DNA from: Planctomycetota bacterium
GTDB lineage: Bacteria; Planctomycetota; B15-G4
Direction: 5' to 3'
Assembly: GCA_029259715.1 (NCBI GenBank)
Contig: JAJDEP010000010.1
Span: forward strand, 124,001-188,000
Length of the DNA: 64,000 nucleotides
Shown: piece after piece, positions 1 to 64,000 of the stretch
Numbering within the stretch: position 1 is the stretch's first letter
Layout: every line of letters starts with the position of its first letter
Notes under the pieces: model-generated
Seen by the model: only the letters and a program-made list of their open reading frames with translations
Told to the model about the DNA's origin: nothing
Database searches by the model: none
Translations under genes and position numbers: made by a program

Positions 1-157
1 GCGACGCCCCGATCGCGACTCGTCGAGGCTAGACTCGGAGTCATTCCGTCTCGCTGGGCCGCATGTCGTAGCCGTCTACGGAAAGGTGCGTAGGCTTCGG
101 AGCGAGGTTCGTGCCACCGCGACCGCCGCGGCTGCTGTGCTACTTTGGCCGCCGCCC

Positions 158-1336
158 ATGTCGACCGAATCCGGTTCCGAGATCCGACCGCGACGTCCCG
201 ATCCGGGACACGACGCGCCCCCCTTCGACCCGCAGCACAGCGGGGCGGTCTATCGCGCCCTGCTCGAAGGCATGCTCGACCCGGTCGTGTTCATCGACCC
301 GCAGGGCATCATCCTCGGCGCCAGCGACTCCACCGTCAGGGTCTTCGGATACACGCCGGAAGAGCTGCGCGGGACGAACATCTCCCGGCTCATGACCGAG
401 CCCTACCGCGGCGAACACGACGGCTACCTGCGCCACTACTTCGAGACGGGCAAGACCAAGATCCTCGGGCGCCTGCGCGAATTCCAGGTGGTCCGCAAGG
501 ACGGCGAGGTGATCGACATCGAGTTGTCGGTGAACCGCATCGACCTGCCCGGTCACGAGGAACCCCTGTTCATCGGGAGCTTCCGGGACAGCACCGACCG
601 CAACCGGGCGCGCCTCGCCGAGTCGTCCATGTTGCGGGCCCTGGCGGCGGTGGGCGAGTCGGCCGCCATGCTCGCTCACGAGATCAAGAATCCGATCACG
701 GCGGTGAACCTGGCGCTGCGCGCCGTGGCCCGCGAGCTGGGCGAGGATCAGCAGGACGTGTTGCAGGACCTGGTGGCGCGCATGAAGCGCCTCGAGCAGC
801 AGCTGCGCCAGACGCTCTCGTTCGTCCGTCCGCTCGAGCTCTCGCCGATGCTCCTCGACGCGCGCACGGTGTTCGACGGCGTCGTCCGCTCGCTGGCCCC
901 CATCTCCAAGCGCGCTCGCGTCGAGATCCAGATCGACGTCGACGCCGAGGCCCCGACGTTCCGGGCCGACCTCAGCCGCCTCGAGGAGGCCCTGGTCAAC
1001 CTGACCATGAACGCCATCGAGATGCTCGAACCCGGCGGACACGTACGGCTGGCCGCCGGCGCTGAATCCAACGGGCGGCTGCAGCTCATCGCCCGGACCG
1101 TCGAGGGTCGCACGGTCGAGCTGAGCGTCGAGGACGACGGACCCGGCATCGCCGCCGGCGTGCGCGAGAGCCTGTTCAAGCCCTACGTCACGACCAAGGC
1201 CCAGGGCACCGGACTGGGCCTCGCCATCTGCCGGCGCATCGTCGAGGAGCACGGCGGCTCGCTCGAAGCCGGCGACAGCGCTGCCCTCGGCGGGGCCCGC
1301 TTCACCATCCGGCTCCCGGCCGAGGCGACACCATGA
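158..1336 (+). CDS. PAS-domain sensor histidine kinase (FixL/NtrB-like)
   Basis: Soluble sensor kinase that should autophosphorylate on His and pass phosphate to the response regulator encoded immediately downstream. A PAS domain covers roughly residues 30-150 (motif FGYTPEELRG). The H box MLAHEIKNP lies near residue 180, followed by an N box (LTMNAIEML), G1 (EDDGPGIAAG) and G2 (GTGLGLAI), so all catalytic elements are present. No transmembrane segment is visible, so the signal is probably cytoplasmic, as in FixL or NtrB. The frame is open back to a GTG at 86 with GGAAAG just before it, but those 24 extra residues look like translated leader, so the ATG at 158 is preferred. It overlaps the regulator gene by ATGA. 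Ligand unknown; no haem-specific evidence. Confidence 0.9.
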   Translation: MSTESGSEIRPRRPDPGHDAPPFDPQHSGAVYRALLEGMLDPVVFIDPQGIILGASDSTVRVFGYTPEELRGTNISRLMTEPYRGEHDGYLRHYFETGKTKILGRLREFQVVRKDGEVIDIELSVNRIDLPGHEEPLFIGSFRDSTDRNRARLAESSMLRALAAVGESAAMLAHEIKNPITAVNLALRAVARELGEDQQDVLQDLVARMKRLEQQLRQTLSFVRPLELSPMLLDARTVFDGVVRSLAPISKRARVEIQIDVDAEAPTFRADLSRLEEALVNLTMNAIEMLEPGGHVRLAAGAESNGRLQLIARTVEGRTVELSVEDDGPGIAAGVRESLFKPYVTTKAQGTGLGLAICRRIVEEHGGSLEAGDSAALGGARFTIRLPAEATP

Positions 1337-1998
1337 ACACCGCTCCCAAGACCGTCTACCTGGTCGACGACCACACCATGACGCGCGCCGGCATGCGCGC
1401 CCTCGTGAACGACCTGCCGGGCTTCACCGTCGTGGGCGACCACGGCGATGCGCGTCAGGCCATCGAGGAGATCGACCGCTGCCACCCCGACCTGGTCCTG
1501 CTCGACATCACCAGGCCCGGCCTGTCGGGCATCGACGCCATCGCCGGCATCCGCGACGTGCACCCCGGCGTGCGCATCCTGATGCTCAGCCACCACGAGG
1601 GCGAGACCTTCGTCGAGCAGTCGCTCAAGGCCGGCGCCGACGGCTACCTCAGCAAGGACAGCGAGTCCGACGAGCTGGCCCTGGCCATGTCGGCGGTCCT
1701 GCGCGGCCAGGCCTACATCAGCCCCCGAGTCGTGCGCGGCCTGGTCAACCTGACCCAGCGTGACGAGCGCGGCGCCGAGGCCAACGCCAGCCGCATCTCG
1801 TCGCTGACCCCCCGGGAGCGCGAGGTCTTCCAGCTGCTGGCCCTGGGTTTCAGCAACAAGGAGGTGGCCCGCAAGCTCGACACCAGCGTCGGCACCGCCA
1901 AGAAGCACCGCGAGAACCTGCAGCGCAAACTCGACTGCCATTCGGCGGCCGAGCTGGCGCGCCTCGCCATCCGCGAAGGCCTGCTCGAAGGGGCCTGA
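1333..1998 (+). CDS. NarL/FixJ-family response regulator
   Basis: DNA-binding response regulator, 221 aa, translationally coupled to the PAS kinase by a 4-base ATGA overlap. The receiver domain has the acidic pair (VDDHT), the phosphoacceptor Asp near residue 58 (LVLLDITRPG), the conserved Ser (MLSHHEG) and the Lys (YLSKDSE). The usual M-P after the Asp loop is R-P here. The C-terminal LuxR-type helix-turn-helix is clear (LTPREREVFQLLALGFSNKE, then TAKKHRENLQRKL). A PAS/HisKA kinase with a LuxR-type regulator resembles the FixL/FixJ arrangement. Target promoters cannot be read from this window. Confidence 0.93.
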   Translation: MNTAPKTVYLVDDHTMTRAGMRALVNDLPGFTVVGDHGDARQAIEEIDRCHPDLVLLDITRPGLSGIDAIAGIRDVHPGVRILMLSHHEGETFVEQSLKAGADGYLSKDSESDELALAMSAVLRGQAYISPRVVRGLVNLTQRDERGAEANASRISSLTPREREVFQLLALGFSNKEVARKLDTSVGTAKKHRENLQRKLDCHSAAELARLAIREGLLEGA

Positions 1999-2126
1999 CC
2001 GGGCGGCCGTACCCTCGGGAATCCCGGCGTCTACGCCCAGTGCCGAAGGGCCCGCCCAGGCTTTCCGGCGTAACCTCGCGACATGAGTTCTGCCCCGGCA
2101 CAGCCCGCGTCGTGGAGGACGGTCGC

Positions 2127-3785
2127 TTGAGCGCCCGCGCCACGCACCTGAATCTCGCCCAGCGGTTGCGCGACCCGCATGTCTGGGATCCGACCCTGTC
2201 CGAGGTCGGGTTCCTGCAGACCCACATCTCGTGGCTCTTCTTCACGCCCGATCGGGTGTTCAAGGTCAAGCGCCCGGTGGACTTCGGCTTCCTCGACTTC
2301 ACCACGCTCGAGCAGCGCCGCCGTTCATGTGACGAAGAGGTGCGGCTCAACGCCCGCCTCGCGCCCGGCGTGCATCTCGGTGTGGCCCCTCTCGTCAGCG
2401 CGCCCGACGGTCACCTGCACGTCGGCCCCATCGGCGGCAGCCTGCGCGACTTCGACGGCGAACTCGTCGAGTGGGCCGTGGTCATGCGGCGGCTGCCCGA
2501 GCACGACATGTTCGATGGCCGTCTCGCGCGGGGTGAGATCGACAACGACTGCATGGACATCCTGGCCCGCACGCTGGTGGACTTCCACGCCGATGCCTCC
2601 ACCGGCACCGGCATCGACGAGTACGGCCACCCCGCCGTCATCGCCCGCCACTGCGAGCAGAACTTCGAGACCCTGGCGGACTTCTCCGGCCCCGTCACCG
2701 CCACGGGGAAGAGCGTCGTCTCGCCGACACTGCTGGCCTTCCTGTCGGAGCGGACGCAGGAGTTCCTGCGCGATCACGACGCCAGCATGCGGCGCCGCAT
2801 GACCCGCGGTCGCATCCGCGAGGGACACGGCGACCTCCATGCCGGCAACATCTGCTGGGTCGACCGCAAGCCCGTCATCTACGACCGCATCGAGTTCGCC
2901 GCCGAGTACCGCTGCGGCGACGTGGCCGCCGACCTCGCCTTCCTCGCCATGGACCTCGACCTGCGCGGCTTCCGGGGCTTCTCCCGCTACCTCGTGAAGC
3001 ACTACGTGCAGCTGGCGCACGACCCCGAGCTGGTGACGCTGATCGGCTTCTACAAGTCCTATCGCGCCGTCGTGCGGGCCAAGGTCGACGCCCTGCGGTC
3101 GGCCGACACCACCCTCGACGCTGCCGAGCGTCTGCAGGCGCGGCTCACGGCCATGCGCCACCTGCACCTGGCCGCCACCGAGTTCCTGCCGCCGCCGCTG
3201 GTGCTCACCTGCGGATTGCCCGGGGTGGGCAAGAGCGTGGTCGCCCGGCAGCTCGCCGCCCCCTTCGAGTCGCAGGTGATCCGCAGCGATGTCGTGCGCA
3301 AGCAGGACCGCGGCCTGCCCCCCTCCACCCGCGACGCCGCCGCGTGGAATGAGGGCCCCTACTCACCCGAGGCCCGGGCCCACACCTATCAGTCGCTGCT
3401 CAACGAGGCGATCACGGCGCTCGAGCACGGCCGGGCCGTGGTGGTCGACGCCGCCTTCCCGGCGAAGGCCATGCGGCGTCGCTTCGTCGATGCCGCCCAG
3501 CGCCTCGAACACGGCTGCGTGGTGGCCCACGTGGAATGCCCGCAGGCCACGGTGCGCGAGCGTCTGGTGGCACGCGCTCAGGCCGGCACCGACCCGAGCG
3601 ACGCCGATTGGGATACATACGTCCATGCCCGCGAAGATTTCGAGGCGCCCCGGGAAGTCCACCCCGAACTGCTCATCACGGTACACTCGGGCGAACCGGC
3701 CGAGTTCGCGTGCGGACGGCTGATCGATCGCCTCGTCGTCCAGCGGCGGATGCGCCCCACCCGTTCCCACGGAGTCCGTCACTGA
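2127..3785 (+). CDS. APH-fold kinase fused to P-loop kinase
   Basis: Two-domain protein, about 552 aa. The N-terminal two thirds is an aminoglycoside-phosphotransferase-like kinase with the Brenner-type motif GHGDLHAGNI and the metal-binding YDRIEF. The C-terminal domain is a P-loop kinase with Walker A GLPGVGKS and a nucleoside-kinase-like layout (VVVDAAFPAKAMRR). This fused COG2187/COG0645-type architecture is widespread but its substrate is not established. The TTG at 2127 is preferred because GGAGGA lies 7 bases upstream; the frame stays open to a GTG at 2040. It ends one base before the first UspA gene, so these genes probably form one stress-related transcription unit. Confidence 0.85.
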   Translation: MSARATHLNLAQRLRDPHVWDPTLSEVGFLQTHISWLFFTPDRVFKVKRPVDFGFLDFTTLEQRRRSCDEEVRLNARLAPGVHLGVAPLVSAPDGHLHVGPIGGSLRDFDGELVEWAVVMRRLPEHDMFDGRLARGEIDNDCMDILARTLVDFHADASTGTGIDEYGHPAVIARHCEQNFETLADFSGPVTATGKSVVSPTLLAFLSERTQEFLRDHDASMRRRMTRGRIREGHGDLHAGNICWVDRKPVIYDRIEFAAEYRCGDVAADLAFLAMDLDLRGFRGFSRYLVKHYVQLAHDPELVTLIGFYKSYRAVVRAKVDALRSADTTLDAAERLQARLTAMRHLHLAATEFLPPPLVLTCGLPGVGKSVVARQLAAPFESQVIRSDVVRKQDRGLPPSTRDAAAWNEGPYSPEARAHTYQSLLNEAITALEHGRAVVVDAAFPAKAMRRRFVDAAQRLEHGCVVAHVECPQATVRERLVARAQAGTDPSDADWDTYVHAREDFEAPREVHPELLITVHSGEPAEFACGRLIDRLVVQRRMRPTRSHGVRH

Positions 3786-3786
3786 C

Positions 3787-4206
3787 ATGGCCGACTGCAA
3801 GACCATCCTCCTCGCCACCGACTTCTCGGACGCCTCGCGCCACGCCCTGGACTGGGCGGTCACCCTGGCGCGTTCCTACGGCGCGGCTTTGCACGCCATC
3901 CATGTCGTCGCTCCGAATGATGACGACGGCGCCGGCACGCCCGAGGACTGGAAGCAGGCCATCCCGGCGGACAGCGACGATGTGGTCACGAGCCGGGAAA
4001 CCGTACGGGCCCTCTCGGCCGAGCTCGGCATCGTCCACGCGGCGCGGGAGCGCGGCGCCGACCTGATCGTGGTCGGGACCCACGGTCGCGGCGCTCTGGC
4101 CCATGTGCTGATGGGCAGCGTGGCCGAGCGGGTCGTACAGTTGGCCCACTGCCCCGTCCTCACCGTGCGCCCACCGAACCACGACTTCGCCCTGCCCTCG
4201 GAGTGA
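3787..4206 (+). CDS. Universal stress protein UspA family
   Basis: Single-domain UspA protein, 139 aa. The N-terminus TILLATDFSDAS and the ATP-binding signature GTHGRG, nine residues, GS (near residues 97-112) match ATP-binding members of the family. It lies directly after the APH/P-loop kinase gene and overlaps the start of a second usp gene by GTGA, so the three genes are probably co-expressed. Usp proteins generally support survival under energy or redox stress; the specific role here is unknown. Confidence 0.92.
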   Translation: MADCKTILLATDFSDASRHALDWAVTLARSYGAALHAIHVVAPNDDDGAGTPEDWKQAIPADSDDVVTSRETVRALSAELGIVHAARERGADLIVVGTHGRGALAHVLMGSVAERVVQLAHCPVLTVRPPNHDFALPSE

Positions 4207-4664
4207 GCCCTGTGATCGAGATCAACCGCATCCTCTGCGCCGTCGACCTGAGCGAACCGAGCAAGGCCGCCCTGCGTCACGCCGAGTCCATGGCCACGGC
4301 CATGTCCGCCGAGCTCATCGTCGTGCACGTGATCGAGTCGCAGATCTACCCCATGGCTTACGGCGCCCCGGCCGTGGCGTACATCAACTTCGAGGAGGAG
4401 GCGCGCAAGGCCGCTCTCGAGGCGCTCGAACCCATGGTCGCGGCCATCGTCGAGCGCGGCGTGAAGGCCTCGGCCCTCGTGGAGACCGGCATGGCCTGGG
4501 TGCGCGTCTGCGAGCTGGCTGACGAGCTGAAGGCCGATCTCGTCGTCGTCGCCACCCACGGCTGGACGGGCATCAAGCACGCGCTCATCGGCAGCACCGC
4601 CGAACGCATCGTGCGCAAGTGCAAGTGCCCCGTGCTCTCGGTCAAGATCGAGAGCGACGGCTAG
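4203..4664 (+). CDS. Universal stress protein UspA family (second copy)
   Basis: Second UspA-family protein, 153 aa, of different sequence from its neighbour. The N-terminus RILCAVDLSEPSKAAL and the C-terminal ATHGWTGIKHALIGSTAERI carry the G-2x-G-9x-G-S/T ATP-binding pattern. The GTG start at 4203 overlaps the stop of the upstream usp gene; a second GTG at 4212 is equally possible. The gene converges on the sulfatase-like gene ending at 4674, with a 9-base gap. Confidence 0.92.
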   Translation: MSPVIEINRILCAVDLSEPSKAALRHAESMATAMSAELIVVHVIESQIYPMAYGAPAVAYINFEEEARKAALEALEPMVAAIVERGVKASALVETGMAWVRVCELADELKADLVVVATHGWTGIKHALIGSTAERIVRKCKCPVLSVKIESDG

Positions 4665-4673
4665 TCCCCACCG

Positions 4674-6740
4674 TCACGGCCCCGCGCGCACACCCGCCGG
4701 GATCCGGTCGGTGGCCGGATAATCGTCCGGCGGCTGGAGGCTCTGACGCGCGGCTGCCATCTGTTGCCGCGCCAACCGCACCTGCGCCTGCAGGGCCGCT
4801 CGTTCGGCGCCCGTGGTCGACGAGGTGCGCACCTGCTGCTCGAGCCACCAGACCGCATGCCCCCATTCGCCGCGGCGACCGTGGTGGTCGGCGAGCCACT
4901 GCATGAGCCGGCCCGATCGCGGCTGCAGCGTGACCGCTTGCAGCATCTCGGCGCGGGCCCAGTCCGCCCGGCCGGTGCGCTCGTAACACTCGGCCAGGTA
5001 GTAGCGCGTGACGGCCTCGTCGGGGACCGCCAGGGCATGGGTCTCGAAGGGCTCGATGGCGGCGGCCGCGTCGCCACGGTGGAATTCCACGAAACCGAGG
5101 TCGAAGGCGAACAACGGGTCGCCGGGATTGCGTTGCCGCAGCGCGCGCAGGTCGTCGCGAGCCGCATCGAGCAGCCGCCGGCCCTGCGCCGTGCGCTCGG
5201 CCGGGTCGGGGTAGGCGGCCGCGACCCGGGCCGCCGCCGCAGGGTCGCCGTCGAGCCCGAGCAAGCTCGTGGCCTCGGCGATGCGTTGGGTCACCGACGA
5301 CGCGAGCGCCAGGTCACCGATGCGCTCGCGCGGCGTCGGCAACGACGGATCGAAGGGATCGTCGGCGCTCGCGGTGCCGACGTAGCCGAGGGCCGCGAGG
5401 CGCTGACGCTCCTCGGGCGACAGCGCGGCCCCGAGCGCGTGCTCGAGGGGACGCTCCGCGACGAGCAGGGCGTCCAGGCGTTCCCGCATGAGCGCGAGCA
5501 GCTCGGGTTCGTCCGGCGCCCCGTCGCGCAACTCGTTCGGATCGGCCGCCAGGTCGTACAGCTCGGGCCGTGATGAATCGATCAACTTGCGGTCGCGCCA
5601 GACGAGGCCCCGCAGGGGATGCCACCGATGGTGGTGCCAGGGCATGAGCGTCTCGATGTAGAGGGCCCGCTCCGTCCGCGACCCCCACGACGCGGGGTCG
5701 TCGGTGAGCGGCAACAGCGAGGGCTCGCTCGCGGCGGGCATGACGTCGGCGCCGAGCCCGAGCGCATCGAGCACGGTGGGCGCGATGTCGGCGAGGGTCA
5801 CGGGCGCCGCGATGCGCTCGATACGTCCGGGCCGATCGGGAATCGGCGGCGCGGCCCGGTCGTCCGGTAGTGCGGCCCGGTCGTCCGGCGTGACCAGCAC
5901 GAGCGGGATGCGCAGGCTCGCGTCGTAGAGGAACAACCCGTGGGTCTCCTCGCCGTGTTCGCCCAGGGCCTCGCCGTGATCAGCGGTGACGATGAGCAGC
6001 AGCGACTCACGCCGGCCGAGCCGATCGAGACCGTCCAGCAGGCGCCCCAGCTGCTCGTCGGCGTACGCGATCTCTCCGTCGTAGGGATGGGCGTGGCGCG
6101 ACGCGTGAGGCTCGGGCGGGTCGTACCCGGCGTGGGGATCGTTGAAGTGGACCCACGCGAAGAACGGCGCCGCGGACGGCAGTGCGTTGAACCACGAGAG
6201 GGCGTCGTCGACCACCTCGCCGGCCGGCCGTTCGCGCCGCGCGGCTTCGCCGGTGCCGAGGGACTCGCCGGCTGGGGCGTGATACACGTCGAAGCCCTGG
6301 TCGAGGCCAAAGCGCTCATCGAGGACGAAACTGCCGACGAAGGCGCCGGTGCGCCAACCGTGCTCCGACAAGACCTCGGAGAGCAGCAGGCTCTCGTCCT
6401 GCACGCGGTAGACGGCGTTCTCCCGCACGCCGTGCACGGGTGGCGCCGTGCCCGTGAGCAGGGTGGTGTGCGCCGGGAGCGTGATCGGTACCGGCGACCA
6501 GGCCCGCTCGAACAGCCGCCCCTCCCGGGCGAGAGCGTCGAACACGGGCGTCTCCGCCTCGGCTCGACCGTAGGCACCGAAGCGGTCGGCGCGGGTGGTG
6601 TCGAAGGTGACGATGAGCACGTCGAGGCGGTCCGGCGCCGCGTCGCCACATCCGCTCGCGAGGACGGCCCCGCAGAGGAGCACCCCCAGAGCGGTGAGGC
6701 GCAGCGCCGCTGCGGGTCGAGGCCGACGGCCCGGCCTCAT
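4674..6740 (-). CDS. Sulfatase-fold (alkaline phosphatase superfamily) lipoprotein with TPRs
   Basis: Exported hydrolase or transferase, 688 aa. The signal ends LASGC, a lipobox-like site, so it is probably lipid-anchored. Residues about 40-400 form the sulfatase fold: metal motif FDTTRADR, GTAPPVHGVREN and TADHGEALGEHGEETHG. At the position of the sulfatase C/S-x-P-x-R signature it reads T-L-P-A-H (Thr87), so formylglycine cannot form; Thr nucleophiles occur in LtaS and EptA phosphotransferases of the same superfamily. The C-terminal 250 residues carry TPR-like helices (FAFDLGFVEFHRGDAAAAIE). The ATG at 6740 overlaps the stop of the upstream paralogue by ATGA. Substrate unknown. Confidence 0.85.
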   Translation of the reverse strand: MRPGRRPRPAAALRLTALGVLLCGAVLASGCGDAAPDRLDVLIVTFDTTRADRFGAYGRAEAETPVFDALAREGRLFERAWSPVPITLPAHTTLLTGTAPPVHGVRENAVYRVQDESLLLSEVLSEHGWRTGAFVGSFVLDERFGLDQGFDVYHAPAGESLGTGEAARRERPAGEVVDDALSWFNALPSAAPFFAWVHFNDPHAGYDPPEPHASRHAHPYDGEIAYADEQLGRLLDGLDRLGRRESLLLIVTADHGEALGEHGEETHGLFLYDASLRIPLVLVTPDDRAALPDDRAAPPIPDRPGRIERIAAPVTLADIAPTVLDALGLGADVMPAASEPSLLPLTDDPASWGSRTERALYIETLMPWHHHRWHPLRGLVWRDRKLIDSSRPELYDLAADPNELRDGAPDEPELLALMRERLDALLVAERPLEHALGAALSPEERQRLAALGYVGTASADDPFDPSLPTPRERIGDLALASSVTQRIAEATSLLGLDGDPAAAARVAAAYPDPAERTAQGRRLLDAARDDLRALRQRNPGDPLFAFDLGFVEFHRGDAAAAIEPFETHALAVPDEAVTRYYLAECYERTGRADWARAEMLQAVTLQPRSGRLMQWLADHHGRRGEWGHAVWWLEQQVRTSSTTGAERAALQAQVRLARQQMAAARQSLQPPDDYPATDRIPAGVRAGP

Positions 6741-8893
6741 CGAGCGTCCCCTGCGTCGCGATCCCCCACCGCGGCGAGTCCGGCCGGCGTCGGGTCTGTG
6801 GGCGGGAACGGCGCCGGCCCGTTCAGGACCTGCCCGGCGCTCTCCATCTCGCCGCGGGCCATGACGATGTGGGTCGCGACGACCGTCGCCGCGTCGGTGC
6901 CGGGTCGGATGACGGCGGCCAGGCGTTGCAACCACCACAGGGCCCGACCGTGACGTCCGGCCTGACCGTTCCAGTTGACCAACCAGCGCAGGGCCGCCTC
7001 GGCGCCGGGATCGAGGGCCGCGGCCTTGGTCATCTCGGCGGCGGCCCAGTCGAGCCGCCCGGCCGCGGCGTAGGCCTGGGCCAGCCAATAGCGGGTGCTC
7101 GGGTCGGCCGGGGCCGCCACGGCGCTGCGCTCGAGGAAGCCCAGAGCGTCCCGCGTCTCCCCCAACTGCATGAGCGTGAAGCCCAGGTCGTAGAGCATGG
7201 ACGGGTCGCCGGGGTGTGCGCTCACCAGCTCGCCGAGCAGCGCCCGCGCCTCCACCAGGGAGCCGTAACCGACGCGCTCGCGCTCGGCCGGGTCGGGCAT
7301 GGCGACCATGTCGGCGGCGTGCGTCGGGTCGGGGTCCCGTCCCATCAGCGACAGTCCCCGCCGGATGAGCTCACGCGCCTCGAAGTGTCGGTCGAGGACC
7401 TGCAACTGCTGTCGCGGCACGGGCAGGTCCGGGTCGAAGGGGTCGCCGCCGGCCGCCGAGCCGGTGTAGCCCAGCTGCGCGAGCTGCCGCTGCTCCTCCG
7501 ACGACGGGGTCAGCGTCTGCCCCCACCCGAGGGGCGCGTGGGCCTGGCGCAACGCCTGCAGCCCGCGGCGCAGGTCGGCGAGGCGCTCGGCCATCACGGG
7601 GGACGTCGGCTCCCCCGCCTCGTTGAGCCCGTTGTGCAGCTCGCCGGGATCGGCACCGAGGGCGAACACCTCGGGCGCCGGCGATTCGATCAGCTTGTGG
7701 TCCTGCAGCACGATGCCCTGCAAGGGGTGCCAGCGATGGAAGTGCCAGGGCATCCAGCTCTCGAGGTACACCGCCCGGCTCTGGCGCGCCGCATCGAGCG
7801 ACGACGACGGCGGCGTATCATCGCCGAGCCGACCGGCCAGGAGCGACGGGACGCGCACGGACGGCATGGTGTCCGCAGCCAGCCCCGCGCATTGCAGCAC
7901 CGTCGGCGCCACGTCCGCGACGGAGACGGGCCGGGTCTCCACGCCCGGCTCCAAGCCCGGACCGGCGACCACGAGGGGCACGCGCATCGAGCTGTCGTAG
8001 ATGAACAGGCCGTGGCTCTCTTCACCGTGCTCGCCCAGGGACTCGCCGTGATCGGCGGTGGCGAGCACGAACAGCCGCTCGTCGCGCCCCTGGTCGGCCA
8101 GGCCCTGCAGCAACCGACCGAGCTGGGCGTCGGCGAAGGCGATCTCGCCGTCGTAGGGATCGGCATGACGCGAACGGTAGGGCTCGGGCGGCGAGTAGCT
8201 CGCATGGGGATCGTAGAAGTGCACCCACGCGAAGAAGGGCTCGTCGGGCGCGAGCGTGCCGAACCACTCCAGCGCGGCGTCGACCACGACGTCGGCGCGG
8301 CGCTCGGACTGCTGCACGCCGCCTGAGCCGAGGGTACGCCCCGTGGGCGCGTCGTAGACCTCGAAGCCCTGCGCGAGTCCGTACTTCTCGTCGAGCACCA
8401 TGGAGGCGACGAAGGCCCCCGTGCGCCAACCGGCCCGCGCCAGAGGCTCGGCCACCAGATCGCTCTCCTCCGACACCCGGAACAGCGCGTTGTCGCGCAC
8501 GCCGTGGACCGGCGGGTAGACGCCGGTGAGCATCGATGTGTGGCTCGGCAGGGTGATGGGCGCCACCGCCCAGGCGCGGGAGAAACGCAGCCCGCGCGCG
8601 GCGAGGGCGTCCCAGTGCGGGGTCGTGTCGCCCGCGAAGCCGTAGCACCCCACGCGATCGGCCCGCAGGGTGTCGAAGGTGACCAGCAGCACGGAGGGAC
8701 GCGACGCCGGCTCGACGGCGTGGGGCCCGGCCGCCTCGCGACTGCCGGCGCTGCTGCCGGAGCCGCCGTCGGGGGAGCACGCCGCGGCCAGCGCGATCAG
8801 CAGCAGACCGGCCTGCATGGCGCGCCGGGCCCGGGCGGCCGGATGCGGCCGGCAGGCAGGTTCCGGCCGAGGAAGGGTCACCGCGCAATGCAT
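6737..8893 (-). CDS. Sulfatase-fold lipoprotein with TPRs (paralogue)
   Basis: Tandem paralogue of the next gene in the operon, 718 aa, with the same order: lipoprotein-like signal (LLIALAAAC), sulfatase fold, C-terminal TPRs. Metal motif FDTLRADR and TADHGESLGEHGEESHG are intact, and the nucleophile position is again Thr (T-L-P-S-H near residue 114) rather than Cys or Ser. The ATG at 8893 gives an Arg-rich n-region before the hydrophobic core; ATG 8818 is a shorter option, and the frame also runs back into the tRNA gene, which is excluded. Tandem duplication with coupled stop/start suggests related substrates, perhaps envelope lipids or glycans (inference). Confidence 0.84.
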   Translation of the reverse strand: MHCAVTLPRPEPACRPHPAARARRAMQAGLLLIALAAACSPDGGSGSSAGSREAAGPHAVEPASRPSVLLVTFDTLRADRVGCYGFAGDTTPHWDALAARGLRFSRAWAVAPITLPSHTSMLTGVYPPVHGVRDNALFRVSEESDLVAEPLARAGWRTGAFVASMVLDEKYGLAQGFEVYDAPTGRTLGSGGVQQSERRADVVVDAALEWFGTLAPDEPFFAWVHFYDPHASYSPPEPYRSRHADPYDGEIAFADAQLGRLLQGLADQGRDERLFVLATADHGESLGEHGEESHGLFIYDSSMRVPLVVAGPGLEPGVETRPVSVADVAPTVLQCAGLAADTMPSVRVPSLLAGRLGDDTPPSSSLDAARQSRAVYLESWMPWHFHRWHPLQGIVLQDHKLIESPAPEVFALGADPGELHNGLNEAGEPTSPVMAERLADLRRGLQALRQAHAPLGWGQTLTPSSEEQRQLAQLGYTGSAAGGDPFDPDLPVPRQQLQVLDRHFEARELIRRGLSLMGRDPDPTHAADMVAMPDPAERERVGYGSLVEARALLGELVSAHPGDPSMLYDLGFTLMQLGETRDALGFLERSAVAAPADPSTRYWLAQAYAAAGRLDWAAAEMTKAAALDPGAEAALRWLVNWNGQAGRHGRALWWLQRLAAVIRPGTDAATVVATHIVMARGEMESAGQVLNGPAPFPPTDPTPAGLAAVGDRDAGDAR

Positions 8894-8917
8894 GGGCGGC
8901 CGCGATGGTGATACAGA

Positions 8918-8994
8918 TGGTAGCGGAGGAGGGATTCGAACCCCCGACACGCGGATTATGATTCCGCTGCTCTAACCAACTGAGCTACTCCGCC
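8918..8994 (-). tRNA. tRNA-Met (anticodon CAT)
   Basis: Complete cloverleaf on the minus strand: acceptor GGCGGAG pairs with CTCCGCT (one G-T at the end), D arm GCTC/GAGC, anticodon stem GCGGA/TCCGC with loop ATCATAA, T arm with TTCGAAT, discriminator A and an encoded CCA (8918-8920). The CAT anticodon and overall sequence fit elongator tRNA-Met; a lysidine-modified tRNA-Ile2 cannot be excluded from sequence alone. Confidence 0.93.
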
Positions 8995-9075
8995 AGGAGC
9001 GCCCGACATTCTGACCGAAGAGCGGTCTGCGAAGCCAGCCCCCCGGGGGGCCGTCGTCGAAGCGGCGGCCGCCCC

Positions 9076-10107
9076 GTGAGCCTGCGCGTGGACGAGTACC
9101 GCGAAGCGGACCGCGAGGCCCTGCTGGCCCTCAAGTGCTCCGTCTTCGGGGGCACCATCCTGGAGAACGAGCGCCGCCGCTTCGCCTGGGAGTTCGACCG
9201 GAATCCCGCGCGGGATTGGGGCCTGCCCCCGGCCCTGGTGGTCCGTGACGGCGGCGAGCTGGTGGCCGGCTTCACCTTCGTCCCGAGCAGCGTGAGGGTC
9301 GCCGGGGAGCGGGTGTCCGGCGCCGCCGGCATCGACCTGTGCGTGGCGGCCAGCCACAGGGGGCAGGGCCTGGGCCGCCAGGTCGTCGAGCCCTTCTGGG
9401 CGGAGGGCCTGTGCACCTTCCCCTTCTCCACCGGCGTGAATCCGGCGTCCTTGCACCTCTTCTCCTCGTGCGGGGCCACGTTGCTCGGCGGTGCGGAGGA
9501 GGTGACCCTGCACGCCTGGTTCCGCGATGGGGCGCCGACCGAGCCGGACGAGGGCGAGGTCCGCCCCGTCGCCGTGGTGGAGGACATCCCGGCCGACTGG
9601 GACGCCTGCTGGGCCGATCTCGTCGTCGACCACCCGCTGGTGCTCGAGCGCGACGCCGCCTCTCTCCGCTGGCGCTACGTCGAATTCCCGTTCGCGCGCC
9701 CGGTGGTCCTCGCCGCCAGCGACGACGACGGGCGCACCTGCGGGCTGGCGGTGGTGCAGGCCGACCCGGGCCTCGACCGCGTCTACCTGCTCGAGCTCCT
9801 CACCGCGAAGGACGACGCCGCGGCGCAGCGGGGACTCGTCGCCGCTGCCCTGGGCCTCGCGCGGGAGAGCGGTCTCGCCACTCTCTACTACTCCACCCGC
9901 CGGGCCGAGCAGCAGCCGATCCTGCGGGCGGCCGGTTTGCAGCCCGTGCCGGGCGCCTATCCCACCTACATGGGCAAGCTCAACCTCCCCGGGGCCTCGC
10001 GACCCGACGCCGTGAGCGGCTGGACCGTCTCCCTGGGGGACGGCGATCAGCTCTTCAACGTCGGCGAGCCACGCCCGGGGGACGGCCCGTCCCCGACTAT
10101 GCTGTGA
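9076..10107 (+). CDS. GNAT-family N-acetyltransferase
   Basis: Acetyltransferase-like protein, 343 aa, beginning with GTG 9076. Residues about 5-130 form the GNAT fold; the acetyl-CoA-binding motif A is SHRGQGLGRQVV (Q/R-x-x-G-x-G type) near residues 93-104. The second half (about 160-330) looks like a further GNAT-like or substrate domain with STRRAEQQPILRAAG near its end. Similar double-domain proteins lie in glycan and natural-product clusters. It precedes a PIG-L-type deacetylase by 7 bases, so an acetyl-transfer/deacetylation pair is suggested, but the substrate is unknown. Confidence 0.8.
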   Translation: MSLRVDEYREADREALLALKCSVFGGTILENERRRFAWEFDRNPARDWGLPPALVVRDGGELVAGFTFVPSSVRVAGERVSGAAGIDLCVAASHRGQGLGRQVVEPFWAEGLCTFPFSTGVNPASLHLFSSCGATLLGGAEEVTLHAWFRDGAPTEPDEGEVRPVAVVEDIPADWDACWADLVVDHPLVLERDAASLRWRYVEFPFARPVVLAASDDDGRTCGLAVVQADPGLDRVYLLELLTAKDDAAAQRGLVAAALGLARESGLATLYYSTRRAEQQPILRAAGLQPVPGAYPTYMGKLNLPGASRPDAVSGWTVSLGDGDQLFNVGEPRPGDGPSPTML

Positions 10108-10114
10108 GACCGTC

Positions 10115-10939
10115 ATGTCCACCGACCCCACCACCGCCGCCCTGATCCTCGAGCATCAGCGCTTCATCGACGTGTTCCTGGGACGGCAGGTGGTGGAATT
10201 CCCGGCGGCCACGCGCGTGCTGGTCGTCGCCCCCCATCCCGACGATGCGCTGCTCGGGCCCGGCGGCACCACGCTCAAGTACACCGCTGCGGGCGTGCCG
10301 GTGCACTGGGTCTGCATCACCGACGGCCGCGCCTGTGTCGGCGACCCGCGCGAACGGGCGCGCCTGGCGAGCGTGCGCGCCGATGAGGAGCGGGCCTGCG
10401 CGGCCGCCATGGGCCTGCCCGAACCCGAGCTGTACGACATCCCGGAAGATCGGTTCACGGACGCCGACCGCCGGGCCGAGTGCGTCGAGCGCCTGCGCGC
10501 CTCCGTGCGACGCGTCGCGCCCGATGCGATCTTCGTCCCGTACATGCTCGAGACCCATCCCCTGCACCGGCTCACGACGCACCTGCTCGCCGAGGCCCTG
10601 CGTGACGAGCCGATCGCGGCCACCGTCTACAACTACGCGGTGGCGTCGTTCCCGCTGCCCGGACTCGTGGTCGACATCAGCGCGCAGTTCGCGCGGAAGC
10701 AGGAGCTGTGTGCGCACTATGCGTCGCAGCTCGCCTTGCGCGATTACGCCGGGGAGCTCGAGCTGCTCAACGGCTTCTTTGCCGCCTACGCGGGCGCGGG
10801 CACGACCCATGCCGAGCTCTTCTTCCCTCAGGATCGGGAGGCCTTCGTCGGGGAAATCCTGGGCCGGGGCCTGGGCGATCCAGCGACCCTGGGAGTCGGA
10901 ATTCAGCCGTTGGTACCCGAGGATTCGGGACCCGCCTGA
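10115..10939 (+). CDS. PIG-L/LmbE-family deacetylase
   Basis: Zinc-dependent N-acetylglucosaminyl-type deacetylase fold, 274 aa. The signature PHPDD is at residues 40-44 and a later metal-binding region reads THPLHRLTTH. The residue after PHPDD is usually Glu and here is Ala, while the following GPGGT is conserved. Family members deacetylate GlcNAc-linked lipids or thiols such as mycothiol and bacillithiol precursors. It follows the GNAT gene closely and is probably co-transcribed with it; the natural substrate cannot be told from context. Confidence 0.85.
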   Translation: MSTDPTTAALILEHQRFIDVFLGRQVVEFPAATRVLVVAPHPDDALLGPGGTTLKYTAAGVPVHWVCITDGRACVGDPRERARLASVRADEERACAAAMGLPEPELYDIPEDRFTDADRRAECVERLRASVRRVAPDAIFVPYMLETHPLHRLTTHLLAEALRDEPIAATVYNYAVASFPLPGLVVDISAQFARKQELCAHYASQLALRDYAGELELLNGFFAAYAGAGTTHAELFFPQDREAFVGEILGRGLGDPATLGVGIQPLVPEDSGPA

Positions 10940-11417
10940 CGGCCTGGGCCCCGCCGAAGCCCCGTGATCCGGAGGCTTCTGCCTGGCTTCTCCACAGGGC
11001 CCTGTCCTTCTGAAACTCCCGGGATCGGCCGATCCGCGCAGAATCCGCCCATCCGGGACGAACGCTCCACAAGTCATCCCCTGTCGGGCGACGAGTTGCC
11101 AACCCGCGAGAGGGCCGCGCTCCTCGACGGGCTCCTCGACGCGCTCCTCGACCATGCCCTCGAGGGCCCGGATGAGGGGCTGCCACAGGCCCCCATTTTT
11201 TCCCCGATTTCCGTGTGCGGAACCGGTCGAAGGCGGCATCTATACTGTGTGTGATCGGTACGGGGGGCAGCCCCGGCATTCGTACTGCCCGACGAAGCCG
11301 GAAGGCAATCCCCGATCAAATACCGATCGTTTGTTCATCATTCAGCCAAGGTTGCGCGGCAATCGCGCGTAAAACCCTCCTCCCCCCTTTCCCGAAAAAT
11401 CCTTGGCTGGATGATCT
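10940..11417. other. Noncoding stretch between PIG-L gene and ruvC
   Basis: No convincing gene is seen in these 478 bases; the open frames here are short and lack recognisable domains. The right part is less GC-rich than its surroundings. It holds the inverted repeat at 11337-11415 and pyrimidine runs near 11377-11390. Two genes converge on it, so it is mainly a 3'-end region. Confidence 0.5.
11337..11415. repeat. 15-bp inverted repeat, 49-nt spacer
   Basis: ATCATTCAGCCAAGG at 11337-11351 is repeated in inverted orientation as CCTTGGCTGGATGAT at 11401-11415, 14 of 15 bases pairing. It lies just beyond the ruvC stop. It could act as a transcription end for the converging genes or be the ends of a small non-autonomous element; there is no clear T run. 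Confidence 0.6.
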
Positions 11418-11930
11418 TTATCGGCCCCGCGCCATCGGCGCGGACGTCGCCTGACGGTGCAGGGAAGCAATGGCGACGGCGAGCGCGTCCGTCGCATCCA
11501 GGGGGATCCGGGACTCATTGCGAGTGCGGTAAGACGGGCCGAGGAGGACGCCGACCATATGCCCCACCTGTTCCTTGGTCGCCGAACCCCGCCCGGTGAC
11601 GGCCTTCTTGATCTCGGTCGGCGCCAACTCGACCAACGGCAGGCTGGCACGGCCCACCTCCGCCAGCAGTGCGCCCCGCGCCTGGCCGAGGGTCACCAGC
11701 GAGCGCGTATTGGGACCGTGGAACACCGTCTCCATACCGACGCAACCGGGCCCATGCTGCGCGATGAGGTCCGCCAGACCTTGGGACAGCCCCGCCAGCC
11801 GCACGGACAGCGGCTTGCCCCGACCGGGTCGCAGAACACCCATGCCGATCAGCTCAAGCTGGCTGCCTCGCTGGCGGACGACACCCCAACCCGTGACCTG
11901 CGAGCCGGGGTCGATGCCGAGCATGATCAT
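11418..11930 (-). CDS. ruvC: Holliday junction resolvase RuvC
   Basis: Endonuclease that resolves four-way junctions with RuvAB, 170 aa, normal for the family. The RNase-H-like acidic residues are in place: Asp7 in GIDPGSQVTG, Glu67 in VGMETVFHGPN and the Asp pair of LDATDALAVA near 145-148. The loop SLVTLGQARGA is also typical. ruvA and ruvB are not adjacent; ispD is divergent, starting 30 bases from the ruvC start, so the short gap must hold both promoters. Confidence 0.95.
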   Translation of the reverse strand: MIMLGIDPGSQVTGWGVVRQRGSQLELIGMGVLRPGRGKPLSVRLAGLSQGLADLIAQHGPGCVGMETVFHGPNTRSLVTLGQARGALLAEVGRASLPLVELAPTEIKKAVTGRGSATKEQVGHMVGVLLGPSYRTRNESRIPLDATDALAVAIASLHRQATSAPMARGR

Positions 11931-11959
11931 GGGCCCATGGTAACGGTCGGGAACGCACG

Positions 11960-12676
11960 ATGAACGCTCCGGTCATCGTTGTTGCCGCGGGCACCGGATC
12001 GCGCCTCGGCGGCACCACCCACAAGGCCCTGGTCTCGCTGGCGGGCGAGCCCCTCGTGATCCACACGCTGCGACGCCTGATGGAATCGCCCCTGTGCGGG
12101 CCCTTCGTGGTCGTGGGCCACGCGGATGACCTCGAGCGGCTCACTGAGCTCTGCGCGCTTCTGCCCGGCGACGTCACCGTGACCCCCGGCGGCGCCCGCC
12201 GCCAGGATTCCGTCGCCGCGGGCCTCGCCGCCCTCGGGGCCGCCGATGCCCTGCCCCCCGACGCCATCGTCATGATCCACGACGCGGCGCGCCCCTTCGT
12301 CCCCGTCGCGGCGCTGCCCGCCCTTGCCGAGGCCGCCGGGCGTCATGGCGCCGCCGTCCTCGCCGTGCCGGTCACCGACACGCTCAAGCGCGCCCGTGAC
12401 GACGCGCCCGATCTCGTCGCTTCCACAGTCTCCCGCGAGGGCCTCTGGTCGGTGCAAACGCCGCAGGCCTTCGGCGCCTCGACGCTGCGCGACCTGCTCA
12501 TGACGGCCGACGCCGAACAGCGCTCAGTGACCGATGAGGCCACTCTTTTCGAGGAGAGTGGACGCGCGGTGGCCTTCGTGGAAGGATCGCCCCTCAACTT
12601 CAAGATCACGACGCCCCCGGATCTCGAGCTCGCTCGGATCCTGCTGGACGAGTCGCGACGAAAGGCCCAGGCATGA
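11960..12676 (+). CDS. ispD: 2-C-methyl-D-erythritol 4-phosphate cytidylyltransferase
   Basis: MEP-pathway enzyme coupling CTP to methylerythritol phosphate, 238 aa. The nucleotide-binding N-terminus is VVAAGTGSRLGG, a slightly altered form of the usual AAGxGxR loop, with GGARRQDSV, HDAARPF, VTDTLK and WSVQTPQAF all matching IspD. It overlaps ispF by ATGA at 12673, the order found in many bacteria. This indicates isoprenoid precursors are made by the MEP route in the cytoplasm. Confidence 0.95.
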   Translation: MNAPVIVVAAGTGSRLGGTTHKALVSLAGEPLVIHTLRRLMESPLCGPFVVVGHADDLERLTELCALLPGDVTVTPGGARRQDSVAAGLAALGAADALPPDAIVMIHDAARPFVPVAALPALAEAAGRHGAAVLAVPVTDTLKRARDDAPDLVASTVSREGLWSVQTPQAFGASTLRDLLMTADAEQRSVTDEATLFEESGRAVAFVEGSPLNFKITTPPDLELARILLDESRRKAQA

Positions 12677-13167
12677 CCCTCAGCGACAAGATCTCCATCG
12701 GCCTCAGTGTCGACGCCCACAAGTTCAAGCCGGGCGGACCGCTGATCATCGGCGGCGTCGAGTTCGACTTCGATCAGAGCATGGAGGGGCACTCCGACGG
12801 CGACGTGCTGCTGCACGCGGTCATGGACGCGGTGCTCTCCGCCGCCGACCTGCCCGACCTCGGCACGCTGTTCCCCGAGACCGACGAGAACGCCGGACGC
12901 AGCAGCGTCGACATGGCCCGCGAGGTGACGCGCCAGCTGAAGGTGCAGGGCATCCGCATCCTCAGCATCGACTCGGTGGTCTTGGCCCAGGCGCCGAAGA
13001 TCTCGCCGTTCCGCAGCCAGCTGCGCGAGTCGCTGGCGGCCTGCTTCGACATCTCGGTGTCGCGCGTCAACGTGAAGGGCAAGACCTTCGACCACATGGG
13101 CCCCATCGGCAACGCCGAGGGCATCGAGGCGCGGGCCGTGGCCCTCGTCGAGCGCGCCGGCGCCTAG
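12673..13167 (+). CDS. ispF: 2-C-methyl-D-erythritol 2,4-cyclodiphosphate synthase
   Basis: Trimeric zinc enzyme that closes the cyclodiphosphate ring after IspD and IspE, 164 aa. Metal ligands are visible in SVDAHKF and EGHSDGDVLLHA, and FPETD is conserved. The nucleotide-binding segment near the C-terminus, usually KATTTE-LGFTGR-EG, reads KTFDHMGPIGNAEG, an unusual version lacking the second Thr and the Arg. The remaining fold and its operon position make the assignment secure. Its last four bases overlap the converging glycosyltransferase gene. Confidence 0.92.
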   Translation: MTLSDKISIGLSVDAHKFKPGGPLIIGGVEFDFDQSMEGHSDGDVLLHAVMDAVLSAADLPDLGTLFPETDENAGRSSVDMAREVTRQLKVQGIRILSIDSVVLAQAPKISPFRSQLRESLAACFDISVSRVNVKGKTFDHMGPIGNAEGIEARAVALVERAGA

Positions 13168-14360
13168 CGCGCCGCCGTCTTGCGCGCCAGCGGACGGTCG
13201 CGCAGCACCACCGCGTAGAATTCGTCCACGGCGCGGGCCTGGCCGTCGAGGTCGAAGCGACGGCGGGCCGCAGCCAGCGAGCCCTCGGCCAGGCGCTTGC
13301 GCAGGGCGTCCTCCCCCACCATGCGCTCCATGCCGTGGGCCAGGCCGTCGATGCTCTCGTCCACCACCAGTCCGGTGACGCCGGCTTCCACGATGTCGGG
13401 CAAGGGCGCGCGCGGCGTCACGAGGGACGGCAGGCCCATGCACATCTGCTCGCGCAACGCGCGGCAGGTCCCGTCGGAACCCGGCACCAGGAACAGCGAC
13501 ACGTCGAGGGCCACGAGGGCGCCCGGGAATTCGTCGCCGCGCAGATAGCCGGTGGTGAGCACGCGGTCGGACAAGCCCATGTCCTTCACCGGATCGAGCA
13601 GCAACGGCTTGATGTGCGTGCCCCGTCCGATCACCACGAGCCGCGCCCGAGGCTGGCTCTCGGCCACCCGCTGGAAGGCGCCCAGCAGGATCTCGAAGCG
13701 GCGATGACCCTGGACACGGGCGACGATGCCGAGCCCGACGTCGTCGTCGGACAGGCCGAGCCGTTCACGTTCGGCGGCGCGATCGAAGCGCCCCGGGTCG
13801 AAGCGGGTGACGTCGATGCCCCCTTCGATGAGCGCCATGGGCCGGGGCTGGCTCGCCACCGACACCGAGCTGGTCGACCCGCCGTAGCGGGCGAGGGTGC
13901 CCGTCTTGGCCCCGGCGCTCGTGATGATCAGGCCGTCGAGAGCGCGGCGCGCCACCCGACGCACGCGCAGCGACCCGGCGAGGCCCTCGGCGTCGTAACA
14001 CGTGCGCACCAGGCGTCCGAGGCCGGCCCGGCGCACGGCCAGCGAGGCCACCCGGTGATCATTGTTCATGTGGGCGTGGACGATGTCCGGCCGGAACGCG
14101 AGCATCAACGCCGCGAGCCGTTCAACGTCCTCGCGGTTCTTGCGCCAGCTCGCGTGCTTCGTGAGATGGAAGCCGGCCGCCACCGGGACGCCCCGCTCCT
14201 CGGCCTGCGGGTCGATGCGCGAGTCGTGCTCGGACGGCGGCGTGCCGCTCAGGAAGAGCACCTCGTGCGCACCGGAGCGGACCTGGGCCCAGGCCAGATT
14301 GAGGGCCGGCTCGGCGGGGCCCGTCCATTTCCAATTGGAGAAGAGGTGCAGGATCCTCAC
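13164..14360 (-). CDS. Glycosyltransferase family 4
   Basis: GT-B glycosyltransferase, 398 aa. The N-terminal domain begins with ILHLFSNWKWTGPAEPALNL and includes DIVHAHMNNDHR; the C-terminal donor-binding domain includes GIVARVQGHRRFE, LVVIGRGTH, the E-x7-E-like segment REQMCMGLPSLVTPRA and GLVVDES. No transmembrane segment is evident, so it probably works at the inner face of the membrane. Likely role is transfer of a sugar in lipopolysaccharide, exopolysaccharide or glycolipid synthesis; donor and acceptor are unknown. Confidence 0.88.
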   Translation of the reverse strand: MRILHLFSNWKWTGPAEPALNLAWAQVRSGAHEVLFLSGTPPSEHDSRIDPQAEERGVPVAAGFHLTKHASWRKNREDVERLAALMLAFRPDIVHAHMNNDHRVASLAVRRAGLGRLVRTCYDAEGLAGSLRVRRVARRALDGLIITSAGAKTGTLARYGGSTSSVSVASQPRPMALIEGGIDVTRFDPGRFDRAAERERLGLSDDDVGLGIVARVQGHRRFEILLGAFQRVAESQPRARLVVIGRGTHIKPLLLDPVKDMGLSDRVLTTGYLRGDEFPGALVALDVSLFLVPGSDGTCRALREQMCMGLPSLVTPRAPLPDIVEAGVTGLVVDESIDGLAHGMERMVGEDALRKRLAEGSLAAARRRFDLDGQARAVDEFYAVVLRDRPLARKTAAR

Positions 14361-14566
14361 GGGGCCAACAGGCTATCCGCGCGCCTGCCGGACCTCAACG
14401 CAGGAGGGCCCCGACCGCCCGAGGGAGGCCGGCGAGCCCCTCGCGGCCACGGTGATCGAAGCCTCCAAATGCGACCACGACGACTTCAGCGGATACCGTA
14501 TCGCCATGCGCAACCCGACCATGCTCTGCCTGCCGCACGCGCTCCCCGAACGCTGATCCGGTCGGG

Positions 14567-15901
14567 GTGCTGCTCCGGCTGCTGAAGAGGCTGCTCCTGC
14601 TGCTGATCGCGACGGTCCTCGCGGTCGGGTTGGCCGAGGTGGCCCTGCGCGTCATCGCGCCGTCGTCGAACGACTACTTCCTCTGGCCGCCGCACCTGCA
14701 GCGCCGCACACAGCCCCCCACCGAGGTGTTCGACGGGGTCAGCGGGCCGTCGTCGTTCTCGGTGAACGCGCTGGGCTTGCGCGCCGACACCTTGCAGACG
14801 TTTCGGACGCCGGTCGTGCTCGCGCTCGGGGGGTCGACGACCGAGTGCCAGGTCCTCGACCAGGAGGAAGCCTGGCCGCACTTGCTGCAGGTGGCCCTCG
14901 CCCAGGCCCTCGCGCGGGCCCGCGACCCGCCCGGTGCAGCGCCCCACGCAGCGCCCCACGCAGCGCCAGAGGCCGCCGCCGGCGCGCCAGCCCGCAAGTC
15001 ACCCGCCCCGCGACCGTGGGTCGGCAACGCGGGGCGCAGCGGACACGGCACCCGCGAACACGTGTTCCAGGCGCCGCGCCTGCTCGACATGCTCGCCCGC
15101 ACGGGCCCCCGCCGAGTCGACCTGCTTCTCGTGATGGCCGGGGTGAACGACCTCGGACTGCGCCTGCAACGGGACACCGCATATGACCCGGGGTTCCTCG
15201 ATGCGCCCGACGTCGAGGTGCACCAGATCCCGCGCGCGTTCTTCGTGCATCCCCTCGCCTACGCGGGGCATTTGCCCTCCTACAAGCGCACCGAGGTGTG
15301 GGCCTTCGCTCGCAAGCTCAAGAACCGTTTGGCGGCCGGTCTCGAATGGGGCGCCCAGCAGCCCGAAAGCGCTGAGGACCTGGTGCAATGGCGCGCCAAC
15401 CGGTCCGCGGCCACCGAGCTGCGCACCACACTGCCCCCGCTCCAGACCGCCCTGGCCGAATACGAGGCCAACCTCACCCGCATCGTGGAGGCCGCCGCCG
15501 AGCGCGACGTGACCGTGGTGCTGCTCACCCAGGCGAGCCTGTGGCGCCCCGATCTCGACGCGGCGGCGCGGGCCACCCTGTGGTGGGGCGGCGTCGGCGA
15601 CTTCCAGGTTCCCGGGGCCCGGGTGCCCTACTACAGCGTGGAGGCCCTCGCCGAGGGCATGGCGCGCTACAACGAGGCCACCCTGCGCGTGGCCGAACGC
15701 ACGGGCGTCCCGTCCTTCGACCTCGCCGCCGCGGTGCCCCGCACGACCGACATGTTCTACGACGACATGCACTTCACCGAGGCCGGCGCGCGACGCGTGG
15801 CGGAGGCCGTCGCGGACTTCCTCGTCACCAGCGGGCTCGCGGGCTTTGCCGGCGAGTCGGGCGGCTGGGGCGAGTCGGACGACGCGGGCGGGGATCGCTG
15901 A
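14567..15901 (+). CDS. SGNH/GDSL-family hydrolase, membrane-anchored
   Basis: Exported esterase-like protein, 444 aa. A strong N-terminal hydrophobic helix (about residues 5-27) acts as anchor or signal. The nucleophile block is ALGGSTTE near residue 87, the Asn block is AGVNDLGL, and the C-terminal catalytic pair is in MFYDDMHFTEAG. Between the first two blocks lies an Ala/Pro-rich insert made by a 12-base repeat (APHAAPHAAPE, about 14936-14970). The start is the GTG at 14567 with a poor ribosome site. The next gene begins 1 base after its stop, so they are probably co-translated. Substrate may be an acylated glycan. Confidence 0.8.
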   Translation: MLLRLLKRLLLLLIATVLAVGLAEVALRVIAPSSNDYFLWPPHLQRRTQPPTEVFDGVSGPSSFSVNALGLRADTLQTFRTPVVLALGGSTTECQVLDQEEAWPHLLQVALAQALARARDPPGAAPHAAPHAAPEAAAGAPARKSPAPRPWVGNAGRSGHGTREHVFQAPRLLDMLARTGPRRVDLLLVMAGVNDLGLRLQRDTAYDPGFLDAPDVEVHQIPRAFFVHPLAYAGHLPSYKRTEVWAFARKLKNRLAAGLEWGAQQPESAEDLVQWRANRSAATELRTTLPPLQTALAEYEANLTRIVEAAAERDVTVVLLTQASLWRPDLDAAARATLWWGGVGDFQVPGARVPYYSVEALAEGMARYNEATLRVAERTGVPSFDLAAAVPRTTDMFYDDMHFTEAGARRVAEAVADFLVTSGLAGFAGESGGWGESDDAGGDR

Positions 15902-15902
15902 C

Positions 15903-18410
15903 GTGCGGTCGCCAGGCCGCCTCCTGTCGCGGACCGCCCTCGTCACCGCGCTCGTCGCTGCCGTCGCCGCGCTGTCCCCCGTATCCGCCCTGCTTGCCGT
16001 CACTGCCGTCACTGCCGTCACTGCGTTCGACGACGAGACGCCTGCGACACCGCCGACGACAGTGCAACTCGCCCTGGCCGCGGTGCGCGCCGACCCCACC
16101 GATGCCCAAGCGTTGGGGAACCTGGCCGAGGCCCTCAAGGCGGAGGACCGCATCGACGAGGCCCTGCACTGGATCCTGCGTCGGGGCGCGCTCACCGGCG
16201 ACGAGCAGCTCGTCGAGAGCTGGGTCACAAATCTCGATCCGCTCCTCGAGGCGCGGCACGACGCGCTGGCCGCGGCCCAGGAACGCCTCCTCGACCGGGC
16301 CCGGGCTCACGACACCAAGGGCCGCCCACTCAACATGCTCGCCGACCTCGACACCTCCCGCCTGCTGCTGCGCGGCCTGCCGCAACTCGCCGGCTCCGCC
16401 GACGGCCTGCGCGATGAACTCGTGAACGCTTCGCGCCGCACCCGCGAGCGCCTGGCCGCCGCGCAGGTCCCGCTCGGCCTCAGCGACGGCCTCGATCTGC
16501 CCGCGCCGGACGCGGCGCCCGGCAGGGCCACCACGCTGCGCTCGCGCCATCACGCGGTGAGCACCACTCTCGGGCGCCCCTTCGCCGACGCGGTGATCGA
16601 GATGCTCGGCGACCTGCAGCCGCACCTGCAGGAGGGCTTCGCCGACAAGCGGCGTCGTGATCCGCTCGCTTTCGAGATCCTCACCCGAGCCGCCGAATTC
16701 GAGTCGCAGCGTCCGGGTGGCGAGGGCCGGTCGGTCGCGTCGCGCCACGAGCTGGCCTTCACGCTGGCGGACGAGCGCCGGGTGGTCGTGCTCGACCCGC
16801 GGCAGATCGGCGAGCCCTTCGACGTGATCTGGGGCCTGCTCGCCCGCGAGGCCGCCCGCGACTTCGTCCACGCCATGGAGTGGGTGCCGCCGCCGTGGCT
16901 GCAGGAGGCCCTGTGCCTCTCCTTCGAGGGGCTGCGTCGCGATCGCTTCGGCGGCCTCGACCTCGGCGCGCCGCCCTGGCACCGCATGGAGGACGTGCTG
17001 CTCAGCCTGCGCGGTCGCGGGAGCTGGCGACCCGAACTCGACGACCTGCTCGCCCTCGACGAGTTGGGCGGGCCGCGGTCTTCGTGGGCCTGGGCCTTCC
17101 TCGAGTACCTGCGCGAGGCCCGGGACGACGAAGGCGAGCCCCTGTGGCTCGACCGGCTGGAGCAGTTGCTCGCCGACTACCGGCAGGACTCGCGCTTCTC
17201 CATCGAGGACGAGCGCTTCGACGTCGAGGACCCCAAGCCCGTCGACCACTTCAAGCTGCGCATGCTCCCGCCGGGGGTGGCCGCCGACGAGGCCCGCGCC
17301 GGCGTGAGCAACCTGCACGACCTCGAGCGGCTCTTCGACGCGTGGCTGCGCCACATCGCTGCGGTGGACGGCAACAAGACGGCCGCCCTCACGGCGGAGG
17401 TGCTGGCCGTCCGCGAGGCGCTCGCGTTGGGCGACCCCGACGCCCTCGCGCGGCGGCTGCAGCGGGTGCTGGCCGTGCGGCCCGAGTTCATCGCTGCTTG
17501 GAAGCTACTGGCTGATGTCGAGAAGCGCCGCCGCGACACCGACGCGGCCATCCTCGCCGCCCGGCGGGTGGACGCCCTCACGCCGCACGCGGGGGACGAC
17601 GCCGACGCCAAGCCCTTCGCCGCCGTGGCGCGCTTCGACGCGAGCCTCGCCAAGCAAATCGCCGACGACGAGGCCCTCCTGCGGGCCGACATCAACGGCC
17701 TCGTCGATCGCTATCTCGCGCTCGACCATCCGCGCTCGGCCGTGCGCCTGCTCGGCGACGCCCTGGCCGCCCTGCCCTTCGATGGCGCCTTCACGGACCG
17801 TCGAGATGACATCGTGCAACGCTTCGCCCTCGACGACCTGATCCTGCGTCACACCGTCGACCTCGAACGCGCGTCCCGCGAAGCTCACGGCGACCGGTCG
17901 CTGTGGCTCGTGTCGGGCGAGGGGCTCACCGTGAAGGCCCGCGACCGCATCGCCCCCGCCGCCCTGCGCGGACTCGTGCACCTGCGCGCCCCCTACCGCC
18001 TCGAGCTGCGCCTCGTCGTGCTGCAGTCGGCCGAGACCGACAGCGGCAACGACTTCGCCGGCCTCACCTTCGGCGGCGTCGAGGCCCACGACCCCGGCGA
18101 CTGGGCCCTGTTCGCGACGCCCGCCGGCCGGGTGCGCCTCGCCACGCCGGGACGGCTTGAGTGGCCCTCCACCGACCTCAGCCGCCTGCGCACCGGCACC
18201 TTCGACCTCGTGCTCACCGTCGACGACGAGCACTTCTCGCTGCAGGTCGGCGAGGTCGACTTCGGCCGCCACGCCCTGGGCGCGCGCCAGGCCGACGGCT
18301 GGCTCGGCCTCTACGTGCGCCACACCGACGCCCACATCCGCCAGCTCGTGGTGACCCACCTCGACGAGGGCAGCGGTCCGGTGGCGTGGTACGCGCGGGG
18401 GCGGCCGTAG
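15903..18410 (+). CDS. Large exported TPR protein with degenerate gluzincin-like domain
   Basis: Unrecognised exported protein, about 835 aa from GTG 15903 (the frame is open to 15846). A signal peptide (VTALVAAVAALSPVSALL) is followed by a run coded by 9-base repeats (AVTAVTAVTAF). Residues about 50-110 look TPR-like. At about 300-350 the segment LAREAARDFVHAMEW then PPPWLQEALCLSFEG matches the layout of DUF1570-type metallopeptidases, but the HExxH helix reads R-E-A-A-R, so zinc binding is doubtful. The last 170 residues resemble a concanavalin-like (DUF1080-type) beta sandwich. Function unknown; a scaffold or binding role is more likely than catalysis. Confidence 0.7.
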   Translation: MRSPGRLLSRTALVTALVAAVAALSPVSALLAVTAVTAVTAFDDETPATPPTTVQLALAAVRADPTDAQALGNLAEALKAEDRIDEALHWILRRGALTGDEQLVESWVTNLDPLLEARHDALAAAQERLLDRARAHDTKGRPLNMLADLDTSRLLLRGLPQLAGSADGLRDELVNASRRTRERLAAAQVPLGLSDGLDLPAPDAAPGRATTLRSRHHAVSTTLGRPFADAVIEMLGDLQPHLQEGFADKRRRDPLAFEILTRAAEFESQRPGGEGRSVASRHELAFTLADERRVVVLDPRQIGEPFDVIWGLLAREAARDFVHAMEWVPPPWLQEALCLSFEGLRRDRFGGLDLGAPPWHRMEDVLLSLRGRGSWRPELDDLLALDELGGPRSSWAWAFLEYLREARDDEGEPLWLDRLEQLLADYRQDSRFSIEDERFDVEDPKPVDHFKLRMLPPGVAADEARAGVSNLHDLERLFDAWLRHIAAVDGNKTAALTAEVLAVREALALGDPDALARRLQRVLAVRPEFIAAWKLLADVEKRRRDTDAAILAARRVDALTPHAGDDADAKPFAAVARFDASLAKQIADDEALLRADINGLVDRYLALDHPRSAVRLLGDALAALPFDGAFTDRRDDIVQRFALDDLILRHTVDLERASREAHGDRSLWLVSGEGLTVKARDRIAPAALRGLVHLRAPYRLELRLVVLQSAETDSGNDFAGLTFGGVEAHDPGDWALFATPAGRVRLATPGRLEWPSTDLSRLRTGTFDLVLTVDDEHFSLQVGEVDFGRHALGARQADGWLGLYVRHTDAHIRQLVVTHLDEGSGPVAWYARGRP

Positions 18411-18573
18411 GGGGACGGCGGCGAGGTGGTCGCCTAGCGGCCGCCGGGTGGCGGTCGCCGAAGCCGGCCGCTGCGGTGCGGCGCGACGTCTTGCCAGCGC
18501 GGGGCGGGCGGGCCTATCCTGTGCGGCTGAAGTTCGCGACGACGTGTGCAGCACGGGATCGTCGTCGCCGGTA

Positions 18574-18649
18574 GCGCGCGTAACTCAGTTGGTAGAGTGT
18601 CAGCTTCCCAAGCTGAATGTCGCCAGTTCGAACCTGGTCGCGCGCTCCA
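18574..18649 (+). tRNA. tRNA-Gly (anticodon CCC)
   Basis: Full cloverleaf: acceptor GCGCGCG/CGCGCGC, D arm ACTC/GAGT, anticodon stem TCAGC/GCTGA with loop TTCCCAA (CCC), T arm with TTCGAAC, discriminator T and encoded CCA (18647-18649). Partial copies of its 3' half at 21050 and 22841 mark it as a likely integration target. Confidence 0.94.
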
Positions 18650-18800
18650 TCCGATCGCCTTGATTGGACTCAAGTGTCCAGAAAGAGCTTGCCCTCTGCC
18701 GAAGCTAGCGAGCCCCAGGCATTTCCATTCACTGACCTGCTCCCGAAGAACTGGTCCACGCATTGTGAGAAATCTCGCACAATCGAGGACCGGAGGGAGC

Positions 18801-19067
18801 ATGAAGACGTCGAAGTACACCGAGCAGCAGATCACCTACGCGCTGAGCCAAGCGGAAGCGGGCGTGCCGATCGCCGAGCTGTGCCGCAAGTACGGGATCA
18901 GCCAGCAGACGTTCTATCGCTGGCGAGCCAAGTTCGGCGGCCTGATGCCGAGTGAGGTGCGACGGCTCAAGGAGCTCGAGGAGGAGACGCGCCGGCTCAA
19001 GCGCATCGTGGCGGACCTGTCCTTGGACAAACAGATCCTGCAGGACGCGCTCCGAAAAAAAGCCTGA
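18801..19067 (+). CDS. IS3-family transposase OrfA
   Basis: Helix-turn-helix DNA-binding subunit, 88 aa, with a GGAGGG ribosome site just upstream. [16 protein letters not shown] and [20 protein letters not shown] form the HTH, followed by a leucine-zipper-like coiled coil ([20 protein letters not shown]). It ends in Arg-Lys-Lys-Ala-stop at a seven-A run used for frameshifting into OrfB. It binds the IS ends and, fused to OrfB, makes the active transposase. Confidence 0.93.
19055..19061 (+). promoter_or_regulatory. Programmed -1 frameshift site A AAA AAA G
   Basis: Seven adenines read as CGA AAA AAA in the orfA frame. A -1 slip joins orfA to the orfB frame, which is open from here through 19885, giving one OrfAB protein. 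This is the standard expression mode of IS3-family elements. Confidence 0.85.
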
Positions 19068-19117
19068 AGCCTGCGCGGAGGCGGCAGCTCGTCACCGAGG
19101 CGATCGAGGCCTTTGCG

Positions 19118-19885
19118 GTGAGCGAGCGCAAGGCGTGTACGGCACTGTGCCAGGGCCGCAGCACGCAGCGCTACGTGAGTCGTGCCCCCGACTGCACGCC
19201 CCTCCGCCGCAGGCTGCGCGAGTTGGCCCTCGACCGTCCGCGCTACGGCTACCGGCGTCTGCACGTGCTGCTGTGCAGGGACGGCTGGAAGGTGAATCAC
19301 AAGAAGGTTCTGCGGCTGTATCGCGAAGAGGGCTTGTTTCTCCGGACGAAACGCCGCAAGAAGCGGGCGAGCCATCTGCGCACAACCCCACCGGCCGCGA
19401 GCCGTAAGGACGAGCGCTGGAGTCTGGACTTCGTGGCGGATGCTCTGTCCGATGGGCGCAAGCTGCGCGCCCTGACCGTCATCGACACCTACAGCCGCGA
19501 GTGCCTGGCCATCGAGGTCGGGCAGAAGATGACCTCGCAACTCGTTACTGACGTGCTGGATCGAGTCATCGCCGGAAGGCGCAGGCCCACGATGATCACG
19601 ATGGACAACGGCACCGAGTTCACGAGCAACCACTTCGACGCCTGGGCCTATCGGCGCAAGGTTGCGCTCGACTTCATCCAACCGGGACGGCCGACGGAGA
19701 ACGGACACATCGAGAGCTTCAACGGCAAGCTGCGCGACGAGTGCCTGAACATGAACTGGTTTGACAGCCTGGCCGAGGCGCAGGAACTGATCGAAGACTG
19801 GAGGCTGGACTACAACACCGTGAGACCGCATTCTTCTTTGGGCAACCTTCCTCCGGCCACGTACGTGGCCGGAGGAAGGTCGTGA
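19118..19885 (+). CDS. IS3-family transposase OrfB (DDE integrase)
   Basis: Catalytic subunit, 255 aa from GTG 19118, normally made as an OrfAB fusion by frameshifting at 19055-19061. An HTH_21-like part ([20 protein letters not shown]) precedes the rve integrase core with its three acidic residues: Asp in SLDFVADAL, Asp in TMDNGTEFT and Glu in [13 protein letters not shown]. The C-terminal [15 protein letters not shown] is typical. No stop or shift interrupts the core, so the element may still be active. Confidence 0.93.
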
Positions 19886-19947
19886 ACCCCAACCCATTCA
19901 CCCGCAGTTTTCTCGCTTGCGGTGGACCAGACTTGGGGAGCAGGCCA

Positions 19948-20860
19948 ATCACCCAAGGACTAACTTAGGAAGTGGTACAAGGAATGGGGGCAGGTCTCCC
20001 GCATCGTGAGCAGCGCCGACCTCGCCACTCTCATCGCGCCCTGTCGCACCTGAACGCGACCCGGAGTGCCCTGGCCTTGGGATCGTCCTGTACGGGATGG
20101 GCGCGCCGAAGTCCCGCAGCCACCGGATGCTCCATGCCTCCACGCTGTCCGCGGCGTCCCCGTCTTTCCCGTCAGGCTTCCTCGAAGCCTCGTTGCTGCT
20201 GATGATGCGGGCCAGGGCCGGGCCGCCCTGCGTGGGGGTGTTGGGCTTGGCCGCTCGGTCAGGCGTCTTCGAGATAGCCGGTGATCACCGCGCCGCCGGT
20301 TCCGGTGCTTGCAACTGCCGTTCCAGCGAGAGCGACGACTCCGGCTGGAAACGTGAATGTCGGCGTCGTCCCGGGGGATCCCGTTGCGCCTTCAAAGACT
20401 CGGAACCCGTTGAAGCTCACACCGATGCTGGTGTTCCCGGCAGTCGAAGCCATGACTCCTGTGATGACGAACAGTGATTCCGCCGGGACGACGAAGACAC
20501 TGTTGGGAAGAATGGTCACCATGTCCCGCGCTTGCGGGATGCCGCGGACGGTGACGGTGCCTTGGATTCGGACGCCCGACATGGCCATGTCGAGCATGGC
20601 CCGGTCGTGGGACTGCGGCTTCATCGCCACGAGCACAGCAACCAGCGCAGCGATGGAAAGGCCAGTGAGTACAGACGCTGGGTGTAGACGGTTCATCGCT
20701 TTCTCCTTGTCGATGAGGTGCGTGGCCGCAACGGCCACGATCCACGGCTGATCCCCGCCTTGCACTCTATCGAGTGCGCGAGAATCGGGGGAGGCCTACG
20801 CACCATGCCTGACCTGCCCCCAATTCCTTGTGCCACTTCCCAAGTGAGTCCTTGGGTGAT
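19948..20860. repeat. About 50-bp inverted repeats flanking 0.8 kb
   Basis: A 49-base sequence at 19948-19996 recurs inverted at 20811-20860 with three substitutions and one indel. Read inward-out the copies start (T)GACCTGCCCCCA, the canonical tip of IS3-type elements. They enclose an 814-bp segment with the exported-protein gene at 20259-20696. The left copy abuts the intact IS, the right copy abuts a transposase remnant, which looks like a decayed composite transposon. The 262 bases from 19997 to 20258 hold no recognisable gene. Confidence 0.7.
20259..20696 (-). CDS. Small exported protein, paralogue of 23026-23559
   Basis: Unrecognised exported protein, 145 aa from ATG 20696, which has AGGAGA 7 bases upstream. 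The N-terminus MNRLHPASVLTGLSIAALVA is a signal peptide or single membrane helix. The mature part is Gly/Val/Thr-rich and probably all-beta, with VFVVPAESLFVITGV and a final VITGYLEDA. The start motif, the VPAE..LVIT block and the GYL end also occur in the protein at 23026-23559, so both belong to one lineage-specific family. It is bounded by IS-like inverted repeats and may travel with them. Confidence 0.65.
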   Translation of the reverse strand: MNRLHPASVLTGLSIAALVAVLVAMKPQSHDRAMLDMAMSGVRIQGTVTVRGIPQARDMVTILPNSVFVVPAESLFVITGVMASTAGNTSIGVSFNGFRVFEGATGSPGTTPTFTFPAGVVALAGTAVASTGTGGAVITGYLEDA

Positions 20861-21035
20861 GCGGGGGCCGTCCGGGGTGTCCCTCGGGGGCGTGAGGACG
20901 CGGAGCGACGAGCGCCCCCGAGGGACACCGAGCGACCGGTGCAGGGGCCCGATACCTCAGGCTGCTGTGCGGCCGCACCTCGTTGTAGTGGCGCCTCCAG
21001 CGTTCGATCAGCACCCGCTACATTCTCGTTCTGCG
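20861..21035 (-). pseudogene. IS3-type transposase C-terminal remnant
   Basis: On the minus strand the frame reads ERWRRHYNEVRPHSSLRYR, the conserved C-terminal end of an IS3-family OrfB (rve_3 region). The rest of the gene is missing, cut off next to the partial tRNA copy at 21050. Its 3' side runs into a 17-bp hairpin and an IS-type end at 20810-20860. Fragment of a different element from the intact IS at 18733. Confidence 0.75.
20876..20929. repeat. 17-bp perfect inverted repeat (hairpin)
   Basis: GGTGTCCCTCGGGGGCG (20876-20892) pairs perfectly with its inverted copy at 20913-20929 across a 20-base loop. It lies inside the IS remnant, between the transposase fragment and the element tip. 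No T run follows on either strand. Confidence 0.75.
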
Positions 21036-21049
21036 CAGGGAGCTGTCCG

Positions 21050-21094
21050 CTCCCCAAGCTGAATGTCGCCCGTTCGAACCTGGTCGCGCGCTCC
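21050..21094 (+). repeat. Partial copy of tRNA-Gly(CCC) 3' half
   Basis: 45 bases match 18604-18648 of the tRNA-Gly gene with two differences, from the anticodon loop through the T arm and acceptor strand to the first CC of CCA. The 5' half is absent. This is what integration of an element at a tRNA 3' end leaves behind (att-site duplication), although no integrase gene is seen. The 209 bases from here to the antiporter start hold nothing recognisable. Confidence 0.85.
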
Positions 21095-21303
21095 CTCTCG
21101 ACAGCTCCGATTCCTCCCCGCTCGAGCCCCCTCCCACACCGGCGCCCTGACCCGGAGCGCGGGCGTGCTCCTGCCCGTCGGCTGTCACATGCTGGGTTTC
21201 CCGCCGATGCGCCGGGCGACGGGATCGCTATCGTGGGCGCGCGACGCCACCCGCCGTCGCCGTGCCCTGCGCGCGGCGCCGTGTCCCGAGGACCCTCCCG
21301 CGC

Positions 21304-22806
21304 ATGATCGAGCCCACCGCCACCGCCGCATTGATCGCGCTGTTCGGATTGCTGCTCACCATCAGCGCGCTGATGACCCGGGCGCTCGACCGCTTCGGCA
21401 TCCCCGTGGCCCTGCTCGTGCTGACCCTGGGCATGCTCGGCGGGTCGGAGGGTCTGGGCGGGCTCGAGTTCGACGACTCCGACCTGGCCTTCCGGGTGGG
21501 GACCATCGCCCTGATCCTGATTCTCCTGGACGGCGGCCTGAACACGCGCTGGACGTCGATCCGCTCGGTGGCGGCGCCGGCGGGGCTGTTGGCCACGGTC
21601 GGCGTGGCGGCCACGGCCACGGTGGTGGCGGTCTCCGGTCGGCTGTTCGGTCTGGAGTGGAACGAGGCCATGCTGATCGGCGCGATCGTGTCCTCCACCG
21701 ACGCGGCGGCGGTGTTCAGCGTGCTGCGCGGCGGGGGCGTGCGGCTGCGGCCGAAGCTCCAGGCCACGCTGGAGGTGGAGTCCTGCGCCAACGACCCCAT
21801 GGCGGTGGCGCTCACCCTCGCCGCCACCGAGGCCATGGCCAGCGGCACCGGGCTCGGCACCGGGCTGCTGCTGGAGATCCCGCTGCAGCTGCTGATCGGC
21901 ATCACGGTGGGCCTCGTGTGCGGCTTCGGGTTTCGCTACCTGCTCAACTCGGTGCGGCTCACGGCCACCGGGCTCTACCCGGTGCTGGTCATCGCGGCGG
22001 CCTTCACGGCCTTCGGCGCCAGTACGCTCATCTACGGCAGCGGATTCATCGCCGTGTTCGTGGCGTCGGCGGTGATGGGCAACGGCCACCTGCCCTTCGC
22101 CCAGGGGCTGCGGCGTGTGCACGACTCGTTCGCCTGGCTGTGTCAGGTGTCGATGTTCCTGATGCTGGGACTGCTCGTGTTCCCGTCGCGGCTGCTGCCA
22201 CTGGCGTGGGTGGGCATCGGGTTGGGGCTGGTCTTGGCGCTCGTGGCGCGGCCCGTGGCGGCGGCGCTGTGCCTGTCGTGGTTCGGTTGGAAGCCGCGGG
22301 AGGTCGGGCTGGTGGGCTGGATCGGGCTGCGCGGGGCGATGCCGGTCATCCTCGCCACCATTCCGATCATGAAGGGGCTGCCGAACGGCGACCGCATCTT
22401 CCACCTGGTCTTCTTCATCGTGGTGGTGAGCACCATCGTGCCGGGCGTGGGGATCGTGTGGGCGGCGCTGCGCTCGCGGCTGGGCTGGCGCGTGGCCGGG
22501 CCGCGCAACGCCGCGTTGGAGCTGCACCTGGCGCGGCGCCTGGACCGCGAACTGCACGAATTCCCCATCGACGACGGGGTGCGCGCCTGCGGACTCGAGC
22601 TGCGCGAGGTGCCCCTGCCCGAGACCGCCGCGGTCGTGCTCGTGCTGCGCGCCGACGAGCCCCTGCCCGCCCGCGGCTCGACCCGACTGGAAGCCGACGA
22701 CCTGCTTTACGTCATGTGCTCCGAGCGCGACCTGGAGACGGTGGCCCACTGGCTGCGCCCCGAAGTCCACATGGCGACCCGCCTTGCGTCCCCCGGCGGC
22801 GCCTGA
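21304..22806 (+). CDS. CPA1-type cation/proton antiporter (CvrA/NhaP2-like)
   Basis: Inner-membrane K+ or Na+/H+ antiporter, 500 aa from ATG 21304. About 12 hydrophobic helices cover residues 5-400, with the family motifs LILLDGGLNT and SSTDAAAVFSVLR and the late GWIGLRGAMPVILAT. A cytosolic C-terminal tail of about 90 residues has a TrkA-C-like pattern (RADEPLPARGSTRLEADDLL) that would bind a regulatory nucleotide or ion. This architecture matches NhaP2/CvrA, which controls cell volume and cytoplasmic K+. It lies between the two partial tRNA-Gly copies, so it may be cargo of an integrated segment. Confidence 0.87.
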   Translation: MIEPTATAALIALFGLLLTISALMTRALDRFGIPVALLVLTLGMLGGSEGLGGLEFDDSDLAFRVGTIALILILLDGGLNTRWTSIRSVAAPAGLLATVGVAATATVVAVSGRLFGLEWNEAMLIGAIVSSTDAAAVFSVLRGGGVRLRPKLQATLEVESCANDPMAVALTLAATEAMASGTGLGTGLLLEIPLQLLIGITVGLVCGFGFRYLLNSVRLTATGLYPVLVIAAAFTAFGASTLIYGSGFIAVFVASAVMGNGHLPFAQGLRRVHDSFAWLCQVSMFLMLGLLVFPSRLLPLAWVGIGLGLVLALVARPVAAALCLSWFGWKPREVGLVGWIGLRGAMPVILATIPIMKGLPNGDRIFHLVFFIVVVSTIVPGVGIVWAALRSRLGWRVAGPRNAALELHLARRLDRELHEFPIDDGVRACGLELREVPLPETAAVVLVLRADEPLPARGSTRLEADDLLYVMCSERDLETVAHWLRPEVHMATRLASPGGA

Positions 22807-22840
22807 GCGGTGAGGGAACCCCGGTGAACCCGGCTCACAG

Positions 22841-22886
22841 TTCCCCAGCCGAAGGTCACCCGTTCGAACCTGGTCGCGCGCTCCAT
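22841..22886 (+). repeat. Second partial copy of tRNA-Gly(CCC) 3' half
   Basis: 46 bases align with 18605-18650 with five differences; the last 25 bases, from GTTCGAACCTGG through the acceptor strand, CCA and one more base, are identical to the functional gene. The 5' half is missing. Together with the copy at 21050 it delimits a 1.8-kb segment that carries only the antiporter gene. Confidence 0.82.
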
Positions 22887-23025
22887 TCGCCCCTCGCCGG
22901 CGCTCGCACACTCAGCGACGCCACATTCGCCGCGACGTTCGGCGCCTCGGCGCGCCCAGACCCGCGGCCTTGACCTGCCCCCACCCGGTATCCTGGCGGC
23001 CTCACTTCCCGGAGGAACAACCGCC

Positions 23026-23559
23026 ATGAACCGCACGCTGTCTCTGCATCCCCTGTCCGTCGTCGTCGGCGCGAGCCTCGTCGCCCTGGTCGCCGTCCTG
23101 GGCGGCATGACGCCCCTGCCCGCGGCGCCGGTCGTCCACTCGCCCGCCGAGCGCGGGCTGCTGCTGGCCAAGGACATCGTCAACCTCGACTCGGCCGCCT
23201 TCGTGGCGTCGCAGGGCGACGGCGGCTTCCTCGAGGGCGACATCATCCTGGGCTTCGGCGAGACCGCCTCGGTCTACACCGTGCCCGCCGACCGCCACCT
23301 CGTGCTCACGCACCTGGAGGTGCGCACCCTCGGCCAGACGGTGCAGCTCGTGGAGGACACCGACCGCGGTCGCACCATCAAGCGCTCGGCGGCCTTCCTC
23401 GACACCAGCAACGGCGAGACCGTCCCCGGCGGGCAGCTGACCTACTTCGAGGGCGTGGGCCTCACCTTCGCGCCCAAGGCGGAGGTCGTGCTCTGGAACA
23501 ACGGCGACTCCCCCGCCGGCGTCAGCTTCCACATGAGCGGATACCTGGCCAAGCAGTAG
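23026..23559 (+). CDS. Small exported protein, paralogue of 20259-20696
   Basis: Unrecognised exported protein, 177 aa, with a strong GGAGGAA ribosome site before ATG 23026. The signal segment is SVVVGASLVALVAVLGGM. The mature domain is beta-rich, with SVYTVPADRHLVLTHLEVR, an LVEDTDRG turn and the C-terminal MSGYLAKQ. It shares the MNR..LHP start, the VPA(D/E)..LV(L/I)T block and the GYL end with the protein encoded at 20259-20696. No enzyme motif is seen; a secreted structural or binding domain is likely. A 12-base tandem repeat begins inside the last codons. Confidence 0.7.
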   Translation: MNRTLSLHPLSVVVGASLVALVAVLGGMTPLPAAPVVHSPAERGLLLAKDIVNLDSAAFVASQGDGGFLEGDIILGFGETASVYTVPADRHLVLTHLEVRTLGQTVQLVEDTDRGRTIKRSAAFLDTSNGETVPGGQLTYFEGVGLTFAPKAEVVLWNNGDSPAGVSFHMSGYLAKQ

Positions 23560-23612
23560 CCGGGGCAGTAGCCGGGGCAGTCGTCGGGGCAGTCGTCGGG
23601 GCAGTCATCGGG
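23554..23612 (+). repeat. 12-bp tandem repeat, about 5 copies
   Basis: Units of the form CAGTAGCCGGGG / CAGTCGTCGGGG run head to tail five times (two, two and one degenerate), starting in the last codons of the exported-protein gene and continuing past its stop. The stop TAG is part of the first unit. Confidence 0.85.
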
Positions 23613-23670
23613 CAAGACGTGGCGGCCACGTCAGCACTTCGAGTCCGCTCAGTTCACGCCGAGAGCCCGC

Positions 23671-25044
23671 TCAGTTCACCACCACCGTCTTGGCGTTCAT
23701 GAATTCGCGCGGGCCCCAGAGACCGAGTTCGCGGCCGTAGCCGCTGTCCTTGATGCCGCCGAAGGGCCAGCGCGGGTCGCTCTTGACGGAGCCGTTGACG
23801 AAGCAGCAACCGGCGTCGAGCTGCCGCGACGCGATGCGCCGGCCGCGTTCCCGATCGCGGGTGAAGACGGCGGCGCCGAGGCCGAAGGGCGAGTCGTTGG
23901 CGATCTCGACGGCGTGGTCGGCGTCGCGGGCCGCGATCAGCGCGGCCACCGGGCCGAAGAGCTCGTCGTCATAGGCGGGCATGCCGGGCGCGACGTCGGC
24001 GAGCACGGTGGGCGGGTAGAACGCTCCGGGCCCGGGCGGGATCTCGCCGCCGAGCAGCATCCGCGCGCCCGCGTCCACCGAGGCGCGCACCTGCTCGTGC
24101 AGCTCGTCGCGCAGATCCGGGCGGGCCATGCAGCCGAGGGTGGTGGCCTCGTCGAGCGGATCGCCCACGCTGTGGGCCGACATGGCTTCGGTGAAGCGCG
24201 CCTCGAACTCCTCGCGCACCGCCTCGACGATCACGAAGCGCTTGGCCGCCACGCAGCTCTGCCCCGCATTGGTCAAGCGGCTGGCGACGCAGGCCGACAC
24301 CGCCTGCTCGAGATCGGCGTCCTCGAGGATCACGTAGGCGTCGGAACCGCCCAGCTCGAGCACCTGGGGCTTGAGCAGCTCGCCGGCGCGCCGGGCGACG
24401 GCGCGGCCCGCCGGCGTGGAGCCGGTGAGCGTGACCGCGCGCACCTCGGGCAGGGACAGCACCGCGTCGACCTGCTTCGAGCCGATCAACACCGTGCGCA
24501 GCAGGTCGCTCGGGAAGCCGGCCTGGCCCACGAGCTCCTCGATGGCGAGCGCGCACCCCGACACGTTGCTGGCGTGCTTGAGCACGCCCGCGTTGCCGGC
24601 CGCCAGGGCCGGCGCGAGGAAGCGGAACACCTGCCACAGCGGGAAGTTCCATGGCATCACCGCGAGCACCACCCCCAGCGGCTCGTACACCGTGAAGGCC
24701 TCGGGCCCGTCGGGGTCGCTGGGCAGGGGTTCGTCGGCCAGCATCGCCGGGCCGAACTCGGCGTAGTGTTCGCAGACCCACGCGCACTTCTCGACCTCGC
24801 CGCGACCGTCCCGCACGGGCTTGCCCATCTCGCGGGCCATGAGCGTGGCCAGCTCGTCGGACCGGGCGCGCAGGGCCTGCGCCAGTCGGACCAGGGCGGC
24901 GCTGCGTTCGCTGTGGTCGCTGTGCTTCCACTTTGCCTGCGCCGCCGCGACGGCCCTGACGATCTGCGCGGCCTGTTCATCGGTGTGACTCTCGTAGCGC
25001 TGCAGCTCTTCTCCGGTGGCCGGGTTCACGCTCACGTTGGTCAT
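23671..25044 (-). CDS. NAD(P)-dependent succinate-semialdehyde dehydrogenase-like ALDH
   Basis: Aldehyde dehydrogenase, 457 aa, oxidising an aldehyde to the acid. The Rossmann part includes VMPWNFPLWQVFRF and VLKHASNVSG, the general base Glu230 is in VLELGGSDA and the catalytic Cys264 in NAGQSCVAAKRF. Length and motifs are closest to the Sad/GabD succinate-semialdehyde branch. The start overlaps the stop of the upstream TPP-enzyme gene by ATGA. That gene pair, with the same order of activities, is known from the cyanobacterial 2-oxoglutarate decarboxylase/SSADH bypass of the TCA cycle, so succinate semialdehyde is the likely substrate (inference). Confidence 0.88.
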   Translation of the reverse strand: MTNVSVNPATGEELQRYESHTDEQAAQIVRAVAAAQAKWKHSDHSERSAALVRLAQALRARSDELATLMAREMGKPVRDGRGEVEKCAWVCEHYAEFGPAMLADEPLPSDPDGPEAFTVYEPLGVVLAVMPWNFPLWQVFRFLAPALAAGNAGVLKHASNVSGCALAIEELVGQAGFPSDLLRTVLIGSKQVDAVLSLPEVRAVTLTGSTPAGRAVARRAGELLKPQVLELGGSDAYVILEDADLEQAVSACVASRLTNAGQSCVAAKRFVIVEAVREEFEARFTEAMSAHSVGDPLDEATTLGCMARPDLRDELHEQVRASVDAGARMLLGGEIPPGPGAFYPPTVLADVAPGMPAYDDELFGPVAALIAARDADHAVEIANDSPFGLGAAVFTRDRERGRRIASRQLDAGCCFVNGSVKSDPRWPFGGIKDSGYGRELGLWGPREFMNAKTVVVN

Positions 25045-26696
25045 GACTGCTGCTCCATCCGGCGCCGCACGTCCTCGGCCAGGTCCTCGGCCAGGCGATC
25101 GTTCTCGTCGTTGTCCACGGGGCAGTCCACCACCACCACGCCGCCCGCCTCGAAGCCCCGACGCAGGGTGTCGGCCAGCCCGTCGTCCTCACCCACGCGC
25201 AGGCCGAGGGCGCCGTAGGCCTGCGCGTACTTCACGAAGTCGGGGTTGCCGAAGCTCAGGCCGTGCTCCGCGAAGCCGTCCATCTTCTGCTTCCAGCGGA
25301 TGAACCCATACGCGTCGTCGCGCAGGATCAGCACCACCAGGTCGAGGCCGAGCCGCACGGCGGTCTCGAGATCCTGGCTGTTCATCATGAAGCCACCGTC
25401 CCCCGCCACCACCAGCACGCGCCGGTCGGGTTGCAGCAGCTTGGCGGTCATGCCGGCGGCCAGGCCCGCGCCCATGGTGGCCAGGGCGTTGTCCAGCAAC
25501 AGCGTGTTGTCGGCGTAGGTGCTGTAGCCCCGGGCGAACCAGAGCTTGGCGATGGTGTTGTCGAGGCTCACCACGTCGTGCCGCCCCATGACGGCGCGCA
25601 CGTCGTGCACCACGCGCTGGTAGGGCACGGGCACGCAGTCGTCGCAGGTGGCCGGGTGCAGCATGCCGTCGAGGATCTCGCGCAACCGAGCCTGCGCCGC
25701 ATCGGCGAAGTCGACGTCCCCGAGGCGCGCGCCCAGGCCCTCGAGGCTCGCGGCGATGTCACCCACCAGCTCGCATTTCGGGTTGTAGGCCAGGTCGGGC
25801 TCGGCCTCGGTGAAGTCCACGTGCAGGATCTGCTTGTCGTGGTTTCCGTTCCACACCGCCGGCGGATACTCGACGATGTCGTAGCCCACGCAGATCACCA
25901 GGTCGGCGCGCTCGATGGCCACGTGGGCCCCGTCCTGCTTGTGCAGGCCCAGGCTGAACAGGCTGCGCGGGTGGTCGTCGGGCAGCACGCCCTTGCCGGT
26001 CTGGGTGGCCACGGCGCCGATGCCTGTGGTCTCGACGAAAGTGCGCAGCTGCACGCCGACCCGCTTGCGGTTCGCGCCGGCCGACACGAGCAGGACCGGG
26101 CAACGCGCCGCACGGATCAGCCCGGCGGCCTCGTCCAGCGCGGTCCCGTCGGCGATGGGCCGGCGCGCGACGACGCGACGCTGGGGCGCCCCGTCGGGCA
26201 CGTCCTCGCCCGCCACGTCCTCGGGCAGCTCCAGGTGCACGGCCCCCGGTCGCTCGCCCTCGGCCACCTTGAAGGCGTGGCGCACGAAGCGCGGGATCGA
26301 GGCGCCGCTGCTGATCGATTGGCTCCACTTGGTGAGCGGTTCGAAGCAGCCGACCACGTCCACCAGTTGGAAGTTGCCTTGCCGGTTGTCGTGCAGCGCC
26401 TTCTGGCCGGTGATGGCCACCAGGGGCATCCCGCCCAATTGCGCATGGGCGATGCCCGTGAGCAGGTTCGTGGCCCCCGGGCCGAGGGTCGAGAGGCACA
26501 CACCCGCACGGCCGGTGAGACGCCCGTGGGTCGCCGCCATGAACGCGGCGTGCTGCTCGTGCCGCGTGACCACGAACTCGATCGGGCTCTTACGCAGCGA
26601 CTCGAGCAGGTCGAGGGTCTCCTCCCCCGGCACGCCGAACACGTGGGTCACGCCTTCCTCGGCGAGACAGGCGACGAACAGGTCTGACGCATTCAC
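25041..26696 (-). CDS. TPP-dependent decarboxylase, acetolactate synthase-like; possible 2-oxoglutarate decarboxylase
   Basis: Thiamine-diphosphate enzyme, 551 aa from GTG 26696. The N-terminal PYR domain has FGVPGEETLDLL and the catalytic Glu47 in TRHEQHAAFMA; the central domain reads CPVLLVSAGANRK; the C-terminal PP domain has GDGGFMMNSQDLETA with RDDAYG where Asn is usual. It would be called an acetolactate synthase large subunit, but no small regulatory subunit or ilv gene is near. The partner instead is a semialdehyde dehydrogenase overlapping by 4 bases, matching the 2-oxoglutarate decarboxylase/SSADH pair described in Synechococcus. Acetolactate synthase or another 2-oxoacid decarboxylase remain possible. 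Confidence 0.82.
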   Translation of the reverse strand: MNASDLFVACLAEEGVTHVFGVPGEETLDLLESLRKSPIEFVVTRHEQHAAFMAATHGRLTGRAGVCLSTLGPGATNLLTGIAHAQLGGMPLVAITGQKALHDNRQGNFQLVDVVGCFEPLTKWSQSISSGASIPRFVRHAFKVAEGERPGAVHLELPEDVAGEDVPDGAPQRRVVARRPIADGTALDEAAGLIRAARCPVLLVSAGANRKRVGVQLRTFVETTGIGAVATQTGKGVLPDDHPRSLFSLGLHKQDGAHVAIERADLVICVGYDIVEYPPAVWNGNHDKQILHVDFTEAEPDLAYNPKCELVGDIAASLEGLGARLGDVDFADAAQARLREILDGMLHPATCDDCVPVPYQRVVHDVRAVMGRHDVVSLDNTIAKLWFARGYSTYADNTLLLDNALATMGAGLAAGMTAKLLQPDRRVLVVAGDGGFMMNSQDLETAVRLGLDLVVLILRDDAYGFIRWKQKMDGFAEHGLSFGNPDFVKYAQAYGALGLRVGEDDGLADTLRRGFEAGGVVVVDCPVDNDENDRLAEDLAEDVRRRMEQQS

Positions 26697-26800
26697 GGGC
26701 AGGTCTTCACGGGCAATCCTCGACGGGTGCGGGCGCCCACGATAGCGCTTTCCGTGTCGGCACCGGGTCGCGGGCCCCCTCCACCCAGCCGTCGCCCGCC

Positions 26801-27844
26801 CTACAGGGTGCACATCTCGTTGTTGTCGAAGTTGCGCCCGTAGAAGCCCATGTAGTCCACCTTGCGCTCGAGCGCTTCGATCACGTAGCGGCTGAAGTTG
26901 ACCTTGGTGAACTTCTGCGCGCTGCCGAGACCACCGGGACTGAACACGTTGATCTCCATCAGCTTGTCGCCGACGATGTCGAGGCCCACCAGGAACATGC
27001 CGTCCTGGACGAGCTTCGGTCGCACGATCTCGGCGATGCGGAGATCGGCGTCGGTGACCTCGGCCTCGGCCAGACGACCGCCGGCGTGGATGTTGCTGCG
27101 CATGTCGTCGCCGCCGCGGCGCCGTCGGAACGCGCAGAACTTGCCCTTCACCCGCAGGGGCCTGCCGTTCATGACGAACAGCCGCATGTCGCCCTCCGAG
27201 GCCGCCGGCAGGTATTCCTGGGCGATCACGTAGCCATCGCGGCTGACCGCGTCGATCATCTGGTTGAGGTTGGGCAGGTCGTCGGGACGGATCAGGAACA
27301 CGCTCGCCCCGCCTGAGCCCTGCATGGGCTTGATCACGATCTTGCCCAGCTCCTTGATCATGGAGCGGATCTCGCCCCGGTCCCGGGTGATCAGCGTCAC
27401 GGGCCGCACCTCGGCGGGGAAGAGCTGGAAGTAGAGCTTGCTGCCGGCCTTGGCCAGGCCGTTGGGATCGTTGACGACGATGACGCCCCGGCGCGCGGCC
27501 ATGCGGCCGAACTCGTGCGCGACGGTCGCGGCCCATGGCCGCGTCATGACGTCGTCCGAGGGCACGTTGCGCAGCATCAGCACGTCGAGGTCGCCCACGG
27601 TGATGCGCTCGGTGCGCGAGGTCTTGCCCTGCAGGTCGGCCAGGTAGGTCTCTTGGGACTTGTACTTCTTCGGCGCGATGGCCTTGGCCCGGGCGCGGAT
27701 CGATTCATCGAGGTCGTAGGCGAGATCGCCCACGCCCATCACGAAGACCTCGTGGCCGCGAATGGCCGCTTCGCAGCCGAGGCGTGTCGTCGTGAAGCCG
27801 GCGGCTTCGGTCATGACGTCGTTGACCAGGAACCCAATTTTCAT
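26801..27844 (-). CDS. GshB-like ATP-grasp ligase
   Basis: Glutathione-synthase-type ATP-grasp protein, 347 aa, with AAGGAG before ATG 27844. The N-terminus MKIGFLVND, RGHEVFVMGVGDL and the ATP-grasp core (VIKPMQGSGGASVF, DMRLFVMNGRPL, then LDIVGDKLMEINVFSPGG) line up with GshB. A tail of about 30 residues, FSRYVIEALERKVDYMGF and beyond, exceeds the usual length. No gshA is nearby, so the product could be another gamma-glutamyl or amide-linked peptide. It is 104 bases upstream of the TPP-enzyme gene on the same strand. Confidence 0.82.
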   Translation of the reverse strand: MKIGFLVNDVMTEAAGFTTTRLGCEAAIRGHEVFVMGVGDLAYDLDESIRARAKAIAPKKYKSQETYLADLQGKTSRTERITVGDLDVLMLRNVPSDDVMTRPWAATVAHEFGRMAARRGVIVVNDPNGLAKAGSKLYFQLFPAEVRPVTLITRDRGEIRSMIKELGKIVIKPMQGSGGASVFLIRPDDLPNLNQMIDAVSRDGYVIAQEYLPAASEGDMRLFVMNGRPLRVKGKFCAFRRRRGGDDMRSNIHAGGRLAEAEVTDADLRIAEIVRPKLVQDGMFLVGLDIVGDKLMEINVFSPGGLGSAQKFTKVNFSRYVIEALERKVDYMGFYGRNFDNNEMCTL

Positions 27845-28161
27845 CGCGTCTCTCCTTGCTGGTTTCAGATCGTGTCGAGTTCCCCGAGCACACCTTCGAA
27901 GGTGCTTCCGAGCGCTGTCCTGCTGAACTGCTCGTGCGCCTCGGGCGGGTCGCTGGGCGATCTTCCGAGGTGCTCGTGGTGACCGCGGCGCTCCCGATGT
28001 CCGCGGCTTCGCAACCGCCCTCGATGGGCGTTCGATCGAGCACCCTATGATGAACAGGGTCATCAATGCATTAGAAATCGGTAATCCGATGTGTCCTTTC
28101 GCTATACTGCTCTTTCGTCGCCTCGCGTCCCCTTCGGCCCTCACGGCCATCGCTGCTGCCG
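27845..28161. promoter_or_regulatory. Divergent promoter region with 14-bp palindrome
   Basis: The 317 bases between the divergent GshB-like and enhancer-binding-protein-like genes hold no gene. An AT-rich patch near 28050-28108 includes the palindrome ATCGGTAATCCGAT (28077-28090) and, 12 bases further, TATACT (28103-28108), a good -10 for the rightward gene; no strong -35 is seen 17 bases before it, where the palindrome lies. The palindrome is therefore a candidate operator or activator site. Confidence 0.45.
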
Positions 28162-29613
28162 ATGCTCCTCCGAATCCTGCTCTGCCTGCCCGAACCGACG
28201 CGCCAGGAGCACGTCCGCAAGGCCCTCGGGCGCCGAGCCCTCGTCACACGCGCCGCCAACGCTGAAGAGTTGTGGGACGCGCTGCGTGGGGACGTCTTCG
28301 ATCTGGCGATCCTGAGCGCGGACGCCCTGAGCCCCGATCCGCTGGCCTCCCTGCGGACCATCCTGGGCGTGTCGGACGGCCCGGATGTGATCCTCATCGC
28401 GCCCGGCGATCCGGAAGCGATTAGCGCCTACCTGGCGGCCGGCTGCCTCGCCGTGCTCGACGCGGGGCTGGGCGACGGCGATCTCATCGCCGCCCTGGAG
28501 GCGGTGACCACCCGTGCGAGCTCGACACGCGACCGCCGTGTGGTCGCCAACGCGCGCATCGATCGTCGCATCGACGCCATGGGAACGAGCAGCCCCGCCA
28601 TCCGTCGCTTCCAGGATGTGACCCGGCGCATCGCGGCCGGCGACTCGCCGGTCCTGATCCAGGGCGAGCCGGGCACGGGCAAGACCTGGCTCGGTCCCGT
28701 CATCCACCGCGAGAGCCCGCGGGCGAGCGGCGCTTTCCACAGCCTGCGCTGCAGCGACGTCGAGGCCGAGGCGCTCGAGGTCTCGTTGTTCGGTCACGCG
28801 GCGGACGCGCTCCCGGGGCCGCCCGCCGCTGAGCGGGGCATCCTGGAGCGGGCCCATCGCGGCACGCTGTTCCTCGAGCGCATCGACGGGTCGCCGTTGA
28901 GTTTTCAGCTGAAGCTGCTGCGCTACCTCGACGAAGGCAGGAGCCGGCGGGTCGGAGGACAGACCTGGAGCCATGTTGACGTGCGCCTGCTGGCATCCGT
29001 CGGGGACGACCCGGCCGCGCACGTCGAAGCCGGGACCCTGCACCCGGATCTCTACCGCCGCATCGGCCTGGTCAACCTCACGCCCCCACCGCTGCGCGAT
29101 CGACCCGAAGACGTGGCCGAGCTCGCATTGTCCGCACACCACAAGTGCAGCGCGCGGTACGGCCTGGCCGTCCAGGGCTTCACGGCCGCCGCGCTGGAGG
29201 TCCTGCAGCAGCACACCTGGCCGGGCAACGTGAGCGAGCTGTGGAGCGTGGTCGAGCGCTCCACGCTGCTCTGCCGGGGCGAGCGGATCACGGTCGAAGA
29301 CCTGCCGCCCGACATCGTTTCTCATGGGGAGGGCCGCTCGAGCGACGGATTCCTCGTTCTCGACGCCCCGTGGCTGCATGATTCCTCCCAGCTCCCGACG
29401 CTGCGGGAGCTCCAAGCCCAGTCACTCGAGGTCGTCGAACGGGCCTACCTGACGCAACTGCTGAAGTCTGTTTACGGCCGCGTGGCCGAGGCCGCCCGAC
29501 GTGCGGAGGTCGACCCGCGTTCCGTGTACCAGCGCATGCGCCGCTTCGGGCTGCGCAAGGAGGACTTCAAGTTGCCCCGCCCCCCGCTGCGCCGGAAACC
29601 TCGCGACACATGA
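28162..29613 (+). CDS. Degenerate NtrC-type (bEBP-like) regulator
   Basis: Three-domain regulator, 483 aa, of the NtrC plan with key residues lost. The receiver-like domain (1-120) has Ser52 in LAILSADALS at the phosphoacceptor Asp position. The AAA+ domain keeps Walker A GEPGTGKTW (168-176) and the arginine-finger region DLYRRIG, but Walker B is GTLFLER instead of GTLFLDE, and the sigma-54-contacting GAFTGA loop is absent: the segment after LFGH reads AADALPGPPAAERG. A Fis-type HTH closes the protein (GRVAEAARRAEVDPRSVYQR). It overlaps the MscS-type channel gene by ATGA. Probably a sigma-54-independent regulator; start codon has a weak ribosome site. Confidence 0.82.
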   Translation: MLLRILLCLPEPTRQEHVRKALGRRALVTRAANAEELWDALRGDVFDLAILSADALSPDPLASLRTILGVSDGPDVILIAPGDPEAISAYLAAGCLAVLDAGLGDGDLIAALEAVTTRASSTRDRRVVANARIDRRIDAMGTSSPAIRRFQDVTRRIAAGDSPVLIQGEPGTGKTWLGPVIHRESPRASGAFHSLRCSDVEAEALEVSLFGHAADALPGPPAAERGILERAHRGTLFLERIDGSPLSFQLKLLRYLDEGRSRRVGGQTWSHVDVRLLASVGDDPAAHVEAGTLHPDLYRRIGLVNLTPPPLRDRPEDVAELALSAHHKCSARYGLAVQGFTAAALEVLQQHTWPGNVSELWSVVERSTLLCRGERITVEDLPPDIVSHGEGRSSDGFLVLDAPWLHDSSQLPTLRELQAQSLEVVERAYLTQLLKSVYGRVAEAARRAEVDPRSVYQRMRRFGLRKEDFKLPRPPLRRKPRDT

Positions 29614-32600
29614 GGACGGGCGTGAGCAAGAAAGGTGTCATGCACGTCTCCCTCCGAATCATCGTGGCCGCACTCGCCTGGGGCGGGGTGCTGCTCGAGC
29701 CTGCGCCCGCCGCGGCCCAGGCCGTTCCCAACACCACCGAACTGATCGCCCTTCCGGGGCAGGACGGCATCACCCGCGAGGTCGCCCAGCAGCGCATCGG
29801 AGAGCTCGAGTCGGTCACCGACCCGGACGACGGACAGCGCGCCCGGCTCATCGAGACCTACCGGCAGATCGTCCAACGGCTCGAGACGCGCCTGACCAAT
29901 GCCGAACGGACCGAGGCCTTCCGCGCCGCCATCGAATCCGCCCCGCTGGAAGTGACGCGCCTGCGGACGGAGCTGGCCGCCGCCCGGGCCGCCGCGCCGA
30001 AGGACACGGTGCTCGACCCCGCCGCCACCGCGGACGGCCTGCAGCAGCGGTTGACCCAGGTCCAGGCCGAGCTGACCGAGCTGCGCACCCAGCTCGCGGA
30101 CCTCGACCGGCGCATCGGCGAAGAGCGCGAGCGGCCCGCCAAGGCCGAGCAGCAGCGTGCGGAGGTGCGCACCACCCTGGCTCAGCTCGCCGTGGATCTG
30201 GCCGCCCCCGAGCCCACGCCCGACGCGCCCGAATCCGTCCGCGCCGCGCGCGGGCTGCTGATCGCGCGCCACCGTTCGCGCACCGTCGAGCTGGCCATGC
30301 TCGAACAGGAACTGCTCAGCAACCCCGCGCGGGTGCTCGCGCTGGAGGCCCTGCGCGACCTCACCGTCTGGCGCGTCGCCGACGCCGAGGCCCGTGCGGT
30401 GCGGGTGGAGGGCTGGCTCAGCCAGGTGCGGCGCACCGAGGCCGACCGCGCCCGCATGACCGCCGAACGCCTGAGCCAGGAGGCCACGGGCAAGAACGCG
30501 CTCATCGTCATGCTGACCGGGCAGATCGCCGAGACGACCCGCGCCACCCAGCAACTGCTGCACCGCAGCGACGAGCTGCGGGCGGAGCGCCAGAAAGTCG
30601 ACGAGCGCCTGAGTCGGACTGAGGAGGACCTGCGCGAGACCAAGCGCTCCATGGACCTCGGCATCACGGGCTCGCTCGGCACGGTGCTGCTCGAGCGGCG
30701 ACGCCAGTTGCCCAGCGCGCGTTCGCTGCAGCGCGCGGCGGCGGAGCGAGCGGGCCGGGTCGCCGCCGAGCGGTTGAAGCTGTTCACCGACGAGCGGGAG
30801 ATCAAGGCCCTGGCCGATCCCGCCCGCGTCATCGAGGGCCTGATGAAGCGGCCCGAGGCGGTGGGCCTCGACGCCACCAACGACGCCGACGTGCTCACGG
30901 AGCTGCTGGAGAAGAAGACCGAGAGCCTGACCCAGCTGCAGAAGGCGCGGCAGGACCACCTGAACCTGATCGGCAACCTCGAGGCGCGCGAGGCGGCGCT
31001 GCTGTCCGTCGCGCGTGAGCTGGCGGCCATCCTCGACGAACGCTTGCTGTGGATCCCGAACGCCCCGCCGGTGAGCCGTGCCACCTTCGGCCGCCTGGGC
31101 GGAGACCTGGTCTGGCTGAGTTCATCCTCCCTGTGGAGTCAGGCTCTCGATGCCCTGACCGAGGATTTCGAGGCGCTCACCGCCGGCTACGCTCTGTTCG
31201 GGCTCGCACTGCTCGGCCTGTGGGTCCTGCGGATCCGCATGCGCACCCGCTTGCAGGCGATCGCCGGCCTCGTCGGCAAGGTGCGCACCGACAGCATCCT
31301 GCTCACGATCCAGGCGCTGGTGCTGCTGGCACTGCGCACCGCACCCTTGCCGGCGGCGGCCGCGCTCCTGGGCTGGCGACTCGGGCGCGCGGGGGCATCC
31401 ACCGATCTCTCCAAGGCCATCGGTGTCGGCCTGATCACGGCGGCGGTGGTCGGGTTCGTGCTGCAGTTCCTGCGCGAGCTCTGCCGCGAGAGCGGCATCG
31501 CCCGCGCCCACTTTCACTGGGGCAAGCGCACCGACCGCCTCGTGCGACGCGAGCTGCTCTGGTTCCTGGCCGCCGCCATCCCCACCGGCTTTGTGGTCGC
31601 CCTGATCCAGCAGCAGCCCGACGGGTTGTTGAGATTCAGCCTCGGGCGACTCACGTTCATCGTGTTGATGCTCGCCACCGCGGTGCTGGGCTACCGGCTG
31701 CTGCACCCCCGCAAGGGTCTGTACCTCGCGGCCGATAACCTCAAGGGTTCGGCCTGGCTGCGGCTGACCCGCCCGATCTGGCTGCCCCTCGGCGTGCTCG
31801 GCCCGCTCGTGCTCGGCGCACTGGCCGCCTCGGGTTACTACTACGCCGCGCTGCAGCTCGAGATCCGGCTCAACCAGACCGTGCTGATCATCCTGGCCGC
31901 GCTGTTCCTGCACGCCTTCCTGCTGCGCTGGTTGCAGCTCTCCCAGCGGCGGCTGTCGAAGAAGCTGGCTGATGAGAAGCGCGCCGCCGCCTTGAAGAGC
32001 CAGGAGGGCGCGGAGGGCCTCGCCGAGGGCGCGGAGTACACCGAGTCCGCTGATGAGATCGACATGTTCGAGATCAAGGAGCAGACCAAGGACCTGCTGC
32101 GGGTCGTGATCGGCTTCCTGGTGTTGATCGGCTTCTACCTGGCCTGGGTCAGCGTCCTGCCTGCGCTGGGCGTGCTGAACCAGGTGGAGCTGTGGGACCA
32201 CACCGCCATGGTCGACGGCGTGGCCACCCAGGTCTCGACCACGTTGGCCAGCCTGGGCATGGCGCTGCTCCTGATCGTGATCACGGTCACGGCGGCGCGC
32301 AACATGCCCGGCTTCCTCGAGATCGCCGTGCTGCAGCGCTTGCCCCTCGATGCCGGCGCGCGCTACGCCACGCGCACGCTGACCTTCTACGTCATCGTCG
32401 CCACGGGCATCGTGCTGGCCTTCAACTCCCTCGGCGTGGGCTGGTCGTCGGTGCAGTGGCTCGTGGCGGCCCTCACGGTGGGACTCGGTTTCGGCCTGCA
32501 GGAGATCTTCGCCAACTTCGTCTCGGGCCTGATCATCCTGCTGGAGCGCCCGGTGCGGGTGGGCGACACGGTGACGGTGGCCAACGTGAGCGGGGTCGTC

Positions 32601-33086
32601 TCACGCATCCGCATGCGCGCCACGACCATCACCGACTGGAAGCGGCGCGAGCTGGTGGTGCCCAACAAGGCCTTCATCACCAACGAGCTGATCAACTGGA
32701 GCCTGTCGGACCCGATCATGCGGCTCGACTTCGTCGTCGGCATCGCCTACGGCTCCGACACGACCCTCGCGCACCAGACCATGCTCGACGTCGCCCGGCG
32801 CCACCCCATGGTGCTCGATCAGCCGGAGCCGACGGTCTTCTTCATCGGCTTCGGCGACAACTCCCTCGAATTCGAGGTGCGCATCTTCGTGAGCGAATCC
32901 AGCAACACCGGACGCACGCGCATCCTGCACGACCTGCACATGGCCGTGGATCAGGCCTGCCGCGACCAGCAGATCACCATCGCCTTCCCGCAGCGCGATC
33001 TGCACTTCAAGTCGAGCGAGACGGTGCTCCGTGTCGCCCTGGAGCCCGACGAGTCCGGCAAGGCCGGCAACTCCCCGAGCGCCTGA
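29610..33086 (+). CDS. Large mechanosensitive channel, MscS/MscK family
   Basis: Giant MscS-superfamily channel, 1158 aa. A signal peptide (ALAWGGVLLEPAPAAAQA) leads into a periplasmic coiled-coil region (about 40-480, rich in RLETRLTNAERTE-type heptads). About ten membrane helices follow (about 520-930), then the MscS pore helix and beta domain: GLGFGLQEIFANFVSGLI near 958 and LLERPVRVGDTV, with DWKRRELVVPNKAFITNELI. Such MscK-like channels release solutes on hypo-osmotic shock. ATG 29610 overlaps the preceding regulator; an internal ATG at 29640 is an alternative start. Coupled translation suggests the regulator and channel share expression. Confidence 0.9.
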   Translation: MRTGVSKKGVMHVSLRIIVAALAWGGVLLEPAPAAAQAVPNTTELIALPGQDGITREVAQQRIGELESVTDPDDGQRARLIETYRQIVQRLETRLTNAERTEAFRAAIESAPLEVTRLRTELAAARAAAPKDTVLDPAATADGLQQRLTQVQAELTELRTQLADLDRRIGEERERPAKAEQQRAEVRTTLAQLAVDLAAPEPTPDAPESVRAARGLLIARHRSRTVELAMLEQELLSNPARVLALEALRDLTVWRVADAEARAVRVEGWLSQVRRTEADRARMTAERLSQEATGKNALIVMLTGQIAETTRATQQLLHRSDELRAERQKVDERLSRTEEDLRETKRSMDLGITGSLGTVLLERRRQLPSARSLQRAAAERAGRVAAERLKLFTDEREIKALADPARVIEGLMKRPEAVGLDATNDADVLTELLEKKTESLTQLQKARQDHLNLIGNLEAREAALLSVARELAAILDERLLWIPNAPPVSRATFGRLGGDLVWLSSSSLWSQALDALTEDFEALTAGYALFGLALLGLWVLRIRMRTRLQAIAGLVGKVRTDSILLTIQALVLLALRTAPLPAAAALLGWRLGRAGASTDLSKAIGVGLITAAVVGFVLQFLRELCRESGIARAHFHWGKRTDRLVRRELLWFLAAAIPTGFVVALIQQQPDGLLRFSLGRLTFIVLMLATAVLGYRLLHPRKGLYLAADNLKGSAWLRLTRPIWLPLGVLGPLVLGALAASGYYYAALQLEIRLNQTVLIILAALFLHAFLLRWLQLSQRRLSKKLADEKRAAALKSQEGAEGLAEGAEYTESADEIDMFEIKEQTKDLLRVVIGFLVLIGFYLAWVSVLPALGVLNQVELWDHTAMVDGVATQVSTTLASLGMALLLIVITVTAARNMPGFLEIAVLQRLPLDAGARYATRTLTFYVIVATGIVLAFNSLGVGWSSVQWLVAALTVGLGFGLQEIFANFVSGLIILLERPVRVGDTVTVANVSGVVSRIRMRATTITDWKRRELVVPNKAFITNELINWSLSDPIMRLDFVVGIAYGSDTTLAHQTMLDVARRHPMVLDQPEPTVFFIGFGDNSLEFEVRIFVSESSNTGRTRILHDLHMAVDQACRDQQITIAFPQRDLHFKSSETVLRVALEPDESGKAGNSPSA

Positions 33087-33104
33087 GACGTTGCGCCGAA
33101 GGCC

Positions 33105-34283
33105 TTAGCCGGCGGGCGCGATCCCCTTGAAGAACGAGTACCGCAGCATCGGGTCATCCGCCCACTCGATGCGGAACTCCTCGTCGTCGCGGTGCTCGGC
33201 CCACCAGGCCCGCACCTCTGCGACCAGGTCAGCCCCTTGTTCCTCGATGGGGAGACCGACGATGCGCACGACCGCGAGGGCCGCCCGCTCCTTCAGGTCG
33301 AAGGCCTCGGTCAACCGGTCGGCCGGAATCGGCTCACGGGGAGCGCGGCCGGCGCCGGAGCGCTTGCCGAGCCCGACACCGCGCATGGTCAGCAGGTCGT
33401 AGGGGAAGTCTTCGTTCAGGAAGTCGGCGTAGGTGTGGATGGCGGAATTGCGCACACCCGGTGCGAGCCCTTCGCCCACGGTGAGCTGATCGACCACGTC
33501 GAGCCAGAAGTCGTAGCTCAACTCGTACGCGGTCATCCAGACCCCGTTGAGCGGCCCCTTCTTGAGGGAGTCCGGCATGGGCTCGTTCGGGTCGGGGACG
33601 AACGGGGTCGTCCGCGGACCCCGCTTCTCGCGCTCCTTCAGGAACTCCTTGTAGTCCCTGATCATCGGCTCGAGCGCGTCACTCTCGCGCTGGCCGAAGG
33701 TGACGCCGAGCATCTCCTCGCCCCACGCATCGATGAGCACGTAGTGCCCGAAGCGACGCCGGATCCAAGGATTGCCGGACAGTGCCCGCTCATGCCAGCG
33801 GAGGGCCGGCACGCCTTCGGGCATGCCGATGTCGGTGATGTCGATGCGCACCGGGATGGTCGCGGTGTTGATCAGGTTCTCGACGCTCGCTTCTGTGGCC
33901 ATGCGGACCCGCATGGCTTGGAAACCCATTCAGAAGTCGTCGTCGAGGCCGGGTTCCTGTTGCCGCGCGCTGAAGACGATGAGCACCGGCTTCTTCTGGG
34001 CCTGACCGAGTTCCATGGCCGCATGGATGTCGTCGGCCCACTTGATGTTGTCGAGTTCCGAGCAGGCCTCGCCCCGCACGCAGACGGGAAACTCGGGGTC
34101 GTCGGACTCGGCCGGCGGGGCCATGAAGTCGAACGAGGCGTCCTGCGCGCGAACCTCCGTGAAGGTCCAGCCGACGGCGAGGACGCAGACAGCCAAGCGG
34201 ATCCACCAGCGGGACCCTGCGGCCGAACGAGCGGCGCGCGGCGGGGTCGCCGAAAGGGCGGACGTGAAGGGGGTGCGGAGCAT
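33105..34283 (-). CDS. Thioredoxin-fold exported protein with in-frame UGA (candidate selenoprotein)
   Basis: Read as one frame of 392 codons, interrupted only by TGA at 33932-33930 (codon 118). ATG 34283 has GGGAGG 5 bases upstream; WWIRLAVCVLAVGW and VRAQD give a signal peptide. Residues 82-105 (WADDIHAAMELGQAQKKPVL, then IVFSA) are the first helix and strand of a thioredoxin_7-like fold. After the TGA the same frame continues MGFQAMRV and ENLINTATIPVRIDITD, the following helix and strand, so the TGA stands at the first Cys of C-x-x-C-x-x-M. A 9-bp hairpin with loop GGUC lies 12 bases downstream. Read conventionally this is two ORFs (33930-34283 and 33105-33929). Selenocysteine is the favoured reading; a nonsense mutation is the alternative. 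The C-terminal 200 residues are unrecognised. Confidence 0.6.
33898..33917 (-). promoter_or_regulatory. SECIS-like hairpin downstream of in-frame UGA
   Basis: On the coding strand GCCATGCG and CGCATGGC pair perfectly around the loop GGTC (the outer G-C of the loop can also pair). The loop begins 20 bases after the TGA. Bacterial SECIS elements have an apical loop 16-37 bases behind the UGA with a G in its first two positions; the E. coli fdhF loop also contains GGUC. The bulged U of fdhF is not present. Confidence 0.55.
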
Positions 34284-34672
34284 GCTGCCTCCCAGGAGTT
34301 CCTGAATCTTTGCCGTGAGGATGCGCCGCCGATCGTGCACTCAGCGCACGAACAGACGGTTTGGAGGTCCGGCGCCGGGGGCATCCAGAGCCCGGACCCA
34401 GCCTGTAAAACTACCCCTTCGGCATTTTTTGGTCAATTCCTCAAGACCGCCCGCCCGCCTCAGGAATCTCCCGTCCTGAATCGAGGCTGAGAGGCGGGTT
34501 GTGCCGAAAGCCGATTTCTCGCCCCTGACGGTTGCTTGGCGGGCTGACCTGGCAGTCATAACCAGTTGCAAGTCAAGCGCTTACGGATCCACGGGGAGCC
34601 TGATGCAGGCCAGGACGTGCCGGGCGGGGACGCGTTACAACTGTTCGTCGCGCCTCTCTCGGAATCCGCACC
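34284..34672. other. Divergent intergenic region
   Basis: These 389 bases between the candidate selenoprotein gene and the propeller-protein gene hold no convincing gene. The middle is AT-richer than the surroundings (run of T at 34425-34430), consistent with promoters; one for the leftward gene is listed separately. For the rightward gene only a weak TTGCTT ... TCATAA pair near 34530-34560 is seen. Confidence 0.4.
34408..34436 (-). promoter_or_regulatory. Putative sigma-70-type promoter for the thioredoxin-fold gene
   Basis: On the minus strand TTGACC (34436-34431) and TAGTTT (34413-34408) are separated by 17 bases containing an A run. This gives a leader of roughly 120 bases before ATG 34283. 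The -35 matches 5 of 6 consensus bases, the -10 only 3 of 6. Confidence 0.4.
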
Positions 34673-36433
34673 ATGGCCCCCACACCCTCCTGCGCGCTGC
34701 GCTGCGCCTCTGCGCTCGCCCTGCTCGCCTCCCTCGCCGCGGGTCAGTGGTCCGACGACCCGACGCTCAACGTGGCCGTGGGCGATTCAGCCAGCGATCA
34801 GTCACAGGCCAAGCTCGCGCCCACCGACGATGGCGGGGTGTGGGTCAGCTGGTTCGACGGCATCGCCAGCGGCTGGGACGTGCGCGTGCAGAAGCTCGAC
34901 ATCGGCGGGGCCGAAACGCTTTCCCACGCGGGCGTTCTCGTGGCCGACCGCGGCTTCTCGTCGACGCAGGACTACGGCCTCGACACCGACGCCGACGGCA
35001 ACGCCCTGCTCGCCTTCCGGGACGACAGCGGCGTGGGCACCCAGATCGCCGTGAACAAGATCCTGCCCGACGGCTCGCAGCCGTGGGGCGCCGGCGGCAT
35101 CCAGGTCACGAGCACGGGCGCCTTCGTGGCCGCGCCCAAGGTCGCCGGCACCAGCGACGGCGGCGCCGTGGTCGTGTGGACCGAGGACAGCTCGGTCAAG
35201 CTGCGCAAGCTCAACGCCGCCGGCACGATCCTGCCGGGCACGCTGACCTTCACCCCCGGCGGGGGCAGCTACTCGGTGAGCGATCTGCACGCGTCGGGCA
35301 CCGACGTCATCTTCGCCTTCATCCACCAGACCGGCGGCTTCGGATCTCCGCGCCGCATCCTGGCCCAGAAGATCGCCACGACCACCGGCACGCTGCTGTG
35401 GGGCGCCGGTCACGTCGAGGTCTTCGACACGGGCTCGCTGCAGTTCGGCAACTTCCCGTCCTTCACGCCCGACGGGGCGGGCGGCGCGGTGTTCAGCTGG
35501 TACGACACCGCCGGCGCGACGATCCAGTCGTACGTGCAGCACATCCTCGCCAACGGCACCGAGGCCTATCCCCACAACGGTGTCGCCGTCTCGACCAACG
35601 TCGTGCGCATCCGCACGAGCCCGAGCGCGCAGTACGACGCCGCCTCCGGCGAGACCACCGCCTTCTGGGTCGAGCAGAACGCGGCCCAATCGCAGTCGGG
35701 TGTCTACGGCCAGCGCTTCGACGCGAGCGGCGCGCGCCTGTGGACCGCCGAAGGACTGGTGCTCGAGGCCTTGAGCGCCGACTCGAACACCCAGGTCGAG
35801 CACATCACCTCGTCGAGCCAGTCCGTCGTTGTGTGGAACAACGCACCGTCCGCCGGCACCGACCAGCTCGTGGCGGCCCGGGTCAGCTCGGCGGGCACCC
35901 TGACGCAGTCGGGCGTGAGCGTTTCATCGACCGCCTCCGACAAGTCGCGCCTGGCCATGGCGCGCACGAGCTCGGGCACCGCCGCCCTGGCCTGGAAGGA
36001 CACGCGCACCGACGCCGGGGACATCTACTCAGCGAACCTCAACGAGGACGGCACCCTTGGCCCGCGCTGGACCGATCTCGGCGGCGGCACCACCGGCATC
36101 AACGGCGCGCCGCGCTTCTCGGCCTCGGGCCCGCTCACGGCGGGCTCGGCCACGGCGCTGCGCATGGTCAACGGCCCGTTCAGCGGCGCGAGCCTGCTGT
36201 GGATCTCCACCACCTCGGTGCCGTTCGGATTCCTGGGCGGCACGATCCACGCCAACCCGTTCCAGGTGCAGGTCGTGCTGGTCACGAGCCCGTCGGGCGA
36301 ACTGAACCTGTCCGGCCCCCTGTCGGCAGGCCTGCCGTCAGGCTTCCAGGTCTGGTTCCAGTTCCTGCTGCAGGACCTGACCGTGCTCGGCGACATCTCG
36401 CTGAGCAACGCGCTGCGCGCGGAGATGCCGTAG
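34673..36433 (+). CDS. Exported beta-propeller-like protein with shared C-terminal module
   Basis: Secreted protein, 586 aa. Signal peptide (ASALALLASLAAG) then repeated beta-strand units with phrases such as DGGVWVSWFDG, DADGNALLAFRDD, DGGAVVVWTED and DGAGGAVFSWYD, each about 50 residues apart, typical of a propeller. The last 95 residues (LLWISTTSVPFGFLGGTIHA, PSGFQVWFQFLLQD, LSNALRAEMP) recur in the protein encoded at 44242-47193 and so form a separable module, maybe for secretion or surface attachment. No catalytic motif. Function unknown. Confidence 0.75.
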   Translation: MAPTPSCALRCASALALLASLAAGQWSDDPTLNVAVGDSASDQSQAKLAPTDDGGVWVSWFDGIASGWDVRVQKLDIGGAETLSHAGVLVADRGFSSTQDYGLDTDADGNALLAFRDDSGVGTQIAVNKILPDGSQPWGAGGIQVTSTGAFVAAPKVAGTSDGGAVVVWTEDSSVKLRKLNAAGTILPGTLTFTPGGGSYSVSDLHASGTDVIFAFIHQTGGFGSPRRILAQKIATTTGTLLWGAGHVEVFDTGSLQFGNFPSFTPDGAGGAVFSWYDTAGATIQSYVQHILANGTEAYPHNGVAVSTNVVRIRTSPSAQYDAASGETTAFWVEQNAAQSQSGVYGQRFDASGARLWTAEGLVLEALSADSNTQVEHITSSSQSVVVWNNAPSAGTDQLVAARVSSAGTLTQSGVSVSSTASDKSRLAMARTSSGTAALAWKDTRTDAGDIYSANLNEDGTLGPRWTDLGGGTTGINGAPRFSASGPLTAGSATALRMVNGPFSGASLLWISTTSVPFGFLGGTIHANPFQVQVVLVTSPSGELNLSGPLSAGLPSGFQVWFQFLLQDLTVLGDISLSNALRAEMP

Positions 36434-36523
36434 GGCCGGGGCGGCGACCGACTCCGACCGCCTACGACGAAGACCAGGGCCGCCGGGCGGCGCGAATTCT
36501 GCGGGACCTGTAGCCTTGGGCCC

Positions 36524-38035
36524 ATGACGACGGACTGCTCCTCACGCATCGCCCGCACGCCCTTCCTCCGGATCGCCCTGGTCAGCCTGGCTTTCGTCGC
36601 GGCTGCCTCCGCCGGAGATGAAGAGACCCCGTCCCCCGACGCCCTCTTCAAGTCGCAACGCTGGGAAGCGGCGGCCGCCGCGTATGACGACGAGACCCGC
36701 GCACGCCCGGACGACCAGACGGCCTGGTTCCGCCTCGGCTACGCGCTCCACGCGCTCGGCCGCTACGCCGACGCCGTCGGTGCCCACGAGCGCGCCGCCA
36801 CCCTCGTCGGCCCCGCCGTCGGGACGGCCGCCTACAACGCCGCCTGCGCCCACGCGCTGCTCGACCACCCCGATCGGGCCGCCGAGTGGCTCGGCACGTC
36901 TGCGGCGGCCGGCAGCACCTCCGCGACCATGGTCGACACCGACGCCGACTTCGACGGCGTGCGCGACCACCCGGCCTTCGTCGCCGCGCGCAACGCCCTG
37001 GCCGAGCAGACCATCTACCGCAGCCTGCGCTCGCCGGCCCCGCCGGGAGACCGCGACCAGTTCGACTTCTGGCTCGGCGACTGGGACACGCAGAACTTCG
37101 CGCGCAACGGCGCCGGCCCCTGGACCCCCGCGGGCGGCCTCGAGTGCCGCATCTTCGAGGTGCTCGGCGGACACGCGCTGGTGGAGTGGAGCCGCGGCAC
37201 CAGGCCGGGCGGCCCGTCCCACGGCTTCTCCATCCGCACCTTCGACACGGCCAAGCAGGAGTGGATCGTGTTGCTGCTCTGGCCGTCGCAGGACAACCCC
37301 CAGTTCTCCGTGCTCACGGGGCGCTTCCGGCACGGGCGCGGCGAGATCGTCTCGGGCCTCCTCAACGCCGCGGCCACGGGGCAGACCCGCTTCACCTTCT
37401 CCGACGCCTCCCCCACCGGCTACCTGTGGGACAGCGCCACCACGAGCGACGGCGGCAACACGTGGCGTTCGACGCTGCTGTTCGAGGGCACGCGCCGCGC
37501 CGCCGACGCGCCCCCGCTCACCACCGGCCCGTCGACGAGCAACGCCCACTGTTCCGGCGAGGTCTTCCGGCAACTCGACTTCCGGCTCGGCCGCTGGACC
37601 GGCACCCAACGCACACGCCGCGAGTCCGGCGCAACGGGCGTGACGGGCGTGACGGGCGCCTCGTTGTCGGACCACACCTGGGTCGAGTCGCCCGTCACGA
37701 TGCACGCCGCGTCGTACATGGACGGCAGCGCCCTCGTCGAGGAATGGGTCGTGGGCGCGGGTGACAAGCGCCGTGCGTCGTACGTGATCCAGGCCTTCGA
37801 GCCCGGCCGCGGCGCCTGGGTGCGCTACGAGCTCGACGACGACTCGCCCCACTTCCGGCGCTTCACCGGCGCCGCCGACGCCGACGGCATCACCTACTTC
37901 GGGACGCCGGGTCCGGGCTCTTCCGGCGCGCCCGGCACCCTCGTCCTCGGTCGGGCGCGGGACGGCGTGATGACGTCACACCGGGAGGTCGACGGCCGCC
38001 GCCTCTGGGAACGGGAGCTGCGCGCGGCGCCCTAG
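36524..38035 (+). CDS. Exported TPR protein with two DUF1579-like domains
   Basis: Secreted protein, 503 aa. Signal peptide LRIALVSLAFVAAASAG; TPR units at about 35-125 (AWFRLGYALHALGRYADAV). Two lipocalin-like domains follow, each opening with the same phrase: FDFWLGDWDTQNFA near 183 and LDFRLGRWTGTQR near 350, as in DUF1579 proteins. The second contains a short in-frame 9-base repeat (GVTGVTGA). Such domains are thought to bind small hydrophobic ligands. The start overlaps no neighbour; function unknown. Confidence 0.75.
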   Translation: MTTDCSSRIARTPFLRIALVSLAFVAAASAGDEETPSPDALFKSQRWEAAAAAYDDETRARPDDQTAWFRLGYALHALGRYADAVGAHERAATLVGPAVGTAAYNAACAHALLDHPDRAAEWLGTSAAAGSTSATMVDTDADFDGVRDHPAFVAARNALAEQTIYRSLRSPAPPGDRDQFDFWLGDWDTQNFARNGAGPWTPAGGLECRIFEVLGGHALVEWSRGTRPGGPSHGFSIRTFDTAKQEWIVLLLWPSQDNPQFSVLTGRFRHGRGEIVSGLLNAAATGQTRFTFSDASPTGYLWDSATTSDGGNTWRSTLLFEGTRRAADAPPLTTGPSTSNAHCSGEVFRQLDFRLGRWTGTQRTRRESGATGVTGVTGASLSDHTWVESPVTMHAASYMDGSALVEEWVVGAGDKRRASYVIQAFEPGRGAWVRYELDDDSPHFRRFTGAADADGITYFGTPGPGSSGAPGTLVLGRARDGVMTSHREVDGRRLWERELRAAP

Positions 38036-38188
38036 GGCACTCGCCCTCGGAGCGGAGCCCCACATCGACCCGAGCAAGCGGCCCGGCTTCCCATCGACGG
38101 TGGGTTCGCAAGCCTATGCCCACCTGCAAAGCTCGTCTACCGTGCATTCACCGACGACCCGGGCCGGTGGCCGGCTCGGGCGGATCCG

Positions 38189-39079
38189 GTGAACCGGTGG
38201 GGCGACTCCGACGACACCATGCGAACCGGACAAGGGCTGCGACTGCGACTGCTCGGATCCCGGATCCGTGTCGAATCGGAGAGTGACGGATTCCTGACCG
38301 CACTGGCGCGTTGCTTCGACCCCGCCGCCGGTCGCGACGAGGGTGACACCGCGGGGGACGACCTGCGGCTCGAGGTGCTCTGGCTCGCGCGCTCCCCGGG
38401 TTGGGACGTCGTGGCCACGCCCCGCGACGGAGCGCGGCGCTCGTGGCTCGTCCAGGACGCCCATGAGTTGTGCGGCGTCATCAACGAGTGGGCCGTCGCG
38501 GCCGCCTCCGACGATCACGTCTTCCACGCAGGGGCCGTCGCCTCGCAGGGTCGGGGTGTGCTCCTGCCGGGGGCCTCGGGTTCGGGCAAGAGCACGCTGA
38601 CCACCGCGCTGCTCGGCGCGGGCTTCGACCTGCTCTCCGACGAGGTCGCCGTCGTCGGCCACGCGAGCCGCGCGCTGCGGCCCTATCCCCGCTGTCTCTC
38701 CCTGCGCCACGACGTGCTCGACCGGCTGGGCCTCGCGCCGGAGCCCGACGGGGACGCCGACCCGTCCGCCACGCGCATGGTCCACCCGACGGAGATCGGG
38801 CGTCGCTTCGCCACCGGTCCGGTGCCCACGGCCCTCATCGTCGCGCCGCGTTTCGTCGCCGACGGACCCACCGAGTTGCGGCGCCTCAGCCCGGGCCAGG
38901 CGGTGCTCACGCTGATGGAGTCCGCCTGCTCGCTGCGCCATTGGAAGGTGCAGGGACTCGATTGGGTCATCGCCCTCGTCACCTCGGTACCGGCCTACGC
39001 CCTGAGTTTCGCCGACCTGGACGAGGCGGTGGCGTGCGTGCAACGCGCCTGCTCCGCGCACGGATCGACGCGCCCGTGA
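38189..39079 (+). CDS. HprK-like P-loop kinase
   Basis: Kinase of the HPr-kinase fold, 296 aa from GTG 38189 (ATG 38219 is an alternative). The P-loop is PGASGSGKST and the following LLGAGFDLLSDEVAVV holds the conserved Asp-Glu pair. HAGAV precedes the P-loop as in HprK-related kinases found beside PqqD-type proteins. In lasso-peptide clusters such kinases phosphorylate the peptide C-terminus. It overlaps the next gene by GTGA. Neighbouring NTP_transf_5 and PqqD genes support a role in peptide or carrier modification; substrate unknown. Confidence 0.82.
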   Translation: MNRWGDSDDTMRTGQGLRLRLLGSRIRVESESDGFLTALARCFDPAAGRDEGDTAGDDLRLEVLWLARSPGWDVVATPRDGARRSWLVQDAHELCGVINEWAVAAASDDHVFHAGAVASQGRGVLLPGASGSGKSTLTTALLGAGFDLLSDEVAVVGHASRALRPYPRCLSLRHDVLDRLGLAPEPDGDADPSATRMVHPTEIGRRFATGPVPTALIVAPRFVADGPTELRRLSPGQAVLTLMESACSLRHWKVQGLDWVIALVTSVPAYALSFADLDEAVACVQRACSAHGSTRP

Positions 39080-40242
39080 TCCCCGAGGCCCGCGTGCTGC
39101 TCGCCTTGCTGCGCGGAGCCCCCATGGCCGCCGCACCGGCCGACCTGCAGCCCTCGGTCTTCGTCGACCTGGCCCGGCGTCACCAGCTGGACGCCCTCGC
39201 CGGCGCGGCTTTGCGGACGACACGCGCTCAAGCCCTGCGGGTGCAGCTCGGTGACGAGGCCGTCGAGGCGTTGCACCGGTCCCGCCTGCACCACCTCGTG
39301 CGGAACGAGTCCCTCGCGCGGAACCTGGCCGACATCGCTGCGGCCTTCGTGCGGGTGGGTGTGCCGATGCTCGTGCTCAAGGGCCCGTGGCTCGCCTTCC
39401 ACGCCTACGGCGACCCGGGGACGCGCCCCGTCGGCGACATCGACCTGCTCGTCGACGAACGGGACTACCTCCCCGCTCTCACCGCCCTGCATGCCGTCGG
39501 ATACACCGAAACCGCCCCGCTGCCCGACACGGGGGCGGCCGCCCTGCGTCGGGCGCACTACGCCGAGCAACTCCGCTTCACGGGCATCGGGCGTCGTCCG
39601 CTCGAGCTGCACTTCCGCCTCGTCAACATCGGTCCGCCCGGGGCTCGAGAGGACTGGGTCTGGTCGTCGAGCCGGCCATTCGTCCGTGCCGGCTTGCGCC
39701 TGCGCGTCCCCGGGCCCGAGGCCATGCTGCTGCACCTGCTGATCCATGCCAATCAGCACGGCTTCGCGGTGGCGCGCCTGCTGTTCGACGTGCGCTTTGC
39801 CCTCGCGAAGTCAGGCCATGAGGTGGATGCCGCCCGGCTGTCATCTCGCCTCGCGGCCCTCGGCTGTGGGCCCTCGGCCTATCACGGTCTGCTCCTCGCC
39901 CGCGATCTCGCCGGCGCCGCGGTGCCCGCCGCGTGGATGCAGCGCCTGCGCCCCCCGGCCCTGCGTCGCCGCCTCTTCTCCGCCCTCTGGAGCCTCGATC
40001 GCGTCCGCCGGCTCGACGGTCCGCACCGGCCGCTCTCCCTCGAGGCGCCGCGCTTCCTCCTGTGTGAGCTGGGGACGGCGGCGCAGAAGCTGCGCTACGT
40101 GCGCGGCGTCGTCGACGAGGCCGGCGGTGCCGCGGCCCTGCTCACCCGCGCCCTGCGACTCATGCGGGCGCGCAACAGCCGCGCCCCCTCACCCGCCCCC
40201 GCCGGCCCCGCTCACGCCGTGCCATCGGGAACGAAGAGGTGA
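39076..40242 (+). CDS. NTP_transf_5-type nucleotidyltransferase family protein
   Basis: Nucleotidyltransferase-fold protein, 388 aa from GTG 39076, overlapping the HprK-like kinase by GTGA. The family signature is PMLVLKGPWLAFHAYGDPG followed by RPVGDIDLLVDERDY (about residues 115-140), with the Gly-Asp-x-Asp metal-binding pair intact; LELHFRLVN follows. Proteins of this family accompany PqqD and HprK-like genes in RiPP and exopolysaccharide loci, where their reaction is still unclear. Its 3' end overlaps the converging PqqD-type gene by 31 bases. Confidence 0.82.
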   Translation: MIPEARVLLALLRGAPMAAAPADLQPSVFVDLARRHQLDALAGAALRTTRAQALRVQLGDEAVEALHRSRLHHLVRNESLARNLADIAAAFVRVGVPMLVLKGPWLAFHAYGDPGTRPVGDIDLLVDERDYLPALTALHAVGYTETAPLPDTGAAALRRAHYAEQLRFTGIGRRPLELHFRLVNIGPPGAREDWVWSSSRPFVRAGLRLRVPGPEAMLLHLLIHANQHGFAVARLLFDVRFALAKSGHEVDAARLSSRLAALGCGPSAYHGLLLARDLAGAAVPAAWMQRLRPPALRRRLFSALWSLDRVRRLDGPHRPLSLEAPRFLLCELGTAAQKLRYVRGVVDEAGGAAALLTRALRLMRARNSRAPSPAPAGPAHAVPSGTKR

Positions 40243-40511
40243 TGCGCATCGGCCTCTTCGATGGTGGTGCGCACGCCCTCGAGGATGGAGGGGCCGGGAC
40301 CGGCCTGGAAGTGCGCCTGCACGGAGTCGGCGAGTTCACCCAGGCTGCGCGTGCCGTCGCAGAGCGCGATGACCGCGGCGGCCGACACGTTGAACACCAC
40401 CGTCACGTCAGTGATGGGGTCGTAGACCACCGTCTCGTCCTCGACCTGGCGCACGACCAGGTCGTCCCGCAGACACGGCCTCCTCTCGCTTTCCGGCCCG
40501 GGGACTCCCAT
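40212..40511 (-). CDS. PqqD-family protein
   Basis: Small PqqD-like domain protein, 99 aa from ATG 40511. The segment LRDDLVVRQVEDETVVYDPI and VVFNVSAAAVIALCDGTRSL is the winged-helix fold that binds leader peptides in PqqD and in lasso-peptide B1 proteins. It runs opposite to the NTP_transf_5 gene, sharing 31 bases at the 3' ends, and divergent from the GT39 gene only 20 bases away. It could be the recognition element for a peptide substrate; the Cys-rich exported protein at 42357-42920 is the nearest candidate. Confidence 0.8.
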   Translation of the reverse strand: MGVPGPESERRPCLRDDLVVRQVEDETVVYDPITDVTVVFNVSAAAVIALCDGTRSLGELADSVQAHFQAGPGPSILEGVRTTIEEADAHHLFVPDGTA

Positions 40512-40531
40512 GGGTCCCAGGCTAGCAGCTG

Positions 40532-42262
40532 ATGGCCACCGGTGAGCGACCGGAGCCGCGCTCCGCACTCTGGCTCGGTGCGTTCCTCGGCATGGCGTTG
40601 GTGCTCGGCGCCGTCGTGCGGGCTGGGGGTTTGGCCGCCATGCCGCTGTGGATCGACGAGCTCCACACCTTGGACTTCGCGCGGCTGGATCTCGGCCGAC
40701 TGCTGCGCACCGAGAGCACGTTGCATCCGCCCGCCTACGCCCTGCTGGCCCGGTTCGCCCTCTCGATGGGCGATGCTGAATGGCTCGTGCGACTGCCCGC
40801 CCTCGTCGGCGGCCTGGCGGGCATCGTCGTCGCCTTCGGGCTCCTGCGCGAGACCGGACACCGCGCCGCCGCGGTCCTCGGCGCGTTCGCGACGGCCCTC
40901 TCCGTCTACCACGTGTACTTCTCCCAAGAGGCCCGCGGGTACTCCTGGATGGCCGCCCTCTCGGGCGCCACCGTCTGGTTCGCCATCCGTCACCTGCACC
41001 GACCGAGCGCGTCGAACCTCGCCCTGGCCCTGGCCTCGGCGGTCGTCGCGCCGCTGTTCCACTACCTCGCAGCGCCGACCTCGGTGGCCATGGTGCTCGT
41101 GCTCCTCGGGGCGGACGCCCGGCGCTGGGTGCGGCGCGGCCCGCCCGGGGACGGCCCGCGGGCCGCCGAGGCGATCCCCTGGGCCGGCTTGCTGCTGGTC
41201 ACCGTCGCTGTCGCCCTGACCCTCGCGCCCCGGCTCGCCACCGTCTTCGGCCAGGTGCCGGCCACGACACTCACCTCGCTCGCCGTCGGTCCGCGCTTCA
41301 TCGCCGAGCACTGGGGCCGCTGGCTCGGACTCGGCACGACGGGCGGTCTCGCCGCCGGCCTGCTCGGCGTGGCGGGCCTGGTGGCGGTGACGCGACGGAT
41401 GCCGCGGGCCGGCCTCGCCCTGGCCGTCGGCGTCGTCGCACCCCTGCTCACCCTCGCTTGCCTGCCCTGGAATCGCTTCTACGAAGCGCGCTACGCCATG
41501 GCCGCGCTCCTGCCGGCGCTGGCCCTCTCGGTGGCCGGCCTCGCGGCGGTCGGCAACGCTGTCACCACGCTGCTCGGTGGATCACCGGCAATCCGGCGCG
41601 GGGTGGCCCTGCTCCTCGGCGCGGCGCTCCTCGGATTCCAGACGACGGCCACGGCGCATCACTTCGCCGCCCCCTCCAAGTTCCATCCGGCGCTGTTGGC
41701 CTCGCGCTTCGAGTTCGAGCACCTCGTGCTCAAGAGCCTCACCTCGCCCCACCTCATGCGGGAGCACGCCGACACCGACTTCACGACGGCGCCCACTCGC
41801 GTCGGTCCGCTGCTGCTGCCCATGCCGGCCTGGGACCCGACCGACGTGAACGTCCTGGCCGTCCACGACCGGCGCTTCATCCGGCCGGGCCAGTGGCACC
41901 CGCCTCAGACCGAGCTCAACACCATCACCTACTTCATGAACACCGAGTCGGACGACACCCTCGAGGTGCTGCTCACCCGGGTGCCCTTCCCGGACGGCGC
42001 CGCGCCGGCCGTGTCCCGACTGCGGGCGGCGCCGGCCTACGCGCGGCGCGCCGTGGCCACACAACTCGCCGAGGGCGGCCAGCCGGGCGAGCGGGTCACT
42101 TTCCACCACCGGGCCACGGGCGAGCGCATCGGCTTCACCCAACTCTCCTGGTCCTGCAGTCAGTGGGGCATGCAGGTCACCGTCTCGGTGCGATCGGCAC
42201 GGCTCGAGGCGACGGACCGCTTCCTCGACGGGCTCGTGGCTCAGGCGGGGTGCACGCGCTAG
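40532..42262 (+). CDS. Membrane glycosyltransferase, GT39/PMT-like
   Basis: Polytopic membrane protein, 576 aa, of the GT-C fold. About 10-11 hydrophobic helices cover the first 400 residues. The first periplasmic loop has the acidic pair in PLWIDELHTLDFAR, and HPPAYALLARFAL and SQEARGYSWMA are the loops typical of ArnT/PMT-like enzymes. The remaining 170 residues are a soluble periplasmic domain. It would move a sugar from a polyprenyl carrier to a protein or lipid. Lying inside the PqqD/HprK locus, it may glycosylate a product of that locus (inference). Confidence 0.82.
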   Translation: MATGERPEPRSALWLGAFLGMALVLGAVVRAGGLAAMPLWIDELHTLDFARLDLGRLLRTESTLHPPAYALLARFALSMGDAEWLVRLPALVGGLAGIVVAFGLLRETGHRAAAVLGAFATALSVYHVYFSQEARGYSWMAALSGATVWFAIRHLHRPSASNLALALASAVVAPLFHYLAAPTSVAMVLVLLGADARRWVRRGPPGDGPRAAEAIPWAGLLLVTVAVALTLAPRLATVFGQVPATTLTSLAVGPRFIAEHWGRWLGLGTTGGLAAGLLGVAGLVAVTRRMPRAGLALAVGVVAPLLTLACLPWNRFYEARYAMAALLPALALSVAGLAAVGNAVTTLLGGSPAIRRGVALLLGAALLGFQTTATAHHFAAPSKFHPALLASRFEFEHLVLKSLTSPHLMREHADTDFTTAPTRVGPLLLPMPAWDPTDVNVLAVHDRRFIRPGQWHPPQTELNTITYFMNTESDDTLEVLLTRVPFPDGAAPAVSRLRAAPAYARRAVATQLAEGGQPGERVTFHHRATGERIGFTQLSWSCSQWGMQVTVSVRSARLEATDRFLDGLVAQAGCTR

Positions 42263-42288
42263 ACGCTCCGCGGCCGGGTCGCCGGAGC

Positions 42289-42363
42289 GAGCGACCCTAG
42301 CGCGCGCAATCCCGACGCGAGCAACCCTCGCGCGAGCGACTCTGACGCCAGCGATCCTAGGGA
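42289..42363. repeat. Degenerate 15-bp tandem repeat, five units
   Basis: Five consecutive 15-base units related to GAGCGACCCTAGCGC fill the gap between the convergent GT39 and Cys-rich protein genes, reaching into the last codons of the latter. Bases at positions 3-9 of the unit are the best conserved. Confidence 0.75.
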
Positions 42364-42920
42364 CAAGTCGTGGGCGCGCAGGTGCAGCCTTCCTTCTTGC
42401 CCGGCGAGCAGGTGTGGATGACCGTGTCCGTGCCGGTGAGACGGAACTCGATGAGGATCGCGATCACGAAGGCCCCCACCGTCGGCGGGAGCGGCGGGCA
42501 GCTGCAGTTGGCGCCCACGCCCGGGCGGACGGAGACCGGCGCCACGGCGCAGACATTCACGAGTCGCTCGGGCTGGTTGAGGACATCCACGGTCTCGAGG
42601 GCCGTGACGGGGCAATTCATGCCGGCGCCCGCGTAGCACTCGGCCACGAAGGTGAAGCGCACGTCGACGTTGCTTCCGCCGGCGCCCGGCACCAGTCCGG
42701 TGGCGCAGGCCTCGAGGGTCGGGAAGCAGCCCTGCGTGAAGCAGATCAGGTCGCCAGAGAGCGCCGGGCTCGCCGTGGCCGCCCGGACGCTGGGCGCGAA
42801 GACCATGCCGGCTCCGGCCGCGAGGGCTCCGGCCCGGATGGCATCCCGACGCGTGATGGCGGGTTCTTCCGGCCGGACATCCTCGTTCTCGTCCGGACCG
42901 CTCCGCTTCGACTCATCCAT
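42357..42920 (-). CDS. Cys-rich exported protein with Tat-type signal
   Basis: Unrecognised exported protein, 187 aa, with an AG-rich ribosome site before ATG 42920. After 22 acidic residues comes ITRRDAIRAGALAAGAG, a twin-arginine signal, ending near SVRAAT. The mature part of about 140 residues has around ten Cys (FTQGCFPTLEACAT, ECYAGAGMNC, NCSCPPLPP, CSPGKKEGCTCAPTTCP) and otherwise beta-prone sequence. Its start overlaps the stop of the PqqD-fusion gene by 8 bases, so the two are co-translated. It could be the substrate or product scaffold of the surrounding modification genes, or a metal- or disulfide-stabilised surface protein. Confidence 0.7.
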   Translation of the reverse strand: MDESKRSGPDENEDVRPEEPAITRRDAIRAGALAAGAGMVFAPSVRAATASPALSGDLICFTQGCFPTLEACATGLVPGAGGSNVDVRFTFVAECYAGAGMNCPVTALETVDVLNQPERLVNVCAVAPVSVRPGVGANCSCPPLPPTVGAFVIAILIEFRLTGTDTVIHTCSPGKKEGCTCAPTTCP

Positions 42921-43947
42921 TCCTCGTCTCCCCCGTTTCGTCGTTTGCTGCCCCGTCGTTTGCTGCCCTATCTGTTGTTGCGCCCGGGAGCAAGATACCA
43001 GCAATCAGGAATTCGTCGACAACCGTGATGAGCCGCTCGCGCAACACCCCGTCGTCCTCGTCGAACAGGTCGGCGATCTCCGCAGCGAGCGCGCGCACGG
43101 AGACGGCCCCGTCGAACGCGTCGTAGAGGGACTCGGCCAGGGGATCGAGCAGGACGGCCTGGCCCCGCGACGGCGCCACGGCGAGACACTGGCCGTTGAC
43201 GCGCGTCCTCAACACGCCGGGCCTGCGCACCGGACGACGGGCCCACAGCCACGCGTCGTGGTCGGCGGACCGCGGCGGCGGGCCGGAGGCCCGGCCGTCG
43301 CCGGCAGCGTCGGTGCGGGCGACGAATTCCTCGGGAGCGCCACAGCGCCGCTCGAGTTGACCGGCGACGGTGCCGATGCTCGCGACAAGGTCGAGGCTGC
43401 GCGCCGGGTCCGAGCCGAAGCCCGCGCAGGACGTGGCCAGGATCAGCGCAGCCTGCGCCGGTTCAAGCTCGGGCCCGGGGGGGCCGCCCATCGACGCGCC
43501 CGTCGACGCGCCGTCGCCCCCCACGATCAAGACGCGGGCGCCGTGCAGCCGCGCCAGGGTCAGGCCATCGCCCCGACCGCGAGCCTCCGGCTCCCCGCTC
43601 TCGTCTTCCGTCACGAGGACGTAGCCGATCGCCTCAGGCACGCACTCGGGGTCGGTGTGGACCTGCAACACCGGCGGCTCGCCCGCCGTGAAGCGCCCTC
43701 GGAACACCGCGGCCGCGGGGTGCCGCAGGCTGAGGTACGAGCGCACCTGGGATCGCAGCGTGGCCTCGAAGCTGCCCGATTCCTCGGAGCGGAAGAGCAC
43801 CGCGCCTGCGTAGCTGAGCACCCAGCCGACCTTGTCGCCGCGAAAGACGTAGAAGGGCTCGGGGTGTTCGTCGGCCCGAGCGTCATCCGGAACGGACGGA
43901 AAGACGCGCTCCACCAGCGTGAAGTCGTTGGCCCGGACAGCGATCAC
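42913..43947 (-). CDS. Unrecognised protein with C-terminal PqqD-like domain
   Basis: Protein of 344 aa from GTG 43947. The first 240 residues match no family I recognise; they include VGWVLSYAGAVLFRSEESG and a Gly-rich ARVLIVGGDGASTGASMGG stretch. Residues about 245-330 (GQCLAVAPSRGQAVLLDPLA, AESLYDAFDGAVSVRALAAE, LFDEDDGVLRERL) have the PqqD-type winged-helix pattern. It is thus a second potential peptide-recognition protein in the locus and is translationally coupled to the Cys-rich exported protein. A 7-bp hairpin (43972-43989) lies in its leader. Function unknown. Confidence 0.68.
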   Translation of the reverse strand: MIAVRANDFTLVERVFPSVPDDARADEHPEPFYVFRGDKVGWVLSYAGAVLFRSEESGSFEATLRSQVRSYLSLRHPAAAVFRGRFTAGEPPVLQVHTDPECVPEAIGYVLVTEDESGEPEARGRGDGLTLARLHGARVLIVGGDGASTGASMGGPPGPELEPAQAALILATSCAGFGSDPARSLDLVASIGTVAGQLERRCGAPEEFVARTDAAGDGRASGPPPRSADHDAWLWARRPVRRPGVLRTRVNGQCLAVAPSRGQAVLLDPLAESLYDAFDGAVSVRALAAEIADLFDEDDGVLRERLITVVDEFLIAGILLPGATTDRAANDGAANDETGETRNG

Positions 43948-44241
43948 GCCGAACGGCGTCGAGAAGCGTCGCTGGCTTGACCAAGCCAGACGGAGCTCTC
44001 CTCCTCAGGTCTTCGCGCGGTATCGCTGCACGCGTTGGACTCCGCTCGCCACCACCGGTCAGGCCGGCGCCATCGCCCTCACCAAGAGGCCCGCGCATTC
44101 CGGCTCGCAGAGGCTAGCAGCCGATCCCGCGACTCACCACGGACTCCTCCGGCGTCAGCGCGGCCCGCCCCGTTGCGGAGGGGTGATATCATCGCCGCGC
44201 TCGTGAACACCTGATCCCCGAATCGGTGAGGTGCTCGATCC
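43948..44241. other. Divergent intergenic region
   Basis: Nearly 300 bases between the PqqD-fusion gene and the large propeller gene without a convincing ORF. CTGGCTT-GACC-AAGCCAG (43972-43989) forms a 7-bp hairpin in the leader of the leftward gene. TATCAT (44187-44192) within GTGATATCAT is the best -10-like site for the rightward gene, without a matching -35. Confidence 0.4.
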
Positions 44242-47193
44242 ATGCGGACGCAAACCTCCCTCGTGGCGCCCGTCCTCCTCGGCAGCGTGATCCTGTTCGC
44301 CGGCTTCGTGGTGTCCGACTCGAGCGTCACCCGGGACACGTCGACGAGCGCCGCCGCCGGAGCATCGTCCGCCCCGCACGGCCCCGCCCACGGCCCCGCG
44401 CCCACGCCCGCGCAGCTCGCCGGCGCCGAACGCGCGCTGGCCGCCAAGCGCAGCAAGCTGGAGACCCGCGGTCCGAAGGCCTTCGACCAGCCCGACAAGG
44501 CCGCCGAGTTCTTCCTTGAGCAGCGCTTCGTGCCCGGCACGCGCTCGTTCCCCGCCGAGAGATTGTTCGTCGAGGACCAGCGCCTGCGCGAACGGGAGCG
44601 CCGGCTCGATCTCGAACGGGCCTCCGCCGTCGCGAACGGCGACGAGGCCGACGCGCCGGGCGGCATCACCGCCTGGGACTGGCTCGGCCCCGGCAACATC
44701 GGTGGGCGCACCCGGGCCCTGGCCATCGATCCGACCAACCCGCTGGTCATGTACGCCGGAGGAGTCGCCGGCGGTGTGTGGAAGTCCGTCGACGCCGGCG
44801 CCAACTGGAACACCACCGACGATCTGATGCTCAACCTGGCGGTGACCACCATCGTCATCGACCCCGTCGACTCGGACGTCATCTACGCCGGCACCGGGGA
44901 AGGCATCTACCCCCATCCGCTCATGCTCCAGGGGCTGGGCGTGTTCAAGTCCGTCGACGCGGGCGCCACCTGGTCGCAACTGAGCGGCACGGTGGTGGGC
45001 GTGCCCACCGGCGCCTTCCACTTCGTGAACAAGCTCGTCATCAGCCCCAACGACAACGACCGCCTGTATGCGGGCACGCGCACGGGGGTCTGGCGCAGCG
45101 ACGACGCCGGCGTCACGTGGACGCACCGGCTGGGCAACCCCACCTACCTCTCGGGGCCCAGCGACAGCAACGGCTCGGTGGCCGGCTGCCTCGACCTGGC
45201 CATCCGCAGCGACAGCGACCCCGACGTGCTCTTCGCGTCGTTCGGCAACCTCGAGAAGGACGGCCTGTTCCGCTCCACGGACGGCGGCGCGACGTGGCTC
45301 GAGGCGGTCATGCCGAGCAACATGGGCCGCACGACCATCGCCATCGCGCCGAGCGACAATGACGTGATCTACCTGGGCATGGCCGACAACGGCACGGTCA
45401 ATCCCGTTGGCCAGCTCGTGAACATCTACCGCTCCCTCGACGGCGGCCTGACCTACACCCCCCAGGTCGACATGGGCTCGCTCACCGGGCCCTGGCTCTA
45501 CAGCAACCTCGTGTTCGCCACCGGCTGCTTCGGCACCGAGACCTACTCGCAGGGCTGGTACGACAACGCCCTCGCCGTCGACCCGACCGACGCCGACGTG
45601 GTGTGGGTGGGCGGCATCGACCTGTTCCGCAGCGATGACGGCGGCGTGAACTTCGAGATCGCGTCGTACTGGTTCTTCTACCAGGACGATCCGTGGCCGC
45701 CCTACCAGCTGCACGCCGACCAGCACACCCTCGTCTTCCACCCCGGCTACGACGGCACGACCAACCAGACGATGTACGTCGGCAACGACGGCGGCCTCTA
45801 CCGCACCGACAACGCCCTCGCCGCGACGAGCCTCAACGACTGCCCGAGCAAGAGCGTCGACCCGCTGCCCGGCATCGTGTGGCAACACCTCAACAACAAC
45901 TACGGCGTGACGCAGTTCTATCACGGGGACAGCGCCGCGGTGGGCGACGTGTACGTGGGCGGCGCCCAGGACAACGGCACCAGCCGCGTCACCTCCGCCG
46001 TCACCCCCGACGCGTGGGACGCCATCTTCGGCGGCGACGGCGGCTACGTGGCCATCGATCACAGCGACCCCGACATCATGTACGTCGAGTACCAGGGCCT
46101 CGGGAACATGCAGAAGTCGACGGACGGCGGCGAGACCTTCGTGCCCACCAACGAGGACATGCTCGGCGAGGAGGGCGCGTTCATCCCGCCCTTCGCCATG
46201 GACCCGTCCGACCCGCTGGTGCTGTGGACCGGCGGCCATTATCCATGGCGCACCACCGACGGCGCCGGCGTCTGGGAGATCGTCGGCCCCGACTTCCTCG
46301 ACGCCGAGGTCATCTCGGCCATCGCCATCGCGCCGACGGATGGCAACGTCGTCTACCTCGGCTTCACCAATGGCTACGTGGCCAAGTCCTCCGACGCCCT
46401 CGCGCCGGCGCCCACGTGGACCGTCTACGAGGACGACCTCTGGGGCGCGTGGGTCAGCAGCATGGCCGTCGACCCGGTCAACCCCGACATCGCCTACGTG
46501 ACCTACTCGAGCTACGGCGTCGACCACATCCTGCGCACCATCGACGGGGGCGGGAGCTGGTTCCCCCTCGACGGCGACATCGTCTTCGGCGGCATCCCCG
46601 AGATCCCGGTGCACTGGATCGCAACGCGACCGTGCAACGGCAACCAGCTCTACGCCGGCACCGAGCTCGGCGTGTTCGTGAGCGACGACGCGGGCCTGAC
46701 CTGGGACCCGGCCAACACCGGCCTGGCCCACACCATCGTCGAGTGCCTCGACTGGCAGGACTGCGACACGCTGGTGGCCTTCACCCACGGTCGCGGCGCC
46801 TACCGCACCGACCTCGCGCCCTGCCTGATCACCGTGGTCGTCGGCGGCACCTTCGGCGCGTTCGGCGTGCCCACGCTCACCACGAGCGGGCTGTTCACCG
46901 GCGGTTCGCTGGTGAACATCAACCTCACCAAGGCGCCGGCCAACGCGCCCACGCTGCTGTGGATCTCGACCCAGTCCGAGCCACTCCAGGCGCTCGGCGG
47001 CACCGTCCACGCCAACCCATTCGCCTTCCAGTTCCTGCTCATCGCCGACGGCTCGGGCAGCATCGACCTGCAGGGCTCCTGGCCCCAGGGCATCCCGGCG
47101 GGCAGTCAGTTCTGGCTCCAGTTCCTGGTGGAAGACCAGACGGTCATCGACGGCATCACCCTGTCGGACGCGATCCGCATCACCACGCCGTGA
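44242..47193 (+). CDS. Large exported VPS10/BNR-type beta-propeller protein
   Basis: Secreted protein, 983 aa, with GAGGTG before ATG 44242. Signal helix near residues 8-25, a charged helical stretch to 140, then a double propeller (about 145-880) with BNR/Asp-box units such as GGVWKSVDAGANW, GVWRSDDAGVTW, GLFRSTDGGATW and LYRTDNA, as in sortilin-type and exo-glucanase-like repeats. The last 95 residues (LLWISTQSEPLQALGGTVHA, then FWLQFLVEDQTV and LSDAIRITTP) are the module also found at the end of the 34673-36433 product. Probably a surface or secreted protein; substrate unknown. Confidence 0.82.
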   Translation: MRTQTSLVAPVLLGSVILFAGFVVSDSSVTRDTSTSAAAGASSAPHGPAHGPAPTPAQLAGAERALAAKRSKLETRGPKAFDQPDKAAEFFLEQRFVPGTRSFPAERLFVEDQRLRERERRLDLERASAVANGDEADAPGGITAWDWLGPGNIGGRTRALAIDPTNPLVMYAGGVAGGVWKSVDAGANWNTTDDLMLNLAVTTIVIDPVDSDVIYAGTGEGIYPHPLMLQGLGVFKSVDAGATWSQLSGTVVGVPTGAFHFVNKLVISPNDNDRLYAGTRTGVWRSDDAGVTWTHRLGNPTYLSGPSDSNGSVAGCLDLAIRSDSDPDVLFASFGNLEKDGLFRSTDGGATWLEAVMPSNMGRTTIAIAPSDNDVIYLGMADNGTVNPVGQLVNIYRSLDGGLTYTPQVDMGSLTGPWLYSNLVFATGCFGTETYSQGWYDNALAVDPTDADVVWVGGIDLFRSDDGGVNFEIASYWFFYQDDPWPPYQLHADQHTLVFHPGYDGTTNQTMYVGNDGGLYRTDNALAATSLNDCPSKSVDPLPGIVWQHLNNNYGVTQFYHGDSAAVGDVYVGGAQDNGTSRVTSAVTPDAWDAIFGGDGGYVAIDHSDPDIMYVEYQGLGNMQKSTDGGETFVPTNEDMLGEEGAFIPPFAMDPSDPLVLWTGGHYPWRTTDGAGVWEIVGPDFLDAEVISAIAIAPTDGNVVYLGFTNGYVAKSSDALAPAPTWTVYEDDLWGAWVSSMAVDPVNPDIAYVTYSSYGVDHILRTIDGGGSWFPLDGDIVFGGIPEIPVHWIATRPCNGNQLYAGTELGVFVSDDAGLTWDPANTGLAHTIVECLDWQDCDTLVAFTHGRGAYRTDLAPCLITVVVGGTFGAFGVPTLTTSGLFTGGSLVNINLTKAPANAPTLLWISTQSEPLQALGGTVHANPFAFQFLLIADGSGSIDLQGSWPQGIPAGSQFWLQFLVEDQTVIDGITLSDAIRITTP

Positions 47194-47215
47194 CGCCGCG
47201 CACGCTCCCGCGCTC

Positions 47216-48019
47216 ATGATCGAGATCCGCCGCTCCCATGACCGTGGCCACGCCGATCACGGCTGGCTCGACGCGTATCACACCTTCTCCTTCGCGGAGT
47301 ACCGCGACCCGGCGTTCATGGGCTTCGGCCCGCTGCGCGTGCTCAACCAGGACCGCATCGCGCCGGGCCAGGGCTTCGGCACCCACGGCCACGCCGACAT
47401 GGAGATCGTCACGCTGGTGCTCGAGGGGCTGCTCCAGCACGAGGACTCGTTGGGCAACGGCTCGACCATCCGGCCGGGCGAGGTGCAGGTCATGTCGGCG
47501 GGCTCGGGCGTGACCCACAGCGAGTTCAACGGTTCGCGCACCGAATCGCTGCACCTGCTGCAGATGTGGGTGCGGCCGCGAACGCGCGGCACGCCTCCCC
47601 GCTATGACCAGAAGGACTTCGCGCCGGACACGCGCTCGGGACGCCTGCGCCTGGTGGTCTCGCCCGACGGCGCCGAGGGGTCGCTCTCCATCGATCAGGA
47701 TGCACGCCTGTTCGTCGCGCGCCTCGGCGCGGGCGACGAGGTGCACCAGCCCCTCGCGCCGGACCGCCTCGCATGGCTGCACGTGGCCCGGGGGCGCCTG
47801 CAATTGCACCAAGCCGGTAGCGGTAGCGGTAGCGGTAGCGGTAGCGGTAGCGGTAGCGGCGGTGGCGGTGGCGGTGGCGGTGGCGACAAGGGCAGCGACC
47901 TCGAGACCATCAACCTGGGCCCCGGCGATGGCGCCGGCATCCGGGAGGCGCGTTCATTGCTCCTGACCGGCGTCGAAGCTGCCGACATCGTGCTGTGGGA
48001 CCTGCCGTCCGTCCGGTGA
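47216..48019 (+). CDS. Pirin-family bicupin with (Gly-Ser)n insert
   Basis: Pirin/YhhW-like bicupin, 267 aa. Metal-binding positions of the first cupin are visible in FGTHGHADMEIVTLV and AGSGVTHSEFN. The second cupin (about 165-265) is split by (GS)7 followed by a poly-Gly stretch, coded by seven GGTAGC and four GGTGGC units. Pirins of this type include quercetin dioxygenases and redox-sensing proteins. It starts 22 bases after the propeller gene. The repeat would form a flexible loop; copy-number change alters length in steps of two residues without shifting frame. Confidence 0.9.
   Translation: MIEIRRSHDRGHADHGWLDAYHTFSFAEYRDPAFMGFGPLRVLNQDRIAPGQGFGTHGHADMEIVTLVLEGLLQHEDSLGNGSTIRPGEVQVMSAGSGVTHSEFNGSRTESLHLLQMWVRPRTRGTPPRYDQKDFAPDTRSGRLRLVVSPDGAEGSLSIDQDARLFVARLGAGDEVHQPLAPDRLAWLHVARGRLQLHQAGSGSGSGSGSGSGSGGGGGGGGGDKGSDLETINLGPGDGAGIREARSLLLTGVEAADIVLWDLPSVR
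47816..47884 (+). repeat. Hexanucleotide repeat inside pirin gene
   Basis: GGTAGC is repeated seven times (47816-47857), then GGC, then GGTGGC four times (47861-47884). All units are in frame and encode Gly-Ser and Gly-Gly pairs in the second cupin domain. Confidence 0.95.
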
Positions 48020-48054
48020 GGCCGGGTGCGCCCCTCGGACGTCGCGCCCCGCGT

Positions 48055-48567
48055 CTACCCGTCCAGCGTGGCCGCGACCATGGCGAGCTGGATGTCGAGG
48101 CCCTTCTTCACGCCGCCGCCGATGGCCATCATCACGCGGAAGACGGGCGTGTGCCACGTGCCCTTCGCGATGTCGGTGACGCCCGAGAGGGTCACGCGGC
48201 AGCCGTCTCCGGCGGGCTCGAGGGCGTACTCCCAGCGGCTCTCCATGGCGGTGGCCCCCGACGTCATGTGGCGCACCATGCGGCGCGGCGCCTCGGAGAC
48301 CTCGGTGGTGACGGTGATCACCTCACCGTGTCCCATGTCCTCCGTCCAGACCGGGCCGGTGGGCGCTGCCGGCAGGTCCTCGATGGACTTCATCATCCGG
48401 CCGGTCATGGGATGGGCGCGCACGTCCTGCAGCGCGTCCCACACGGCTTGCACGTCGCGATCGAAGGCGACCACCGTCGCGCCTTCGTAGCGCACCGGCA
48501 TGAACGAGCCGATCACGAACACCGACGCGACCAGGACCACCACACCGATCAAGACCCAGAGCACCAT
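48055..48567 (-). CDS. SRPBCC-family membrane-anchored protein
   Basis: Polyketide-cyclase/START-like (SRPBCC) protein, 170 aa. An N-terminal membrane helix (VLWVLIGVVVLVASVFVIGSF) is followed by the helix-grip fold: AFDRDVQAVWDALQDV, VITVTTEVSEAPRRMV, WEYALEPAGDGCRVTLSG. GAGGTG lies 6 bases before ATG 48567; a GTG at 48576 could start three residues earlier. Such proteins bind hydrophobic ligands; role unknown. It converges on the pirin gene with a 35-base gap. Confidence 0.8.
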   Translation of the reverse strand: MVLWVLIGVVVLVASVFVIGSFMPVRYEGATVVAFDRDVQAVWDALQDVRAHPMTGRMMKSIEDLPAAPTGPVWTEDMGHGEVITVTTEVSEAPRRMVRHMTSGATAMESRWEYALEPAGDGCRVTLSGVTDIAKGTWHTPVFRVMMAIGGGVKKGLDIQLAMVAATLDG

Positions 48568-48688
48568 GCGTTTCACCTCGCGCCCCCGCCCCTCGTCGAA
48601 AGCAGGGTCCGCCTGTCCCACCGGCCTTCCCCGCCCATCGCCGACCAGCATAACCGGCGATCCGGCGCCGGCGGATAGACTGCGACCC

Positions 48689-49438
48689 ATGTGCGGACGC
48701 ACCACCCACCTCTACAGCTGGGAGGAGGTTGCCGAGTACTTCGGCATGACCTGGGCCGAGCCCCTCGTCGAGTTGCAGCCGCGCTACAACGTCGGACCGG
48801 GGCAGGCGGCGCCCGTCGTGCGCATGGATGTCGAAGCCGGGCAGCCGCGACTCGACGCATTGCGTTGGGGCCTCATCCCGGGCTGGGCCAAGGACCACAA
48901 GATCGGCTACCGCACGATCAACGCCCGGGCGGAGACCGTGGCGAGCAAGCCGGCCTTCCGCAGCGCGTTCAAGCGGCGCCGCTGTCTCGTGCCGGTGAGC
49001 GGATTCTACGAGTGGCAGAAGCTGCCGGCCGCGGGCGCCAACGCGGGCGGCCGCAAGGGCAAGCCGGTCAAGCAGCCGTGGCTGCTGCGCCCGGCCGAGG
49101 GATCGATCCTCGCCCTCGCCGGCCTGTGGGAGCGGTGGCAGCCGAAGGACGCCGGCGCCGAGGGCGGGAGCGACGTGCTCGAGAGCTTCACCATCATCAC
49201 CACCGAGGCCAACGCCACCATGGCCCCGCTGCACGACCGCATGCCGGTGATCCTGCCGCCGACCGAGCACGCCCTGTGGCTCGACCCCGAGCTCGACGAC
49301 GCCGAGGTGTTGCAGGGCGTCCTGCGACCGGCGCCCGAGGGCCTGCTCGCCCCCGTGCCCGTGAGCACCCACGTCAACCGCGTGCAGAACGACGACCCCC
49401 GCTGCCTCGAGCCGGTTGCGCCTCCCCTCATCGGCTGA
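48689..49438 (+). CDS. SRAP-family abasic-site protein (YedK/HMCES)
   Basis: SRAP protein, 249 aa, that forms a thiazolidine crosslink with abasic sites in single-stranded DNA through Cys2 (start MCGR). Supporting residues are in place: Asn in RYNVGPGQ, the Glu of NARAET and the His of APLHDRMPVIL; SGFYEWQK is also typical. An insertion near residue 120 (AAGANAGGRKGKPVKQP) is slightly longer than usual. It protects DNA at replication-blocking lesions. The ATG at 48689 is fixed because Cys must follow Met. Confidence 0.93.
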   Translation: MCGRTTHLYSWEEVAEYFGMTWAEPLVELQPRYNVGPGQAAPVVRMDVEAGQPRLDALRWGLIPGWAKDHKIGYRTINARAETVASKPAFRSAFKRRRCLVPVSGFYEWQKLPAAGANAGGRKGKPVKQPWLLRPAEGSILALAGLWERWQPKDAGAEGGSDVLESFTIITTEANATMAPLHDRMPVILPPTEHALWLDPELDDAEVLQGVLRPAPEGLLAPVPVSTHVNRVQNDDPRCLEPVAPPLIG

Positions 49439-49472
49439 TCGGGATCCCGGGAAGGCGATTCGGTTCCGCCGG

Positions 49473-49613
49473 ATGATTGCGATTCGACTCCTCACTGGCC
49501 ATCGTGTCGGCATGGCCAGGGCGCAACCCGAGCACCACGACGGCTTCATCGTGTCGGCCGTCGAGTGGATGGCCGAGGGCAAGCCACGCAACTGGAAGTC
49601 CATGCAGAAATGA
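49473..49613 (+). CDS. Possible small protein coupled to the haem-binding gene
   Basis: Short frame of 46 codons from ATG 49473 (or 33 residues from ATG 49512) ending in an ATGA overlap with the next gene. The product includes EHHDGFIVSAVEWMAEGKPR. No family is recognised and the ribosome site is weak; the main support is the translational coupling to the haem-binding protein. Confidence 0.35.
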   Translation: MIAIRLLTGHRVGMARAQPEHHDGFIVSAVEWMAEGKPRNWKSMQK

Positions 49614-50062
49614 CGCCGAGCAAACCATCCCCCATGCGCCGCTGGCTCAAGCGGATCGTCGTCACCCTGGCGGTGCTGCTGGTGTTGATCCAGGCCATCC
49701 CCGAGGGGCGCGACCACTCCAACCCGCCGGTGACGGGCGAGCCCGCGTGGGACAGCCCGCGCACCCGCGCGTTGTTCATGACCACCTGCGGCGACTGCCA
49801 CAGCCACGAGACCCGCTGGCCCTGGTACAGCCACGTCGCGCCGGCCTCATGGCTCGTCCAGCAGGACGTCGAGGAGGCCCGCCGCAAGTTCAACGTCTCG
49901 TCTTGGAACCTCTCGCAGCGGCACGGCACCGAGGCCGCCCACGAGTACGAGAGCGGCGAGATGCCGCTGTGGTTCTACCTGCCGCTGCACCCGTCGGCGA
50001 ACCTCTCGGACGACGAGCGCGACGAGTTGCTCGCCGGCATGCGCGCGACCTTCGGGGACTGA
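49610..50062 (+). CDS. Haem_bd-type c-type cytochrome domain protein
   Basis: Membrane-anchored haem-binding protein, 150 aa. An N-terminal helix (about residues 9-30) precedes a single C-x-x-C-H site (CGDCH, residues 60-64) followed by the HETRWPWYSHVAPASW pattern of Haem_bd (PF14376) proteins. It should be a periplasmic monohaem c-type cytochrome needing the cytochrome c maturation system. Its ATG overlaps the stop of a small ORF. Electron partners are not in the window. Confidence 0.85.
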   Translation: MTPSKPSPMRRWLKRIVVTLAVLLVLIQAIPEGRDHSNPPVTGEPAWDSPRTRALFMTTCGDCHSHETRWPWYSHVAPASWLVQQDVEEARRKFNVSSWNLSQRHGTEAAHEYESGEMPLWFYLPLHPSANLSDDERDELLAGMRATFGD

Positions 50063-50114
50063 CGCCGCCCGCCCCTGTCTCAGGATTCGGGTCCCAGGAT
50101 TCAGGTCCCGGGAA

Positions 50115-51140
50115 TCAGGGCTCGATGCGCACGGCCAGCCGCCGGCCTGCGAGCACGTCGACCGCCTGGGTGAACCCGGTCCCGTCGGCGAAGCGCGCGC
50201 GCAGGGTCACCGGACCGGCCGGCACGCCGTCGAAGCGGAAGGCCCCCGCCGCATCGGTGCGGCTCGCGAAGGGATGGCCCACGACGAAGAGCTCCGCCGC
50301 CGCCTCAGTGTGATCGGGCAGGTCGCACGCCAGGGTGACGTCACCATGGGCGCGGCTGAACATGAACGACTTGTCGCCGTGGGCCAACACCGGAAAGGTG
50401 AACAGCCAGCGGCCGGAACCGATGCGCGCCTGAGCCGCGTGCAATACCGCGTCGTGATTGCGCACCTGCACCGGTTGATGGACCTGCACGACGGACCACG
50501 CCGGCAGCAAGGCCTCGGCCCCGATCTCGATCACGAGGGGCTCCTCCGGCGGCGGGAAGGCGTGGGCCTCCAGGCCGGCCGCGATCCACACCAGGGCCCC
50601 CGGCGCCGGCCGTCCCTCGGCGTCGACCAGCCGCCCGTCGAGGATGCCGACGTCCGCGGGGTCGAGGCGGGTCTGCGCCGGTGCCGGCCGCACGGCGAAG
50701 GGCCCGGAACCGTGCGAGGCCGTGGGCGCGGGGGCCTGGCGGCCGGCCAGGTCGGGCGTGCCCGTGATCGACCAGAGGATGTTGGCCGCCAGGAATGTGA
50801 CGGCGAATTTCACGAAGGTCAGCGACAGGGTGTCGAGCAGCCACCCCGCTCCGTTGAAGCGCCGCTCCCACACCAGCAGGCCCACGACGATGAACGGGAT
50901 CGGCACGTAGCTCCACCAGATCGTGGCGTCGAGCTGCGCGATGTCGATGGCCTCCCAGATCGGATGCAGGCCGAAGAACAGGCCCACGACGAGGATCAGG
51001 CTGAGCCAATAGGAGCGCGGCGACAGGCGCAGCGGCTCGGCATCCGTCGTCGCGGCGCCTTCGTTCTCGGCGCCTTCGTTCTCAGGCGGCGACGGCGCGG
51101 TCACACTCGGATCGGACGATGAGGGGCTCGGGGTCGGCAT
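50115..51140 (-). CDS. Membrane protein with cupredoxin-like periplasmic domain
   Basis: Protein of 341 aa. A Pro/Ser/Glu-rich cytosolic start (with a 15-base duplication coding ENEGAENEGA) is followed by three membrane helices (about 45-125: SLILVVGLFFGLHPIWEA, PIPFIVVGLLVW, FVKFAVTFLAANILW). The exported C-terminal part (about 165-341) resembles a methylamine-utilisation/plastocyanin-like fold (VVQVHQPVQVRNHDAVLHAA, DVTLACDLPDH) ending in a carboxypeptidase-regulatory-like sandwich (AAGAFRFDGVPAGPVTLRA). The His and Cys could bind copper, but a full type-1 site is not clear. Function unknown. Confidence 0.68.
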   Translation of the reverse strand: MPTPSPSSSDPSVTAPSPPENEGAENEGAATTDAEPLRLSPRSYWLSLILVVGLFFGLHPIWEAIDIAQLDATIWWSYVPIPFIVVGLLVWERRFNGAGWLLDTLSLTFVKFAVTFLAANILWSITGTPDLAGRQAPAPTASHGSGPFAVRPAPAQTRLDPADVGILDGRLVDAEGRPAPGALVWIAAGLEAHAFPPPEEPLVIEIGAEALLPAWSVVQVHQPVQVRNHDAVLHAAQARIGSGRWLFTFPVLAHGDKSFMFSRAHGDVTLACDLPDHTEAAAELFVVGHPFASRTDAAGAFRFDGVPAGPVTLRARFADGTGFTQAVDVLAGRRLAVRIEP

Positions 51141-51232
51141 GGCGTGAGGGCGCGCGCGGCCTGTTCGCCGTCACGCGCCCTCGGCGCAGCTTGTCGATCA
51201 GAGGTGTCCCGGTCCAGCGGGCGCTCGCGAAA

Positions 51233-51874
51233 TCAGCCGCGGGCAAGCGCGCGGTGCATGTTCGCCATCTGCTCGTTGCCCAATGTCTCGAACAGCACCG
51301 CCATGTTGTTGTGGGCGTCGTGCACGGGCAGCACCTGCAGCATCAAGGCGAAGGCCTCCTCGGTGCGCCCCATCAGGGCCAGGCCCACCGCGAGGTTGGC
51401 GCGGGCCCGGGCGTCGACGGGCTGGCTCGCCGTGGCCTCGGTGAAGTTCTCCACCGCGCTGGCGAACTGGCGCTTGACCAGATGGCACATGCCGAGGTTG
51501 TTCAGCAGGACCGAGTCGTCCGGACTGACCTCCAGACCGGCGCGCAGGGTCTCGATGGCACTGTCGAGCATGTTGTTCTGCACGTACAGCTGAGCGAGGT
51601 CGTTGTAGGCCGGCATGTAGTCCGGGTAGTGGTTCAACAGGCGGTTGAGCAGGATCTCGCAGGCCGCGGTCCGACCCTGTGACTTGCTGATGCGGGCGGC
51701 CGCATGCAGTGACTTGGCCGTCGGCGCCCGATCCCCATCGATCATGTTCGCGAGCACGTCGTCGGCGGCATCGCCCGAGGCGAAGTCGCTCTGGACGTTG
51801 TTGGTCGTGGTGCAGGCCGTCAGCCCGAGGGCCAGGGCCAGCACCGCCGGACCGATCATCTTGCGGGTGGTCAT
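51233..51874 (-). CDS. TPR lipoprotein, TadD-like
   Basis: Lipoprotein of 213 aa with lipobox LTAC at residues 18-21 and four TPR-type helix pairs (YMPAYNDLAQLYVQNNMLDS, LLNNLGMCHLVKRQFASAVE, ARANLAVGLALMGRTEEAF). It is the last gene of the Tad pilus locus, 22 bases after the preceding lipoprotein gene, which fits TadD, a TPR lipoprotein assisting secretin assembly or localisation in Tad systems. Sequence outside the TPRs is unremarkable. Confidence 0.78.
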   Translation of the reverse strand: MTTRKMIGPAVLALALGLTACTTTNNVQSDFASGDAADDVLANMIDGDRAPTAKSLHAAARISKSQGRTAACEILLNRLLNHYPDYMPAYNDLAQLYVQNNMLDSAIETLRAGLEVSPDDSVLLNNLGMCHLVKRQFASAVENFTEATASQPVDARARANLAVGLALMGRTEEAFALMLQVLPVHDAHNNMAVLFETLGNEQMANMHRALARG

Positions 51875-51895
51875 CGTCTCTCCCCCTTCGGTGGA

Positions 51896-52378
51896 CTACT
51901 GAGCGATCAGCGGAATGACCAGGCCGGGCAGGCCGCCTTCGTCCTCGTCGCCGGCCAGGATCTCGAGCAGGAGCTCGCCGTCCATGCCGTCGCCGCCGCC
52001 GTAGCCGTCGTGGATCTCGACGAAGTCCTCGCTCACGCCGGCCGCGACGAGGTGCTTCACCACGGCCATCACGCGCGACTCGTACATCGAGGCGGTGGCG
52101 CCACCACGGCGGACCGAGAGCCGGCCGGCGTGGTCGTGGAAGTGGGTCGCCAGCACCGAAAGGTCGCGGCGACCGAGTTCGTTGAGCACGGCGGTGCCGG
52201 GCGTGAAGTGGTACGGGAACAGGGCCGATTGCACGATCAGCGCGCGGTGCAACGCGGCACCCCGCACGGCGTCGAGACGCCAGAGCTCATCGCGCTCCTT
52301 GGGCCACTGATGGTCCACAGCGGTGCAAGCCGACAGGCCCATAGCGAGGGCCAACAGTACGATCTTGGACGTCTTCAT
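51896..52378 (-). CDS. Tad-locus lipoprotein (CpaD/OmpA-like in outline)
   Basis: Lipoprotein of 160 aa with lipobox LSAC at residues 15-18. The mature part, YHFTPGTAVLNELGRRDLSV, then LSVRRGGA and YESRVMAVVKHLVAAGVSED, has the layout of CpaD or OmpA-like domains, and the acidic C-terminus is unusual. Its position between tadC and the TadD-like gene supports a role in outer-membrane pilus assembly, but sequence similarity to CpaD is only suggestive. Confidence 0.6.
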   Translation of the reverse strand: MKTSKIVLLALAMGLSACTAVDHQWPKERDELWRLDAVRGAALHRALIVQSALFPYHFTPGTAVLNELGRRDLSVLATHFHDHAGRLSVRRGGATASMYESRVMAVVKHLVAAGVSEDFVEIHDGYGGGDGMDGELLLEILAGDEDEGGLPGLVIPLIAQ

Positions 52379-52409
52379 CTGGACTTCTCCACTCTCCGGA
52401 TCACCCCGA

Positions 52410-53315
52410 TCACCAACCCATGACGCCGGCCAGCATCAACAGCGCCGGCCCGACCATCACCATCATCAGTGCGGGGAAGATGAACAGCACCATGGGGATG
52501 AGGAGCTTGACCGTGGTCTTCTCCGCCATCTCCTCGGCTCTCTGCGAACGGGTCTCGCGCATCGTGGTGGCGAAGGTGCGCAAGGCATCGACGACGCCGG
52601 CGCCGAAGCGCTCCGACTGCACCATCAGGGCCACGAGCGACGACAGGTCTTCGGCGCCGGTGCGGTCGGCCATGTGACGCATGGCATCGGCTCGCGGGAC
52701 ACCCAGCCCCATCTCGAGGTTGGTCAGCTCCATCTCGTCGGCGAAGGTCGGGCTCACCGAGCGGAACTCGTCGGCGACGGCGTTCCATGCCATGTCGAGT
52801 CCCATGCCGGACGAGACGCAGATTTCGAGCAGGTCGATGGCGTCGGGCAGGTGGATGCGGATCTCTTCACAGCGCTTGCCGCGACGGGCCTCGACCACGA
52901 TGTTCGGGATGAACGACAGCACCGCGCCGCCGGCCAGGATGATGAACAGCGTCATCACCAGACCGAATTCGAGGTAGCCCACGCCGAGGGCGAAGACCGT
53001 CAGGCCCACGGCGAAGAACAGCATCTTCGTGCCCATGAACACCGTGGCGGCCGAGTTGCTGTGGTAGCCGGCCATGGCCAGCGTCTGCTGCAGCTTCTGG
53101 CTGGTCGTGCCGGGCGAGACCACCTTGCCGATGCGGTCCATCGTGCCCACCAGGCCGTCGCCACCCTCGAGGATGTCGTCCTCGTCGACCTCGCCGAGGG
53201 CGCGGTGTCGCAGCAGGCGCGCCTCGCGCTTGGCCTTCTTGACCAGCACGACGGCCCCCGCCAGGGCGGTGGCGGCGACTCCGGTCAGCAGGGCGATGGG
53301 GAGGGCATTCAGCAT
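52410..53315 (-). CDS. tadC: Tad pilus inner-membrane platform protein TadC
   Basis: Type II secretion F-domain protein, 301 aa. Membrane helices at the N-terminus, around 90-150 and at the C-terminus (IPMVLFIFPALMMVMVGPAL) surround the cytosolic F domain, with LPDAIDLLEICVSSGMGLDM and MVQSERFGAGVVDALRTFA characteristic of TadC. With TadB it forms the platform on which the CpaF ATPase drives pilin assembly. It follows tadB after 13 bases. Confidence 0.92.
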   Translation of the reverse strand: MLNALPIALLTGVAATALAGAVVLVKKAKREARLLRHRALGEVDEDDILEGGDGLVGTMDRIGKVVSPGTTSQKLQQTLAMAGYHSNSAATVFMGTKMLFFAVGLTVFALGVGYLEFGLVMTLFIILAGGAVLSFIPNIVVEARRGKRCEEIRIHLPDAIDLLEICVSSGMGLDMAWNAVADEFRSVSPTFADEMELTNLEMGLGVPRADAMRHMADRTGAEDLSSLVALMVQSERFGAGVVDALRTFATTMRETRSQRAEEMAEKTTVKLLIPMVLFIFPALMMVMVGPALLMLAGVMGW

Positions 53316-53328
53316 CGTCGTCTCTCCC

Positions 53329-54318
53329 TCAGACCTTCAGGTCGGCCATCTTGTTCATGACGAACCATCCGACGAGCAGGCTGGTGAGACTCGCGCCGAG
53401 CATGAACTGGCCGGCCACGCTGGCGTACAGCTCCGACATGTACTCGGGGCTGATCGCGTTCAGCACGGCGAAGAGGATGAACGGCAGCCCGATCAGCACC
53501 TTCTTGCTGAACTGGGTCTGGGCCGTGAGCGTGCGGAAGCGGCGGCCGAGCTTCAGGCGCTCGCGGATCACGAAGGCGATGCCCTCCATCACGTCCGCCA
53601 CCTGTCCGCCCGACTTCATGTTGATCGTGAGCGAGGCGGAGAAGAGCTTCATGTCGTTGCTGCCGCTGATGTTCGAGGCCTTGCGCAGCGCTTCCTCGAG
53701 CTTGATGCCCATGGACTGCTGCTGGCAGATGTCCGCGAAGAGGCGACCGACGGGCGCCGGGATCTCCTCGCTCATCAGCCGGAAGGCGGCGAGCAGCGTG
53801 TGGCCCGAGCGCAAAGCGCGCGCGCACAGCTCGAGGCTGTCGACGAACTGGCGGTTGAACAGCTGCCGCCGCTTCGTGGCCTTGGCGTGCATGATGTACC
53901 AGAAGGCGGTACCCACCACGATCGGCCCGACCACCAGGGGCAGGGCGCGCTGCGTCAGGGCGAAGCCCGCGACGGCGACCACCAGCATGATCACGGCGAC
54001 GACGGTGAACAGTCCCCGCAGCGGCATGGTGTAGCCGGCCTCGCGGCGCAGGGCCTCCATGCGTTCGACCATTCGGGGCTTGTCACCCGACTCGGCCACG
54101 AGGGTGACGGCCTCCTCCCCCTCGTGCCACAGGCGCAGCGTGCGCACCGACTCGGTCTGCGGTCCGCCCGGGTCGAGCCGCTGGCGCATGAACGACTCGC
54201 GCCGGGCCCGCTTCTGGGCGACCAGCAGCACCACGACGGACCACGCCGCCATCACGAGCCCGAAGGCTGCGATGCCCTTGATGATCATCAGGGGGTCGAT
54301 GGTTTCACTGATCGGCAC
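53329..54318 (-). CDS. tadB: Tad pilus inner-membrane platform protein TadB
   Basis: Type II secretion F-domain protein, 329 aa from GTG 54318 (ATG 54288 is possible). The N-terminal helix IAAFGLVMAAWSVVVLLVA and two more helices around 95-130 precede the F domain: FVDSLELCARALRSGHTLL, GIKLEEALRKASNI and IAFVIRERLKLGRRFRTLTA. Two C-terminal helices complete the protein. It lies between cpaF and tadC on the same strand with gaps of 32 and 13 bases. Confidence 0.92.
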   Translation of the reverse strand: MPISETIDPLMIIKGIAAFGLVMAAWSVVVLLVAQKRARRESFMRQRLDPGGPQTESVRTLRLWHEGEEAVTLVAESGDKPRMVERMEALRREAGYTMPLRGLFTVVAVIMLVVAVAGFALTQRALPLVVGPIVVGTAFWYIMHAKATKRRQLFNRQFVDSLELCARALRSGHTLLAAFRLMSEEIPAPVGRLFADICQQQSMGIKLEEALRKASNISGSNDMKLFSASLTINMKSGGQVADVMEGIAFVIRERLKLGRRFRTLTAQTQFSKKVLIGLPFILFAVLNAISPEYMSELYASVAGQFMLGASLTSLLVGWFVMNKMADLKV

Positions 54319-54350
54319 GATGGGTTTCCGTTCGGTTCCGCGGGTCGGGT

Positions 54351-55646
54351 TCAGCGGTTGGGGATCTTCTTGAAGATCTCGGGCGGCAGTTCGACGCCCT
54401 CGGCGATCATCTTGTCCATGGCGCGGGGCCGCACACCGCAGCCTTCGAAGCGGCCGGTCGCGTGGCCCTCTTCGTCGATGCCGGTCTGCTTGAACTTGAA
54501 GATGTCCTGCATCAGGATCGTCTCGTTCTCCATGCCGGCGATCTCGGTGATGTTCACCACCTTGCGTCGCCCGCCGGTCATGCGCTGACTGTGGATGACC
54601 AGGTCGAGCGTCGACGCCATCTGGTCGCGGATGATGCGGATCGGGTAGTCGATGCCGGACATGCTGACCATGTTCTCGATGCGGCGCACGGCATCGCGGG
54701 TGGTGTTGGCGTGCACCGTCGACATCGAGCCCTCGTGACCGGTGTTCATGGCCTGGAGCATGTCGAGGCACTCGGCGCCGCGCACCTCGCCGATGATGAT
54801 GCGATCGGGCCGCATGCGCAGCGTGTTCTTGAGCAGGTCGCGCTGGTTGATCTCGCCCTTTCCTTCGATGTTCGCAGGGCGCGTCTCCAGCGGCACGACG
54901 TGGTCCCGCTGCAGCATGAGCTCGGCGGCGTCCTCGATGGTGATCACGCGCTCGCCGTTGGGGATCCACTTGGAGAGCACGTTGAGCAGCGTCGTCTTGC
55001 CCGTGCCGGTACCGCCCGACACGATGATGTTGAGCCGGCACTTCACCGCCGACTCGAGGAACATGCACATCTCCTCGCTCCACGAGTCGAACTCGATCAG
55101 CGACCGGGCGTCGATCTGCACACCGGCGAAGCGACGAATGCTCATCGTCGGGCCGTCGAGGGCGAGGGGCGGGATGATGGCGTTGACGCGGGAACCGTCG
55201 ACCAGGCGCGCGTCGAGCATGGGCGAGCTCTCGTCGATGCGGCGGCCCACGCCCGCGGCGATGCGCTGGATCACGCCGAGCAGGTGGGCGTTGTCGCGGA
55301 AGGTGGCGTCGGCCAGCTCGAGCCGGCCCTTGCGTTCGAGGTAGATCTGGTGCGGGCCGTTCACGAGGATGTCGCTCACGGTCGGGTCGCGCATGATCTC
55401 CTCGAGCGGGCCGAGCCCGAAGATCTCGTCCATGACCTCGCGCAGGAGCTGCTGCTTCTCGAGCGACGTGAGCGGCGCGCGCTGCTCGCCGATCAGCTCG
55501 TCGACGCGGCGCATGCACTCGTCGCGCAGCTGCTGGGCGGGCATCTTGCGCGCCTGGTTCAGGTCGAGCGTGTCGAGCAGGCGCGTGTGCACCCGCGACT
55601 TGACGTCTTCCCTCACCGACGTGGCACTCTGGCCGACCGTACTCAT
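54351..55646 (-). CDS. cpaF: Tad pilus assembly ATPase CpaF/TadA
   Basis: Hexameric secretion ATPase powering pilus assembly, 431 aa. The N-terminal domain includes DPTVSDILVNGPHQIYLERK; the RecA-like core has Walker A SGGTGTGKTT (residues 210-219), Asp box ITIEDAAELML, Walker B RPDRIIIGEVRGAE and the His box TGHEGSMSTVHANTTRDA. All catalytic parts are intact. It overlaps cpaE by ATGA-type spacing at 55643-55646. Confidence 0.96.
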   Translation of the reverse strand: MSTVGQSATSVREDVKSRVHTRLLDTLDLNQARKMPAQQLRDECMRRVDELIGEQRAPLTSLEKQQLLREVMDEIFGLGPLEEIMRDPTVSDILVNGPHQIYLERKGRLELADATFRDNAHLLGVIQRIAAGVGRRIDESSPMLDARLVDGSRVNAIIPPLALDGPTMSIRRFAGVQIDARSLIEFDSWSEEMCMFLESAVKCRLNIIVSGGTGTGKTTLLNVLSKWIPNGERVITIEDAAELMLQRDHVVPLETRPANIEGKGEINQRDLLKNTLRMRPDRIIIGEVRGAECLDMLQAMNTGHEGSMSTVHANTTRDAVRRIENMVSMSGIDYPIRIIRDQMASTLDLVIHSQRMTGGRRKVVNITEIAGMENETILMQDIFKFKQTGIDEEGHATGRFEGCGVRPRAMDKMIAEGVELPPEIFKKIPNR

Positions 55647-56815
55647 GCTTCACCCCCTGCCATGGATTGAAGCGCTGAAGGCGACAGGTCCTCGACGCGG
55701 CGGGCGATGGCCGCGAGGTCCTTCCGCAGCGGCGAGCGCGGCGCCACCTTGGCCAGGGGTTGTCCGTAGTTGAGCGCCTTCATGGCCGACGTGAAGTCGT
55801 TGGTCAGGCGCAGCACCTCGGTGCCCGTGAGGGCTTCCTCGGCGTCCTCGGGCCGCAACAGCGGCGGCCGCTTGCGGTAGCGGTTGGCCACGGCGAACAG
55901 CCGCTCGGTGCTGACACCGCGGTCCATCAGGGCCTGGATCATGTTGCGCGTGGTGCGCACGTCGATGACCGACAGTTCGAACACGATGAGCGTCATGGTG
56001 CTGGCCTTGGCCAGGGCCGCCGCCACGTCGTGGGGCACCCGCGCGGCGTCGATGATCACGTCGTTGTAGGCCTGCCGGCAGGCCACGAGAGCGCGGTCGA
56101 GGCCCGCGAAGTCGAGCCGTGACGGGTTGCTGAAGTCGACGCTCACCGGGCTGAGCAGCACGTGCAGGTCGTCGTTGAAGGGCGCCGCCGTGGAGGCCAC
56201 CAGCTCGCCGTCGACGACGCCCTCGGTGGCCAGGATGTCGGCGATGCCGAACTGCCCCTCGAGGCCCAGGTAGGTGCCGACCGCACCGTAGTTCTGGTCG
56301 AGGTCGATGAGCAGCGTGCGCCGCTCACTCTGCAGGCGCAGCTCTTCGGCCAGGTTGACGGCGACCGTGGTCGCGCCGCATCCCCCCCGGGCCGAGAGCA
56401 CCGTCACCACGCGGCCGGCGTCGCGCGAGCCACCCTTGGCGTCACGCACGAGGCGCCCGAGCACCGCGGCGAGGTCGTCCTTGATCGCGCTCTTCACCAG
56501 GCAGTGGCGTGCGCCGATCTGCATGGCCTCGAGCACGATGTCGTTGCGGAACTCGTGGCACAGCGTGACGAACCGCGTCGACGGGTGCTGGACGATGAGG
56601 CTCTCGAGAGCCGCCAGCGACTCCATCGGTCGCGGGTCGATGTCCACCAGGGCCACCGGAGCCGACCGCTCGGCGAGCAAAGTCGACATCTCCGAGAGGT
56701 CGCTGCAGAGCTGCAGCCGCGCGCCGATCTGGGCGCTCGCGTTCGAGGCTTCGTGCACTGCGCTCTGAGTGGCGCTCTCACCCGTCAGAAGCAGAAGATC
56801 GTATCCGCCGTCCAC
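55643..56815 (-). CDS. cpaE: Tad pilus localisation ATPase CpaE/TadZ
   Basis: MinD/ParA-like protein with an N-terminal receiver-like domain, 390 aa from GTG 56815. The N-terminal domain keeps Asp in VALVDIDPRPM. The P-loop is ARGGCGATT, lacking the conserved Lys of KGGxGK, a deviation common in CpaE/TadZ; LLIDLDQNYGAVGTYLG follows. CpaE directs the pilus machine to a cell pole. It overlaps cpaF by 4 bases and lies 63 bases after cpaC. Confidence 0.9.
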   Translation of the reverse strand: MDGGYDLLLLTGESATQSAVHEASNASAQIGARLQLCSDLSEMSTLLAERSAPVALVDIDPRPMESLAALESLIVQHPSTRFVTLCHEFRNDIVLEAMQIGARHCLVKSAIKDDLAAVLGRLVRDAKGGSRDAGRVVTVLSARGGCGATTVAVNLAEELRLQSERRTLLIDLDQNYGAVGTYLGLEGQFGIADILATEGVVDGELVASTAAPFNDDLHVLLSPVSVDFSNPSRLDFAGLDRALVACRQAYNDVIIDAARVPHDVAAALAKASTMTLIVFELSVIDVRTTRNMIQALMDRGVSTERLFAVANRYRKRPPLLRPEDAEEALTGTEVLRLTNDFTSAMKALNYGQPLAKVAPRSPLRKDLAAIARRVEDLSPSALQSMAGGEA

Positions 56816-56878
56816 GTTGTCGTCCGTCTCAGAAGTGAGGTTGTCAGCGAGATCCGCGTGCCGCCGGATCAGCGGGGT

Positions 56879-58747
56879 CTAGGCGTCTTCGGCCTCTTCC
56901 GAGGCGCCGGACGGCTCATCGGAGGTGTCGTCGTCCGAGCCGGACGTGTCGTTGTCGTTGCCCGCGTCGGTCGTGTCGTCGGCGGTCGTGTCGTCGTCGG
57001 TCGTGTCGTCACCGGACTCAGGAGCGCCGAGCTCGGGGTCCCAGGCGTCTTCCGTGCCCCCGGCCTCGGCCTCGAGCGCAGCCGCATCGGCCTCGCTGAA
57101 GATCTCGGTGGGGACCGGCGCCGGGGTCGCCGTGGGTGCCGGCGGCAGCAGGATGGGCGCGGCCGACGCGGCGTGCGCGGTGTGCGCGGCGGCGTACAAG
57201 GCCCAGGGCTCGACCATGGTGCTGTCCATGTCCGGACGCGCGCGGCTCAGCGCGAGCGGCTGGTCGTGGGAAGCCCAGGCGCCGGGACCCTGCAGGCGGG
57301 CCAGGCCGATCTCGTGCATCCAGTCCTTGCGCAACGAGTCATGCGCCGAGATGGGCTGGCCTTCGATGCGACCCTCGGAATACAGCTCCCAGTCCGAAGG
57401 CACGACGTGGTCGTCGCCCGGCAGCGGCGGGAGGTTGACCGCTGAGAGCGGCTCGACCTGCGACGCCGTCACCATCACCACCAGCTCCGTCTCACCGCTC
57501 TGGTAACTCACCGAGCGGAACAACGGGCCGAGGATCGGCAGCGAACTGAGCCCGGGGACCCGCGACGACTGGGCGTTGGTGGTCTCCGAAATCAGTCCGG
57601 CCATGGCGAACGACTGGCCACTGCGCAGCTCGAGGGTCGTCTCGGCGGTGCGCTGGACGATGCTCGGCACGCTGAAGCCCTGCAGTTCGACCGCGCCGAT
57701 GTCGCTGAGTTCGCTGACCTCGGTGGAGACCTTCAGGCGGATCTTGGCGTCACCCAGCACCTCGGGGGTGAACTTCAGCTTGATGCCGAATTCCTTGTAC
57801 TCGATGGTGACCGAGGCGCCGCCGGTGGTGCCGCCCTGCACGACGGGGATGGGAAACTCGCCGCCGGCCAGGAAGCTGGCCTCTTCACCGCTGAGCGCCA
57901 CGAGGGTCGGCTCGGCGAGCAGGCGCAGGTATTCGTTCTCGGCCAGGGCCTCGACGAACATCTGCAGGTCGGCCTTCGGGAAGGCCGCGAAGAACGACAC
58001 GGCCGAGCTCACACCCTGGGTCGCCGTGAAGGCGAAGGGCGTGTTGCTGAAGGCCGAGGCGCCGCCGGGCGGGCCGATGCTGATCGGGTTGATCGGGCCG
58101 CCGCCGGACGATCCCACGGTGTTGCCGAGGATCAGCTGGTCGCCGGTGCGGAAGAAGTTGAAGCCCAGCGAGCGCACGCCCGCACGGCTCACCTCGGCCA
58201 GGCGCACCTGCACCTCGACCTGCTGGATGCCCGGCAGGATGGTGCGGTCGATGTAGGGGATCTCGTAGATGTCGAGGTAGGCGTGGAGCTGCGGGGCGTC
58301 GTGGGCATGGCCCAGCGTGCCGGTCACGATGATCGCGCCGTCGGCCTGCTGCAGCGTCAGGTTCGCCTTCGGGAACATGATGGAGAGCTTGGACTGCAGC
58401 CGCTCGACGTCGACGTTGACCTCGATGCGCACCTCGCGGGTCTCGCCGTCGTCGCTCCAATAGATCAGGTCGGTGACACCGGGACCGTTGCCGCTGATCA
58501 GCAGCAGGCGCGGGCTGAGCACGTCCACGTCCGCCACCTCGGGGTTGGTCAGCGAGGCGCCCTTCACGGACCAGGGCGCCGAGAGCGTCATCGAGCGGCC
58601 CATGTTGAGCGAGACGGACGGGCCGTCATCGGTCGTCACGGCCGCGGCAGCCGCCGGCGACATCGCCACGCAGAAGGTCAGGATCGCACTGAGCGCGAAG
58701 GAGCACCAGGCGATCGAACGGGTGTTGCGGGTACGAATGGGAAACAT
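56879..58747 (-). CDS. cpaC: Tad pilus secretin CpaC/RcpA
   Basis: Outer-membrane secretin, 622 aa, with GGAGAG before ATG 58747 and a signal peptide ending AAAAAV. An N-terminal pilus-assembly domain (VSLNMGRSMTL, DVLSPRLLLISGNGPG), a BON domain (AIIVTGTLGHAHDAPQLHAY) and the secretin core (VEVQVRLAEVSRAGVR, then VPGLSSLPILGPLFRS and ETELVVMVTA) are in order. The last 180 residues go beyond the usual end: a linker and an acidic tail of Asp, Thr, Ser and Glu. It forms the pore through which the Flp pilus leaves the cell. Confidence 0.94.
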   Translation of the reverse strand: MFPIRTRNTRSIAWCSFALSAILTFCVAMSPAAAAAVTTDDGPSVSLNMGRSMTLSAPWSVKGASLTNPEVADVDVLSPRLLLISGNGPGVTDLIYWSDDGETREVRIEVNVDVERLQSKLSIMFPKANLTLQQADGAIIVTGTLGHAHDAPQLHAYLDIYEIPYIDRTILPGIQQVEVQVRLAEVSRAGVRSLGFNFFRTGDQLILGNTVGSSGGGPINPISIGPPGGASAFSNTPFAFTATQGVSSAVSFFAAFPKADLQMFVEALAENEYLRLLAEPTLVALSGEEASFLAGGEFPIPVVQGGTTGGASVTIEYKEFGIKLKFTPEVLGDAKIRLKVSTEVSELSDIGAVELQGFSVPSIVQRTAETTLELRSGQSFAMAGLISETTNAQSSRVPGLSSLPILGPLFRSVSYQSGETELVVMVTASQVEPLSAVNLPPLPGDDHVVPSDWELYSEGRIEGQPISAHDSLRKDWMHEIGLARLQGPGAWASHDQPLALSRARPDMDSTMVEPWALYAAAHTAHAASAAPILLPPAPTATPAPVPTEIFSEADAAALEAEAGGTEDAWDPELGAPESGDDTTDDDTTADDTTDAGNDNDTSGSDDDTSDEPSGASEEAEDA

Positions 58748-58784
58748 CTTCTCTCCGTCTCTCGTGGGCAGGAGCCCACGCACG

Positions 58785-59708
58785 TCAGCCGTCACCGTTG
58801 AGGGTTGCGTCGTCGATGTTGAAGCTCTTGGTCTCGCGCTTGCCGCCGCGGACGATGACCGTCTCCCAGGTCGGGACCGGCGCGACCACGGGCACCACGG
58901 TGGGCGCCTCGGGGATCGGCATCGGCGCCACGGGCCGGGACGGCATGTCGGGCAGCAGGGAAGCCAGCAGCGTGCCGTTGGCACCTGAGGCCACCATGTC
59001 GTTCGGGTTGCGCAGGGCCAGGCTGATGGCGCCCTCCTGCATGGCGAGGTTCAGGGCCTCGGCCTGGTTGGCGTCCACCAGCAGCGTCACCCGCGGCGAG
59101 CGGTTGCGCATGGACTGGGCCGCGAGGGCCTCGTCCTCGGTGTACACGGGGCCGTCGGGGGCGACGATGGTCTTGTCGCCCACCGCGACGACCTGCACCT
59201 TCTGCAGCAGCGTCACGGACACGGGCTGGGCGGCGCCGCCGCCATCGGAGCGCACGTCGGTCGAGAAGAGCACGTCGACATAGCAGCCCGGGTAGAGCAG
59301 GTCCTCGATACCCATCGAGTTGTTGACCGGGATGTTGATCGCGCGCAGGCCGCTGGCGAGGGCGGCGGCGAGGTGAGCATTCGATCCGTCAGGCGCGAAG
59401 TGCTCGCGGGTCAGGACCTGGCCCGTCGTCACCGGGACGATGAGCACGCGGCCGATCACCTGCACCGGGTCGATCAGCGCCGACTCGGGGGCGATGTCCG
59501 GCGACACGGCGCGGTTGCTGATGTCGCCTTCGGTCACGGTCTGCATGGCCTGCATGTCGTGAGCGGCCAGCATGAGCGTCACGTCCTGGGCCTCGGGCGT
59601 CGCCGCGGGACCCTGCGCTCCGTCACCCTGCATGGATGCCACGAGGACGGCCGCACAGATGGCGGCGACCAGACCGAGACCGAACAGTCCGACGATGGAC
59701 CACTTCAT
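58785..59708 (-). CDS. cpaB: Tad pilus assembly protein CpaB/RcpC
   Basis: Periplasmic pilus-assembly protein, 307 aa from ATG 59708 with GGAGGT upstream. An N-terminal anchor (IVGLFGLGLVAAICAAVLVA) precedes an SAF domain (AAHDMQAMQTVTEGDI, SGLRAINIPVNNSMGIEDLL, LYPGCYVDVLFSTDV) and the RcpC domain (VTLLVDANQAEALNLAMQEG, then ISLALRNPND). It stabilises the secretin and may bind peptidoglycan. cpaC starts 37 bases downstream. Confidence 0.93.
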   Translation of the reverse strand: MKWSIVGLFGLGLVAAICAAVLVASMQGDGAQGPAATPEAQDVTLMLAAHDMQAMQTVTEGDISNRAVSPDIAPESALIDPVQVIGRVLIVPVTTGQVLTREHFAPDGSNAHLAAALASGLRAINIPVNNSMGIEDLLYPGCYVDVLFSTDVRSDGGGAAQPVSVTLLQKVQVVAVGDKTIVAPDGPVYTEDEALAAQSMRNRSPRVTLLVDANQAEALNLAMQEGAISLALRNPNDMVASGANGTLLASLLPDMPSRPVAPMPIPEAPTVVPVVAPVPTWETVIVRGGKRETKSFNIDDATLNGDG

Positions 59709-59908
59709 CGATGACCTCCCTTGATGCGACGACCGGTGGGTCCGGCCGCTTGAGGCAGGAGCCGCCCTCGGCGATCTCCTCCCAGCGGCTTTTCGACACC
59801 CATCACCGGCCGACATGAAGGATTCCGGCCTCCCGGGCCCCGCCTTCCGGCCCGGTCCTCGGGGCCCGCCAGTCACATCAATGCGGACCGATGCGTCCGG
59901 GCCGAATA

Positions 59909-59951
59909 CGCCCGCAGCCCGCTGCGCCGTGAGGCGTGCGGGCTGCGGGCG
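59909..59951 (-). terminator. GC-rich hairpin, possible terminator or attenuator
   Basis: A perfect 14-bp stem (CGCCCGCAGCCCGC and its complement) with a 15-base loop that itself can pair (CGCC/GGCG). It lies 69 bases beyond the vWA gene stop on the minus strand. There is no T run, so factor-independent termination is uncertain. Confidence 0.45.
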
Positions 59952-59981
59952 CCGGCCACCCAGCCGGTCGGCTGTTCCTCA

Positions 59982-60000
59982 CTCTCCCGGGCCGGGAGAG
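59982..60000 (-). repeat. 19-base palindrome behind vWA gene
   Basis: CTCTCCCGG and CCGGGAGAG are inverted copies around one central base, 20 bases beyond the stop of the vWA gene at 60020. It may protect the 3' end or add to the adjacent hairpin. Confidence 0.55.
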
Positions 60001-60019
60001 CCGTCTCTCGTTCCGTGAC

Positions 60020-61117
60020 TCAGTCCACGAGCTGGGTCGGCAGCTGGGCGCAGATGGTCAGCAGCAGGTCGGGCAGGCTTGAGGGGTTGGGCGTCTTGAG
60101 GTAGATCCCATCGCCGCGCACCAGGCTCTCCATGAAGGTGGAGGCCGTGGTGTCGTTGTTCTGGTCGAAGAACACGACGAACACCGAGATGTCGGCGGCC
60201 GCCGCGTTGTCGGCCCAGGTCCGGGCCAGGCTGGTGAGCTGGGCGGCGCTCAGGTTGGGTCCGTTGTTGCTGTGAGTCGGCTTGCCGTCCCCCACGAGCA
60301 CGATGGCGCGGCGGGTCTCGGGGTCGTCGGGCGGGTTGGCAGCCAAGAGGTTGACCCCCGCCTCGAGGCCGGCGGCGACGTTGGTGCCGCTGCAGGGCGG
60401 CATGCCGGTCTTGCCACAGTTCTTGATGGACCCCACCGCTGAACTGAGGCTCAGGTAGCTGCTGATGATCTTCTGCAGAGTGGCGACCACCTGCCCATAG
60501 CCGGTGAAGGTGACCAGGCCGAAGCGCGATTCGGGCCCGACGTGGCTCGCGAAACAGTCGAGCAGGGCCTGGTCGGCGGTGCGGGCGTCCCCGATCTCCT
60601 CGGAGAACGAGCCGGTCACGTCCTGCACCAGCACGATGTCCCAGGTCTGGGCCGTGCCGAAGGCCGCCACCGCCTTGGCAGAGACGTCGGCGTCCTGGAA
60701 TCCGAGCGCCTTGGCCAGGGTCGTGCGCATCGGGTTGTCGTTGGCGTCGCTGCGCTGGACACGCACCTCGATGGCATCGGCGGGAACCCCTCCGGCCGCG
60801 AAGGTGCGCGTGGCCCGGTTCCAGGTGCCGAGCACCACGTCCGCCGGCTTGAGCACCTCGCCGTGATGGCCGGCGGGCATGTTCTTGCCGGCATACTCGA
60901 GGGCCCGCAGGCGCGCCGTGACCAGGTTGGGCAGCTCGCCCACGGCCGCCAGGGCGGCGCCGTCGGCGGTGGCCTGCAGTTGGCCCCGCATCTGCATCAT
61001 GCGGCTGCCGTCCACGGCCAGCGCGGCGAATCCCATCAGGGCGGCCATGCTGGCCAGCACCCAGATCAGGACGAATCCTCCGTCGCCGGAGCGACGGTCC
61101 TTGCTCTGCTCATGCAT
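60020..61117 (-). CDS. TadG-like protein with vWA domain (copy 1)
   Basis: Tad-locus minor pilin-like protein, 365 aa. The N-terminal TadE/G helix is GGFVLIWVLASMAALMGFAA followed by AVDGSRMMQMRGQLQATADG, as in TadG. A von Willebrand A domain follows (about 165-355) with the MIDAS-type motif DVTGSFS, TFTGYG, AAGLEAGVNLL and VLVGDGKPTHS. MIDAS has Thr in the D-x-S-x-S position. It is closely related to the next gene upstream on the same strand and may form an adhesive tip. ATG 61117 has an AGGAGT-type site. Confidence 0.87.
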   Translation of the reverse strand: MHEQSKDRRSGDGGFVLIWVLASMAALMGFAALAVDGSRMMQMRGQLQATADGAALAAVGELPNLVTARLRALEYAGKNMPAGHHGEVLKPADVVLGTWNRATRTFAAGGVPADAIEVRVQRSDANDNPMRTTLAKALGFQDADVSAKAVAAFGTAQTWDIVLVQDVTGSFSEEIGDARTADQALLDCFASHVGPESRFGLVTFTGYGQVVATLQKIISSYLSLSSAVGSIKNCGKTGMPPCSGTNVAAGLEAGVNLLAANPPDDPETRRAIVLVGDGKPTHSNNGPNLSAAQLTSLARTWADNAAAADISVFVVFFDQNNDTTASTFMESLVRGDGIYLKTPNPSSLPDLLLTICAQLPTQLVD

Positions 61118-61266
61118 CTCCGTACTCCTCGAATCGTCGTGCGATTCAGCTCCGCCTTCAGCAAATCCCAGGAAGCGGGAAAGGCAAGTCGGAGGCGAGG
61201 AGTCCGGAGGGGGTGTCCCGCGTCGATGCCGGAAATCGGGCGCTCAGGCCCGCTTCGTCGGCGCGG

Positions 61267-62373
61267 TCAGTCGACCAGTTTCTGAGGCAACTGCGCGCAG
61301 ATCTGCAGCAGCAGGTTGGGCAGCTCGGTCGGGTCGGGCGTGCGCAGGAAGATGCCGTCGCCGCGCACCAGCGAGGCCATGTAGGTGGCCGCCCGGTTGT
61401 CGTTGCGTTCGTCGAAGAAGACCACGAAGACCGAGATCCCGGCCGCGTCGGCGTTGTCGGCCCAGGTGACGGCCAGATTGCTGATCTGCGACGTGCTCAT
61501 GCTGGGATGGGAACCCTTCCACGAGGCGTTGGGCGCCCCGTCCCCCACCAGCACCAGGGCCTGCTTGGCCTCGGGGTCGGGGGACGGCGAACCGATCATG
61601 TGGTTCACGGCGGCCTCGAGGCCGGCGGCGATGTCGGTGCCGCTGCACACCGGCATGCCCGTCGAACCGCAATTCTTGATGGCGCCGATGGCGCTCTTGA
61701 GGCTGAGGATGTCGGCCTTGATCGGAGACAGGGGCTTCTTGACCTGGCCCCAGCCCGTGAAGGTCACGAGGCCCGCGCGGGAATCGTCGCCCACATGATC
61801 CTCGAGGCAGTCGACCAGGGCCTGATTGGCGTCGCGCGCGTCGCCGATCTCCGCGGAGAACGAGCCGGTCACGTCCTGGACGATGACCACGTCCCAGGTC
61901 TGCGCCGTGCCGAACGAGGCCGTGGCCGTCGCGGCCACGTCCACGTCCCGGATACCGAGCGCCCCGGCCAACATGGTCGGCAACGAGTTGTCGTTCTGCT
62001 CGGCGCGGCGCACGGTCACGCGCACGGCGTCGAGGGGCGTGCCCGCGTTGATGAAGGTGCGGCTGTCGACATCCCAATGGCCCACGAGGACATCGGCGGG
62101 CACGAGCACGTCGCCGTGTTGGTCGGGCGGCATGTTCAGTTCGGCAAAGCGGATCGCGTTGCCGCGCACCACCGGGATGAGCGGCAACTGCGAGACGCCC
62201 GCCAGGGCCGCGCCGTCCGCGGTGGTCTGGACCTGGCTGCGCACCTGCAACATGCGCCCGCCGTCGATGGCCAGGGCCGCCAGGCCGATGAGCGCGAGCA
62301 TGCTCGCCATCACCAGCAGGAAGACGAATCCGTCTTGGCGAGCTGAGCGGGGCATGGGGGGAGTCGTTGTCAT
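61267..62373 (-). CDS. TadG-like protein with vWA domain (copy 2)
   Basis: Paralogue of the 60020-61117 product, 368 aa from ATG 62373. Same order: membrane helix (GFVFLLVMASMLALIGLAAL), AIDGGRMLQVRSQVQTTADG, then vWA with DVTGSFSAEIGDARDANQAL, FTGWGQ, AAGLEAAVNHM and VLVGDGAPNASW. The final segment, ICAQLPQKLVD, is nearly the same in both proteins (ICAQLPTQLVD in copy 1). The two genes are separated by 149 bases. Two vWA subunits suggest a hetero-oligomeric tip or anchor. Confidence 0.87.
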   Translation of the reverse strand: MTTTPPMPRSARQDGFVFLLVMASMLALIGLAALAIDGGRMLQVRSQVQTTADGAALAGVSQLPLIPVVRGNAIRFAELNMPPDQHGDVLVPADVLVGHWDVDSRTFINAGTPLDAVRVTVRRAEQNDNSLPTMLAGALGIRDVDVAATATASFGTAQTWDVVIVQDVTGSFSAEIGDARDANQALVDCLEDHVGDDSRAGLVTFTGWGQVKKPLSPIKADILSLKSAIGAIKNCGSTGMPVCSGTDIAAGLEAAVNHMIGSPSPDPEAKQALVLVGDGAPNASWKGSHPSMSTSQISNLAVTWADNADAAGISVFVVFFDERNDNRAATYMASLVRGDGIFLRTPDPTELPNLLLQICAQLPQKLVD

Positions 62374-62404
62374 GGGGGAAGCCTTGATGAGAGCGCGGTG
62401 GACG

Positions 62405-62809
62405 TCATTCCTGACGCATGACCACCTGTGCGTGGAGGTTGCCCTGCTGCAGGTCACCCAGGAACGCGATCAGGGAGGCGTCCTTGACCGGCACCAGGAT
62501 GTCGACCTCGATGTCGCGATCGAGCGGGTCGAGGGGGTTGGGCATGTCGATGTCGATGGTGAAGTTGGCCGGCCAGTCGTCGAGCTGATCCTCGATGGAC
62601 GTGCGGGCCTGCCCGGGGGTGATCTCCCCGACGGCCAGGCGCCGGGCCGCGTCGCGAGCGGCGTTGACCATGTTGTTCTGCAGGAAGAACAGGGCGGAGA
62701 AATGGATCGTCCCGAACAGCATCAGGATCAGCAACGGCATGAGCAGCGCCAGTTCGACCACGGCGAGGCCGCGCTCCTTGCGACGGGGGCGACGGAAACG
62801 GGGGTTCAT
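62405..62809 (-). CDS. tadE: TadE-like pseudopilin
   Basis: Small pilin-like protein, 134 aa from ATG 62809, overlapping the prepilin peptidase gene by ATGA. RKERGLAVVELALLMPLLIL is the TadE signature: a short basic leader, Gly, Val-Glu, then the hydrophobic helix, which CpaA would cleave and methylate. The rest (NNMVNAARDAARRLAVGEIT) is typical of TadE. It is a minor component of the Flp pilus. Confidence 0.9.
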   Translation of the reverse strand: MNPRFRRPRRKERGLAVVELALLMPLLILMLFGTIHFSALFFLQNNMVNAARDAARRLAVGEITPGQARTSIEDQLDDWPANFTIDIDMPNPLDPLDRDIEVDILVPVKDASLIAFLGDLQQGNLHAQVVMRQE

Positions 62810-63378
62810 GGTGTCCACAGGAAGACTCCAAGGGCCGTGAGCGCGACACCCGAAAGGATGGCGGGTCCGTACGGCATGGTTTGCTTGTTCTCGGGAGTGG
62901 GAAGGTGGCCGGCGGCCGCACGCACCTGGCCCACGGCCACGAGCGGGCCGGCGCCCTCGGCGAACTTGCGCGTCTCGGCCAGGACCGCGGCGAGGCGGCC
63001 ACTGCGGTAGGCGACGACCATGGCCATCACGGCGCCGCTGACGCAGGTGAGCACCAGGGCCGGGAGGCCGTAGGAGAGGCCGAGCCACGCGCCGACGCCG
63101 GCCATGAGCTTCGCGTCGCCTGCGCCACCGCCGGCGAAGACGAACAGCACGATGTAGGGCAGGGCCAGGAGCACCGCGGCGATGCCGCCGTCGAGCAGGC
63201 CCATGCCGCCGCCCGCGTACCAGGCGTGGCCGAGTCCGGTGACGAAGAGCAGGCCGGTCAACAGGTTCGGGATGCGACGGGCGCGCAGGTCAGTGACGGT
63301 GGCCACCAGGGTCGCGCTCAGCAGCACCGTCCATTGGAGGGCGGGCAATCCGTGTTCAGCGAGGGGTGAGTTCCACAT
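62806..63378 (-). CDS. cpaA: Prepilin peptidase CpaA/TadV (A24 family)
   Basis: Aspartic membrane peptidase, 190 aa. The two catalytic Asp lie in TDLRARRIPN (near residue 30) and GGGAGDAKLMAGVG (near 88), the TD and GxGD motifs of the A24 family. Around six helices. No N-methylation domain is present, as usual for CpaA/TadV. It processes the Flp pilins encoded just upstream and TadE. It is 44 bases from flp copy 1. Confidence 0.92.
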   Translation of the reverse strand: MWNSPLAEHGLPALQWTVLLSATLVATVTDLRARRIPNLLTGLLFVTGLGHAWYAGGGMGLLDGGIAAVLLALPYIVLFVFAGGGAGDAKLMAGVGAWLGLSYGLPALVLTCVSGAVMAMVVAYRSGRLAAVLAETRKFAEGAGPLVAVGQVRAAAGHLPTPENKQTMPYGPAILSGVALTALGVFLWTP

Positions 63379-63422
63379 GGTGAGGTCGATTCAGAGGGGA
63401 GGGAGACCTGATCTATTGATCG

Positions 63423-63587
63423 TCAGGCACCCAGGGCTGCCTCAAGGGCTGCCATCCGAGTTCCCATCCAGGTGCCGATCGTGACCACGGAGGCCACGGT
63501 TCCGGCCACGATCAGGCCGCCCATGACGGCGTACTCGATGGTCTCGAGGCCGTCGTCAGCGCAGAGGAATCGGAGCAGGGACTTCAT
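63423..63587 (-). CDS. flp: Flp pilin (copy 1)
   Basis: Major Flp-type pilin, 54 aa. The processing site is DDG/LETIEYAVM, with Glu at position 5 of the mature chain, followed by a hydrophobic helix (GGLIVAGTVASVVTIGTWMG). Cleavage by CpaA after Gly would leave a mature pilin of about 41 residues. ATG 63587. It is a near-copy of the pilin gene just upstream. Confidence 0.93.
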   Translation of the reverse strand: MKSLLRFLCADDGLETIEYAVMGGLIVAGTVASVVTIGTWMGTRMAALEAALGA

Positions 63588-63756
63588 GGCGTGGCCTTTC
63601 GGCCGGCAGGAGGAACGGGAGCGGGAGAAGAGTTCGGGGACTGCGGGAGGTCGGGGAGAAGGAGGTCGCGGCGACCCGATCAGTCGTCTGTGGTGACTGT
63701 CGGGCCGCCGCGGTCCTGCGGACGAAGCGGGAGACTCGCTTCGCGTCGGGCTTGCC

Positions 63757-63924
63757 TTAGGCGCCGACAGCCGTCTCGAGCGCCGTGAACTGGCCGGACG
63801 CCCAGGTGCCGATCGCCACAACCGAGGCGACGGTTCCGGCCACGATGAGGCCGGCGATGATCGCGTACTCGACGGTCTCGAGGCCGTCATCGCTGCGCAG
63901 GAACTTGTTGAGGAGGTTCTTCAT
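63757..63924 (-). CDS. flp: Flp pilin (copy 2)
   Basis: Second Flp pilin, 55 aa, from ATG 63924 to the TAA at 63757. The product begins MKNLLNKFLRSDDG with the cleavage site before LETVEYAIIAG and ends TALETAVGA. The sequence GLIVAGTVASVV is shared with copy 1. Being first in the locus it is probably the main pilin. The 76 bases before it, up to the window edge, are purine-rich on the plus strand and show no clear promoter. Confidence 0.92.
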   Translation of the reverse strand: MKNLLNKFLRSDDGLETVEYAIIAGLIVAGTVASVVAIGTWASGQFTALETAVGA

Positions 63925-64000
63925 GGGAGTGACTTTCGGGGAGGGGGGAGAACTGAGGGGGAGGAGGTGTTCAGGAGGGAGGAGGAGCGGGAGAGAACAG

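Follow-up and report, generated by a model that had tools for sequence, protein, structure and literature searches.

Escherichia coli fdhF encodes a selenoprotein of the SECIS-SelB type, with an in-frame UGA and a downstream hairpin carrying a GGUC loop. The gene described here, on the minus strand of the window (the whole stretch of 64,000 nucleotides that was analysed), resembled bacterial SECIS-SelB selenoprotein genes in its UGA, in a GGUC hairpin downstream of it, and in the presence of selA, selB, selC and selD in the genome. Among named families, those nearest to its product in sequence are VPGUxxT types 1 and 2 (NF041382 and NF041383) and Trx7/PDZ (NF041199). The VPGUxxT families, of which type 2 is listed as OS_HP5 (PMC13188914), were like the window protein in being thioredoxin-like with a selenocysteine (Sec) or Cys active site, with remote similarity at window residues 76-147, but the window protein differed in its F-U-M-G-F site, without VPGU, and in a different C-terminal region. 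Trx7/PDZ was alike, by name, in having a Thioredoxin_7-type domain, but differed in that the window protein gave no match to it and in that CxxU is the motif given for the family (PMC13188914 Table 1). Proteins of the Thioredoxin_7, DsbH and AGR2-AGR3 group (PF13899, PF03190; 3f9u, 3ph9, 2ju5) were alike in predicted fold, whereas the window protein differed in having Sec for Cys, no second Cys, a longer segment before Sec, and C-terminal helices.

The gene (33105-34283, minus strand) comprised 392 codons and a TAA stop, with one TGA, at residue 118, probably read as Sec, and homologues aligned on both sides of it. As the earlier note had described, the frame was broken by the TGA at 33932-33930 alone and stayed open downstream; 117 codons ran from the ATG at 34283 up to the TGA, and 274 codons lay beyond it. 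Insertion of Sec at this UGA is very highly probable, with the same column occupied by TGA or Cys in relatives. The fuller reading, an exported selenoprotein in which the UGA would be read as Sec by means of the genome's own machinery and the hairpin, the product being an oxidoreductase of the Thioredoxin_7 kind, is highly probable. The same internal TGA at the same place in distant relatives points to a selenium protein family absent from the catalogues compared.

Codon-position GC was alike before (0.67/0.51/0.89) and after (0.68/0.45/0.89) the TGA, and the adjacent channel gene had similar values (0.71/0.46/0.93). TGA junctions in the window were scanned for length and for a coding-like composition to either side, and 2 sites remained, that of the gene at 33932-33930 and another at 49436; the latter was presumed to be an ordinary gene end. 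A Shine-Dalgarno-like GGGAGG (34288-34293, minus strand) was seen by eye 4 bases before the ATG. Residues 1-46 (34146-34283, minus strand) probably form a signal peptide, recognised by eye from a hydrophobic LAVCVLAVGWTF followed by VRA/QD, and a helix was modelled at residues 26-48; export of the product is probable from this signal-peptide-like N-terminus. Besides U118, the only Cys-type positions of the protein were C33, C68 and C74, C33 falling within the likely signal peptide.

NCBIfam and Pfam models were scanned, and none was matched at its cut-off by the window protein. VPGUxxT type 2 (NF041383) scored 13.8 bits (cut-off 275; E = 0.033), and the VPGU motif was absent from the window protein. 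Trx7/PDZ (NF041199) was not listed for it at E ≤ 10, a threshold to be read with the HMMER filters, which drop most matches above about 0.1. Among 19 aligned members, 13 matched NF041383 at E ≤ 1 and 6 matched NF041199 at E ≤ 1 (best 1.5e-7); one member, presumably L042 from its VPGU motif, matched NF041382 (VPGUxxT type 1) at 3.9e-198. Pfam PF13899 and PF03190 matched 9 and 11 of the 19 members (E ≤ 1). The long form of the family (below) matched no entry of the 119-family table of a 2026 review (PMC13188914), and the string 'planctomyc' was absent from the available text of that review.

The AlphaFold2 model, built with five sequences, had a mean pLDDT of 56, near 90 at residues 81-100 and below 50 at residues 108-120. 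Its elements (E100-105, H119-130, E143-148, H159-169, E180-184, E190-195, H200-221) followed the thioredoxin order, and in the model Sec118 stood at the N-terminus of helix 119-130, after the first core strand. A thioredoxin-like domain was placed at about residues 80-221 (33621-34046, minus strand) from the model, Foldseek and sub-cut-off Pfam Thioredoxin_7, followed by a mostly helical C-terminal region, residues 222-392 (33108-33620, minus strand), which was modelled with much low confidence and was partly common to the uncut long forms. A WW..H motif in this region was common to the window protein and to four relatives. The best Foldseek matches were 3f9u, AGR3, AGR2 and DsbH (probability near 1, best E 3.0e-3), with none at E ≤ 0.001. 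The profile of 19 proteins (A3) matched 3ira, 3f9u, 2lst and 7tkv in the PDB at E ≤ 0.01, and phmmer of the window protein against PDB sequences gave none at E ≤ 1. The score for Pfam Thioredoxin_7 (PF13899) was below the cut-off of 27 bits both when read through (16.0) and with the first half alone (16.5). The thioredoxin fold proposed in the earlier note was thus supported at modest confidence by the model and the fold search, and sequence gave it weak support (Thioredoxin_7, 16 vs 27 bits). A thioredoxin-like core with Sec at the active-site helix is accordingly proposed from the model with modest confidence.

The site read DDDFUMGF, that is, U-M-G-F without Cys three residues after Sec. 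The TGA had been taken for the first Cys of a C-x-x-C-x-x-M motif, which is contradicted by the U-M-G-F site and its lack of a resolving Cys. Between FSA and the TGA codon there were 11 residues (107-117), compared with about two in the CxxC relatives read (FTAAWC, L037).

Relatives were searched for in 58 genomes, and later, with profiles, in a sample of 392 genomes of the phylum. The 58 genomes yielded one relative besides the window protein (E 7.5e-6), with a TGA at the aligned residue too and GGGTCC at the same distance. The profile of these two sequences matched in 23 of the 392 Planctomycetota genomes. Its 28 match rows corresponded to 26 loci that were read, L047 and L048 being omitted since each was the second fragment of a protein already in the count; 19 of the 26 loci had an in-frame TGA and 7 had none. 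The alignment of 19 proteins (A3) took 19 of the 26 loci, L026, L045 and L049 entered only the alignment of long forms (A2), and L037, L041, L043 and L044 were left out of the alignments as CxxC thioredoxins, by eye. Searches with a two-sequence alignment in genome contigs and with a four-row alignment in viral contigs confirmed 0 of 102 and 0 of 40 stretches, respectively.

The long form consisted of 7 proteins of about 350-440 residues from 5 genomes (the window, G037, G069, G177 and three in G201), 2 of them cut by contig ends; G069, G177 and G201 are Planctomycetota MAGs. The other six were 23-33% identical to the window protein. All 7 had TGA in the same column, with no Cys version among them. 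When the phylum sample was searched with a profile once more, the same long forms came back, together with a C-terminal fragment in G201; in this MAG (C548, C58, C245, C334) there were three long-form genes with TGA, the C-terminal fragment being the fourth. The short form, mostly of 190-275 residues (337 in L039), aligned with the long form. When both forms were aligned (19 proteins), 16 had TGA in the column and 3 had Cys, so that in the aligned homologues the position corresponding to residue 118, which the earlier note had singled out, was TGA or Cys and never Trp. With three more long forms added to the 16 of A3, all 19 TGA-bearing aligned proteins, the window protein included, shared the column. 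A Cys directly preceded Sec in 9 of the 11 short-form TGA proteins, and a lipobox-like sequence occurred in seven short forms (both by eye).

It is somewhat more probable than the contrary that the long form represents a Planctomycetota family without a known Cys counterpart, exported, of thioredoxin fold, with an unpaired Sec, a C-terminal region of its own and a Sec-dependent function, with as its sister a short form having mostly vicinal Cys-Sec, and Cys in three genomes without SelA. A Sec-dependent function, if true, would mean that methods needing Cys homologues may miss the family.

Other thioredoxin-like proteins with TGA were also found. In the 13 other genomes of the class of the window, the long form had only five weak, partial matches. 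Two of these, in the order of the window (L051 in G013 and L052 in G009), were thioredoxin-like with an in-frame TGA and U-V-D-C, a third in that order (L053, G011) had an in-frame TGA and VPGU-A-T-C, and the remaining two were without TGA, L055 reading WCVPC. No second long form was seen in the order of the window, where the UxxC and VPGU kinds were seen. The later profile searches, that of this class included, brought numerous additional weak matches, some with TGA and some without, and nine of these loci were read; three more, from other families, also had TGA at a thioredoxin-type site (RCUGG in L089, HCUAT in L091, AUASC in L096). The UVDC, VPGU, RCUGG, HCUAT and AUASC proteins indicate that there are several kinds of thioredoxin-like TGA proteins in the phylum, the long form being one of them. 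Genome G056 had three TGA-bearing matches.

The source genome (4.23 Mb, 20 contigs, 92.4% complete) contained selA, selB, selC and selD, the complete set that the earlier note had called for. SelA, SelB and SelD were named by NCBIfam models above cut-off, and the tRNA-SeC had the anticodon tca. SelD read ANCAGUAAK across an in-frame TGA (L020, just upstream of 12524, minus strand), and is likely itself a selenoprotein; this motif fits the UxxK listed for Sec-containing SelD (PMC13188914). The selC, selD and selA genes lay on one strand within about 6 kb, with other ORFs interspersed (L020, G000:C15:575000-594000, 8208-14470), and selB about 480 kb from them on the same contig.

Of the 16 genomes carrying a TGA form, 15 had SelA, and the one without a hit (G177) was 77% complete; none of the 3 genomes with a Cys form had SelA. 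It was also present in 3 of the 4 genomes with only CxxC thioredoxin-like matches, in one of them (G326) at E 1.4e-35 only. The association of SelA with the TGA form was moderate and not overwhelming, because the phylum background was already 240 of 392 genomes (E ≤ 1e-60). The clearest case of the association is a pair within one genus, with TGA and SelA in G118 (L034), and Cys without SelA in G147 (L036); with this pair, the short form offers a natural comparison of Sec to Cys inside one genus.

The SECIS-like hairpin (GCCATGCG-GGTC-CGCATGGC; 33898-33917, minus strand) had its GGUC loop at 33909-33906. A hairpin whose stem begins 12 bases, and whose GGUC loop begins 20 bases, after the UGA had been reported in the earlier note and was found as such, with a stem (GCCATGCG/CGCATGGC) of 8 bp instead of 9. 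Compared with sequences in which the peptide was recoded synonymously, the window hairpin was significant neither in folding energy (p = 0.42) nor in stem length (p = 0.17). For this peptide, a hairpin as good as that of the window would be expected by chance; the signal in excess of chance lies in the relatives, where the TGA is conserved and the hairpin is too, though less evenly. Rfam gave 3 matches over 901 bases, all below the gathering score.

Four of the 7 long forms made up the long-form hairpin alignment (A4); the register suited the remaining 3 less well. In these four (the window, G037, G069 and G201c), 28 of 32 cells paired in one fixed register, with changes on both sides at 3 of the 8 pairs, and at most 50% of cells paired when the partner was slid. 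With free register and synonymous codons redrawn, the 28/32 of the four long forms had p = 0.0027, and 34/40 with G201a added had p = 0.0013; all the hairpin nulls, that of the short forms below included, preserve the peptide but ignore relatedness at silent sites. The register of the long forms gave 6, 6 and 3 of 8 pairs in G201a, G177 and G201b, with loops TGAG, TTCG and GCAA. An 8-pair hairpin with its loop 44 bases after the UGA, beyond the range of 16-37 bases quoted in the earlier note, was present in G201a and G177 (p = 0.017 and 0.027), and G201b had only 5 pairs at the far position. The far hairpin of L025 and L026, whose loop lies 44 bases beyond the TGA, could be a SECIS of an unusual kind.

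The short-form hairpin alignment (A5) comprised 11 segments, with L042 left out; one set of short-form tests used 10 loci, with L039 and L042 left out, and the test with one sequence per genus used 6 loci. In the latter, 28 of 30 cells paired in the shared register, above all 3000 draws. Pair counts of the short forms gave no covariation (71.2% of cells paired vs 71.6% shuffled). Among the short-form or VPGU sequences with TGA, 8 of 12 paired at 5 of 5 positions in the shared register, and the others at 3, 3, 2 and 1. The Cys homologues L031, L036 and L038 paired at 4, 4 and 2 positions in that register, so the hairpin does not cleanly separate Sec from Cys forms. Covariation was borne out in part, by compensatory changes in the four long forms, but less by the fit of the other three and not by the short forms. 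A SECIS-type hairpin directly downstream of the UGA is conserved across species in 4 of the 7 long forms.

The Sec machinery, the TGA/Cys column and the covariation of the hairpin in the four long forms support a selenocysteine reading. A true stop at the TGA is highly improbable. Such a stop would leave the downstream part to a second protein, made by translational coupling from the adjoining ATG (TGAATG), and there is an ATG directly after the TGA in the window from which an ORF of 274 residues is possible. In the six remaining long forms, however, the TGA was followed by AGC, AGG, CTG, CTA, AAG or GGA, so re-initiation there is not general; the break would also split the predicted thioredoxin fold, separating the first core strand from the active-site helix, the same column was Cys in three relatives, and no Shine-Dalgarno-like sequence was seen by eye before the downstream ATG. 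Recurrence of TGA in the same column in other genomes (19/19 TGA-bearing proteins, the window included) and coding-like codon-position composition on both sides of it largely refute a pseudogene, or an error of sequencing or assembly, and leave it scarcely credible, despite a multi-contig assembly (20 contigs, 92.4% complete) that would favour it. Reading of the TGA as another amino acid (e.g., Trp), by a variant code or general readthrough, is extremely improbable: no point in its support was found, the column was Cys and not Trp in three aligned relatives without TGA, the genome had tRNA-SeC with SelA, SelB and SelD, and the composition scan left one other TGA junction in the window.

That the selenoprotein encoded by the gene is just a divergent member, of ordinary kind, of the VPGUxxT or Trx7/PDZ families is unlikely. 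The weak NF041383 match of the window protein (E = 0.033), the matches of 13/19 members to NF041383 and of 6/19 to NF041199, the one NF041382 match at 3.9e-198, and the presence of TGA relatives with VPGU and UxxC in the window's own order all agree with it. Its score of 13.8 bits is set against a cut-off of 275, however, and the window protein is without VPGU, has a longer segment before Sec, and shares its C-terminal region with long forms alone.

In the preferred reading, that of an exported selenoprotein, ribosomes would read the UGA at 33932-33930 as Sec with SelA, SelB, tRNA-Sec, SelD and the downstream hairpin. The product would be an oxidoreductase of thioredoxin fold and Thioredoxin_7 type, in which Sec sits at the N-terminal end of the active-site helix and the C-terminal region is helical. 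Outside the cytoplasm, Sec would react with a peroxide, an oxidised residue or a disulfide, and a partner thiol would resolve the intermediate; in the window protein this thiol may be provided by the N-terminal pair Cys68/Cys74. A single-selenol reaction is proposed because there is no Cys at the resolving position, and such chemistry outside the cytoplasm would be the most likely one, at an about even chance of being correct. If the selenoprotein reading is true, standard annotation, with TGA as a stop, splits the gene and misses the protein, and an apparently exported single-Sec redox protein is added to a phylum with SelA in 240 of 392 sampled genomes.

No shared gene neighbour or clue to the substrate was found with Pfam in ten ORFs of two relatives. 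In one MAG (L102), a peroxiredoxin-like ORF (3796-4356) lay upstream of the long-form gene, with one ORF between. In the window, the convergent neighbour (29610-33086) was a large mechanosensitive channel gene with MscS porin, transmembrane and channel domains, and an aldehyde dehydrogenase gene and a TPP-enzyme gene adjoined each other at 23671-27536 on the minus strand.
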